A DNA stretch of 64,000 nt from Amia ocellicauda. Taxonomy: Eukaryota; Chordata; Actinopteri; Amiiformes; Amiidae. A program made the translations under genes and the position numbers. Shown piece after piece: positions 1-64,000 of this stretch. Every line of letters begins with the position of its first letter. The first letter of the stretch is position 1. The DNA is taken from contig NC_089851.1 in the NCBI RefSeq assembly GCF_036373705.1, positions 56,376,997 to 56,440,996 of the forward strand. The letters run 5' to 3'. Under the pieces are notes generated by a model. The model was not told the origin of the DNA. It was given only the letters and a program-made list of their open reading frames with translations, and did no database searches.

Positions 1-3000
1 ATCTATCAATCTATCAATGACTCTCGATATCTAACTCTCTTACTTGCTATCGCTCCCCCAATGGTCAGTAGCATAGTAGCATAACAGCAGATCACGGACC
101 ACTGTCAATCAGATGCTTGCCTTGCCGTCCATCCATCCATCCATCTATCTATCTATCTATCAATGACTCTCGATATCTAACTCTCTTACTTGCTATCGCT
201 CCCCCAATGGTCAGTAGCATAGTAGCATAACAGCAGATCACGGACCACTGTCAATCAGATGCTTGCCTTGCCGTCCATCCATCCATCCATCTATCTATCT
301 ATCTATCAATGACTCTCGATATCTAACTCTCTTACTTGCTATCGCTCCCCCAATGGTCAGTAGCATAGTAGCATAACAGCAGATCACGGACCACTGTCAC
401 TCAGATGCTTGCCTTGCCGTCCATCCATCCATCCATCTATCTATCTATCTATCAATGACTCTCGATATCTAACTCTCTTGCTTGCTATCGCTCCCCCAAT
501 GGTCAGTAGCATAGTAGCATAACAGCAGATCACGGACCACTGTCACTCAGATGCTTGCCTTGCCGTCCATCCATCCATCCATCTATCTATCTATCTATCA
601 ATGACTCTCGATATCTAACTCTCTTGCTTGATATCGCTCCCCCAATGGTCAGTAGCATAGTAGCATAACAGCAGATCTCGGACCACTGTCAATCAGATGC
701 TTGCCTTGCCGTCCATCCATCCATCTATCTATCTATCTATCTATGACTCTTGATATCTAACTCTCTTGCTTGCTATTGCTCCCCCAATGGTCAGTAGCAT
801 TGTAGCATAACAGCAGATCACGGACCAATGTCAATCAGATGCTTGCCTTGCCGTCCATCCATCCATCTATCTATCTATCTATCTATGACTCTCGATATCT
901 AACTCTCTTGCTTGCTATCGCTCCCCCAATGGTCAGTAGCATAGTAGCATAACAGCAGATCACGGACCACTGTCAATCAGATGCTTGCCTTGCCGTCCAT
1001 CCATCCATCCATCTATCTATCAATCTATCAATGACTCTCGATATCTAACTCTCTTACTTGCTATCGCTCCCCCAATGGTCAGTAGCATAGTAGCATAACA
1101 GCAGATCACGGACCACTGTCAATCAGATGCTTGCCTTGCCGTCCATCCATCCATCCATCTATCTATCTATCTATCAATGACTCTCGATATCTAACTCTCT
1201 TACTTGCTATCGCTCCCCCAATGGTCAGTAGCATAGTAGCATAACAGCAGATCACGGACCACTGTCAATCAGATGCTTGCCTTGCCGTCCATCCATCCAT
1301 CTATCTATCTATCTATCTATCTATGACTCTTGATATCTAACTCTCTTGCTTGCTATCGCTCCCCCAATGGTCAGTAGCATAGTAGCATAACAGCAGATCA
1401 CGGACCACTGTCACTCAGATGCTTGCCTTGCCGTCCATCCATCCATCCATCTATCTATCTATCTATCAATGACTCTCGATATCTAACTCTCTTACTTGCT
1501 ATCGCTCCCCCAATGGTCAGTAGCATAGTAGCATAACAGCAGATCACGGACCACTGTCAATCAGATGCTTGCCTTGCCGTCCATCCATCCATCCATCTAT
1601 CTATCAATCTATCAATGACTCTCGATATCTAACTCTCTTACTTGCTATCGCTCCCCCAATGGTCAGTAGCATAGTAGCATAACAGCAGATCACGGACCAC
1701 TGTCAATCAGATGCTTGCCTTGCCGTCCATCCATCCATCCATCTATCTATCTATCTATCAATGACTCTCGATATCTAACTCTCTTACTTGCTATCGCTCC
1801 CCCAATGGTCAGTAGCATAGTAGCATAACAGCAGATCACGGACCACTGTCAATCAGATGCTTGCCTTGCCGTCCATCCATCCATCTATCCATCTACCTAT
1901 CTATGACTCTTGATATCTAACTCTCTTGCTTGCTATCGCTCCCCCAATGGTCAGTAGCATAGTAGCATAACAGCAGATCACGGACCACTGTCAATCAGAT
2001 GCTTGCCTTGCCGTCCATCCATCCATCTATCTATCTATCTATCTATCTATGACTCTTGATATCTAACTCTCTTGCTTGCTATCGCTCCCCCAATGGTCAG
2101 TAGCATAGTAGCATAACAGCAGATCACGGACCACTGTCACTCAGATGCTTGCCTTGCCGTCCATCCATCCATCCATCTATCTATCTATCTATCAATGACT
2201 CTCGATATCTAACTCTCTTGCTTGCTATCGCTCCCCCAATGGTCAGTAGCATAGTAGCATAACAGCAGATCACGGACCACTGTCAATCAGATGCTTGCCT
2301 TGCCGTCCATCCATCCATCTATCCATCTACCTATCTATGACTCTTGATATCTAACTCTCTTGCTTGCTATCGCTCCCCCAATGGTCAGTAGCATAGTAGC
2401 ATAACAGCAGATCTCGGACCACTGTCAATCAGATGCTTGCCTTGCCGTCCATCCATCCATCTATCTATCTATCTATCTATGACTCTTGATATCTAACTCT
2501 CTTGCTTGCTATTGCTCCCCCAATGGTCAGTAGCATTGTAGCATAACAGCAGATCACGGACCAATGTCAATCAGATGCTTGCCTTGCCGTCCATCCATCC
2601 ATCTATCTATCTATCTATCTATGACTCTCGATATCTAACTCTCTTGCTTGCTATCGCTCCCCCAATGGTCAGTAGCATAGTAGCATAACAGCAGATCACG
2701 GACCACTGTCAATCAGATGCTTGCCTTGCCGTCCATCCATCCATCCATCTATCTATCAATCTATCAATGACTCTCGATATCTAACTCTCTTATTTGCTAT
2801 CGCTCCCCCAATGGTCAGTAGCATAGTAGCATAACAGCAGATCACGGACCACTGTCAATCAGATGCTTGCCTTGCCGTCCATCCATCCATCCATCTATCT
2901 ATCTATCTATCAATGACTCTCGATATCTAACTCTCTTACTTGCTATCGCTCCCCCAATGGTCAGTAGCATAGTAGCATAACAGCAGATCACGGACCACTG

Positions 3001-4824
3001 TCAATCAGATGCTTGCCTTGCCGTCCATCCATCCATCTATCTATCTATCTATCTATCTATGACTCTTGATATCTAACTCTCTTGCTTGCTATCGCTCCCC
3101 CAATGGTCAGTAGCATAGTAGCATAACAGCAGATCACGGACCACTGTCACTCAGATGCTTGCCTTGCCGTCCATCCATCCATCCATCTATCTATCTATCT
3201 ATCAATGACTCTCGATATCTAACTCTCTTGCTTGCTATCGCTCCCCCAATGGTCAGTAGCATAGTAGCATAACAGCAGATCACGGACCACTGTCAATCAG
3301 ATGCTTGCCTTGCCGTCCATCCATCCATCTATCCATCTACCTATCTATGACTCTTGATATCTAACTCTCTTGCTTGCTATCGCTCCCCCAATGGTCAGTA
3401 GCATAGTAGCATAACAGCAGATCACGGACCACTGTCACTCAGATGCTTGCCTTGCCGTCCATCCATCCATCCATCTATCTATCTATCTATCAATGACTCT
3501 CGATATCTAACTCTCTTGCTTGCTATCGCTCCCCCAATGGTCAGTAGCATAGTAGCATAACAGCAGATCACGGACCACTGTCAATCAGATGCTTGCCTTG
3601 CCGTCCATCCATCCATCTATCTATCTATCTATCTATGACTCTTGATATCTAACTCTCTTGCTTGCTATTGCTCCCCCAATGGTCAGTAGCATTGTAGCAT
3701 AACAGCAGATCACGGACCAATGTCAATCAGATGCTTGCCTTGCCGTCCATCCATCCATCTATCTATCTATCTATCTATGACTCTCGATATCTAACTCTCT
3801 TGCTTGCTATCGCTCCCCCAATGGTCAGTAGCATAGTAGCATAACAGCAGATCACGGACCACTGTCAATCAGATGCTTGCCTTGCCGTCCATCCATCCAT
3901 CCATCTATCTATCAATCTATCAATGACTCTCGATATCTAACTCTCTTACTTGCTATCGCTCCCCCAATGGTCAGTAGCATAGTAGCATAACAGCAGATCA
4001 CGGACCACTGTCAATCAGATGCTTGCCTTGCCGTCCATCCATCCATCCATCTATCTATCTATCTATCAATGACTCTCGATATCTAACTCTCTTACTTGCT
4101 ATCGCTCCCCCAATGGTCAGTAGCATAGTAGCATAACAGCAGATCACGGACCACTGTCAATCAGATGCTTGCCTTGCCGTCCATCCATCCATCCATCTAT
4201 CTATCAATCTATCAATGACTCTCGATATCTAACTCTCTTACTTGCTATCGCTCCCCCAATGGTCAGTAGCATAGTAGCATAACAGCAGATCACGGACCAC
4301 TGTCAATCAGATGCTTGCCTTGCCGTCCATCCATCCATCCATCTATCTATCTATCTATCAATGACTCTCGATATCTAACTCTCTTACTTGCTATCGCTCC
4401 CCCAATGGTCAGTAGCATAGTAGCATAACAGCAGATCACGGACCACTGTCACTCAGATGCTTGCCTTGCCGTCCATCCATCCATCCATCTATCTATCTAT
4501 CTATCAATGACTCTCGATATCTAACTCTCTTGCTTGCTATCGCTCCCCCAATGGTCAGTAGCATAGTAGCATAACAGCAGATCACGGACCACTGTCAATC
4601 AGATGCTTGCCTTGCCGTCCATCCATCCATCTATCTATCTATCTATCTATGACTCTCGATATCTAACTCTCTTGCTTGCTATCGCTCCCCCAATGGTCAG
4701 TAGCATAGTAGCATAACAGCAGATCACGGACCACTGTCAATCAGATGCTTGCCTTGCCGTCCATCCATCCATCCATCTATCTATCAATCTATCAATGACT
4801 CTCGATATCTAACTCTCTTACTTG

Positions 4825-7800
4825 CTATCACTCCCCCAATGGTCAGTAGCATAGTAGCATAACAGCAGATCACGGACCACTGTCAATCAGATGCTTGCCT
4901 TGCCGTCCATCCATCCATCCATCTATCTATCTATCTATCAATGACTCTCGATATCTAACTCTCTTACTTGCTATCGCTCCCCCAATGGTCAGTAGCATAG
5001 TAGCATAACAGCAGATCACGGACCACTGTCAATCAGATGCTTGCCTTGCCGTCCATCCATCCATCTATCTATCTATCTATCTATCTATGACTCTTGATAT
5101 CTAACTCTCTTGCTTGCTATCGCTCCCCCAATGGTCAGTAGCATAGTAGCATAACAGCAGATCACGGACCACTGTCACTCAGATGCTTGCCTTGCCGTCC
5201 ATCCATCCATCCATCTATCTATCTATCTATCAATGACTCTCGATATCTAACTCTCTTGCTTGCTATCGCTCCCCCAATGGTCAGTAGCATAGTAGCATAA
5301 CAGCAGATCACGGACCACTGTCAATCAGATGCTTGCCTTGCCATCCATCCATCCATCTATCCATCTACCTATTTATGACTCTTGATATCTAACTCTCTTG
5401 CTTGCTATCGCTCCCCCAATGGTCAGTAGCATAGTAGCATAACAGCAGATCACGGACCACTGTCAATCAGATGCTTGCCTTGCCGTCCATCCATCCATCC
5501 ATCTATCTATCTATCTATCAATGACTCTCGATATCTAACTCTCTTGCTTGCTATCGCTCCCCCAATGGTCAGTAGCATAGTAGCATAACAGCAGATCACG
5601 GACCACTGTCAATCAGATGCTTGCCTTGCCGTCCATCCATCCATCTATCCATCTACCTATCTATGACTCTTGATATCTAACTCTCTTGCTTGCTATCGCT
5701 CCCCCAATGGTCAGTAGCATAGTAGCATAACAGCAGATCTCGGACCACTGTCAATCAGATGCTTGCCTTGCCGTCCATCCATCCATCTATCTATCTATCT
5801 ATCTATGACTCTTGATATCTAACTCTCTTGCTTGCTATTGCTCCCCCAATGGTCAGTAGCATTGTAGCATAACAGCAGATCACGGACCAATGTCAATCAG
5901 ATGCTTGCCTTTCCGTCCATCCATCCATCTATCTATCTATCTATCTATGACTCTCGATATCTAACTCTCTTACTTGCTATCGCTCCCCCAATGGTCAGTA
6001 GCATAGTAGCATAACAGCAGATCACGGACCACTGTCAATCAGATGCTTGCCTTGCCGTCCATCCATCCATCCATCTATCTATCTATCTATCAATGACTCT
6101 CGATATCTAACTCTCATACTTGCTATCGCTCCCCCAATGGTCAGTAGCATAGTAGCATAACAGCAGATCACGGACCACTGTCAATCAGATGCTTGCCTTG
6201 CCGTCCATCCATCCATCCATCTATCTATCTATCTATCAATGACTCTCGATATCTAACTCTCTTACTTGCTATCGCTCCCCCAATGGTCAGTAGCATAGTA
6301 GCATAACAGCAGATCACGGACCACTGTCAATCAGATGCTTGCCTTGCCGTCCATCCATCCACCCATCCATCTACCTATCTATGACTCTTGATATCTAACT
6401 CTCTTGCTTGCTATCGCTCCCCCAATGGTCAGTAGCATTGTAGCATAACAGCAGATCACGGACCAATGTCAATCAGATGCTTGCCTTGCCGTCCATCCAT
6501 CCATCTATCTATCTATCTATCTATCTATGACTCTTGATATCTAACTCTCTTGCTTGCTATCGCTCCCCCAATGGTCAGTAGCATAGTAGCATAACAGCAG
6601 ATCTCGGACCACTGTCAATCAGATGCTTGCCTTGCCGTCCATCCATCCATCTATCTATCTATCTATCTATGACTCTTGATATCTAACTCTCTTGCTTGCT
6701 ATTGCTCCCCCAATGGTCAGTAGCATTGTAGCATAACAGCAGATCACGGACCAATGTCAATCAGATGCTTGCCTTGCCGTCCATCCATCCATCTATCTAT
6801 CTATCTATCTATGACTCTCGATATCTAACTCTCTTGCTTGCTATCGCTCCCCCAATGGTCAGTAACATAGTAGCATAACAGCAGATCACGGACCACTGTC
6901 AATCAGATGCTTGCCTTGCCGTCCATCCATCCATCCATCTATCTATCAATCTATCAATGACTCTCGATATCTAACTCTCTTACTTGCTATCGCTCCCCCA
7001 ATGGTCAGTAGCATAGTAGCATAACAGCAGATCACGGACCACTGTCAATCAGATGCTTGCCTTGCCGTCCATCCATCCATCCATCTATCTATCTATCTAT
7101 CAATGACTCTCGATATCTAACTCTCTTACTTGCTATCGCTCCCCCAATGGTCAGTAGCATAGTAGCATAACAGCAGATCACGGACCACTGTCAATCAGAT
7201 GCTTGCCTTGCCGTCCATCCATCCATCCATCTATCTATCTATCTATCAATGACTCTCGATATCTAACTCTCTTACTTGCTATCGCTCCCCCAATGGTCAG
7301 TAGCATAGTAGCATAACAGCAGATCACGGACCACTGTCAATCAGATGCTTGCCTTGCCGTCCATCCATCCACCCATCCATCTACCTATCTATGACTCTTG
7401 ATATCTAACTCTCTTGCTTGCTATTGCTCCCCCAATGGTCAGTAGCATTGTAGCATAACAGCAGATCACGGACCAATGTCAATCAGATGCTTGCCTTGCC
7501 GTCCATCCATCCATCCATCTATCTATCTATCTATGACTCTCGATATCTAACTCTCTTGCTTGCTATCGCTCCCCCAATGGTCAGTAGCATAGTAGCATAA
7601 CAGCAGATCACGGACCACTGTCAATCAGATGCTTGCCTTGCCGTCCATCCATCCATCCATCTATCTATCAATCTATCAATGACTCTCGATATCTAACTCT
7701 CTTACTTGCTATCGCTCCCCCAATGGTCAGTAGCATAGTAGCATAACAGCAGATCACGGACCACTGTCAATCAGATGCTTGCCTTGCCGTCCATCCATCC

Positions 7801-10800
7801 ATCCATCTATCTATCTATCTATCAATGACTCTCGATATCTAACTCTCTTACTTGCTATCGCTCCCCCAATGGTCAGTAGCATAGTAGCATATCAGCAGAT
7901 AACGGACCACTGTCAATCAGATGCTTGCCTTGCCGTCCATCCATCCATCTATCTATCTATCTATCTATCTATGACTCTTGATATCTAACTCTCTTGCTTG
8001 CTATCGCTCCCCCAATGGTCAGTAGCATAGTAGCATAACAGCAGATCACGGACCACTGTCACTCAGATGCTTGCCTTGCCGTCCATCCATCCATCCATCT
8101 ATCTATCTATCTATCAATGACTCTCGATATCTAACTCTCTTACTTGCTATCGCTCCCCCAATGGTCAGTAGCATAGTAGCATAACAGCAGATCACGGACC
8201 ACTGTCAATCAGATGCTTGCCTTGCCGTCCATCCATCCATCCATCTATCTATCAATCTATCAATGACTCTCGATATCTAACTCTCTTACTTGCTATCGCT
8301 CCCCCAATGGTCAGTAGCATAGTAGCATAACAGCAGATCACGGACCACTGTCAATCAGATGCTTGCCTTGCCGTCCATCCATCCATCCATCTATCTATCT
8401 ATCTATCAATGACTCTCGATATCTAACTCTCTTACTTGCTATCGCTCCCCCAATGGTCAGTAGCATAGTAGCATAACAGCAGATCACGGACCACTGTCAC
8501 TCAGATGCTTGCCTTGCCGTCCATCCATCCATCCATCTATCTATCTATCTATCAATGACTCTCGATATCTAACTCTCTTGCTTGCTATCGCTCCCCCAAT
8601 GGTCAGTAGCATAGTAGCATAACAGCAGATCACGGACCACTGTCAATCAGATGCTTGCCTTGCCGTCCATCCATCCATCTATCTATCTATCTATCTATGA
8701 CTCTCGATATCTAACTCTCTTGCTTGCTATCGCTCCCCCAATGGTCAGTAGCATAGTAGCATAACAGCAGATCACGGACCACTGTCAATCAGATGCTTGC
8801 CTTGCCGTCCATCCATCCATCCATCTATCTATCAATCTATCAATGACTCTCGATATCTAACTCTCTTACTTGCTATCACTCCCCCAATGGTCAGTAGCAT
8901 AGTAGCATAACAGCAGATCACGGACCACTGTCAATCAGATGCTTGCCTTGCCGTCCATCCATCCATCCATCTATCTATCTATCTATCAATGACTCTCGAT
9001 ATCTAACTCTCTTACTTGCTATCGCTCCCCCAATGGTCAGTAGCATAGTAGCATAACAGCAGATCACGGACCACTGTCAATCAGATGCTTGCCTTGCCGT
9101 CCATCCATCCATCTATCTATCTATCTATCTATCTATGACTCTTGATATCTAACTCTCTTGCTTGCTATCGCTCCCCCAATGGTCAGTAGCATAGTAGCAT
9201 AACAGCAGATCACGGACCACTGTCACTCAGATGCTTGCCTTGCCGTCCATCCATCCATCCATCTATCTATCTATCTATCAATGACTCTCGATATCTAACT
9301 CTCTTGCTTGCTATCGCTCCCCCAATGGTCAGTAGCATAGTAGCATAACAGCAGATCACGGACCACTGTCAATCAGATGCTTGCCTTGCCGTCCATCCAT
9401 CCATCTATCCATCTACCTATTTATGACTCTTGATATCTAACTCTCTTGCTTGCTATCGCTCCCCCAATGGTCAGTAGCATAGTAGCATAACAGCAGATCA
9501 CGGACCACTGTCAATCAGATGCTTGCCTTGCCGTCCATCCATCCATCTATCCATCTACCTATCTATGACTCTTGATATCTAACTCTCTTGCTTGCTATCG
9601 CTCCCCCAATGGTCAGTAGCATAGTAGCATAACAGCAGATCACGGACCACTGTCAATCAGATGCTTGCCTTGCCGTCCATCCATCCATCTATCTATCTAT
9701 CTATCTATGACTCTCGATATCTAACTCTCTTGCTTGCTATCGCTCCCCCAATGGTCAGTAGCATAGTAGCATAACAGCAGATCACGGACCACTGTCAATC
9801 AGATGCTTGCCTTGCCGTCCATCCATCCATCCATCTATCTATCAATCTATCAATGACTCTCGATATCTAACTCTCTTACTTGCTATCGCTCCCCCAATGG
9901 TCAGTAGCATAGTAGCATAACAGCAGATCACGGACCACTGTCAATCAGATGCTTGCCTTGCCGTCCATCCATCCATCCATCTATCTATCTATCTATCAAT
10001 GACTCTCGATATCTAACTCTCTTACTTGCTATCGCTCCCCCAATGGTCAGTAGCATAGTAGCATAACAGCAGATCACGGACCACTGTCAATCAGATGCTT
10101 GCCTTGCCGTCCATCCATCCATCCATCTATCTATCTATCTATCAATGACTCTCGATATCTAACTCTCTTACTTGCTATCGCTCCCCCAATGGTCAGTAGC
10201 ATAGTAGCATAACAGCAGATCACGGACCACTGTCACTCAGATGCTTGCCTTGCCGTCCATCCATCCATCCATCTATCTATCTATCTATCAATGACTCTCG
10301 ATATCTAACTCTCTTGCTTGCTATCGCTCCCCCAATGGTCAGTAGCATAGTAGCATAACAGCAGATCACGGACCACTGTCACTCAGATGCTTGCCTTGCC
10401 GTCCATCCATCCATCCATCTATCTATCTATCTATCAATGACTCTCGATATCTAACTCTCTTGCTTGATATCGCTCCCCCAATGGTCAGTAGCATAGTAGC
10501 ATAACAGCAGATCTCGGACCACTGTCAATCAGATGCTTGCCTTGCCGTCCATCCATCCATCTATCTATCTATCTATCTATGACTCTCGATATCTAACTCT
10601 CTTGCTTGCTATCGCTCCCCCAATGGTCAGTAGCATAGTAGCATAACAGCAGATCACGGACCACTGTCAATCAGATGCTTGCCTTGCCGTCCATCCATCC
10701 ATCCATCTATCTATCAATCTATCAATGACTCTCGATATCTAACTCTCTTACTTGCTATCACTCCCCCAATGGTCAGTAGCATAGTAGCATAACAGCAGAT

Positions 10801-13800
10801 CACGGACCACTGTCAATCAGATGCTTGCCTTGCCGTCCATCCATCCATCCATCTATCTATCTATCTATCAATGACTCTCGATATCTAACTCTCTTACTTG
10901 CTATCGCTCCCCCAATGGTCAGTAGCATAGTAGCATAACAGCAGATCACGGACCACTGTCAATCAGATGCTTGCCTTGCCGTCCATCCATCCATCTATCT
11001 ATCTATCTATCTATCTATGACTCTTGATATCTAACTCTCTTGCTTGCTATCGCTCCCCCAATGGTCAGTAGCATAGTAGCATAACAGCAGATCACGGACC
11101 ACTGTCACTCAGATGCTTGCCTTGCCGTCCATCCATCCATCCATCTATCTATCTATCTATCAATGACTCTCGATATCTAACTCTCTTGCTTGCTATCGCT
11201 CCCCCAATGGTCAGTAGCATAGTAGCATAACAGCAGATCACGGACCACTGTCAATCAGATGCTTGCCTTGCCGTCCATCCATCCATCTATCCATCTACCT
11301 ATTTATGACTCTTGATATCTAACTCTCTTGCTTGCTATCGCTCCCCCAATGGTCAGTAGCATAGTAGCATAACAGCAGATCACGGACCACTGTCAATCAG
11401 ATGCTTGCCTTGCCGTCCATCCATCCATCTATCCATCTACCTATCTATGACTCTTGATATCTAACTCTCTTGCTTGCTATCGCTCCCCCAATGGTCAGTA
11501 GCATAGTAGCATAACAGCAGATCACGGACCACTGTCAATCAGATGCTTGCCTTGCCGTCCATCCATCCATCTATCTATCTATCTATCTATGACTCTCGAT
11601 ATCTAACTCTCTTGCTTGCTATCGCTCCCCCAATGGTCAGTAGCATAGTAGCATAACAGCAGATCACGGACCACTGTCAATCAGATGCTTGCCTTGCCGT
11701 CCATCCATCCATCCATCTATCTATCAATCTATCAATGACTCTCGATATCTAACTCTCTTACTTGCTATCGCTCCCCCAATGGTCAGTAGCATAGTAGCAT
11801 AACAGCAGATCACGGACCACTGTCAATCAGATGCTTGCCTTGCCGTCCATCCATCCATCCATCTATCTATCTATCTATCAATGACTCTCGATATCTAACT
11901 CTCTTACTTGCTATCGCTCCCCCAATGGTCAGTAGCATAGTAGCATAACAGCAGATCACGGACCACTGTCAATCAGATGCTTGCCTTGCCGTCCATCCAT
12001 CCATCCATCTATCTATCTATCTATCAATGACTCTCGATATCTAACTCTCTTACTTGCTATCGCTCCCCCAATGGTCAGTAGCATAGTAGCATAACAGCAG
12101 ATCACGGACCACTGTCACTCAGATGCTTGCCTTGCCGTCCATCCATCCATCCATCTATCTATCTATCTATCAATGACTCTCGATATCTAACTCTCTTGCT
12201 TGCTATCGCTCCCCCAATGGTCAGTAGCATAGTAGCATAACAGCAGATCACGGACCACTGTCACTCAGATGCTTGCCTTGCCGTCCATCCATCCATCCAT
12301 CTATCTATCTATCTATCAATGACTCTCGATATCTAACTCTCTTGCTTGATATCGCTCCCCCAATGGTCAGTAGCATAGTAGCATAACAGCAGATCTCGGA
12401 CCACTGTCAATCAGATGCTTGCCTTGCCGTCCATCCATCCATCTATCTATCTATCTATCTATGACTCTTGATATCTAACTCTCTTGCTTGCTATTGCTCC
12501 CCCAATGGTCAGTAGCATTGTAGCATAACAGCAGATCACGGACCAATGTCAATCAGATGCTTGCCTTGCCGTCCATCCATCCATCTATCTATCTATCTAT
12601 CTATGACTCTCGATATCTAACTCTCTTGCTTGCTATCGCTCCCCCAATGGTCAGTAGCATAGTAGCATAACAGCAGATCACGGACCACTGTCAATCAGAT
12701 GCTTGCCTTGCCGTTCATCCATCCATCCATCTATCTATCAATCTATCAATGACTCTCGATATCTAACTCTCTTACTTGCTATCGCTCCCCCAATGGTCAG
12801 TAGCATAGTAGCATAACAGCAGATCACGGACCACTGTCAATCAGATGCTTGCCTTGCCGTCCATCCATCCATCCATCTATCTATCTATCTATCAATGACT
12901 CTCGATATCTAACTCTCTTACTTGCTATCGCTCCCCCAATGGTCAGTAGCATAGTAGCATAACAGCAGATCACGGACCACTGTCAATCAGATGCTTGCCT
13001 TGCCGTCCATCCATCCATCTATCTATCTATCTATCTATCTATGACTCTTGATATCTAACTCTCTTGCTTGCTATCGCTCCCCCAATGGTCAGTAGCATAG
13101 TAGCATAACAGCAGATCACGGACCACTGTCACTCAGATGCTTGCCTTGCCGTCCATCCATCCATCCATCTATCTATCTATCTATCAATGACTCTCGATAT
13201 CTAACTCTCTTACTTGCTATCGCTCCCCCAATGGTCAGTAGCATAGTAGCATAACAGCAGATCACGGACCACTGTCAATCAGATGCTTGCCTTGCCGTCC
13301 ATCCATCCATCCATCTATCTATCAATCTATCAATGACTCTCGATATCTAACTCTCTTACTTGCTATCGCTCCCCCAATGGTCAGTAGCATAGTAGCATAA
13401 CAGCAGATCACGGACCACTGTCAATCAGATGCTTGCCTTGCCGTCCATCCATCCATCCATCTATCTATCTATCTATCAATGACTCTCGATATCTAACTCT
13501 CTTACTTGCTATCGCTCCCCCAATGGTCAGTAGCATAGTAGCATAACAGCAGATCACGGACCACTGTCACTCAGATGCTTGCCTTGCCGTCCATCCATCC
13601 ATCCATCTATCTATCTATCTATCAATGACTCTCGATATCTAACTCTCTTGCTTGCTATCGCTCCCCCAATGGTCAGTAGCATAGTAGCATAACAGCAGAT
13701 CACGGACCACTGTCAATCAGATGCTTGCCTTGCCGTCCATCCATCCATCTATCTATCTATCTATCTATGACTCTCGATATCTAACTCTCTTGCTTGCTAT

Positions 13801-14500
13801 CGCTCCCCCAATGGTCAGTAGCATAGTAGCATAACAGCAGATCACGGACCACTGTCAATCAGATGCTTGCCTTGCCGTCCATCCATCCATCCATCTATCT
13901 ATCAATCTATCAATGACTCTCGATATCTAACTCTCTTACTTGCTATCACTCCCCCAATGGTCAGTAGCATAGTAGCATAACAGCAGATCACGGACCACTG
14001 TCAATCAGATGCTTGCCTTGCCGTCCATCCATCCATCCATCTATCTATCTATCTATCAATGACTCTCGATATCTAACTCTCTTACTTGCTATCGCTCCCC
14101 CAATGGTCAGTAGCATAGTAGCATAACAGCAGATCACGGACCACTGTCAATCAGATGCTTGCCTTGCCGTCCATCCATCCATCTATCTATCTATCTATCT
14201 ATCTATCTATGACTCTTGATATCTAACTCTCTTGCTTGCTATCGCTCCCCCAATGGTCAGTAGCATAGTAGCATAACAGCAGATCACGGACCACTGTCAC
14301 TCAGATGCTTGCCTTGCCGTCCATCCATCCATCCATCTATCTATCTATCTATCAATGACTCTCGATATCTAACTCTCTTGCTTGCTATCGCTCCCCCAAT
14401 GGTCAGTAGCATAGTAGCATAACAGCAGATCACGGACCACTGTCAATCAGATGCTTGCCTTGCCGTCCATCCATCCATCTATCCATCTACCTATTTATGA
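4825..14500 (+). repeat. Segmental higher-order copies inside domain 1
   Basis: Two rare variants mark repeated segments. CTATCACTCCC (A at 4830, 8878, 10760 and 13948) is followed 541-545 bp later by CCTATTTATGACTC (5371, 9419, 11301, 14493). The first two pairs are exactly 4048 bp apart at both markers, and the others are offset by 1882 and 3188 bp. This indicates multi-kb block duplication by unequal exchange on top of the monomer-level repeat. Confidence 0.75.
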
Positions 14501-17500
14501 CTCTTGATATCTAACTCTCTTGCTTGCTATCGCTCCCCCAATGGTCAGTAGCATAGTAGCATAACAGCAGATCACGGACCACTGTCAATCAGATGCTTGC
14601 CTTGCCGTCCATCCATCCATCTATCCATCTACCTATCTATGACTCTTGATATCTAACTCTCTTGCTTGCTATCGCTCCCCCAATGGTCAGTAGCATAGTA
14701 GCATAACAGCAGATCTCGGACCACTGTCAATCAGATGCTTGCCTTGCCGTCCATCCATCCATCTATCTATCTATCTATCTATGACTCTTGATATCTAACT
14801 CTCTTGCTTGCTATTGCTCCCCCAATGGTCAGTAGCATTGTAGCATAACAGCAGATCACGGACCAATGTCAATCAGATGCTTGCCTTGCCGTCCATCCAT
14901 CCATCTATCTATCTATCTATCTATGACTCTCGATATCTAACTCTCTTGCTTGCTATCGCTCCCCCAATGGTCAGTAGCATAGTAGCATAACAGCAGATCA
15001 CGGACCACTGTCAATCAGATGCTTGCCTTGCCGTCCATCCATCCATCCATCTATCTATCAATCTATCAATGACTCTCGATATCTAACTCTCTTACTTGCT
15101 ATCGCTCCCCCAATGGTCAGTAGCATAGTAGCATAACAGCAGATCACGGACCACTGTCAATCAGATGCTTGCCTTGCCGTCCATCCATCCATCCATCTAT
15201 CTATCTATCTATCAATGACTCTCGATATCTAACTCTCTTACTTGCTATCGCTCCCCCAATGGTCAGTAGCATAGTAGCATAACAGCAGATCACGGACCAC
15301 TGTCAATCAGATGCTTGCCTTGCCGTCCATCCATCCATCCATCTATCTATCTATCTATCAATGACTCTCGATATCTAACTCTCTTACTTGCTATCGCTCC
15401 CCCAATGGTCAGTAGCATAGTAGCATAACAGCAGATCACGGACCACTGTCACTCAGATGCTTGCCTTGCCGTCCATCCATCCATCCATCTATCTATCTAT
15501 CTATCAATGACTCTCGATATCTAACTCTCTTGCTTGCTATCGCTCCCCCAATGGTCAGTAGCATAGTAGCATAACAGCAGATCACGGACCACTGTCACTC
15601 AGATGCTTGCCTTGCCGTCCATCCATCCATCCATCTATCTATCTATCTATCAATGACTCTCGATATCTAACTCTCTTGCTTGATATCGCTCCCCCAATGG
15701 TCAGTAGCATAGTAGCATAACAGCAGATCTCGGACCACTGTCAATCAGATGCTTGCCTTGCCGTCCATCCATCCATCTATCTATCTATCTATCTATGACT
15801 CTTGATATCTAACTCTCTTGCTTGCTATTGCTCCCCCAATGGTCAGTAGCATTGTAGCATAACAGCAGATCACGGACCAATGTCAATCAGATGCTTGCCT
15901 TGCCGTCCATCCATCCATCTATCTATCTATCTATCTATGACTCTCGATATCTAACTCTCTTGCTTGCTATCGCTCCCCCAATGGTCAGTAGCATAGTAGC
16001 ATAACAGCAGATCACGGACCACTGTCAATCAGATGCTTGCCTTGCCGTCCATCCATCCATCCATCTATCTATCAATCTATCAATGACTCTCGATATCTAA
16101 CTCTCTTACTTGCTATCGCTCCCCCAATGGTCAGTAGCATAGTAGCATAACAGCAGATCACGGACCACTGTCAATCAGATGCTTGCCTTGCCGTCCATCC
16201 ATCCATCCATCTATCTATCTATCTATCAATGACTCTCGATATCTAACTCTCTTACTTGCTATCGCTCCCCCAATGGTCAGTAGCATAGTAGCATAACAGC
16301 AGATCACGGACCACTGTCAATCAGATGCTTGCCTTGCCGTCCATCCATCCACCCATCCATCTACCTATCTATGACTCTTGATATCTAACTCTCTTGCTTG
16401 CTATTGCTCCCCCAATGGTCAGTAGCATTGTAGCATAACAGCAGATCACGGACCAATGTCAATCAGATGCTTGCCTTGCCGTCCATCCATCCATCCATCT
16501 ATCTATCTATCTATGACTCTCGATATCTAACTCTCTTGCTTGCTATCGCTCCCCCAATGGTCAGTAGCATAGTAGCATAACAGCAGATCACGGACCACTG
16601 TCAATCAGATGCTTGCCTTGCCGTCCATCCATCCATCCATCTATCTATCAATCTATCAATGACTCTCGATATCTAACTCTCTTACTTGCTATCGCTCCCC
16701 CAATGGTCAGTAGCATAGTAGCATAACAGCAGATCACGGACCACTGTCAATCAGATGCTTGCCTTGCCGTCCATCCATCCATCCATCTATCTATCTATCT
16801 ATCAATGACTCTCGATATCTAACTCTCTTACTTGCTATCGCTCCCCCAATGGTCAGTAGCATAGTAGCATAACAGCAGATCACGGACCACTGTCAATCAG
16901 ATGCTTGCCTTGCCGTCCATCCATCCATCTATCTATCTATCTATCTATCTATGACTCTTGATATCTAACTCTCTTGCTTGCTATCGCTCCCCCAATGGTC
17001 AGTAGCATAGTAGCATAACAGCAGATCACGGACCACTGTCACTCAGATGCTTGCCTTGCCGTCCATCCATCCATCCATCTATCTATCTATCTATCAATGA
17101 CTCTCGATATCTAACTCTCTTGCTTGCTATCGCTCCCCCAATGGTCAGTAGCATAGTAGCATAACAGCAGATCACGGACCACTGTCAATCAGATGCTTGC
17201 CTTGCCGTCCATCCATCCATCTATCCATCTACCTATCTATGACTCTTGATATCTAACTCTCTTGCTTGCTATCGCTCCCCCAATGGTCAGTAGCATAGTA
17301 GCATAACAGCAGATCACGGACCACTGTCAATCAGATGCTTGCCTTGCCGTCCATCCATCCATCCATCTATCTATCTATCTATGACTCTTGATATCTAACT
17401 CTCTTGCTTGATATCGCTCCCCCAATGGTCAGTAGCATAGTAGCATAACAGCAGATCACGGACCACTGTCAATCAGATGCTTGCCTTGCCGTCCATCCAT

Positions 17501-18774
17501 CCACCCATCCATCTACCTATCTATGACTCTTGATATCTAACTCTCTTGCTTGCTATCGCTCCCCCAATGGTCAGTAGCATAGTAGCATAACAGCAGATCA
17601 CGGACCACTGTCAATCAGATGCTTGCCTTGCCGTCCATCCATCCATCCATCTATCTATCTATCTATGACTCTTGATATCTAACTCTCTTGCTTGATATCG
17701 CTCCCCCAATGGTCAGTAGCATAGTAGCATAACAGCAGATCTCGGACCACTGTCAATCAGATGCTTGCCTTGCCGTCCATCCATCCATCTATCTATCTAT
17801 CTATCTATGACTCTTGATATCTAACTCTCTTGCTTGCTATTGCTCCCCCAATGGTCAGTAGCATTGTAGCATAACAGCAGATCACGGACCAATGTCAATC
17901 AGATGCTTGCCTTGCCGTCCATCCATCCATCTATCTATCTATCTATCTATCAATGACTCTCGATATCTAACTCTCTTACTTGCTATCGCTCCCCCAATGG
18001 TCAGTAGCATAGTAGCATAACAGCAGATCACGGACCACTGTCAATCAGATGCTTGCCTTGCCGTCCATCCATCCATCTATCTATCTATCTATCTATCTAT
18101 GACTCTTGATATCTAACTCTCTTGCTTGCTATCGCTCCCCCAATGGTCAGTAGCATAGTAGCATAACAGCAGATCACGGACCACTGTCACTCAGATGCTT
18201 GCCTTGCCGTCCATCCATCCATCCATCTATCTATCTATCTATCAATGACTCTCGATATCTAACTCTCTTGCTTGCTATCGCTCCCCCAATGGTCAGTAGC
18301 ATAGTAGCATAACAGCAGATCACGGACCACTGTCAATCAGATGCTTGCCTTGCCGTCCATCCATCCATCTATCCATCTACCTATCTATGACTCTTGATAT
18401 CTAACTCTCTTGCTTGCTATCGCTCCCCCAATGGTCAGTAGCATAGTAGCATAACAGCAGATCACGGACCACTGTCAATCAGATGCTTGCCTTGCCGTCC
18501 ATCCATCCATCCATCTATCTATCAATCTATCAATGACTCTCGATATCTAACTCTCTTACTTGCTATCGCTCCCCCAATGGTCAGTAGCATAGTAGCATAA
18601 CAGCAGATCACGGACCACTGTCAATCAGATGCTTGCCTTGCCGTCCATCCATCCATCTATCCATCTACCTATCTATGACTCTTGATATCTAACTCTCTTG
18701 CTTGCTATCGCTCCCCCAATGGTCAGTAGCATAGTAGCATAACAGCAGATCTCGGACCACTGTCAATCAGATGC

Positions 18775-21700
18775 TTGCCTTGCCGTCCATCCATCCATCT
18801 ATCTATCTATCTATCTATGACTCTTGATATCTAACTCTCTTGCTTGCTATTGCTCCCCCAATGGTCAGTAGCATTGTAGCATAACAGCAGATCACGGACC
18901 AATGTCAATCAGATGCTTGCCTTGCCGTCCATCCATCCATCTATCTATCTATCTATCTATGACTCTCGATATCTAACTCTCTTGCTTGCTATCGCTCCCC
19001 CAATGGTCAGTAGCATAGTAGCATAACAGCAGATCACGGACCACTGTCAATCAGATGCTTGCCTTGCCGTCCATCCATCCATCCATCTATCTATCAATCT
19101 ATCAATGACTCTCGATATCTAACTCTCTTACTTGCTATCGCTCCCCCAATGGTCAGTAGCATAGTAGCATAACAGCAGATCACGGACCACTGTCAATCAG
19201 ATGCTTGCCTTGCCGTCCATCCATCCATCCATCTATCTATCTATCTATCAATGACTCTCGATATCTAACTCTCTTACTTGCTATCGCTCCCCCAATGGTC
19301 AGTAGCATAGTAGCATAACAGCAGATCACGGACCACTGTCAATCAGATGCTTGCCTTGCCGTCCATCCATCCATCTATCTATCTATCTATGACTCTTGAT
19401 ATCTAACTCTCTTGCTTGCTATCGCTCCCCCAATGGTCAGTAGCATAGTAGCATAACAGCAGATCACGGACCACTGTCACTCAGATGCTTGCCTTGCCGT
19501 CCATCCATCCATCCATCTATCTATCTATCTATCAATGACTCTCGATATCTAACTCTCTTGCTTGCTATCGCTCCCCCAATGGTCAGTAGCATAGTAGCAT
19601 AACAGCAGATCACGGACCACTGTCAATCAGATGCTTGCTTTGCCGTCCATCCATCCATCTATGCATCTACCTATCTATGACTCTTGATATCTAACTCTCT
19701 TGCTTGCTATCGCTCCCCCAATGGTCAGTAGCATAGTAGCATAACAGCAGATCACGGACCACTGTCACTCAGATGCTTGCCTTGCCGTCCATCCATCCAT
19801 CCATCTATCTATCTATCTATCAATGACTCTCGATATCTAACTCTCTTGCTTGCTATCGCTCCCCCAATGGTCAGTAGCATAGTAGCATAACAGCAGATCA
19901 CGGACCACTGTCAATCAGATGCTTGCCTTGCCGTCCATCCATCCATCTATCTATCTATCTATCTATGACTCTTGATATCTAACTCTCTTGCTTGCTATTG
20001 CTCCCCCAATGGTCAGTAGCATTGTAGCATAACAGCAGATCACGGACCAATGTCAATCAGATGCTTGCCTTGCCGTCCATCCATCCATCTATCTATCTAT
20101 CTATCTATGACTCTCGATATCTAACTCTCTTGCTTGCTATCGCTCCCCCAATGGTCAGTAGCATAGTAGCATAACAGCAGATCACGGACCACTGTCAATC
20201 AGATGCTTGCCTTGCCGTCCATCCATCCATCCATCTATCTATCAATCTATCAATGACTCTCGATATCTAACTCTCTTGCTTGCTATCGCTCCCCCAATGG
20301 TCAGTAGCATAGTAGCATAACAGCAGATCACGGACCACTGTCAATCAGATGCTTGCCTTGCCGTCCATCCATCCATCCATCTATCTATCAATCTATCAAT
20401 GACTCTCGATATCTAACTCTCTTACTTGCTATCGCTCCCCCAATGGTCAGTAGCATAGTAGCATAACAGCAGATCACGGACCACTGTCAATCAGATGCTT
20501 GCCTTGCCGTCCATCCATCCATCTATCCATCTACCTATCTATGACTCTTGATATCTAACTCTCTTGCTTGCTATCGCTCCCCCAATGGTCAGTAGCATAG
20601 TAGCATAACAGCAGATCTCGGACCACTGTCAATCAGATGCTTGCCTTGCCGTCCATCCATCCATCTATCCATCTACCTATCTATGACTCTTGATATCTAA
20701 CTCTCTTGCTTGCTATCGCTCCCCCAATGGTCAGTAGCATAGTAGCATAACAGCAGATCACGGACCACTGTCAATCAGATGCTTGCCTTGCCGTCCATCC
20801 ATCCATCCATCTATCTATCAATCTATCAATGACTCTCGATATCTAACTCTCTTACTTGCTATCGCTCCCCCAATGGTCAGTAGCATAGTAGCATAACAGC
20901 AGATCACGGACCACTGTCAATCAGATGCTTGCCTTGCCGTCCATCCATCCATCTATCCATCTACCTATCTATGACTCTTGATATCTAACTCTCTTGCTTG
21001 CTATCGCTCCCCCAATGGTCAGTAGCATAGTAGCATAACAGCAGATCTCGGACCACTGTCAATCAGATGCTTGCCTTGCCGTCCATCCATCCATCTATCT
21101 ATCTATCTATCTATGACTCTTGATATCTAACTCTCTTGCTTGCTATTGCTCCCCCAATGGTCAGTAGCATTGTAGCATAACAGCAGATCACGGACCAATG
21201 TCAATCAGATGCTTGCCTTGCCGTCCATCCATCCATCTATCTATCTATCTATCTATGACTCTCGATATCTAACTCTCTTGCTTGCTATCGCTCCCCCAAT
21301 GGTCAGTAGCATAGTAGCATAACAGCAGATCACGGACCACTGTCAATCAGATGCTTGCCTTGCCGTCCATCCATCCATCCATCTATCTATCAATCTATCA
21401 ATGACTCTCGATATCTAACTCTCTTACTTGCTATCGCTCCCCCAATGGTCAGTAGCATAGTAGCATAACAGCAGATCACGGACCACTGTCAATCAGATGC
21501 TTGCCTTGCCGTCCATCCATCCATCCATCTATCTATCTATCTATCAATGACTCTCGATATCTAACTCTCTTACTTGCTATCGCTCCCCCAATGGTCAGTA
21601 GCATAGTAGCATAACAGCAGATCACGGACCACTGTCAATCAGATGCTTGCCTTGCCGTCCATCCATCCATCTATCTATCTATCTATGACTCTTGATATCT

Positions 21701-24700
21701 AACTCTCTTGCTTGCTATCGCTCCCCCAATGGTCAGTAGCATAGTAGCTTAACAGCAGATCACGGACCACTGTCACTCAGATGCTTGCCTTGCCGTCCAT
21801 CCATCCATCCATCTATCTATCTATCTATCAATGACTCTCGATATCTAACTCTCTTGCTTGCTATCGCTCCCCCAATGGTCAGTAGCATAGTAGCATAACA
21901 GCAGATCACGGACCACTGTCAATCAGATGCTTGCCTTGCCGTCCATCCATCCATCTATGCATCTACCTATCTATGACTCTTGATATCTAACTCTCTTGCT
22001 TGCTATCGCTCCCCCAATGGTCAGTAGCATAGTAGCATAACAGCAGATCACGGACCACTGTCACTCAGATGCTTGCCTTGCCGTCCATCCATCCATCCAT
22101 CTATCTATCTATCTATCAATGACTCTCGATATCTAACTCTCTTGCTTGCTATCGCTCCCCCAATGGTCAGTAGCATAGTAGCATAACAGCAGATCACGGA
22201 CCACTGTCAATCAGATGCTTGCCTTGCCGTCCATCCATCCATCTATCTATCTATCTATCTATGACTCTTGATATCTAACTCTCTTGCTTGCTATTGCTCC
22301 CCCAATGGTCAGTAGCATTGTAGCATAACAGCAGATCACGGACCAATGTCAATCAGATGCTTGCCTTGCCGTCCATCCATCCATCTATCTATCTATCTAT
22401 CTATGACTCTCGATATCTAACTCTCTTGCTTGCTATCGCTCCCCCAATGGTCAGTAGCATAGTAGCATAACAGCAGATCACGGACCACTGTCAATCAGAT
22501 GCTTGCCTTGCCGTCCATCCATCCATCCATCTATCTATCAATCTATCAATGACTCTCGATATCTAACTCTCTTGCTTGCTATCGCTCCCCCAATGGTCAG
22601 TAGCATAGTAGCATAACAGCAGATCACGGACCACTGTCAATCAGATGCTTGCCTTGCCGTCCATCCATCCATCCATCTATCTATCAATCTATCAATGACT
22701 CTCGATATCTAACTCTCTTACTTGCTATCGCTCCCCCAATGGTCAGTAGCATAGTAGCATAACAGCAGATCACGGACCACTGTCAATCAGATGCTTGCCT
22801 TGCCGTCCATCCATCCATCCATCTATCTATCTATCTATCAATGACTCTCGATATCTAACTCTCTTACTTGCTATCGCTCCCCCAATGGTCAGTAGCATAG
22901 TAGCATAACAGCAGATCACGGACCACTGTCAATCAGATGCTTGCCTTGCCGTCCATCCATCCATCTATCTATCTATCTATGACTCTTGATATCTAACTCT
23001 CTTGCTTGCTATCGCTCCCCCAATGGTCAGTAGCATAGTAGCATAACAGCAGATCACGGACCACTGTCACTCAGATGCTTGCCTTGCCGTCCATCCATCC
23101 ATCCATCTATCTATCTATCTATCAATGACTCTCGATATCTAACTCTCTTGCTTGCTATCGCTCCCCCAATGGTCAGTAGCATAGTAGCATAACAGCAGAT
23201 CACGGACCACTGTCAATCAGATGCTTGCTTTGCCGTCCATCCATCCATCTATCCATCTACCTATCTATGACTCTTGATATCTAACTCTCTTGCTTGCTAT
23301 CGCTCCCCCAATGGTCAGTAGCATAGTAGCATAACAGCAGATCACGGACCACTGTCACTCAGATGCTTGCCTTGCCGTCCATCCATCCATCCATCTATCT
23401 ATCTATCTATCAATGACTCTCGATATCTAACTCTCTTGCTTGCTATCGCTCCCCCAATGGTCAGTAGCATAGTAGCATAACAGCAGATCACGGACCACTG
23501 TCAATCAGATGCTTGCCTTGCCGTCCATCCATCCATCTATCTATCTATCTATCTATGACTCTTGATATCTAACTCTCTTGCTTGCTATTGCTCCCCCAAT
23601 GGTCAGTAGCATTGTAGCATAACAGCAGATCACGGACCAATGTCAATCAGATGCTTGCCTTGCCGTCCATCCATCCATCTATCTATCTATCTATCTATGA
23701 CTCTCGATATCTAACTCTCTTGCTTGCTATTGCTCCCCCAATGGTCAGTAGCATTGTAGCATAACAGCAGATCACGGACCAATGTCAATCAGATGCTTGC
23801 CTTGCCGTCCATCCATCCATCTATCTATCTATCTATCTATGACTCTCGATATCTAACTCTTTTGCTTGCTATCGCTCCCCCAATGGTCAGTAGCATAGTA
23901 GCATAACAGCAGATCACGGACCACTGTCAATCAGATGCTTGCCTTGCCGTCCATCCATCCATCCATCTATCTATCAATCTATCAATGACTCTCGATATCT
24001 AACTCTCTTACTTGCTATCGCTCCCCCAATGGTCAGTAGCATAGTAGCATAACAGCAGATCACGGACCACTGTCAATCAGATGCTTGCCTTGCCGTCCAT
24101 CCATCCATCCATCTATCTATCTATCTATCAATGACTCTCGATATCTAACTCTCTTACTTGCTATCGCTCCCCCAATGGTCAGTAGCATAGTAGCATAACA
24201 GCAGATCTCGGACCACTGTCAATCAGATGCTTGCCTTGCCGTCCATCCATCCATCTATCTATCTATCTATCTATGACTCTTGATATCTAACTCTCTTGCT
24301 TGCTATTGCTCCCCCAATGGTCAGTAGCATTGTAGCATAACAGCAGATCACGGACCAATGTCAATCAGATGCTTGCCTTGCCGTCCATCCATCCATCTAT
24401 CTATCTATCTATCTATGACTCTCGATATCTAACTCTCTTGCTTGCTATCGCTCCCCCAATGGTCAGTAGCATAGTAGCATAACAGCAGATCACGGACCAC
24501 TGTCAATCAGATGCTTGCCTTGCCGTCCATCCATCCATCTATCTATCTATCTATCTATCTATGACTCTTGATATCTAACTCTCTTGCTTGCTATCGCTCC
24601 CCCAATGGTCAGTAGCATAGTAGCATAACAGCAGATCACGGACCACTGTCACTCAGATGCTTGCCTTGCCGTCCATCCATCCATCCATCTATCTATCTAT

Positions 24701-27700
24701 CTATCAATGACTCTCGATATCTAACTCTCTTGCTTGCTATCGCTCCCCCAATGGTCAGTAGCATAGTAGCATAACAGCAGATCACGGACCACTGTCAATC
24801 AGATGCTTGCCTTGCCGTCCATCCATCCATCTATCCATCTACCTATCTATGACTCTTGATATCTAACTCTCTTGCTTGCTATCGCTCCCCCAATGGTCAG
24901 TAGCATAGTAGCATAACAGCAGATCACGGACCACTGTCAATCAGATGCTTGCCTTGCCGTCCATCCATCCATCTATCTATCTATCTATCTATCTATGACT
25001 CTTGATATCTAACTCTCTTGCTTGCTATCGCTCCCCCAATGGTCAGTAGCATAGTAGCATAACAGCAGATCACGGACCACTGTCACTCAGATGCTTGCCT
25101 TGCCGTCCATCCATCCATCCATCTATCTATCTATCTATCAATGACTCTCGATATCTAACTCTCTTGCTTGCTATCGCTCCCCCAATGGTCAGTAGCATAG
25201 TAGCATAACAGCAGATCACGGACCACTGTCAATCAGATGCTTGCCTTGCCGTCCATCCATCCATCTATCCATCTACCTATCTATGACTCTTGATATCTAA
25301 CTCTCTTGCTTGCTATCGCTCCCCCAATGGTCAGTAGCATAGTAGCATAACAGCAGATCTCGGACCACTGTCAATCAGATGCTTGCCTTGCCGTCCATCC
25401 ATCCATCTATCTATCTATCTATCTATGACTCTTGATATCTAACTCTCTTGCTTGCTATTGCTCCCCCAATGGTCAGTAGCATTGTAGCATAACAGCAGAT
25501 CACGGACCAATGTCAATCAGATGCTTGCCTTGCCGTCCATCCATCCATCTATCTATCTATCTATCTATCTATGACTCTCGATATCTAACTCTCTTGCTTG
25601 CTATCGCTCCCCCAATGGTCAGTAGCATAGTAGCATAACAGCAGATCACGGACCACTGTCAATCAGATGCTTGCCTTGCCGTCCATCCATCCATCCATCT
25701 ATCTATCAATCTATCAATGACTCTCGATATCTAACTCTCTTACTTGCTATCGCTCCCCCAATGGTCAGTAGCATAGTAGCATAACAGCAGATCACGGACC
25801 ACTGTCAATCAGATGCTTGCCTTGCCGTCCATCCATCCATCCATCTATCTATCTATCTATCAATGACTCTCGATATCTAACTCTCTTACTTGCTATCGCT
25901 CCCCCAATGGTCAGTAGCATAGTAGCATAACAGCAGATCACGGACCACTGTCAATCAGATGCTTGCCTTGCCGTCCATCCATCCATCTATCTATCTATCT
26001 ATGACTCTTGATATCTAACTCTCTTGCTTGCTATCGCTCCCCCAATGGTCAGTAGCATAGTAGCATAACAGCAGATCACGGACCACTGTCACTCAGATGC
26101 TTGCCTTGCCGTCCATCCATCCATCCATCTATCTATCTATCTATCAATGACTCTCGATATCTAACTCTCTTGCTTGCTATCGCTCCCCCAATGGTCAGTA
26201 GCATAGTAGCATAACAGCAGATCACGGACCACTGTCAATCAGATGCTTGCCTTGCCGTCCATCCATCCATCTATCCATCTACCTATCTATGACTCTTGAT
26301 ATCTAACTCTCTTGCTTGCTATCGCTCCCCCAATGGTCAGTAGCATAGTAGCATAACAGCAGATCACGGACCACTGTCACTCAGATGCTTGCCTTGCCGT
26401 CCATCCATCCATCCATCTATCTATCTATCTATCAATGACTCTCGATATCTAACTCTCTTGCTTGCTATCGCTCCCCCAATGGTCAGTAGCATAGTAGCAT
26501 AACAGCAGATCACGGACCTCTGTCAATCAGATGCTTGCCTTGCCGTCCATCCATCCATCTATCTATCTATCTATCTATGACTCTTGATATCTAACTCTCT
26601 TGCTTGCTATTGCTCCCCCAATGGTCAGTAGCATTGTAGCATAACAGCAGATCACGGACCAATGTCAATCAGATGCTTGCCTTGCCGTCCATCCATCCAT
26701 CTATCTATCTATCTATCTATGACTCTCGATATCTAACTCTCTTGCTTGCTATCGCTCCCCCAATGGTCAGTAGCATAGTAGCATAACAGCAGATCACGGA
26801 CCACTGTCAATCAGATGCTTGCCTTGCCGTCCATCCATCCATCCATCTATCTATCAATCTATCAATGACTCTCGATATCTAACTCTCTTACTTGCTATCG
26901 CTCCCCCAATGGTCAGTAGCATAGTAGCATAACAGCAGATCACGGACCACTGTCAATCAGATGCTTGCCTTGCCGTCCATCCATCCATCCATCTATCTAT
27001 CTATCTATCAATGACTCTCGATATCTAACTCTCTTACTTGCTATCGCTCCCCCAATGGTCAGTAGCATAGTAGCATAACAGCAGATCACGGACCACTGTC
27101 ACTCAGATGCTTGCCTTGCCGTCCATCCATCCATCTATCTATCTATCTATGACTCTTGATATCTAACTCTCTTGCTTGCTATCGCTCCCCCAATGGTCAG
27201 TAGCATAGTAGCATAACAGCAGATCACGGACCACTGTCACTCAGATGCTTGCCTTGCCGTCCATCCATCCATCCATCTATCTATCTATCTATCAATGACT
27301 CTCGATATCTAACTCTCTTGCTTGCTATCGCTCCCCCAATGGTCAGTAGCATTGTAGCATAACAGCAGATCACGGACCAATGTCAATCAGATGCTTGCCT
27401 TGCCGTCCATCCATCCATCTATCTATCTATCTATCTATGACTCTCGATATCTAACTCTCTTGCTTGCTATCGCTCCCCCAATGGTCAGTAGCATAGTAGC
27501 ATAACAGCAGATCACGGACCACTGTCAATCAGATGCTTGCCTTGCCGTCCATCCATCCATCTATCTATCTATCTATCTATCTATGACTCTTGATATCTAA
27601 CTCTCTTGCTTGCTATCGCTCCCCCAATGGTCAGTAGCATAGTAGCATAACAGCAGATCACGGACCACTGTCACTCAGATGCTTGCCTTGCCGTCCATCC

Positions 27701-29280
27701 ATCCATCCATCTATCTATCTATCTATCAATGACTCTCGATATCTAACTCTCTTGCTTGCTATCGCTCCCCCAATGGTCAGTAGCATAGTAGCATAACAGC
27801 AGATCACGGACCACTGTCAATCAGATGCTTGCCTTGCCGTCCATCCATCCATCTATCCATCTACCTATCTATGACTCTTGATATCTAACTCTCTTGCTTG
27901 CTATCGCTCCCCCAATGGTCAGTAGCATAGTAGCATAACAGCAGATCTCGGACCACTGTCAATCAGATGCTTGCCTTGCCGTCCATCCATCCATCTATCT
28001 ATCTATCTATCTATGACTCTTGATATCTAACTCTCTTGCTTGCTATTGCTCCCCCAATGGTCAGTAGCATTGTAGCATAACAGCAGATCACGGACCAATG
28101 TCAATCAGATGCTTGCCTTGCCGTCCATCCATCCATCTATCTATCTATCTATCTATCTATGACTCTCGATATCTAACTCTCTTGCTTGCTATCGCTCCCC
28201 CAATGGTCAGTAGCATAGTAGCATAACAGCAGATCACGGACCACTGTCAATCAGATGCTTGCCTTGCCGTCCATCCATCCATCCATCTATCTATCAATCT
28301 ATCAATGACTCTCGATATCTAACTCTCTTACTTGCTATCGCTCCCCCAATGGTCAGTAGCATAGTAGCATAACAGCAGATCACGGACCACTGTCAATCAG
28401 ATGCTTGCCTTGCCGTCCATCCATCCATCCATCTATCTATCTATCTATCAATGACTCTCGATATCTAACTCTCTTACTTGCTATCGCTCCCCCAATGGTC
28501 AGTAGCATAGTAGCATAACAGCAGATCACGGACCACTGTCAATCAGATGCTTGCCTTGCCGTCCATCCATCCATCTATCTATCTATCTATGACTCTTGAT
28601 ATCTAACTCTCTTGCTTGCTATCGCTCCCCCAATGGTCAGTAGCATAGTAGCATAACAGCAGATCACGGACCACTGTCACTCAGATGCTTGCCTTGCCGT
28701 CCATCCATCCATCCATCTATCTATCTATCTATCAATGACTCTCGATATCTAACTCTCTTGCTTGCTATCGCTCCCCCAATGGTCAGTAGCATAGTAGCAT
28801 AACAGCAGATCACGGACCACTGTCAATCAGATGCTTGCCTTGCCGTCCATCCATCCATCTATCCATCTACCTATCTATGACTCTTGATATCTAACTCTCT
28901 TGCTTGCTATCGCTCCCCCAATGGTCAGTAGCATAGTAGCATAACAGCAGATCACGGACCACTGTCACTCAGATGCTTGCCTTGCCGTCCATCCATCCAT
29001 CCATCTATCTATCTATCTATCAATGACTCTCGATATCTAACTCTCTTGCTTGCTATCGCTCCCCCAATGGTCAGTAGCATAGTAGCATAACAGCAGATCA
29101 CGGACCACTGTCAATCAGATGCTTGCCTTGCCGTCCATCCATCCATCTATCTATCTATCTATCTATGACTCTTGATATCTAACTCTCTTGCTTGCTATTG
29201 CTCCCCCAATGGTCAGTAGCATTGTAGCATAACAGCAGATCACGGACCAATGTCAATCAGATGCTTGCCTTGCCGTCCAT
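18775..29280 (+). repeat. Higher-order repeat: eight-monomer unit of about 1.15 kb
   Basis: The monomer class with GCTATTGCTC plus CATTGTAGC plus ACCAATGTC recurs near 18.85, 20.0, 21.14, 22.29, 23.59, 24.31, 25.46, 26.61, 28.05 and 29.20 kb, mostly 1.15 kb apart. In the clearest copies (about 18775-19930, 21085-22230, 25395-26550) the following seven monomers keep a fixed order: short-tract TCTCG monomer, CAATCTATCAATG monomer, TTACTT monomer ending in ATCAATG, short-tract TCTTG monomer with CACTCAG, TTGCTT monomer, CTACCTATC monomer, TTGCTT monomer. Some copies gain or lose one or two monomers; for example the key monomer is doubled near 23.6-23.8 kb. Boundaries are approximate. Confidence 0.8.
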
Positions 29281-29578
29281 CCATCCATCCATCTATCTAT
29301 CAATCTATCAATGACTCTCGATATCTAACTCTCTTACTTGCTATCGCTCCCCCAATGGTCAGTAGCATAGTAGCATAACAGCAGATCACGGACCACTGTC
29401 AATCAGATGCTTGCCTTGCCGTCCATCCATCCATCCATCCATCTATCTATCTATCTATGACTCTCGATATCTAACTCTCTTACTTGCTTTCGCTCACCCA
29501 ATGGTCAGTAGCATAGTAGCATAACAGCAGATCACGGACCACTGTCAATCAGGTGCTTGCCTTGCCGTCCATCCATCC

Positions 29579-29580
<2 letters not shown>

Positions 29581-29660
<80 letters not shown>
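29581..29660 (+). repeat. Expanded (CTAT)20 microsatellite
   Basis: An uninterrupted run of 20 CTAT units inside one monomer; most monomers carry 2-6. The other strand reads (ATAG)n, that is, GATA repeats. It sits at the start of domain 2. Confidence 0.95.
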
Positions 29661-32338
29661 GACTCTCGATATCTAACTCTCTTGCTTGCTATCGCTCCCC
29701 CAATGGTCAGTAGCATAGTAGCATAACAGCAGATCACCGACCACTGTCAATCAGATGCTTGCCTTGCCGTCCATCCATCCATCCATCTATCTATCTATCT
29801 ATCAATGACTCTCGATATCTAACTCTCTTGCTTGCTATCGCTCCCCCAATGGTCAGTAGCATTGTAGCATAACAGCAGATCACGGACCACTGTCAATCAG
29901 ATGCTTGCCTTGCCGTCCATCCATCCATCTATCTATCTATCTATCTATGACTCTCGATATCCTCTCTTGCTTGCTATCGCTCCCCCAATGGTCAGTAGCA
30001 TAGTAGCATAACAGCAGATCGCGGACCACTGTCAATCAGATGCTTGCCTTGCCGTCCATCCATCTATCTATCTATCTTTCTATGACTCTTGATATCTAAC
30101 TCTCTTGCTTGCTATCGCTCCCCCAATGGTCAGTAGCATAGTAGCATAACAGCAAATCACGGACCACTGTCAATCAGATGCTTGCCTTGCCATCCATCCA
30201 TCTATCTATCTATCTATCTATCTATGACTCTTGATATCTAACTCTCTTGCTTGCTATCGCTCCCCCAATGGTCAGTAGCATAGTAGCATAACAGCAGATC
30301 ACGGACCACTGTCAATCAGATGCTTGCCTTGCCGTCCATCTATCCATCCATCTATCTATCTATGACTCTTGATATCTAACTCTCTTGCTTGTTATCGCTC
30401 CCCCAATGGTAAGTAGCATAGTAGCATAACAGCAGATCACGGACCACTGTCAATCAGATGCTTGCCTTGCCGTCCATCCATCCATCTATCTATCTATCTA
30501 TCTATGACTCTCGATATCCTCTCTTGCTTGCTATCGCTCCCCCAATGGTCAGTAGCATAGTAGCATAACAGCAGATCACGGACCACTGTCAATCAGATGC
30601 TTGCCTTGCCGTCCATCCATCCATCTATCTATCTATCTATCTATGACTCTTGATATCTAACTCTCTTGCTTGCTATCGCTCCCCCAATGGTCAGTAGCAT
30701 TGTAGCATAACAGCAGATCACGGACCACTGTCAATCAGATGCTTGCCTTGCCGTCCATCCATCCATCTATCTATCTATCTATCTATCTATGACTCTCGAT
30801 ATCTAACTCTCTTGCTTGCTATCGCTCCCCCAATGGTCAGTAGCATAGTAGCATAACAGCAGATCACGGACCACTGTCAATCAGATGCTTGCCTTGCCGT
30901 CCATCCATCTATCTATCTATCTATCTATGACTCTTGATATCTAACTCTCTTGCTTGCTATCGCTTCCCCAATGACAGTAGCATAGTAGCATAACAGCAGA
31001 TCACGGACCACTGTCAATCAGATGCTTGCCTTGCCGTCCATCCATCCATCTCTCTATTTCTCTATCTATCTATGACTCTTGATATCTAACTCTCTTGCTT
31101 GCTATCGCTCCCCCAATGGTCAGTAGCATAGTATCATAACAGCAGATCACGGACCACTGTCAATCAGATGCTTGCCTTGCCGTCCATCCATCCATCTATC
31201 TATCTATCTATCTATGACTCTTGATATCTAACTCTCTTGCTTGCTATCGCTCCCCCAATGGTCAGTAGCATAGTAGCATAACAGCAGATCACGGACCACT
31301 GTCAATCAGATGCTTGCCTTGCCGTCCATCCATCCATCTATCTATCTATCTATCTATGACTCTTGATATCTAACTCTCTTGCTTGCTATCGCTCCCCCAA
31401 TGGTCAGTAGCATTGTAGCATAACAGCAGATCACGGACCCACTGTCAATCAGATGCTTGCCTTTCCGTCCATCCATCCATCCATCTATCTATCTATCTAT
31501 CTATGACTCTCGATATCTAACTCTCTTGCTTGCTATCGCTCCCCCAATGGTCAGTAGCATAGTAGCATAACAGCAGATCACGGACCACTGTCAATCAGAT
31601 GCTTGCCTTGCCGTCCATCCATCCATCCATCTATCTATCTATGACTCTTGATATCTAACTCTCTTGCTTGCTATCGCTCCCCCAATGGTCAGTAGCATAG
31701 TAGCATAACAGCAGATCACGGACCACTGTCAATCAGATGCTTGCCTTGCCGTCCATCCATCCATCTATCTATCTATCTATCTATCTATGACTCTTGATAT
31801 CTAACTCTCTTACTTGCTTTCGCTCACCCAATGGTCAGTAGCATAGTAGCATAACAGCAGATCACGGACCACTGTCAATCAGATGCTTGCCTTGCCGTCC
31901 ATCCATCCATCTATCTATCTATCTATCTATGACTCTTGATATCTAACTCTCTTGCTTGCTATCGCTCCCCCAATGGTCAGTAGCATAGTAGCATAACAGC
32001 AGATCACGGACCACTGTCAATCAGATGCTTGCCTTTCCGTCCATCCATCCATCCATCTATCTATCTATCTATCAATGACTCTCGATATCTAACTCTCTTG
32101 CTTGCTATCGCTCCCCCAATGGTCAGTAGCATAGTAGCATAACAGCAGATCACGGACCACTGTCAATCAGATGCTTGCCTTGCCGTCCATCCATCCATCC
32201 ATCTATCTATCTATCTATGACTCTCGATATCTAACTCTCTTACTTGCTTTCGCTCACCCAATGGTCAGTAGCATAGTAGCATAACAGCAGATCACGGACC
32301 ACTGTCAATCAGGTGCTTGCCTTGCCGTCCATCCATCC

Positions 32339-32340
<2 letters not shown>

Positions 32341-32408
<68 letters not shown>
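32341..32408 (+). repeat. Expanded (CTAT)17 microsatellite
   Basis: Seventeen uninterrupted CTAT units in the same variant monomer context as the run at 29581, followed by the monomer with ATCACCGACC. It is the second copy of that segment with a different unit count. Confidence 0.95.
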
Positions 32409-35400
32409 GACTCTCGATATCTAACTCTCTTGCTTGCTATCGCTCCCCCAATGGTCAGTAGCATAGTAGCATAACAGCAGATCACCGACCACTGTCAATC
32501 AGATGCTTGCCTTGCCGTCCATCCATCCATCCATCTATCTATCTATCTATCAATGACTCTCGATATCTAACTCTCTTGCTTGCTATCGCTCCCCCAATGG
32601 TCAGTAGCATTGTAGCATAACAGCAGATCACGGACCACTGTCAATCAGATGCTTGCCTTGCCGTCCATCCATCCATCTATCTATCTATCTATCTATGACT
32701 CTCGATATCCTCTCTTGCTTGCTATCGCTCCCCCAATGGTCAGTAGCATAGTAGCATAACAGCAGATCGCGGACCACTGTCAATCAGATGCTTGCCTTGC
32801 CGTCCATCCATCTATCTATCTATCTTTCTATGACTCTTGATATCTAACTCTCTTGCTTGCTATCGCTCCCCCAATGGTCAGTAGCATAGTAGCATAACAG
32901 CAAATCACGGACCACTGTCAATCAGATGCTTGCCTTGCCATCCATCCATCTATCTATCTATCTATCTATCTATGACTCTTGATATCTAACTCTCTTGCTT
33001 GCTATCGCTCCCCCAATGGTCAGTAGCATAGTAGCATAACAGCAGATCACGGACCACTGTCAATCAGATGCTTGCCTTGCCGTCCATCTATCCATCCATC
33101 TATCTATCTATGACTCTTGATATCTAACTCTCTTGCTTGTTATCGCTCCCCCAATGGTAAGTAGCATAGTAGCATAACAGCAGATCACGGACCACTGTCA
33201 ATCAGATGCTTGCCTTGCCGTCCATCCATCCATCTATCTATCTATCTATCTATGACTCTCGATATCCTCTCTTGCTTGCTATCGCTCCCCCAATGGTCAG
33301 TAGCATAGTAGCATAACAGCAGATCACGGACCACTGTCAATCAGATGCTTGCCTTGCCGTCCATCCATCCATCTATCTATCTATCTATCTATGACTCTTG
33401 ATATCTAACTCTCTTGCTTGCTATCGCTCCCCCAATGGTCAGTAGCATTGTAGCATAACAGCAGATCACGGACCACTGTCAATCAGATGCTTGCCTTGCC
33501 GTCCATCCATCCATCTATCTATCTATCTATCTATCTATGACTCTCGATATCTAACTCTCTTGCTTGCTATCGCTCCCCCAATGGTCAGTAGCATAGTAGC
33601 ATAACAGCAGATCACGGACCACTGTCAATCAGATGCTTGCCTTGCCGTCCATCCATCTATCTATCTATCTATCTATGACTCTTGATATCTAACTCTCTTG
33701 CTTGCTATCGCTTCCCCAATGACAGTAGCATAGTAGCATAACAGCAGATCACGGACCACTGTCAATCAGATGCTTGCCTTGCCGTCCATCCATCCATCTC
33801 TCTATTTCTCTATCTATCTATGACTCTTGATATCTAACTCTCTTGCTTGCTATCGCTCCCCCAATGGTCAGTAGCATAGTAGCATAACAGCAGATCACGG
33901 ACCACTGTCAATCAGATGCTTGCCTTGCCGTCCATCCATCCATCCATCTATCTATCTATCTATCTATGACTCTTGATATCTAACTCTCTTGCTTGCAATC
34001 GCTCCCCCAATGGTCAGTAGCATAGTAGCATAACAGCAGATCACGGACCACTGTCAATCAGATGCTTGCCTTGCCGTCCATCCATCTATCTATCTATCTA
34101 TCTATTTATGACTCTCGATATCTAACTCTCTTGCTTGCTATCGCTCCCCCAATGGTCAGTAGCATTGTAGCATAACAGCAGATCACGGACCACTGTCAAT
34201 CAGATGCTTGCCTTGCCATCCATCCATCCATCTATCTATCTATCTATCTATGACTCTCGATATCTAACTCTCTTACTTGCTTTCGTTTACCCAATGGTCA
34301 GTAGCATAGTAGCATAACAGCAGATCACGGACCACTGTCAATCAGGTGCTTGCCTTGCCGTCCATCCATCCATCTATCTATCTATCTATCTATGACTCTC
34401 GATATCTAACTCTCTTACTTGCTTTCGTTTACCCAATGGTCAGTAGCATAGTAGCATAACAGCAGATCACGGACCACTGTCAATCAGGTGCTTGCCTTGC
34501 CGTCCATCCATCCATCCATCTATCTATCTATCTATCTATCAATGACTCTCGATATCTAACTCTCTTGCTTGCTATCGCTCCCCCAATGGTCAGTAGCATT
34601 GTAGCATAACAGCAGATCACGGACCACTGTCAATCAGATGCTGGCCTTGCCGTCCATCCATCCATCTATCTATCTATCTATCTTTGACTCTTGATATCTA
34701 ACTCTCTTGCTTGCTATCGCTCCCCCAATGGTCAGTAGCATTGTAGCATAACAGCAGATCACGGACCACTGTCAATCGGATGCTTGCCTTGCCGTCCATC
34801 CATCCATCTATCTATCTATCTATCTAAGACTCTTGATATCTAACTCTCTTGCTTGCTATCGCTCCCCCAATGGTCAGTAGCATAGTATCATAACAGCAGA
34901 TCACGGACCACTGTCAATCAGATGCTTGCCTTGCCGTCCATCCATCCATCTATCTATCTATCTATCTATCTATGACTCTTGATATCTAACTCTCTTGCTT
35001 GCTATCGCTCCCCCAATGGTCAGTAGCATTGTAGCATAAGAGCAGATCACGGACCACTGTCAATCAGATGCTTGCCTTGCCGTCCATCCATCCATCTATC
35101 TATCTATCTATCTATCTATGACTCTTGATATCTAACTCTCTTACTTGCTTTCGCTCACCCAATGGTCAGTAGCATAGTAGCATAACAGCAGATCACGGAC
35201 CACTGTCAATCAGATGCTTGCCTTGCCGTCCATCCATCCATCTATCTATCTATCTATCTATGACTCTTGATATCTAACTCTTTTGCTTGCTATCGCTCCC
35301 CCAATGGTCAGTAGCATTGTAGCATAACAGCAGATCACGGACCACTGTCAATCAGATGCTTGCCTTTCCGTCCATACATCCATCCATCTATCTATCTATC

Positions 35401-37955
35401 TATCAATGACTCTCGATATCTAACTCTCTTGCTTGCTATCGCTCCCCCAATGGTCAGTAGCATAGTAGCATAACAGCAGATCACGGACCACTGTCAATCA
35501 GATGCTTGCCTTGCCGTCCATCCATCCATCCATCTATCTATCTATGACTCTTGATATCTAACTCTCTTGCTTGCTATCGCTCCCCCAATGGTCAGTAGCA
35601 TAGTAGCATAACAGCAGATCACGGACCACTGTCAATCAGATGCTTGCCTTGCCGTCCATCCATCCATATATCTATCTATCTATCTACGACTCTTGATATC
35701 TAACTCTCTTGCTTGCTATCGCTCCCCCAATGGTCAGTAGCATAGTATCATAACAGCAGATCACGGACCACTGTCAATCAGATGCTTGCCTTGCCGTCCA
35801 TCCATCCATCTATCTATCTATCTATCTATGACTCTTGATATCTAACTCTCTTGCTTGCTATCGCTCCCCCAATGGTCAGTAGCATAGTAGCATAACAGCA
35901 GATCACGGACCACTGTCAATCAGATGCTTGCCTTGCCGTCCATCCATCCATCTATCTATCTATCTATCTATGACTCTTGATATCTAACTCTCTTGCTTGC
36001 TATCGCTCCCCCAATGGTCAGTAGCATTGTAGCATAACAGCAGATCACGGACCCACTGTCAATCAGATGCTTGCCTTTCCGTCCATCCATCCATCCATCT
36101 ATCTATCTATCTATCTATGACTCTCGATATCTAACTCTCTTGCTTGCTATCGCTCCCCCAATGGTCAGTAGCATAGTAGCATAACAGCAGATCACGGACC
36201 ACTGTCAATCAGATGCTTGCCTTGCCGTCCATCCATCCATCCATCTATCTATCTATGACTCTTGATATCTAACTCTCTTGCTTGCTATCGCTCCCCCAAT
36301 GGTCAGTAGCATAGTAGCATAACAGCAGATCACGGACCACTGTCAATCAGATGCTTGCCTTGCCGTCCATCCATCCATCTATCTATCTATCTATCTATCT
36401 ATGACTCTTGATATCTAACTCTCTTACTTGCTTTCGCTCACCCAATGGTCAGTAGCATAGTAGCATAACAGCAGATCACGGACCACTGTCAATCAGATGC
36501 TTGCCTTGCCGTCCATCCATCCATCTATCTATCTATCTATCTATGACTCTTGATATCTAACTCTCTTGCTTGCTATCGCTCCCCCAATGGTCAGTAGCAT
36601 AGTAGCATAACAGCAGATCACGGACCACTGTCAATCAGATGCTTGCCTTTCCGTCCATCCATCCATCCATCTATCTATCTATCTATCAATGACTCTCGAT
36701 ATCTAACTCTCTTGCTTGCTATCGCTCCCCCAATGGTCAGTAGCATAGTAGCATAACAGCAGATCACGGACCACTGTCAATCAGATGCTTGCCTTGCCGT
36801 CCATCCATCCATCCATCTATCTATCTATCTATGACTCTCGATATCTAACTCTCTTACTTGCTTTCGCTCACCCAATGGTCAGTAGCATAGTAGCATAACA
36901 GCAGATCACGGACCACTGTCAATCAGGTGCTTGCCTTGCCGTCCATCCATCCATCTATCTATCTATCTATCTATGACTCTTGATATCTAACTCTCTTGCT
37001 TGCTATCGCTCCCCCAATGGTCAGTAGCATTGTAGCATAACAGCAGATCACGGACCCACTGTCAATCAGATGCTTGCCTTTCCGTCCATCCATCCATCCA
37101 TCTATCTATCTATCTATCTATGACTCTCGATATCTAACTCTCTTGCTTGCTATCGCTCCCCCAATGGTCAGTAGCATAGTAGCATAACAGCAGATCACGG
37201 ACCACTGTCAATCAGATGCTTGCCTTGCCGTCCATCCATCCATCCATCTATCTATCTATGACTCTTGATATCTAACTCTCTTGCTTGCTATCGCTCCCCC
37301 AATGGTCAGTAGCATAGTAGCATAACAGCAGATCACGGACCACTGTCAATCAGATGCTTGCCTTGCCGTCCATCCATCCATCTATCTATCTATCTATCTA
37401 TCTATGACTCTTGATATCTAACTCTCTTACTTGCTTTCGCTCACCCAATGGTCAGTAGCATAGTAGCATAACAGCAGATCACGGACCACTGTCAATCAGA
37501 TGCTTGCCTTGCCGTCCATCCATCCATCTATCTATCTATCTATCTATGACTCTTGATATCTAACTCTCTTGCTTGCTATCGCTCCCCCAATGGTCAGTAG
37601 CATAGTAGCATAACAGCAGATCACGGACCACTGTCAATCAGATGCTTGCCTTTCCGTCCATCCATCCATCCATCTATCTATCTATCTATCAATGACTCTC
37701 GATATCTAACTCTCTTGCTTGCTATCGCTCCCCCAATGGTCAGTAGCATAGTAGCATAACAGCAGATCACGGACCACTGTCAATCAGATGCTTGCCTTGC
37801 CGTCCATCCATCCATCCATCTATCTATCTATCTATGACTCTCGATATCTAACTCTCTTACTTGCTTTCGCTCACCCAATGGTCAGTAGCATAGTAGCATA
37901 ACAGCAGATCACGGACCACTGTCAATCAGGTGCTTGCCTTGCCGTCCATCCATCC

Positions 37956-37957
<2 letters not shown>

Positions 37958-38041
<84 letters not shown>
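37958..38041 (+). repeat. Expanded (CTAT)21 microsatellite
   Basis: Twenty-one uninterrupted CTAT units. Third copy of the segment also seen at 29581 and 32341, again followed by the ATCACCGACC monomer. Confidence 0.95.
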
Positions 38042-41000
38042 GACTCTCGATATCTAACTCTCTTGCTTGCTATCGCTCCCCCAATGGTCAGTAGCATAGT
38101 AGCATAACAGCAGATCACCGACCACTGTCAATCAGATGCTTGCCTTGCCGTCCATCCATCCATCCATCTATCTATCTATCTATCAATGACTCTCGATATC
38201 TAACTCTCTTGCTTGCTATCGCTCCCCCAATGGTCAGTAGCATTGTAGCATAACAGCAGATCACGGACCACTGTCAATCAGATGCTTGCCTTGCCGTCCA
38301 TCCATCCATCTATCTATCTATCTATCTATGACTCTCGATATCCTCTCTTGCTTGCTATCGCTCCCCCAATGGTCAGTAGCATAGTAGCATAACAGCAGAT
38401 CGCGGACCACTGTCAATCAGATGCTTGCCTTGCCGTCCATCCATCTATCTATCTATCTTTCTATGACTCTTGATATCTAACTCTCTTGCTTGCTATCGCT
38501 CCCCCAATGGTCAGTAGCATAGTAGCATAACAGCAAATCACGGACCACTGTCAATCAGATGCTTGCCTTGCCATCCATCCATCTATCTATCTATCTATCT
38601 ATCTATGACTCTTGATATCTAACTCTCTTGCTTGCTATCGCTCCCCCAATGGTCAGTAGCATAGTAGCATAACAGCAGATCACGGACCACTGTCAATCAG
38701 ATGCTTGCCTTGCCGTCCATCTATCCATCCATCTATCTATCTATGACTCTTGATATCTAACTCTCTTGCTTGTTATCGCTCCCCCAATGGTAAGTAGCAT
38801 AGTAGCATAACAGCAGATCACGGACCACTGTCAATCAGATGCTTGCCTTGCCGTCCATCCATCCATCTATCTATCTATCTATCTATGACTCTCGATATCC
38901 TCTCTTGCTTGCTATCGCTCCCCCAATGGTCAGTAGCATAGTAGCATAACAGCAGATCACGGACCACTGTCAATCAGATGCTTGCCTTGCCGTCCATCCA
39001 TCCATCTATCTATCTATCTATCTATGACTCTTGATATCTAACTCTCTTGCTTGCTATCGCTCCCCCAATGGTCAGTAGCATTGTAGCATAACAGCAGATC
39101 ACGGACCACTGTCAATCAGATGCTTGCCTTGCCGTCCATCCATCCATCTATCTATCTATCTATCTATCTATGACTCTCGATATCTAACTCTCTTGCTTGC
39201 TATCGCTCCCCCAATGGTCAGTAGCATAGTAGCATAACAGCAGATCACGGACCACTGTCAATCAGATGCTTGCCTTGCCGTCCATCCATCTATCTATCTA
39301 TCTATCTATGACTCTTGATATCTAACTCTCTTGCTTGCTATCGCTTCCCCAATGACAGTAGCATAGTAGCATAACAGCAGATCACGGACCACTGTCAATC
39401 AGATGCTTGCCTTGCCGTCCATCCATCCATCTCTCTATTTCTCTATCTATCTATGACTCTTGATATCTAACTCTCTTGCTTGCTATCGCTCCCCCAATGG
39501 TCAGTAGCATAGTAGCATAACAGCAGATCACGGACCACTGTCAATCAGATGCTTGCCTTGCCGTCCATCCATCCATCCATCTATCTATCTATCTATCTAT
39601 GACTCTTGATATCTAACTCTCTTGCTTACAATCGCTCCCCCAATGGTCAGTAGCATAGTAGCATAACAGCAGATCACGGACCACTGTCAATCAGATGCTT
39701 GCCTTGCCGTCCATCCATCTATCTATCTATCTATCTATGACTCTTGATATCTAACTCTCTTGCTTGCTATCGCTCCCCCAATGGTCAGTAGCATAGTAGC
39801 ATAACAGCAGATCACGGACCACTGTCAATCAGATGCTTGCCTTGCCGTCCATCCATCCATCTATCTATCTATCTATCTATGACTCTTGATATCTAACTCT
39901 CTTGCTTGCTATCGCTCCCCCAATGGTCAGTAGCATAGTAGCATAACAGCAGATCACGGACCACTGTCAATCAGATGCTTGCCTTGCCGTCCATCCATCC
40001 ATCTCTCTATTTCTCTATCTATCTATGACTCTTGATATCTAACTCTCTTGCTTGCTATCGCTCCCCCAATGGTCAGTAGCATAGTAGCATAACAGCAGAT
40101 CACGGACCACTGTCAATCAGATGCTTGCCTTGCCGTCCATCCATCCATCCATCTATCTATCTATCTATCTATGACTCTTGATATCTAACTCTCTTGCTTA
40201 CAATCGCTCCCCCAATGGTCAGTAGCATAGTAGCATAACAGCAGATCACGGACCACTGTCAATCAGATGCTTGCCTTGCCGTCCATCCATCTATCTATCT
40301 ATCTATCTATGACTCTTGATATCTAACTCTCTTGCTTGCTATCGCTTCCCCAATGACAGTAGCATAGTAGCATAACAGCAGATCACGGACCACTGTCAAT
40401 CAGATGCTTGCCTTGCCGTCCATCCATCCATCTATCTATCTATCTATCTATCTATGACTCTTGATATCTAACTCTCTTGCTTGCTATCGCTCCCCCAATG
40501 GTCAGTAGCATAGTAGCATAACAGCAGATCACGGACCACTGTCAATCAGATGCTTGCCTTGCCGTCCATCCATCCATCCATCTATCTATCTATCTATCTA
40601 TGACTCTTGATATCTAACTCTCTAGCTTGCTATCGCTCCCCCAATGGTCAGTAGCATAGTAGCATAACAGCAGATCACGGACCACTGTCAATCAGATGCT
40701 TGCCTTGCCGTCCATCTATCCATCCATCTATCTATCTATGACTCTTGATATCTAACTCTCTTGCTTGTTATCGCTCCCCCGATGGTAAGTAGCATAGTAG
40801 CATAACAGCAGATCACGGACCACTGTCAATCAGATGCTTGCCTTGCCGTCCATCCATCCATCTATCTATCTATCTATCTATGACTCTCGATATCCTCTCT
40901 TGCTTGCTATCGCTCCCCCAATGGTCAGTAGCATAGTAGCATAACAGCAGATCACGGACCACTGTCAATCAGATGCTTGCCTTGCCGTCCATCCATCCAT

Positions 41001-44000
41001 CTATCTATCTATCTATCTATGACTCTTGATATCTAACTCTCTTGCTTGCTATCGCTCCCCCAATGGTCAGTAGCATTGTAGCATAACAGCAGATCACGGA
41101 CCACTGTCAATCAGATGCTTGCCTTGCCGTCCATCCATCCATCTATCTATCTATCTATCTATCTATGACTCTCGATATCTAACTCTCTTGCTTGCTATCG
41201 CTCCCCCAATGGTCAGTAGCATAGTAGCATAACAGCAGATCACGGACCACTGTCAATCAGATGCTTGCCTTGCCGTCCATCCATCTATCTATCTATCTAT
41301 CTATGACTCTTGATATCTAACTCTCTTGCTTGCTATCGCTTCCCCAATGACAGTAGCATAGTAGCATAACAGCAGATCACGGACCACTGTCAATCAGATG
41401 CTTGCCTTGCCGTCCATCCATCCATCTCTCTATTTCTCTATCTATCTATGACTCTTGATATCTAACTCTCTTGCTTGCTATCGCTCCCCCAATGGTCAGT
41501 AGCATAGTAGCATAACAGCAGATCACGGACCACTGTCAATCAGATGCTTGCCTTGCCGTCCATCCATCCATCCATCTATCTATCTATCTATCTATGACTC
41601 TTGATATCTAACTCTCTTGCTTACAATCGCTCCCCCAATGGTCAGTAGCATAGTAGCATAACAGCAGATCACGGACCACTGTCAATCAGATGCTTGCCTT
41701 GCCGTCCATCCATCTATCTATCTATCTATCTATGACTCTTGATATCTAACTCTCTTGCTTGCTATCGCTCCCCCAATGGTCAGTAGCATAGTAGCATAAC
41801 AGCAGATCACGGACCACTGTCAATCAGATGCTTGCCTTGCCGTCCATCCATCCATCTATCTATCTATCTATCTATGACTCTTGATATCTAACTCTCTTGC
41901 TTGCTATCGCTCCCCCAATGGTCAGTAGCATAGTAGCATAACAGCAGATCACGGACCACTGTCAATCAGATGCTTGCCTTGCCGTCCATCCATCCATCTA
42001 TCTATCTATCTATCTATGACTCTTGATATCTAACTCTCTTGCTTGCTATCGCTCCCCCAATGGTCAGTAGCATTGTAGCATAACAGCAGATCACGGACCA
42101 CTGTCAATCAGATGCTTGCCTTGCCGTCCATCCATCCATCTATCTATCTATCTATCTATGACTCTCGATATCTAACTCTCTTGCTTGCTATCGCTCCCCC
42201 AATGGTCAGTAGCATAGTAGCATAACAGCAGATCACGGACCACTGTCAATCAGATGCTTGCCTTGCCGTCCATCCATCTATCTATCTATCTATCTATGAC
42301 TCTTGATATCTAACTCTCTTGCTTGCTATCGCTTCCCCAATGACAGTAGCATAGTAGCATAACAGCAGATCACGGACCACTGTCAATCAGATGCTTGCCT
42401 TGCCGTCCATCCATCCATCTATCTATCTATCTATCTATCTATCTATGACTCTTGATATCTAACTCTCTTGCTTGCTATCGCTCCCCCAATGGTCAGTAGC
42501 ATAGTAGCATAACAGCAGATCACGGACCACTGTCAATCAGATGCTTGCCTTGCCGTCCATCCATCCATCCATCTATCTATCTATCTATCTATGACTCTTG
42601 ATATCTAACTCTCTAGCTTGCTATCGCTCCCCCAATGGTCAGTAGCATAGTAGCATAACAGCAGATCACGGACCACTGTCAATCAGATGCTTGCCTTGCC
42701 GTCCATCTATCCATCCATCTATCTATCTATGACTCTTGATATCTAACTCTCTTGCTTGTTATCGCTCCCCCGATGGTAAGTAGCATAGTAGCATAACAGC
42801 AGATCACGGACCACTGTCAATCAGATGCTTGCCTTGCCGTCCATCCATCCATCTATCTATCTATCTATCTATGACTCTTGATATCTAACTCTCTTGCTTG
42901 CTATCGCTCCCCCAATGGTCAGTAGCATTGTAGCATAACAGCAGATCACGGACCACTGTCAATCAGATGCTTGCCTTGCCGTCCATCCATCCATCTATCT
43001 ATCTATCTATTTATGACTCTCGATATCTAACTCTCTTGCTTGCTATCGCTCCCCCAATGGTAGGTAGCATAGTAGCATAACAGCAGATCACGGACCACTG
43101 TCAATCAGATGCTTGCCTTGCCGTCCATCCATCCATCCATCTATCTATCTATCTATCTATCAATGACTCTCGATATCTAACTCTCTTGCTTGCTATCACT
43201 CCCCCAATGGTCAGTAGCATAGTAGCATAACAGCAGATCACGGACCACTGTCAATCAGATGCTTGCCTTGCCGTCCATCCATCTATCTATCTATCTATCT
43301 ATGACTCTTGATATCTAACTCTCTTGCTTGCTATCGCTCCCCCAATGGTCAGTAGCATAGTAGCATAACAGCAGATCACGGACCACTGTCAATCAGATGC
43401 TTGCCTTGCCGTCCATCCATCCATCTATCTATCTATCTATCTATGACTCTTGATATCTAACTCTCTTGCTTGCTATCGCTCCCCCAATGGTCAGTAGCAT
43501 TGTAGCATAACAGCAGATCACGGACCACTGTCAATCGGATGCTTGCCTTGCCGTCCATCCATCCATCTATCTATCTATCTATCTAAGACTCTTGATATCT
43601 AACTCTCTTGCTTGCTATCGCTCCCCCAATGGTCAGTAGCATAGTATCATAACAGCAGATCACGGACCACTGTCAATCAGATGCTTGCCTTGCCATCCAT
43701 CCATCCATCTATCTATCTATCAATCTATGACTCTTGATATCTAACTCTCTTGCTTGCTATCGCTCCCCCAATGGTCAGTAGCATTGTAGCATAACAGCAG
43801 ATCACGGACCACTGTCAATCAGATGCTTGCCTTGCCATCCATCCATCCATCTATCTATCTATCTATCTATGACTCTCGATATCTAACTCTCTTACTTGCT
43901 TTCGTTTACCCAATGGTCAGTAGCATAGTAGCATAACAGCAGATCACGGACCACTGTCAATCAGGTGCTTGCCTTGCCGTCCATCCATCCATCCATCTAT

Positions 44001-46166
44001 CTATCTATCTATCTATCAATGACTCTCGATATCTAACTCTCTTGCTTGCTATCGCTCCCCCAATGGTCAGTAGCATTGTAGCATAACAGCAGATCACGGA
44101 CCACTGTCAATCAGATGCTGGCCTTGCCGTCCTTCCATCCATCTATCTATCTATCTATCTTTGACTCTTGATATCTAACTCTCTTGCTTGCTATCGCTCC
44201 CCCAATGGTCAGTAGCATTGTAGCATAACAGCAGATCACGGACCACTGTCAATCGGATGCTTGCCTTGCCGTCCATCCATCCATCTATCTATCTATCTAT
44301 CTAAGACTCTTGATATCTAACTCTCTTGCTTGCTATCGCTCCCCCAATGGTCAGTAGCATAGTATCATAACAGCAGATCACGGACCACTGTCAATCAGAT
44401 GCTTGCCTTGCCATCCATCCATCCATCTATCTATCTATCAATCTATGACTCTTGATATCTAACTCTCTTGCTTGCTATCGCTCCCCCAATGGTCAGTAGC
44501 ATTGTAGCATAACAGCAGATCACGGACCACTGTCAATCAGATGCTTGCCTTGCCATCCATCCATCCATCTATCTATCTATCTATCTATGACTCTCGATAT
44601 CTAACTCTCTTACTTGCTTTCGTTTACCCAATGGTCAGTAGCATAGTAGCATAACAGCAGATCACGGACCACTGTCAATCAGGTGCTTGCCTTGCCGTCC
44701 ATCCATCCATCCATCTATCTATCTATCTATCTATCAATGACTCTCGATATCTAACTCTCTTGCTTGCTATCGCTCCCCCAATGGTCAGTAGCATTGTAGC
44801 ATAACAGCAGATCACGGACCACTGTCAATCAGATGCTGGCCTTGCCGTCCTTCCATCCATCTATCTATCTATCTATCTTTGACTCTTGATATCTAACTCT
44901 CTTGCTTGCTATCGCTCCCCCAATGGTCAGTAGCATTGTAGCATAACAGCAGATCACGGACCACTGTCAATCGGATGCTTGCCTTGCCGTCCATCCATCC
45001 ATCTATCTATCTATCTATCTAAGACTCTTGATATCTAACTCTCTTGCTTGCTATCGCTCCCCCAATGGTCAGTAGCATAGTATCATAACAGCAGATCACG
45101 GACCACTGTCAATCAGATGCTTGCCTTGCCGTCCATCCATCCATCTATCTATCTATCTATCTATCTATGACTCTTGATATCTAACTCTCTTACTTGCTTT
45201 CGCTCACCCAATGGTCAGTAGCATAGTAGCATAACAGCAGATCACGGACCACTGTCAATCAGATGCTTGCCTTGCCGTCCATCCATCCATCTATCTATCT
45301 ATCTATCTATGACTCTTGATATCTAACTCTCTTGCTTGCTATCGCTCCCCCATTGGTCAGTAGCATAGTAGCATAACAGCAGATCACGGACCACTGTCAA
45401 TCAGATGCTTGCCTTGCCGTCCATCCATCCATCTATCTATCTATCTATCTATGACTCTTGATATCTAACTCTCTTGCTTGCTATCGCTCCCCCAATGGTC
45501 AGTAGCATTGTAGCATAACAGCAGATCACGGACCCACTGTCAATCAGATGCTTGCCTTGCCGTCCATCCATCCATCTATCTATCTATCTATCTAAGACTC
45601 TTGATATCTAACTCTCTTGCTTGCTATCGCTCCCCCAATGGTCAGTAGCATAGTATCATAACAGCAGATCACGGACCACTGTCAATCAGATGCTTGCCTT
45701 GCCGTCCATCCATCCATCTATCTATCTATCTATCTATCTATGACTCTTGATATCTAACTCTCTTGCTTGCTATCGCTCCCCCAATGGTCAGTAGCATTGT
45801 AGCATAACAGCAGATCATGGACCACTGTCAATCAGATGCTTGCCTTGCCGTCCATCCATCCATCTATCTATCTATCTATCTATGACTCTTGATATCTAAC
45901 TCTCTTACTTGCTTTCAGTCACCCAATGGTCAGTAGCATAGTAGCATAACAGCAGATCACGGACCACTGTCAATCAGATGCTTGCCTTGCCGTCCATCCA
46001 TCCATCTATCTATCTATCTATCTATGACTCTTGATATCTAACTCTCTTGCTTGCTATCGCTCCCCCAATGGTCACGTATGTTGCATTCAATGACAAAGAA
46101 AATCATGTGCTGGAAATGATTTTTGGCAACTGTGAAGGAACTGCACGAGTGCAGTGACCACAACAC

Positions 46167-46240
46167 TTCTCTGTGGTGCAATCAGTCAGTGCGTTTGGCT
46201 GTTAAGTGAAAGGATGTTGGTTCGAATCCACCAAGGGACG
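46167..46240 (+). tRNA. tRNA-Asn(GTT)-like gene, probably degenerate, copy 1
   Basis: A 74-nt tRNA-shaped sequence. It has A-box-like TGGTGCAATCAGTCAGTG, a seven-base anticodon loop CTGTTAA with anticodon GTT at 46201-46203, a canonical B box GGTTCGAATCC, and a 3' acceptor half AAGGGAC. The overall sequence resembles vertebrate nuclear tRNA-Asn. The fold is damaged. Acceptor pairs 1-72 (T/C) and 7-66 (G/A) are broken, the anticodon stem TTTGG/GTGAA has one G/G mismatch and two wobble pairs, and the T stem has one mismatch. A TTTT Pol III stop follows 7 nt downstream. The promoter boxes look usable, but the product would probably fold poorly, so pseudogene is the safer reading. Confidence 0.72.
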
Positions 46241-46246
46241 GCCCAC

Positions 46247-46250
46247 TTTT
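46247..46250 (+). terminator. Pol III terminator after tRNA-Asn-like copy 1
   Basis: TTTT seven bases after the tRNA body, followed by a C-rich run. This is the usual RNA polymerase III stop signal at the usual distance. Confidence 0.55.
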
Positions 46251-46404
46251 CCCCCCGCCCCTTGTTATTGTTTCTACTTCTGGCGGTCAGCTTGCCAGAC
46301 TGCGGCTACAGTAACCTTAAGCTGCTTGCTGCGGACGGCCATCTTGCAAAAATGTATTGAGCGTTTAGAAACTTCCTTTCCATTGCCTAGGCCAACATAA
46401 ACCA

Positions 46405-46478
46405 AGGCACTGCTGGGAGTCGAACCCAGGGTTTCCTGTTTACAAGACAGGCGCTTTGACCAACTAAGCCACGGTGCC
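46405..46478 (-). tRNA. tRNA-Thr(TGT), copy 1
   Basis: Reads on the minus strand as a 74-nt cloverleaf. The acceptor stem is GGCACCG/CAGTGCC with one C/A mismatch. D stem GCTT/AAGC, anticodon stem CCTGT/ACAGG with loop CTTGTAA, and T stem CTGGG/CCCAG are all complete. The A box is TGGCTTAGTTGG and the B box is GGTTCGACTCC. The anticodon TGT (plus-strand ACA at 46442-46444) decodes ACA threonine codons. It differs from the neighbouring tRNA-Thr(AGT) at nine positions by my alignment. No CCA is encoded and there is no intron, as expected for a eukaryotic tRNA-Thr. The nearest T run downstream is TTTTT (plus-strand A's at 46348-46352), about 53 nt away, so a 3' trailer would be long. Confidence 0.85.
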
Positions 46479-46522
46479 AGGACTCTCCCATTCCCCAGTG
46501 CCTACACTCAGGCGTAAGGCAC

Positions 46523-46631
46523 AAAACAAAACAAAACAAAACAAAACAAAACAAAACAAAACAAAACAAAACAAAACAAAACAAAACAAAACAAAACAAA
46601 ACAAAACAAAACAAAACAAAACAAAACAAAA
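46523..46631 (+). repeat. (AAAAC)21 pentanucleotide microsatellite, copy 1
   Basis: Twenty-one perfect AAAAC units plus a partial unit. It creates the lysine/glutamine/asparagine-rich and Phe/Cys/Leu/Val-rich open frames in this region, which are not genes. Confidence 0.97.
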
Positions 46632-46917
46632 TCTGGATGCAGGCTGCAACAAAGGAAGCACACAGAGGTGAAAACGTAAGGTTGACGGGAGCAACAAGCT
46701 CCCTGTTGCGACTGTCCAGGGGCGGCAATGGGAATTGGACGTTGGCCGTAGCGCGTGTCCTTTGGGTTCTGGATCTTCTTTACAAACCGGCGTCTGTCCA
46801 GTTGGCTTTCCGGTTCATTACGTCCTCTGATGGCTTTACGATAAGCCTATCTTGCTAAAACTGATGGTCGACAAAGCGGAAGCACAAGCTTCGCAAGGAG
46901 CACAGAAAGCCGGCCTA

Positions 46918-46991
46918 AGGCACCGCTGGGATTTGAACCCAGGACCTCCTGTTTACTAGACAGGCGCTTTAACCAACTAAGCCACGGCGCC
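46918..46991 (-). tRNA. tRNA-Thr(AGT), copy 1, fully paired
   Basis: Reads on the minus strand as a 74-nt tRNA with every stem intact. Acceptor GGCGCCG/CGGTGCC has one G-T wobble. D stem GCTT/AAGC, anticodon stem CCTGT/ACAGG with loop CTAGTAA (anticodon AGT), and T stem CTGGG/CCCAG are complete. The A box is TGGCTTAGTTGG, the B box is GGTTCAAATCC, and the discriminator base is T. It closely matches the usual vertebrate tRNA-Thr(AGT), whose A34 is normally edited to inosine. The first T4 downstream is about 57 nt away (plus-strand A's at 46857-46860). This is the best candidate for a working RNA gene in the block. Confidence 0.92.
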
Positions 46992-47013
46992 AAATCTGCC
47001 TGTGCTGCTGCTG

Positions 47014-47087
47014 ATAGTAGAATAACAGCAGATCACGGACCACTGTCAATCAGATGCTTGCCTTGCCGTCCATCCATCCATCCATCC

Positions 47088-47169
<82 letters not shown>

Positions 47170-50100
47170 GACTCTTGATATCTAACTCTCTTGCTTGCTA
47201 TCGCTCCCCCAATGGTCAGTAGCATTGTAGCATAACAGCAGATCACGGACCAATGTCAATCAGATGCTTGCCTTGCCGTCCATCCATCCATCTATCTATC
47301 TATCTATCCATGACTCTCGATATCTAACTCTCTTGCTTGCTATCGCCCCCCCAATGGTCAGTAGCATAGTAGCATAACAGCAGATCACGGACCACTGTCA
47401 ATCAGATGCTTGCCTTGCCGTCCATCCATCCACCCATCCATCTACCTATCTATGACTCTTGATATCTAACTCTCTTGCTTGCTATCGCTCCCCCAATGGT
47501 CAGTAGCATAGTAGCATAACAGCAGATCACGGACCACTGTCAATCAGATGCTTGCCTTGCCGTCCATCCATCCATCCATCTATCTATCTATCTATCTATG
47601 ACTCTTGATATCTAACTCTCTTGCTTACAATCGCTCCCCCAATGGTCAGTAGCATAGTAGCATAACAGCAGATCACGGACCACTGTCAATCAGATGCTTG
47701 CCTTGCCGTCCATCCATCTATCTATCTATCTATCTATGACTCTTGATATCTAACTCTCTTGCTTGCTATCGCTCCCCCAATGGTCAGTAGCATAGTAGCA
47801 TAACAGCAGATCACGGACCACTGTCAATCAGATGCTTGCCTTGCCGTCCATCCATCCATCTATCTATCTATCTATCTATGACTCTTGATATCTAACTCTC
47901 TTGCTTGCTATCGCTCCCCCAATGGTCAGTAGCATAGTAGCATAACAGCAGATCACGGACCACTGTCAATCAGATGCTTGCCTTGCCGTCCATCCATCCA
48001 TCTCTCTATTTCTCTATCTATCTATGACTCTTGATATCTAACTCTCTTGCTTGCTATCGCTCCCCCAATGGTCAGTAGCATAGTAGCATAACAGCAGATC
48101 ACGGACCACTGTCAATCAGATGCTTGCCTTGCCGTCCATCCATCCATCCATCTATCTATCTATCTATCTATGACTCTTGATATCTAACTCTCTTGCTTAC
48201 AATCGCTCCCCCAATGGTCAGTAGCATAGTAGCATAACAGCAGATCACGGACCACTGTCAATCAGATGCTTGCCTTGCCGTCCATCCATCTATCTATCTA
48301 TCTATCTATGACTCTTGATATCTAACTCTCTTGCTTGCTATCGCTTCCCCAATGACAGTAGCATAGTAGCATAACAGCAGATCACGGACCACTGTCAATC
48401 AGATGCTTGCCTTGCCGTCCATCCATCCATCTATCTATCTATCTATCTATCTATGACTCTTGATATCTAACTCTCTTGCTTGCTATCGCTCCCCCAATGG
48501 TCAGTAGCATAGTAGCATAACAGCAGATCACGGACCACTGTCAATCAGATGCTTGCCTTGCCGTCCATCCATCCATCTATCTATCTATCTATCTATGACT
48601 CTTGATATCTAACTCTCTTGCTTGCTATCGCTCCCCCAATGGTCAGTAGCATAGTAGCATAACAGCAGATCACGGACCACTGTCAATCAGATGCTTGCCT
48701 TGCCGTCCATCCATCCATCTCTCTATTTCTCTATCTATCTATGACTCTTGATATCTAACTCTCTTGCTTGCTATCGCTCCCCCAATGGTCAGTAGCATAG
48801 TAGCATAACAGCAGATCACGGACCACTGTCAATCAGATGCTTGCCTTGCCGTCCATCCATCCATCCATCTATCTATCTATCTATCTATGACTCTTGATAT
48901 CTAACTCTCTTGCTTACAATCGCTCCCCCAATGGTCAGTAGCATAGTAGCATAACAGCAGATCACGGACCACTGTCAATCAGATGCTTGCCTTGCCGTCC
49001 ATCCATCTATCTATCTATCTATCTATGACTCTTGATATCTAACTCTCTTGCTTGCTATCGCTTCCCCAATGACAGTAGCATAGTAGCATAACAGCAGATC
49101 ACGGACCACTGTGAATCAGATGCTTGCCTTGCCGTCCATCCATCCATCTATCTATCTATCTATCTATCTATGACTCTTGATATCTAACTCTCTTGCTTGC
49201 TATCGCTCCCCCAATGGTCAGTAGCATAGTAGCATAACAGCAGATCACGGACCACTGTCAATCAGATGCTTGCCTTGCCGTCCATCCATCCATCCATCTA
49301 TCTATCTATCTATCTATGACTCTTGATATCTAACTCTCTAGCTTGCTATCGCTCCCCCAATGGTCAGTAGCATAGTAGCATAACAGCAGATCACGGACCA
49401 CTGTCAATCAGATGCTTGCCTTGCCGTCCATCTATCCATCCATCTATCTATCTATGACTCTTGATATCTAACTCTCTTGCTTGTTATCGCTCCCCCGATG
49501 GTAAGTAGCATAGTAGCATAACAGCAGATCACGGACCACTGTCAATCAGATGCTTGCCTTGCCGTCCATCCATCCATCTATCTATCTATCTATCTATGAC
49601 TCTCGATATCCTCTCTTGCTTGCTATCGCTCCCCCAATGGTCAGTAGCATAGTAGCATAACAGCAGATCACGGACCACTGTCAATCAGATGCTTGCCTTG
49701 CCGTCCATCCATCCATCTATCTATCTATCTATCTATGACTCTTGATATCTAACTCTCTTGCTTGCTATCGCTCCCCCAATGGTCAGTAGCATTGTAGCAT
49801 AACAGCAGATCACGGACCACTGTCAATCAGATGCTTGCCTTGCCGTCCATCCATCCATCTATCTATCTATCTATCTATCTATGACTCTCGATATCTAACT
49901 CTCTTGCTTGCTATCGCTCCCCCAATGGTCAGTAGCATAGTAGCATAACAGCAGATCACGGACCACTGTCAATCAGATGCTTGCCTTGCCGTCCATCCAT
50001 CTATCTATCTATCTATCTATGACTCTTGATATCTAACTCTCTTGCTTGCTATCGCTTCCCCAATGACAGTAGCATAGTAGCATAACAGCAGATCACGGAC

Positions 50101-51132
50101 CACTGTCAATCAGATGCTTGCCTTGCCGTCCATCCATCCATCTCTCTATTTCTCTATCTATCTATGACTCTTGATATCTAACTCTCTTGCTTGCTATCGC
50201 TCCCCCAATGGTCAGTAGCATAGTAGCATAACAGCAGATCACGGACCACTGTCAATCAGATGCTTGCCTTGCCGTCCATCCATCCATCCATCTATCTATC
50301 TATCTATCTATGACTCTTGATATCTAACTCTCTTGCTTACAATCGCTCCCCCAATGGTCAGTAGCATAGTAGCATAACAGCAGATCACGGACCACTGTCA
50401 ATCAGATGCTTGCCTTGCCGTCCATCCATCTATCTATCTATCTATCTATGACTCTTGATATCTAACTCTCTTGCTTGCTATCGCTCCCCCAATGGTCAGT
50501 AGCATAGTAGCATAACAGCAGATCACGGACCACTGTCAATCAGATGCTTGCCTTGCCGTCCATCCATCCATCTATCTATCTATCTATCTATGACTCTTGA
50601 TATCTAACTCTCTTGCTTGCTATCGCTCCCCCAATGGTCAGTAGCATAGTAGCATAACAGCAGATCACGGACCACTGTCAATCAGATGCTTGCCTTGCCG
50701 TCCATCCATCCATCTATCTATCTATCTATCTATGACTCTTGATATCTAACTCTCTTGCTTGCTATCGCTCCCCCAATGGTCAGTAGCATTGTAGCATAAC
50801 AGCAGATCACGGACCACTGTCAATCAGATGCTTGCCTTGCCGTCCATCCATCCATCTATCTATCTATCTATCTATGACTCTCGATATCTAACTCTCTTGC
50901 TTGCTATCGCTCCCCCAATGGTCAGTAGCATAGTAGCATAACAGCAGATCACGGACCACTGTCAATCAGATGCTTGCCTTGCCGTCCATCCATCTATCTA
51001 TCTATCTATCTATGACTCTTGATATCTAACTCTCTTGCTTGCTATCGCTTCCCCAATGACAGTAGCATAGTAGCATAACAGCAGATCACGGACCACTGTC
51101 AATCAGATGCTTGCCTTGCCGTCCATCCATCC

Positions 51133-51170
<38 letters not shown>

Positions 51171-53792
51171 GACTCTTGATATCTAACTCTCTTGCTTGCT
51201 ATCGCTCCCCCAATGGTCAGTAGCATAGTAGCATAACAGCAGATCACGGACCACTGTCAATCAGATGCTTGCCTTGCCGTCCATCCATCCATCCATCTAT
51301 CTATCTATCTATCTATGACTCTTGATATCTAACTCTCTAGCTTGCTATCGCTCCCCCAATGGTCAGTAGCATAGTAGCATAACAGCAGATCACGGACCAC
51401 TGTCAATCAGATGCTTGCCTTGCCGTCCATCTATCCATCCATCTATCTATCTATGACTCTTGATATCTAACTCTCTTGCTTGTTATCGCTCCCCCGATGG
51501 TAAGTAGCATAGTAGCATAACAGCAGATCACGGACCACTGTCAATCAGATGCTTGCCTTGCCGTCCATCCATCCATCTATCTATCTATCTATCTATGACT
51601 CTTGATATCTAACTCTCTTGCTTGCTATCGCTCCCCCAATGGTCAGTAGCATTGTAGCATAACAGCAGATCACGGACCACTGTCAATCAGATGCTTGCCT
51701 TGCCGTCCATCCATCCATCTATCTATCTATCTATTTATGACTCTCGATATCTAACTCTCTTGCTTGCTATCGCTCCCCCAATGGTAGGTAGCATAGTAGC
51801 ATAACAGCAGATCACGGACCACTGTCAATCAGATGCTTGCCTTGCCGTCCATCCATCCATCCATCTATCTATCTATCTATCTATCAATGACTCTCGATAT
51901 CTAACTCTCTTGCTTGCTATCACTCCCCCAATGGTCAGTAGCATAGTAGCATAACAGCAGATCACGGACCACTGTCAATCAGATGCTTGCCTTGCCGTCC
52001 ATCCATCTATCTATCTATCTATCTATGACTCTTGATATCTAACTCTCTTGCTTGCTATCGCTCCCCCAATGGTCAGTAGCATAGTAGCATAACAGCAGAT
52101 CACGGACCACTGTCAATCAGATGCTTGCCTTGCCGTCCATCCATCCATCTATCTATCTATCTATCTATGACTCTTGATATCTAACTCTCTTGCTTGCTAT
52201 CGCTCCCCCAATGGTCAGTAGCATTGTAGCATAACAGCAGATCACGGACCACTGTCAATCGGATGCTTGCCTTGCCGTCCATCCATCCATCTATCTATCT
52301 ATCTATCTAAGACTCTTGATATCTAACTCTCTTGCTTGCTATCGCTCCCCCAATGGTCAGTAGCATAGTATCATAACAGCAGATCACGGACCACTGTCAA
52401 TCAGATGCTTGCCTTGCCATCCATCCATCCATCTATCTATCTATCAATCTATGACTCTTGATATCTAACTCTCTTGCTTGCTATCGCTCCCCCAATGGTC
52501 AGTAGCATTGTAGCATAACAGCAGATCACGGACCACTGTCAATCAGATGCTTGCCTTGCCATCCATCCATCCATCTATCTATCTATCTATCTATGACTCT
52601 CGATATCTAACTCTCTTACTTGCTTTCGTTTACCCAATGGTCAGTAGCATAGTAGCATAACAGCAGATCACGGACCACTGTCAATCAGGTGCTTGCCTTG
52701 CCGTCCATCCATCCATCCATCTATCTATCTATCTATCTATCAATGACTCTCGATATCTAACTCTCTTGCTTGCTATCGCTCCCCCAATGGTCAGTAGCAT
52801 TGTAGCATAACAGCAGATCACGGACCACTGTCAATCAGATGCTGGCCTTGCCGTCCTTCCATCCATCTATCTATCTATCTATCTTTGACTCTTGATATCT
52901 AACTCTCTTGCTTGCTATCGCTCCCCCAATGGTCAGTAGCATTGTAGCATAACAGCAGATCACGGACCACTGTCAATCGGATGCTTGCCTTGCCGTCCAT
53001 CCATCCATCTATCTATCTATCTATCTAAGACTCTTGATATCTAACTCTCTTGCTTGCTATCGCTCCCCCAATGGTCAGTAGCATAGTATCATAACAGCAG
53101 ATCACGGACCACTGTCAATCAGATGCTTGCCTTGCCATCCATCCATCCATCTATCTATCTATCAATCTATGACTCTTGATATCTAACTCTCTTGCTTGCT
53201 ATCGCTCCCCCAATGGTCAGTAGCATTGTAGCATAACAGCAGATCACGGACCCACTGTCAATCAGATGCTTGCCTTGCCGTCCATCCATCCATCTATCTA
53301 TCTATCTATCTAAGACTCTTGATATCTAACTCTCTTGCTTGCTATCGCTCCCCCAATGGTCAGTAGCATAGTATCATAACAGCAGATCACGGACCACTGT
53401 CAATCAGATGCTTGCCTTGCCGTCCATCCATCCATCTATCTATCTATCTATCTATCTATGACTCTTGATATCTAACTCTCTTGCTTGCTATCGCTCCCCC
53501 AATGGTCAGTAGCATTGTAGCATAACAGCAGATCATGGACCACTGTCAATCAGATGCTTGCCTTGCCGTCCATCCATCCATCTATCTATCTATCTATCTA
53601 TGACTCTTGATATCTAACTCTCTTACTTGCTTTCAGTCACCCAATGGTCAGTAGCATAGTAGCATAACAGCAGATCACGGACCACTGTCAATCAGATGCT
53701 TGCCTTGCCGTCCATCCATCCATCTATCTATCTATCTATCTATGACTCTTGATATCTAACTCTCTTGCTTGCTATCGCTCCCCCAATGGTCA
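47014..53792 (+). repeat. Satellite array between tRNA blocks 1 and 2
   Basis: About 47 monomers of the same satellite in the same orientation as the left array. The first monomer resumes mid-unit at ATAGTAGAATAACAGC, then a 20-unit CTAT run. The variant order from about 47.57 kb repeats that from about 39.56 kb, including the GCTTACAATCGC, CTCTAGCTTGC, CCCGATGGTAAG and TGCTGGCCTTGCC monomers. It ends at the same core position (GGTCA) where the second tRNA block begins. Confidence 0.95.
47090..47169 (+). repeat. Expanded (CTAT)20 beside tRNA block 1
   Basis: Twenty CTAT units preceded by five CCAT units, in the first monomer to the right of the tRNA block. Confidence 0.95.
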
Positions 53793-53884
53793 CGTATGTT
53801 GCATTCAATGACAAAGAAAATCATGTGCTGGAAATGATTTTTGGCAACTGTGAAGGAACTGCACGAGTGCAGTGACCACAACAC

Positions 53885-53958
53885 CTCTCTGTGGTGCAAT
53901 CAGTCAGTGCGTTTGGCTGTTAAGTGAAAGGATGTTGGTTCGAATCCACCAAGGGACG
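53885..53958 (+). tRNA. tRNA-Asn(GTT)-like gene, probably degenerate, copy 2
   Basis: Identical to copy 1 except that the first base is C instead of T; neither restores the 1-72 pair with C. Anticodon GTT is at 53919-53921 and the B box GGTTCGAATCC is intact. The anticodon stem is weakened by one G/G mismatch and two wobble pairs, and there are mismatches in the acceptor and T stems. A Pol III TTTT follows at 53965-53968. Probably a pseudogene. Confidence 0.72.
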
Positions 53959-53964
53959 GCCCAC

Positions 53965-53968
53965 TTTT
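53965..53968 (+). terminator. Pol III terminator after tRNA-Asn-like copy 2
   Basis: TTTT seven bases beyond the tRNA body, as in copy 1. Confidence 0.55.
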
Positions 53969-54122
53969 CCCCCCGCCCCTTGTTATTGTTTCTACTTCTG
54001 GCGGTCAGCTTGCCAGACTGCGGCTACAGTAACCTTAAGCTGCTTGCTGCGGACGGCCATCTTGCAAAAATGTATTGAGCGTTTAGAAACTTCCTTTCCA
54101 TTGCCTAGGCCAACATAAACCA

Positions 54123-54196
54123 AGGCACTGCTGGGAGTCGAACCCAGGGTTTCCTGTTTACAAGACAGGCGCTTTGACCAACTAAGCCACGGTGCC
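54123..54196 (-). tRNA. tRNA-Thr(TGT), copy 2
   Basis: Identical to the 46405 copy. It is a 74-nt minus-strand cloverleaf with anticodon TGT (plus-strand ACA at 54160-54162), full D, anticodon and T stems, one C/A mismatch in the acceptor stem, and B box GGTTCGACTCC. The nearest downstream T run is TTTTT (plus-strand A's at 54066-54070). Confidence 0.85.
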
Positions 54197-54240
54197 AGGA
54201 CTCTCCCATTCCCCAGTGCCTACACTCAGGCGTAAGGCAC

Positions 54241-54369
54241 AAAACAAAACAAAACAAAACAAAACAAAACAAAACAAAACAAAACAAAACAAAACAAAAC
54301 AAAACAAAACAAAACAAAACAAAACAAAACAAAACAAAACAAAACAAAACAAAACAAAACAAAACAAAA
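54241..54369 (+). repeat. (AAAAC)25 pentanucleotide microsatellite, copy 2
   Basis: Twenty-five AAAAC units plus a partial unit, against twenty-one in copy 1. This accounts for the whole 20-bp length difference between the two blocks. Confidence 0.97.
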
Positions 54370-54655
54370 TCTGGATGCAGGCTGCAACAAAGGAAGCACA
54401 CAGAGGTGAAAACGTAAGGTTGACGGGAGCAACAAGCTCCCTGTTGCGACTGTCCAGGGGCGGCAATGGGAATTGGACGTTGGCCGTAGCGCGTGTCCTT
54501 TGGGTTCTGGATCTTCTTTACAAACCGGCGTCTGTCCAGTTGGCTTTCCGGTTCATTACGTCCTCTGATGGCTTTACGATAAGCCTATCTTGCTAAAACT
54601 GATGGTCGACAAAGCGGAAGCACAAGCTTCGCAAGGAGCACAGAAAGCCGGCCTA

Positions 54656-54729
54656 AGGCACCGCTGGGATTTGAACCCAGGACCTCCTGTTTACTAGACA
54701 GGCGCTTTAACCAACTAAGCCACGGCGCC
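54656..54729 (-). tRNA. tRNA-Thr(AGT), copy 2, fully paired
   Basis: Identical to the 46918 copy. It is a 74-nt minus-strand tRNA with all four stems paired, loop CTAGTAA giving anticodon AGT, and B box GGTTCAAATCC. Having two identical, structurally intact copies about 7.7 kb apart fits either a functional repeated gene or a very recent duplication. Confidence 0.92.
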
Positions 54730-54751
54730 AAATCTGCCTGTGCTGCTGCTG

Positions 54752-54817
54752 ATAGTAGAATAACAGCAGATCACGGACCACTGTCAATCAGATGCTTGCC
54801 TTGCCGTCCATCCATCC

Positions 54818-54911
<94 letters not shown>

Positions 54912-57900
54912 GACTCTTGATATCTAACTCTCTTGCTTGCTATCGCTCCCCCAATGGTCAGTAGCATTGTAGCATAACAGCAGATCACGGACCAATGTCA
55001 ATCAGATGCTTGCCTTGCCGTCCATCCATCCATCTATCTATCTATCTATCCATGACTCTCGATATCTAACTCTCTTGCTTGCTATCGCCCCCCCAATGGT
55101 CAGTAGCATAGTAGCATAACAGCAGATCACGGACCACTGTCAATCAGATGCTTGCCTTGCCGTCCATCCATCCACCCATCCATCTACCTATCTATGACTC
55201 TTGATATCTAACTCTCTTGCTTGCTATCGCTCCCCCAATGGTCAGTAGCATAGTAGCATAACAGCAGATCACGGACCACTGTCAATCAGATGCTTGCCTT
55301 GCCGTCCATCCATCCATCTATCTATCTATCTATCTATGACTCTTGATATCTAACTCTCTGGCTTGCTATCGCTCCCCCAATGGTCAGTAGCATAGTAGCA
55401 TAACAGCAGATCACGGACCACTGTCACTCAGATGCTTGCCTTGCCGTCCATCCATCCATCCATCTATCTATCTATCTATCAATGACTCTCGATATCTAAC
55501 TCTCTTGCTTGCTATCGCTCCCCCAATGGTCAGTAGCATAGTAGCATAACAGCAGATCACGGACCACTGTCAATCAGATGCTTGCCTTGCCGTCCATCCA
55601 TCCATCTATCTATCTATCTATCTATGACTCTTGATATCTAACTCTCTTGCTTGCTATCGCCCCCCCAATGGTCAGTAGCATAGTAGCATAACAGCAGATC
55701 ACGGACCACTGTCAATCAGATGCTTGCCTTGCCGTCCATCCATCCATCCATCTATCTATCAATCTATCAATGACTCTCGATATCTAACTCTCTTACTTGC
55801 TATCGCTCCCCCAATGGTCAGTAGCATAGTAGCATAACAGCAGATCACGGACCACTGTCAATCAGATGCTTGCCTTGCCGTCCATCCATCCATCCATCTA
55901 TCTATCTATCTATCAATGACTCTCGATATCTAACTCTCTTACTTGCTATCGCTCCCCCAATGGTCAGTAGCATAGTAGCATAACAGCAGATCACGGACCA
56001 CTGTCAATCAGATGCTTGCCTTGCCGTCCATCCATCCATCTATCTATCTATCTATCTATGACTCTTGATATCTAACTCTCTTGCTTGCTATCGCCCCCCC
56101 AATGGTCAGTAGCATAGTAGCATAACAGCAGATCACGGACCACTGTCAATCAGATGCTTGCCTTGCCGTCCATCCATTCATCCATCTATCTATCAATCTA
56201 TCAATGACTCTCGATATCTAACTCTCTTACTTGCTATCGCTCCCCCAATGGTCAGTAGCATAGTAGCATAACAGCAGATCACGGACCACTGTCAATCAGA
56301 TGCTTGCCTTGCCGTCCATCCATCCATCTATCTATCTATCTATCTATGACTCTTGATATCTAACTCTCTGGCTTGCTATCGCTCCCCCAATGGTCAGTAG
56401 CATAGTAGCATAACAGCAGATCACGGACCACTGTCACTCAGATGCTTGCCTTGCCGTCCATCCATCCATCCATCTATCTATCTATCTATCAATGACTCTC
56501 GATATCTAACTCTCTTGCTTGCTATCGCTCCCCCAATGGTCAGTAGCATAGTAGCATAACAGCAGATCACGGACCACTGTCAATCAGATGCTTGCCTTGC
56601 CGTCCATCCATCCATCTATCTATCTATCTATCTATGACTCTTGATATCTAACTCTCTTGCTTGCTATCGCCCCCCCAATGGTCAGTAGCATAGTAGCATA
56701 ACAGCAGATCACGGACCACTGTCAATCAGATGCTTGCCTTGCCGTCCATCCATCCATCCATCTATCTATCAATCTATCAATGACTCTCGATATCTAACTC
56801 TCTTACTTGCTATCGCTCCCCCAATGGTCAGTAGCATAGTAGCATAACAGCAGATCACGGACCACTGTCAATCAGATGCTTGCCTTGCCGTCCATCCATC
56901 CATCCATCTATCTATCTATCTATCAATGACTCTCGATATCTAACTCTCTTGCTTGCTATCACTCCCCCAATGGTCAGTAGCATAGTAGCATAACAGCAGA
57001 TCACGGACCACTGTCACTCAGATGCTTGCCTTGCCGTCCATCCATCCATCCATCTATCTATCTATCTATCAATGACTCTCGATATCTAACTCTCTTGCTT
57101 GCTATCGCTCCCCCAATGGTCAGTAGCATAGTAGCATAACAGCAGATCACGGACCACTGTCAATCAGATGCTTGCCTTGCCGTCCATCCATCCATCTATC
57201 TATCTATCTATGACTCTTGATATCTAACTCTCTTGCTTGCTATCGCTCCCCCAATGGTCAGTAGCATTGTAGCATAACAGCAGATCACGGACCACTGTCA
57301 ATCAGATGCTTGCCTTGCCGTCCATCCATTCATCCATCCATCTATCTATCTATCTATCAATGACTCTCGATATCTAACTCTCTTACTTGCTATCGCTCCC
57401 CCAATGGTCAGTAGCATAGTAGCATAACAGCAGATCACGGACCACTGTCAATCAGATGCTTGCCTTGCCGTCCATCCATCTATCTATCTATCTATCTATC
57501 TATGACTCTCGATATCTAACTCTCTTGCTTGCTATCGCTCCCCCAATGGTCAGTAGCATAGTAGCATAACAGCAGATCACGGACCACTGTCACTCAGATG
57601 CTTGCCTTGCCGTCCATCCATCCATCCATCTATCTATCTATCTATCAATGACTCTCGATATCTAACTCTCTTGCTTGCTATCGCTCCCCCAATGGTCAGT
57701 AGCATAGTAGCATAACAGCAGATCACGGACCACTGTCAATCAGATGCTTGCCTTGCCGTCCATCCATCCATCTATCTATCTATCTATCTATCTATGACTC
57801 TCGATATCTAACTCACTTGCTTGCTATCGCTCCCCCAATGGTCAGTAGCATAGTAGCATAACAGCAGATCACGGACCACTGTCAATCAGATGCTTGCCTT

Positions 57901-58140
57901 GCCGTCCATCCATCCATCTATCTATCTATCTATCTATGACTCTTGATATCTAACTCACTTGCTTGCTATCGCTCCCCCAATGGTCAGTAGCATTGTAGCA
58001 TAACAGCAGATCACGGACCACTGTCAATCAGATGCTTGCCTTGCCGTCCATCCATCCATCTATCTATCTATCTAGCTAGCTATCTATCTATGACTCTCGA
58101 TATCTAACTCTCTTGCTTGCTGTCGCTCCCCCAATGGTCA
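54752..58140 (+). repeat. Satellite array, right-hand segment (return to domain-1 type)
   Basis: About 24 monomers. The first few match those right of block 1. From about 55.3 kb the monomers are again of domain-1 type: ATCAATGACTCTCG, CACTCAG and CAATCTATCAATG classes, with added CGCCCCCCC and CTCTGGCTTGC variants. A unit of about 1.0 kb recurs, with CTCTGG near 55.36 and 56.37 kb. The last monomers are more irregular (CTAGCTAGC in the tract, GCTGTCGC in the core), as expected at an array edge. The array ends at GGTCA (58140), where the third tRNA block starts, and no monomer was seen beyond it. Confidence 0.94.
54820..54911 (+). repeat. Expanded (CTAT)23 beside tRNA block 2
   Basis: Twenty-three CTAT units, the longest run in the window, in the first monomer right of tRNA block 2. 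It corresponds to the (CTAT)20 at 47090. Confidence 0.95.
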
Positions 58141-58240
58141 CGTATGTTGCATTCAACGACAAAGAAAATCGTGTGCTGGAAATGATTTTTGGCAACTGTG
58201 AAGGAACTGCACGACTGCAGCAACCACAACACCTCTGTCT

Positions 58241-58314
58241 GTGTCTGTGGCGCAATCGGTCAGCGTGTTTGGCTGTTAACCAAAAGGATTGTGGTTTGAT
58301 TCCACCCAGGGACG
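58241..58314 (+). tRNA. tRNA-Asn(GTT)-like gene, copy 3, better folded
   Basis: A 74-nt sequence close to vertebrate tRNA-Asn. D stem is GCGC/GCGT. The anticodon stem TTTGG/CCAAA is fully paired, with loop CTGTTAA and anticodon GTT at 58275-58277. The 3' acceptor half is CAGGGAC and the discriminator is G. Defects are a G/G clash at acceptor pair 3-70, one mismatched T-stem pair, and a B box altered to GGTTTGATTCC. Pol III TTTT lies at 58321-58324. Compared with copies 1 and 2 it keeps the anticodon and acceptor arms but has a worse B box, so each lineage lost different parts. Function is uncertain. Confidence 0.75.
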
Positions 58315-58320
58315 GCCCAC

Positions 58321-58324
58321 TTTT
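58321..58324 (+). terminator. Pol III terminator after tRNA-Asn-like copy 3
   Basis: TTTT six bases after the tRNA body, then a C run, matching copies 1 and 2. Confidence 0.55.
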
Positions 58325-58478
58325 CCCCCCGCCCCTTGTTATTGTTTCTACTTCTGGCGGTCAGCTTGCCAGACTGCGGCTACAGTAACCTTAAGCTGCT
58401 TGCTGCGGACGGCTATCTTGCAAAAATGTATTGAGCGTTTAGAAACTTCCTTTCCATTGCCTAGGCCAACATAAACCA

Positions 58479-58552
58479 AGGCACTGCTGGGCGTCGAACC
58501 CAGGGTTTCCTGTTTACAAGGCAGGCACTTTGACCAACTAAGCCACGGTGCC
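58479..58552 (-). tRNA. tRNA-Thr(TGT)-like, copy 3, slightly degenerate
   Basis: A minus-strand 74-nt tRNA-Thr with loop CTTGTAA (anticodon TGT). Compared with copies 1 and 2, the D stem gains a G-T wobble (GCTT/AAGT), the anticodon stem CCTGC/ACAGG has a C/A mismatch, and the T loop reads TTCGACG. The acceptor stem keeps the same C/A mismatch. It is probably decaying, though recognisable. Confidence 0.72.
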
Positions 58553-58602
58553 AGGACTCTCCCATTCTCCAGTACCTACACCCAGGCGTAAGAAACAAAA
58601 CA

Positions 58603-59133
58603 ACTGCTTGAGGCAGACCCTCACCTGATCACCACATGTGGTTACACTTTAAGAAGGGGTGAGTTTAAGGTCATCGGTAACATCACAAAGGTTGGCAGCA
58701 TTTTACATGAATATGTAAAGTAAAAAACACACACTACATGTAAATAAGCCATAATACTTGTTTAGTGTATGTAAGCTCGTTCTGTAATCATACATCATCC
58801 ATACTAGTATTTAATAATTGAATTAACTATACACAACCTACTTGCTCAATTCACTCTTGTTACCGTGTAATTACAGTGCAAGTAAATTGTAATAATTGTA
58901 GCTTTGTATATTGGGCCATATTTTACATGTAACTATATATTTCATATTTGTCCAATTAATGTACATTTGTCTTTGTTTTTTTTAGCTGGTACCAAAACAT
59001 TGGTCTCTGGAACTAAAAGGTCGGAAATTGGAAGAACTATTAATGACAAATGAATGACCGCTGATACAAGTAAATAGTGTTTCCTCAAATCTAAAGTGAG
59101 ACCTTTTTGAATGAATCTGTAATACATGCCCTA
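58603..59133. other. Non-satellite AT-rich flank, no gene assigned
   Basis: The first DNA beyond the array. It is AT-rich, with no long open frame and no repeat that I recognise. The only gene-like signal is the possible 3' splice site described separately. It ends at the left terminus of a Tc1-like element. Confidence 0.6.
58986..59056 (+). other. Possible terminal exon after a splice-acceptor-like site (weak)
   Basis: A pyrimidine-rich stretch (CTTTGTTTTTTTTAG, ending at 58985) looks like a 3' splice site. The sequence after it is open for about 22 codons in two frames: one starts AGTKTLVSGTKRSEIGRT and ends at TGA, the other starts LVPKHWSLELKGRK and also ends at TGA. Neither is a family I recognise, and no upstream exon or poly(A) signal could be tied to it. 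It may well be chance. Confidence 0.15.
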
Positions 59134-59165
59134 TACACTCACCTAAAGGATTATTAGGAACACCT
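59134..59165 (+). repeat. Left terminal inverted repeat of Tc1-like element A
   Basis: Starts at the TA target dinucleotide; CACTCACCTAAAGG and TTAGGAACACC are the terminus I associate with a widespread fish Tc1-like family. Its partner at the other end is absent. Confidence 0.65.
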
Positions 59166-59283
59166 GTTCAATTTCTCATTAATGCAATTATCTAACCAAC
59201 CAATCACATGGCAGTTGCTTCAATGCATTTAGGGGTGTGGTCCTGGTCAAGACAATCTCCTGAACTCCAAACTGAATGTCTGA

Positions 59284-60303
59284 ATGGGAAAGAAAGGTGA
59301 TTTAAGCCATTTTGAGCGTGGCATGGTTGTTGGTGCCAGACGGGCCGGTCTGAGTATTTCACAATCTGCTCAGTTACTGGGATTTTCACGCACAACCATT
59401 TCTAGGGTTTACAAAGAATGGTGTGAAAAGGGAAAAACATCCAGTATGCGGCAGTCCTGTGGGCGAAAATGCCTTGTTGATGCTAGAGGTCAGAGGAGAA
59501 TGGGCCGACTGATTCAAGCTGATAGAAGAGCAACTTTGACTGAAATAACCACTCGTTACAACCGAGGTATGCAGCAAAGCATTTGTGAAGCCACAACACG
59601 TACAACCTTGAGGCGGATGGGCTACAACAGCAGAAGACCCCACCGGGTACCACTCATCTCCACTACAAATAGGAGAAAGAGGCTACAATTTGCACAAGCT
59701 CACCAAAATTGGACAGTTGAAGACTGAAAAAATGTTGCCTGGTCTGATGAGTCTCGATTTCTGTTGAGACATTCAGATGGTAGAGTCAGAATTTGGCGTA
59801 AACAGAATGAGAACATGGATCCATCATGCCTTGTTACCACTGTGCAGGCTGGTGGTGGTGGGGGATGTTTTCTTGGCACACTTTATGCCCCTTATTGCCA
59901 ATTGGGCATCGTTTAAATGCCACGGCCTACCTGAGCATTGTTTCTGACCATGTCCATCCCTTTATGACCACCATGTACCCATCCTCTGATGGCTACTTCC
60001 AGCAGGATAATGCACCATGTCACAAAGGTCGAATCATTTCAAATTGGTTTCTTGAACATGACAATGAGTTCACTGTACTAAACTGGCCCCCACAGTTACC
60101 AGATCTCAGCCCAATAGAGCATCTTTGGGATGTGGTGGAACGGGAGCTTTGTGCCCTGGATGTGCATCCCACAAATCTCCATCAATTGCAAGATGCTATC
60201 CTATCAATATGGGCCAACATTTCTAAAGAATGCTTTCAGCACCTTGTTGAATCAATGCCACGTAGAATTAAGGCAGTTCTGAAGGCAAAAGTGGGTCAAA
60301 CAC
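59284..60303 (+). pseudogene. Tc1-like transposase, disrupted (DD36E spacing)
   Basis: The start ATG at 59284 gives MGKKGDLSHFERG. Two helix-turn-helix regions follow: LSISQSAQLLGFSRTTISR at about residues 24-42, and a second around residues 75-120. The catalytic region has the first Asp in WSDES (59746-59748), the second in QQDNAPCH (60006-60008), and the Glu in SPIEHLWD (60117-60119). There are 36 residues between second Asp and Glu, so the triad is DD36E. Two lesions are clear. An in-frame TGA at 59725-59727 sits where the family has Trp. The frame also changes in the GGTGG run at about 59851-59865, where a short glycine-rich stretch looks shortened. The C-terminal part reads open as far as 60443, but transposase similarity stops near 60303. 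It is nonfunctional. A DD36E group is described within Tc1/mariner, but membership needs a tree. Confidence 0.9.
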
Positions 60304-60992
60304 CAAGTGAGTACCAAGTGAAATCTATTAAAGTATTGAAGTATCCCAATGTTATAAGTTACACTTCATGTATACATGTGTTTGGAAGTTTATCCAAATA
60401 TATTCTACCAGTATATTTAGAATGCAACATTTTTGCAGTCTAATATATTCACAGTATACAATACATGCAATATGAGATTGTTGTGTATTTAGCAGTATAC
60501 TAAATGTATATTATAAGGAGACATATATGTATGCATTTTTATATATTTAGTATAAAATACATGTGTAGATGTTACAGTATATTTGCATATAATTATATAT
60601 ATTAAAAACAAGTTTACATATAATTCTGAATATACTTAAGTTATATTAAGCAATATTTGTATTGTATAATATAGTGTATTTGACCATATTTATGTATCAA
60701 GTGACATACTAAAACTGCAATTGATATTTAAAAGTATATTTTCACCATATATTATACTGTTTCCTCAATATATTAATAATAAACTGTTTTATTTTTTTCT
60801 GCAAAATAAGTAAAGTTTACTTATTTATTTCTGGAGAAATAAGTAATAGTTACTCATTCCTTATTTCTGTTTCCCTGTTTTTTCACAAAATAAGTAATGG
60901 TTATTTCAAAAATCCCTGTTTACAAATGTAAGGACTTATAGGACAACAGCATTACATACAGATAGATAACATACATTAGTTATTATGCTAAC
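60304..60992. other. AT-rich non-coding stretch
   Basis: Very AT-rich, with recurrent AGTATATT/AATATACT-like words. It includes a perfect 10-bp-arm hairpin (AAATAAGTAA, loop AGT, TTACTTATTT) at 60804-60826 and a partial echo of it about 30 bp later. I see no gene and no recognised repeat family. Confidence 0.6.
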
Positions 60993-61109
60993 AAGTGTCC
61001 ATTATAAACAATCTATTAACAAATTATTGATTATGTTATTGTTATATGATTATTACAAATTATACATATATTAGACATTTTTATTTAAACATTTTTGCTA
61101 TACTATGTA
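60993..61109 (+). repeat. Inverted-repeat arm, left
   Basis: Begins AAGTGTCCATTATAAACA and pairs, inverted and with scattered mismatches and small gaps, with 61462-61570. Together the arms could be the ends of a non-autonomous DNA transposon or foldback element. I cannot name a family. Confidence 0.8.
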
Positions 61110-61357
61110 GTTTGCATGTTCTCCCCGTGTCCACGTGGGTTTCCTCCCACCGTCCAAAGACATGTGGGTTAGGTTAATTGGCTTCTCTAAATTGCCCTGT
61201 ATGTGGGTGTGTCTGCGTGTGTGTGTGTGTGTGTGTGTTGCCCAGCGATGGACTGGGGTCCCGTCCTGGGTGTATTCCTGCCTTGTGCCCTTTGCCTGCC
61301 GGGATCAGTGCTCGGCGACCTTCGCCAGGATAACTGGTTTCAAAAATGGATGGATAA
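61108..61357 (+). mobile_element. V-SINE-like retroposon, 5'-truncated
   Basis: TTTGCATGTTCTCCCC, GTGGGTTTCCTCC, GTCCAAAGACATG and TCTAAATTGCCC in this order match the conserved core I associate with the V-SINE superfamily (as in zebrafish DANA). A (TG)n-rich patch at 61217-61239, a GCGATGGACTGG motif and an ATGGATGGATAA tail follow. The tRNA-derived 5' head expected of a full element is missing; the core begins directly after the left inverted-repeat arm. The open frames across this element are fortuitous. Confidence 0.75.
61217..61239 (+). repeat. (GT)n dinucleotide repeat inside the V-SINE
   Basis: About 11 GT units between the SINE core and its 3' part. Confidence 0.9.
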
Positions 61358-61461
61358 TAGCAGTAATTAACTGGCATGGCAGTTAATGATAATAGATTGA
61401 TATCGGTGTGCGAATGTCATGTTATTATACCCTTTATTAAATATGTTATTAAATACCTTAA

Positions 61462-61570
61462 AACATATTATAGCAAAAAAGTTTAAAAATGTCTAATATA
61501 TTTATAATTTGTAAAATTAATCATATAATAATAACATAACATGTTAATAGATTGTTTATAATGGACACTT
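61462..61570 (-). repeat. Inverted-repeat arm, right
   Basis: Its reverse complement starts AAGTGTCCATTATAAACA and follows the left arm (60993) through TATTAGACATTTTTA and TTTTTGCTATA. The 350-bp space between the arms contains the V-SINE and about 100 bp of AT-rich sequence. Confidence 0.8.
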
Positions 61571-61957
61571 AAAATAAAGCATTACGATTATTCTTAATAC
61601 ATGGATACAAGATAATCAACAACATGGGAGGGCTTGAGAATCTGCTATGGCTTTGTTCAAGGAAATTTGGCACTGAATAAATGTTGGCTACGGCAAACAT
61701 GCGCTGCTGTACAGGCTGACAGAGACACTGTGATGCATTTCTTCAATGAGTGATGCTTACTTAATCTTTATTTCCATTTCCCAGTTTAAGAACACTTATC
61801 TCTACAGCATTACTTCAGTAGTTCACGCAGCCCCCTATAGAAGTCAGCGGAAGATGTAGTGATTGAAGTAATGGAGGTATCTTGGCCTGTACACACTTGG
61901 CAGAGGGAACGACAGCCTGGCCATGGAACACCTACCCCCAGCTCCATCTTGAGATTA
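61571..61957. other. Unassigned sequence
   Basis: Mixed-composition sequence between the inverted-repeat element and the rearranged Tc1-like element. I found no convincing gene, RNA or named repeat. The last 80 bp or so may belong to the Tc1-like leader. Confidence 0.5.
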
Positions 61958-62193
61958 GCGATTGTTCTCTTGATTGTTGACATTGACACAGATACGCCTA
62001 CCTCCTGGAGGGTATTCTTGATCTGGCCAACTATTGTGAAGGGGTTTTCCTCACCAGGGAAAATATTCTGTCATCCACCACAGTTGTTTTCCGTGGTGTT
62101 CCTGGCCTTTTGGTGTTCCTGCGCTCACCAGTACGTTCTTATTAGTGGATTTGGCCCCACCTAATGTTTTTGCTCTCTGATTGGTTTGTTTTG
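61958..62193 (-). pseudogene. Tc1-like transposase N-terminal fragment, inverted
   Basis: The minus strand reads a degenerate helix-turn-helix region (AKTLGGAKST), then PGTPRKTTVVDDRIFSLVRK, then after a frame change TIVGQIKNTLQEVGVSVS. This is the typical order of a Tc1-like N-terminus: first HTH, a linker usually written GRPRK, second HTH. Stops and at least one frameshift make it nonfunctional. No catalytic residues are present. Confidence 0.72.
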
Positions 62194-62199
62194 ATATCT

Positions 62200-62345
62200 A
62201 AGGCAAAACACCCCAAGAACAAGCAGGATCTAAAGACAGCTGTAGTGCAGGCCTGGCATAGCATCACCAGGGAAGAAACCCAGCATCTGGTGATGTCTAT
62301 GGGTTCCAGACTTCAGGCAGTCATTGACTGCAAAGGATTTGCAAC
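62200..62345 (+). pseudogene. Tc1-like transposase C-terminal fragment
   Basis: Reads KNKQDLKTAVVQAWHSIT, then REETQHLVMSMGSRLQAVI and DCKGFAT, which is the usual C-terminal tail after the catalytic domain of a Tc1-like transposase. It is interrupted at the last few codons by the insertion at 62346. The sequence resuming at 62782 would supply the usual final TKY and stop. Only about 50 residues of a protein of roughly 340 remain. Confidence 0.8.
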
Positions 62346-62777
62346 TGATAGGGAGACATTTTACTCCCTCAATAAACAGGCGGACAAGGAATACTCAGGA
62401 CCCGATTTAACTGAAATAATACCAAAATAGTTTATTCAGCTACAACTAAGTGCTCTGGAGATGGTCAGTCAGCAAGACACATCTAAGGTTTTTCTAAAGA
62501 ACATGCTATCATATACAAGATGACTCCCTTTGATTGCTGGGCAACTGGATGACGTCAATGATGTACCCCAAACTTGATCACAGACTTCTCCTTTGTCTTC
62601 TGTTTTCTCTATAGCCTTGGATGAAAATGTTTTTCTAAAAATCAGCTACACAGAACTACTGCACCTGTCCTCTGCGGAGCAATACACAAAGCTTAAATTC
62701 ATACATGGGTTACACAATCTTACTGCAACAATGGTGCAAATATATTTGGCATTCGGACAGGCCACTGTCCCGCATCA
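62346..62777. other. 432-bp insertion within Tc1-like element B
   Basis: Separates GGATTTGCAAC (ending 62345) from CAAGTATTGA (from 62782), which are normally contiguous. CAAC occurs at both edges (62342-62345 and 62778-62781), consistent with a 4-bp target duplication. The insert has no terminal inverted repeat, poly(A) tail or named motif that I can see. The short open frames in it are unrecognised. Confidence 0.55.
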
Positions 62778-63012
62778 CAACCAAGTATTGAAACTCACAA
62801 TTTAATTAATGATTATGTTAGTTTGTCCAAATACTTTTGAGCCCCTAAAATTGGGGGGACCACATAAAAATTGGTTTAATTCCTACACCATTCACCCGAT
62901 TTGGATGTAACTATCCTCCAATTAAAGATGAAAGTCTACACTTAAAGCACATCTTGATTGTTTCCTTTCCAATCCATTGTGATGGTGTACAGAGCCAAAT
63001 TGACAATTGGGT

Positions 63013-63042
63013 CTGTCCAAATATTTATGGACCAGACTGTAT
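63013..63042 (-). repeat. Right terminal repeat of Tc1-like element B
   Basis: On the minus strand it starts TATACAGTCTGGTCC and continues ATAAATATTTGGACA, a Tc1-type terminal repeat ending at a TA. The matching left terminus was not found upstream. Confidence 0.65.
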
Positions 63043-63648
63043 ACCTGTAAAGAAGGACTGCCATGGCGGGGAACCCAGGTGCGGAGTGAGAGGTGGTCAG
63101 AAACAGGCTGTGGTCAATGCCGGCAAACCGTAATGTCCAGGGAAATCCACAAGTCCTGGTCGATAAGACAAGCAGGGGGTCAATGATCAGGCAAACAGGC
63201 TGGTAGGGAGAATACGGGAATTGGTGGAGGAACACGTGGAGGTTGTAAACAATCAATAACAAAAGGATACAAGACATAGCAGTGAATTAAAGTCACAGAG
63301 GGGTTTATATGTGTAGCAGAGAGGAGCAGAGGACGGCGAAGGAGAGTGCTGGTACAATGGGAGTTCGAGGATGATAGAACAAGTGCACATGGTGCCGAGG
63401 AATGTTAAGTGGCTGATTGCTGGGGAATGTGAGGGTTTAGAATTCCGGTGATGCTGACCTCTGCAGGGGAGCTTGTGAATTGCGGGATGTGTGGGATAAA
63501 ACAGTGACAATACCACTTGTTATTGTGTGTTTGAGTTTACTTGCATGGATTGTCTATTCATGTCAATATAAAAATTCCAAAGCATAACATTTATTCACAA
63601 CATGCTTTAGTGTTAAATGTTTAATATGGCAGCGCATATAAAGGTGTA
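63043..63648. other. Unassigned, G-rich (plus strand) non-coding stretch
   Basis: Less AT-rich than its surroundings up to about 63520, with many short AGGCAAACAGG-like words; it has the look of an old dispersed repeat. Two overlapping minus-strand open frames (63277-62942 and 63516-63253) have no recognisable domain and are probably chance. From about 63530 it is AT-rich. Confidence 0.5.
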
Positions 63649-64000
63649 TACAGCTCTGGAAAAAATTAAGAGACCAGTGCACAATTATCAATTTCTCTGG
63701 TTTACTATTTATAGGTATATGTTTTGGTAAAATGAACATTTTTGTTTTATTCTATAAACTGCTGAAAACATTTTTCCCAAATTCCAAATAAAAATATTGT
63801 CATTTAGAGCATTTATTTGCAGAAATTTACAACTGGACAAAATTACAAAAAAGATGCAGTGTTGTCAGACCTCAAATAATGCAAAGAAAATAAGTTCATA
63901 TTAATTTTTAAAAAACATAATACTAATGTTTTAACTTACAAAGAGTTCAGAAATTAATATTTGGTGATTTTCAATCACAGCATTCATGCGTCTTGGCATG
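63649..64000 (-). mobile_element. Tc1-like transposon C, right-hand part, cut by window end
   Basis: A TA at 63649-63650 is followed by CAGCTCTGGAAAAAATTAAG, a Tc1-type terminus. About 280 bp of AT-rich non-coding sequence follows, then the end of a transposase frame on the minus strand. The element therefore lies on the minus strand with its 3' end at 63649, and the rest is outside the window. Confidence 0.78.
63931..64000 (-). pseudogene. Tc1-like transposase, last ~23 codons (partial)
   Basis: The minus strand reads MPRRMNAVIENHQILISELF and two more residues before TAA at 63933-63931. MPRRMxAVIExH is the typical C-terminal motif of Tc1-like transposases. Only the tail is in the window, so whether the gene is intact cannot be told; pseudogene is assumed because the other two copies here are broken. 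Confidence 0.68.

Follow-up and report, generated by a model that had tools for sequence, protein, structure and literature searches.

A tRNA-Asn/Thr/Thr module as a putative higher-order unit of a satellite array in Amia ocellicauda

Satellite array and tRNA blocks

The window, a stretch of 64,000 nucleotides of A. ocellicauda DNA, contains a satellite array that extends over positions 1..58140 on the + strand, with a monomer of ~142–146 bp that consists of an ATCT-rich tail and a core of ~115 bp; 390 monomer starts were counted in this array, representing 123 distinct strings. Three blocks carrying tRNA genes, all read on the + strand, adjoin the satellite: blocks 1 (46075..47015) and 2 (53793..54753) are complete, with the left joint GGTCA/CGTATG and the right joint GAT/AGTAGAATAAC, and block 3 (58141..58603), with the same left joint, is truncated at an (ACAAA)n tract at the array edge. 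The same satellite base precedes all three blocks (AATGGTCAC has exactly three occurrences in the window, AATGGTCAG has 367) and the right end common to the two complete blocks is found exactly twice (AGTAGAATAACAG), in agreement with the preliminary description of this DNA, in which all three blocks begin after one monomer base and the two complete blocks end at one place. Blocks 1 and 2 differ by one substitution and four ACAAA units and, apart from this microsatellite, are 99.9% alike; the microsatellite within block 1 is (ACAAA)22 (46521..46631, + strand). The homology of block 3 to blocks 1 and 2 ends at (ACAAA)n and is followed by non-satellite DNA; since this block forms the edge of the array, it has no right satellite joint.

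The tRNA genes of the window were called with ARAGORN and Rfam. Block 1 contains tRNA-Thr(TGT) (46405..46478, − strand, 68.7 bits) and tRNA-Thr(AGT) (46918..46991, − strand, 71.5 bits), and block 2 contains the same pair at 54123..54196 (− strand, 68.7 bits) and 54656..54729 (− strand, 71.5 bits). A decayed tRNA-Asn is also present in block 2 (53885..53958, + strand), where it scores 26.7 bits, under the Rfam threshold of 29, and its A box was not found; the copy in block 1 differs from it at the first base only and is likewise under the threshold. Block 3 carries tRNA-Asn(GTT) (58240..58317, + strand, 55.5 bits), with a T4 terminator at +7, and a partly decayed tRNA-Thr(TGT) (58479..58552, − strand, 56.1 bits). 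When the five gene forms of the window were scored against box patterns that we take to be the standard ones, the A box was found in four and the B box (with at most one mismatch) in all five, and T4 terminators were found at +7 (Asn) and at +53 and +58 (Thr). Scoring was extended to 14 of 57 loci, in which 107 tRNA matches include 19 Asn copies at 73.1 bits and recurrent Thr types at 71.5 and 68.7 bits. By these scores many copies outside the window look intact: the fold is preserved in many copies of the 14 loci, and boxes and terminators are present in the forms of the window, the tRNA-Asn of block 2 being the failing case.

Tandem duplication of blocks 1 and 2

Blocks 1 and 2 lie in a tandem duplication of ~8 kb on the + strand, the copies of which (39421..47565 and 47424..55307) each consist of satellite, one block and the first monomers to the right of it, with a breakpoint within or beside monomer 47424/55166. 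Taken in order, 36 of 44 flanking monomers are identical between the two copies, compared with a maximum of 10 in 220 control windows, and the monomer content of the copies is unequal (46 versus 44). In a plain alignment of the satellite at blocks 1 and 2, the best alignment ends at 45071 (98.2%) and not at the left joint of block 1 (95.5%), which is put down to gains and losses of monomers that the ordered comparison tolerates. Because of their near-identical sequence and the single tandem duplication in which they lie, blocks 1 and 2 cannot be counted as two separate observations. The preliminary claim that the identical junctions within the window suffice as proof therefore does not hold, as two of the three blocks represent one recent duplication and the third represents the array edge.

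Copies and joints in the genome

Genome-wide (988 Mb), there are 635 matches to the left joint (24-mer, at most two mismatches) and 18,522 to the satellite core, with no match to the reversed-pattern control in either case, so that the further junction copies that had been proposed as a check are indeed present in the assembly. The spacer between tRNA-Asn and tRNA-Thr(TGT) was found 623 times, which is close to the count of the left joint, as would be expected if the module is almost always attached to this joint. Among the matches listed (at most 100 per search), every joint lies at 51–60 Mb of contig C2, a large chromosome-scale sequence; these searches cover one module family, and a Thr-AGT array is also present on C26. 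The 41 best-scored block matches, at 86–100% identity, are spread across ~8 Mb, on both strands and in differing contexts. In the loci examined, blocks recur every 1–4 kb inside arrays, with a spacing of 1–3 kb in several of them, and arrays composed of a block and a few monomers were found on C2 at 52.06 and 51.41 Mb.

In the loci read base by base, which were picked from search matches and are not a random sample, the left joint was read from BLAST matches starting at most 4 bases from the block end. Its position does not vary among the 47 copies, 46 of which are exact and one of which (L017) has two substitutions at the same place, and the adjoining monomer has a single orientation relative to the block at all 47 joints. 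Five copies at 51.058–51.069 Mb of C2 have a non-satellite left flank.

For the right joint, Thr-AGT matches of at least 91% identity and at least 60 bases were kept. The main right joint, which shows no target duplication, was read in 42 of 45 copies, and its 30-mer has 228 matches (at most two mismatches; control 0). In the other three copies (L017, L020 and L021) the module continues instead into a tRNA cluster of greater length: at L017 it is followed by tRNAs for Leu, Asp and Ala, and at L020 and L021, the sequences of which contain N runs, by tRNAs for Asp and Ala. At a second right joint, represented by L030, GGTCA stands to the left and GGTAA to the right; this 5-base near-repeat is read as a probable monomer variant, and within the window GGTAAGTAGC is also found in ordinary monomers as a variant, for example near 49500. 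There is one left joint and there are several right ends.

The DNA behind Thr-AGT of the edge loci was found at 16 places, ten on C2 and six elsewhere. A satellite-free founder was sought in five of the six places off C2, none of which has a BLAST match to the block or the satellite. Among these five, ARAGORN found tRNA-Ser at L053 and tRNAs for Leu, Ser and Asp at L055, and no tRNA in the remaining three, the sequences of which contain N runs. The block had no match among plasmids, and the satellite 33-mer had none among viral contigs and prokaryote genomes, as is expected for an animal sequence.

Divergence and diversity of the module

Among 38 full-length blocks, the divergence is 0.0067 within arrays (43 pairs) and 0.0243 between arrays (660 pairs; label-permutation p = 0.0005), so that units of one array are more alike than units of different arrays.

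Diversity was estimated from 68 aligned pieces of more than 300 bases each, 37 of them full. Purifying selection on the tRNA genes relative to the spacers was sought by this measure in the block copies and was not found: π is 0.058, 0.033 and 0.034 in the three tRNA genes, whereas the left arm and two spacers have 0.020–0.025 and the 42 bp that follow Thr-TGT have 0.028. Pooled, the values are 0.041 for genes and 0.022 for spacers, an excess that lies mostly at CpG-prone sites; without these sites they become 0.0207 and 0.0140, and the higher diversity in genes is then not significant (permutation p = 0.08). The idea of an adaptive amplification of the tRNA genes finds no support here, as their diversity is not below that of the spacers.

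Discussion

Focusing on the constant left joint, the right joint common to most copies, the genome-wide counts and the tandem duplication, the tRNA-Asn/Thr/Thr module is, as far as sequence patterns can tell, a higher-order unit of the satellite and is copied with it. A multi-monomer unit is repeated as a whole both in the duplication of the window and in the arrays at 52.06 and 51.41 Mb of C2. The preliminary description had already made the tRNA genes part of such a unit, and the invariant left position, the recurrence in arrays and the lower divergence within arrays speak for it. With a probability of about 0.85, satellite-driven co-amplification by unequal exchange and segmental duplication would explain the tRNA blocks. 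The module, with tRNA-Asn in one direction and tRNA-Thr(TGT) and tRNA-Thr(AGT) in the other, would have come to adjoin the satellite once, giving the left joint. A further recombination event, which joined the DNA just past Thr-AGT to a satellite monomer at two shared bases (AT), may then have produced the main right joint and so enclosed the module within the satellite array. In-register unequal exchange between monomers, together with larger segmental duplications, would have copied the module in higher-order units of ~1 kb to several kb until it reached ~600 copies, the listed places of which lie at 51–60 Mb of C2. That the left joint came first, and that unequal exchange was the mechanism, is what we infer from the pattern. 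Most of the copies are probably carried along passively, homogenisation keeping them young, and some may act, by analogy, as a high-copy source of tRNA, perhaps in the oocyte or early embryo.

Independent insertion or transposition, by a tRNA-derived SINE or by integration targeted to a favoured site within the monomer, could also place blocks at a single monomer position, and the GGTCA/GGTAA pair of the L030 type could be taken for a target duplication of 5 bases, one of them mismatched. However, the left position does not vary in any copy read, the predominant right joint has no duplication, the complete three-gene module is carried together with its spacers, blocks are most alike within one array, the monomer beside the block keeps its orientation, and the sequence at the near-repeat is also that of a plain monomer. 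This explanation is hardly credible, and a transposed element or SINE was rejected, as target duplications and scattered sites were not found in the copies read save for the L030-type near-repeat. Different junctions with target duplications had been named beforehand as signs of transposition; read by eye, other right ends do exist, whereas the left joint is constant and the main right joint is without a duplication. An assembly artefact, in which haplotype copies or collapsed repeats were placed in tandem, would account for the near identity of blocks 1 and 2 apart from the microsatellite, but it is very improbable given the unequal monomer content of the duplication copies and the range of identities, strands, distances and contexts of the best-scored matches. 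Insulator or boundary elements bound by Pol III/TFIIIC and placed in heterochromatin are suggested by the boxes of the window gene forms and by the one block of three that lies at an array edge; this role is improbable, since blocks also recur at short intervals inside the arrays examined.

The direction of the events might also be reversed, with the satellite arising out of the sequence 5′ to the module, GGTCA/CGTATG being original and GGTCA/GTAGC derived. All classes of right end share the left joint, the monomer phase stops exactly at the module, L033 has merely (TATC)n and half a monomer to the left of the module, and L029 and L032 retain 26 bp of monomer beside the module with no other satellite in the stretch examined. 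However, the left flank of L029 and L032 results from fusion to a DUF6729 element of dispersed occurrence, of which six other copies diverge at that very base, and the candidate in which these two loci preserve the native left joint and the satellite is derived was dropped for this reason. Continuity is thus not demonstrated by them, and the 26 bp may be a remnant of satellite. We regard the reversed direction as unlikely, if deserving of mention.

Selection may have acted on copy number if the arrays supply maternal tRNA to the oocyte and early embryo like zebrafish chromosome 4, which we consider a tentative and rather unlikely reading. In the available text of PMC11417395, zebrafish egg isodecoders originate in highly repetitive regions, whereas the late isodecoders are encoded by isolated genes, and Thr-AGT, Thr-TGT and Thr-CGT are among the families named as switching. 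The satellite Thr-AGT class is moreover distinct from the canonical form on C20, and the scores of the recurrent Asn and Thr copies and the boxes of the window forms also speak for this reading. On the other side, diversity is not reduced in the tRNA genes, the tRNA-Asn of blocks 1 and 2 is decayed, and the best 47 of 47,274 first-look 5S rRNA candidates lie on C8 and small contigs and none on C2, whereas zebrafish Chr4R has 5S; in the accessible part of PMC11574265, most predicted zebrafish tRNA genes are without accessible chromatin in the embryo. By the same analogy, it is conceivable, if doubtful, that the satellite serves as the amplification engine of a distinct isodecoder set (Asn, Thr-TGT/CGT/AGT) used in oocytes and early embryos, with unequal exchange setting the maternal supply. 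By inference, ~600 modules would correspond to over a thousand tRNA genes.

Comparison with known systems

The nearest precedent, the long arm of zebrafish chromosome 4 (Chr4R), is described in the portions available of PMC11075544, PMC11417395 and PMC11574265 as heterochromatin with most of the tRNA genes and with maternal 5S and snRNA genes. As in the Amia arrays, very many repeated tRNA genes lie among repeats in one chromosome region, and the Thr isoacceptors of zebrafish have repetitive (early) and isolated (late) classes. In contrast, the Amia genes, known here from their sequence, sit in a defined satellite, to which they are joined at a fixed point on the left and at a mostly fixed one on the right, and none of the best-scored 47 5S genes is on C2. 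In the complex satellite DNAs of Harttia catfish, as excerpted from PMC11955569, derivatives of tRNA genes, SINEs and LINEs are intermingled; unlike these tRNA-derived pieces, the tRNA genes in Amia are whole and in many cases apparently intact, with as many as three to a block, and form an occasional insert in a short-monomer satellite. The Arabidopsis SYY tRNA cluster also has tandemly duplicated tRNA genes that extend into constitutive heterochromatin and is silenced in most tissues; its cluster core is tandemly duplicated, and the abstract and outline name no satellite host (PMC12308677). The rye subtelomeric satellites pSc200 and pSc250, according to the available text of PMC4857426, likewise expand along with adjacent DNA, although their neighbours are transposable elements and not RNA genes. 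Teleost tRNA clusters can reach fifty or more genes, with 65% of the tDNAs clustered in zebrafish and 87% in stickleback; hosting by a satellite, as in Amia, is absent from the passages seen of PMC2888827. No report of three tRNA genes that together form a higher-order unit of a satellite was found among open-access titles and abstract openings, and the available parts of PMC5041008 and PMC12191414 contain nothing on point.

The Amia module, recognisable by its diagnostic joints, represents a clean case in which satellite turnover has multiplied RNA genes that look functional. It suggests that 'junk' DNA can carry genes along and so raise their copy number, a possible route to the huge and rapidly changing tRNA gene numbers of fishes. 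The satellite Thr-AGT class (GAGGTCC, TTCAAATCC) differs from the canonical class on C20 (GAGATCC, TTCGAATCC) at two positions of a 38-mer, so that use (for example as maternal tRNA) and silence of the satellite-borne genes could be distinguished by tRNA-seq. The canonical 38-mer has three exact copies, on C20, and 22 of its 28 matches with at most one mismatch form an array on C26.

Structure of the array and its tRNA-bearing blocks

Within the genome of 988,188,214 bases in 385 contigs, the window (C2:56376997-56440996) opens with a single satellite array on the + strand (1-58140; monomer 142-146 bp), which is broken by a tRNA-bearing block at 46075 and at 53793 and closed by a truncated block at 58141, and beyond which a Tc1-like element (Pfam HTH_Tnp_Tc3_2 and DDE_3) and other repeats extend to 64000. 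To judge by the kinds of repeats, the host is probably a ray-finned fish. As the preliminary description had stated, the three blocks begin after the same monomer base (left joint GGTCA-CGTATG): the joint AATGGTCAC occurs three times in the window and the plain satellite at this position, AATGGTCAG, 367 times. Its statement that the two complete blocks (46075-47015 and 53793-54753, blocks 1 and 2) end at the same place also holds, with both at GAT-AGTAGAATAACAG. Its picture of three embedded copies is retained for the common left joint and not for the number of events. Blocks 1 and 2 differ by one substitution and four ACAAA units, and of the 46 and 44 monomers flanking them 36 are identical with their order kept, compared with a maximum of 10 in 220 control windows outside 38.4-54.8 kb. 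This match indicates a single tandem duplication, so that the two blocks represent one event. To their left, the preferred end of a plain BLAST alignment of the satellite is at 45071 (98.2%) and not at the block 1 joint (95.5%), a difference that we attribute to the gain and loss of monomers. To their right, the same monomers continue up to 47565/55307 before diverging, and a long ATCT tract is of unequal length in otherwise matching monomers. Such tracts comprise about 20-26 units in five monomers of the window (29571-29660, 32331-32408, 37948-38041, 47072-47169 and 54810-54911), two of which directly adjoin blocks on their right, and about eight in the others. Block 3 (58141-58603), which aligns to block 1 with 430 matches, 25 mismatches and 13 gap columns, forms the edge of the satellite array. 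This edge is found again, next to the same outside DNA, at two other loci of the assembly, L019 (919 bp, 99.3%) and L040 (654 bp, 98.8%), and array edges have therefore also been duplicated.

Distribution in the genome

The search of the assembly for further junction copies found the left joint (24-mer, ≤2 mismatches) 454 + 181 = 635 times, the main right joint (30-mer, ≤2 mismatches) 166 + 62 = 228 times, the Asn-Thr spacer (29-mer) 443 + 180 = 623 times and the satellite core (42-mer) 11,908 + 6,614 = 18,522 times, with 0 matches genome-wide for each reversed-pattern control. Among the matches listed for these patterns and for a 31-mer search, all lie on C2 at 51.06-60.33 Mb of 63.57 Mb, as do all 41 BLAST matches (40 of 667 candidates scored). 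ARAGORN called 137 tRNA genes in 20 loci of about 9.9 kb selected from the matches; taking about two to three per block, the blocks would hold over a thousand.

Joints at other loci and spread of the blocks

The left joint was exact in 46 of the 47 copies read, and in L017 it lies at the same place with two substitutions. The right joint GAT-AGTAG(A/C)ATA was found in 42 of 45 Thr-AGT copies, including L026, where a Tc1-like element follows it. The other three (L017, L020 and L021) pass into other tRNA-bearing DNA, with Asp and Ala genes in each and a further Leu gene in L017; this DNA reads ..GCTGAT-GGTCTT.. in L017 and L021 and is shortened in L020, and comparison with satellite ..AGCAT-AGTAG.. 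shows that the two sequences share AT at the right joint. A second right joint, GACGTT-AGGTAAGTAGC, ends blocks that lack Thr-AGT and carry a Thr anticodon CGT, in arrays with units of roughly 1.3-1.6 kb (C2 51.41 and 52.06 Mb); GGTAAGTAGC is also present in the window as a plain monomer variant. L022 holds another cluster/satellite joint. Since one left joint goes with several right ends, the left joint is probably the older.

Differing junctions with target duplications had been named as the mark of transposition. The left joint is constant in 47 copies; the right ends do vary, and blocks with the second right joint are flanked by GGTCA (left) and GGTAA (right), a five-base near-repeat. The proposal that the tRNA genes are copied with the satellite is supported: divergence between blocks is 0.0067 within the same array versus 0.0243 between different arrays (38 full blocks, p 0.0005). 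Taken together, this homogeneity, the tandem duplication seen in the window and the edges shared between loci fit a spread by unequal exchange plus segmental duplication.

A non-satellite left flank of the module occurs in exactly five copies (C2 51.058-51.069 Mb), which keep 26 bp of monomer beyond which lies a DUF6729-bearing element. Six other copies of this element (C1, two on C6, C11, C18 and C25) diverge at the same base; the flank is thus a fusion, and was rejected as proof that the module's flank produced the satellite. There, L029 (C2:51057000-51061900) carries the joint four times at a spacing of 1399 bp, the two units compared being identical. In this unit the initial ~100 bp of the tRNA block are fused with a DUF6729 exon and with a stretch that weakly resembles virus packaging ATPases (Pfam Pox_A32 at E 0.0023 and Adeno_IVa2 at E 0.002, neither reaching the cut-off).

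DNA known from behind Thr-AGT in edge loci was also seen in L053 (C1:69900-72000), L055 (C18, near the contig end), L054, L056 and L057, all close to contig ends or on small contigs. It lies beside tRNA-Ser in L053, which also holds TTAGGG-like repeats, and beside Leu, Ser and Asp tRNAs in L055; no tRNA was called in L054, L056 and L057, the sequences of which contain N runs.

State of the tRNA genes

In 14 loci, 107 tRNA matches passed the Rfam threshold, with 19 Asn copies at 73.1 bits and recurrent Thr-AGT and Thr-TGT forms at 71.5 and 68.7 bits. The block 2 Asn scores 26.7 bits and that of block 1, which differs in its first base, is likewise under threshold; block 3 scores 55.5 (Asn) and 56.1 bits (Thr-TGT). 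Blocks 2 and 3 differ at 12 of 74 sites in Asn versus 12 of 380 elsewhere (Fisher p 8e-5). By box patterns, the A box is absent solely from the block 2 Asn among five gene forms of the window that were examined, and the terminators are at +7 in Asn, +53 in Thr-TGT and +58 in Thr-AGT.

Across 68 aligned pieces, the genes show a diversity of 0.058 (Asn), 0.033 (Thr-TGT) and 0.034 (Thr-AGT). The left arm has 0.025, the two spacers have 0.024 and 0.020, and the 42 bp that follow Thr-TGT have 0.028. As gene diversity is not below that of flanks and spacers, these pieces give no sign of purifying selection on the tRNA genes. The excess lies mainly at CpG-prone sites (genes 0.0207 versus 0.0140 without them, p 0.08), a decay which suggests that the DNA may be methylated. 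In L013 and L014 (C2:52565000-52584800), four low-scoring Asn copies (47-50 bits) have the anticodon ATT for GTT, and in L030, L031, L036 and L037 the Thr gene adjoining Asn has CGT, not TGT, an anticodon switch within the amplified module.

Relation to known systems

Arrays of tRNA genes in fish heterochromatin are already known. Satellites containing tRNA-derived sequences have been described from fish (PMC11955569), and the expansion of tandem repeats along with neighbouring DNA is also on record (PMC4857426). Searches of an open-access literature library listed no report of entire tRNA genes making up a higher-order unit of a satellite, with fixed joints and on such a scale.

In zebrafish, the isodecoders of eggs originate in highly repetitive parts of the genome and the late isodecoders in isolated genes, Thr-AGT/TGT/CGT being a named case of this early/late switch (PMC11417395), and Chr4R has been discussed as a maternal block (PMC11075544). 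By analogy, satellite-borne tRNA genes might serve as a maternal supply, which is a testable idea. The 5S rRNA genes speak against the parallel, as none of the 47 that were scored (the best 47 of 47,274 first-look candidates) lies on C2. Many of these 47 lie on one strand over about 2.4 Mb at G000:C8:7377066-9811919, with more copies on small contigs. At two positions of a 38-mer the satellite Thr-AGT differs from the canonical gene, which has three exact copies on C20; of the 28 matches at ≤1 mismatch, 22 lie in an array on C26, two more on C20 and one on C2. The C26 array (G000:C26:3980270-4147002) is a second tRNA array, and its 22 genes resembling Thr-AGT belong to an intermediate isodecoder and occupy a single strand across 167 kb.
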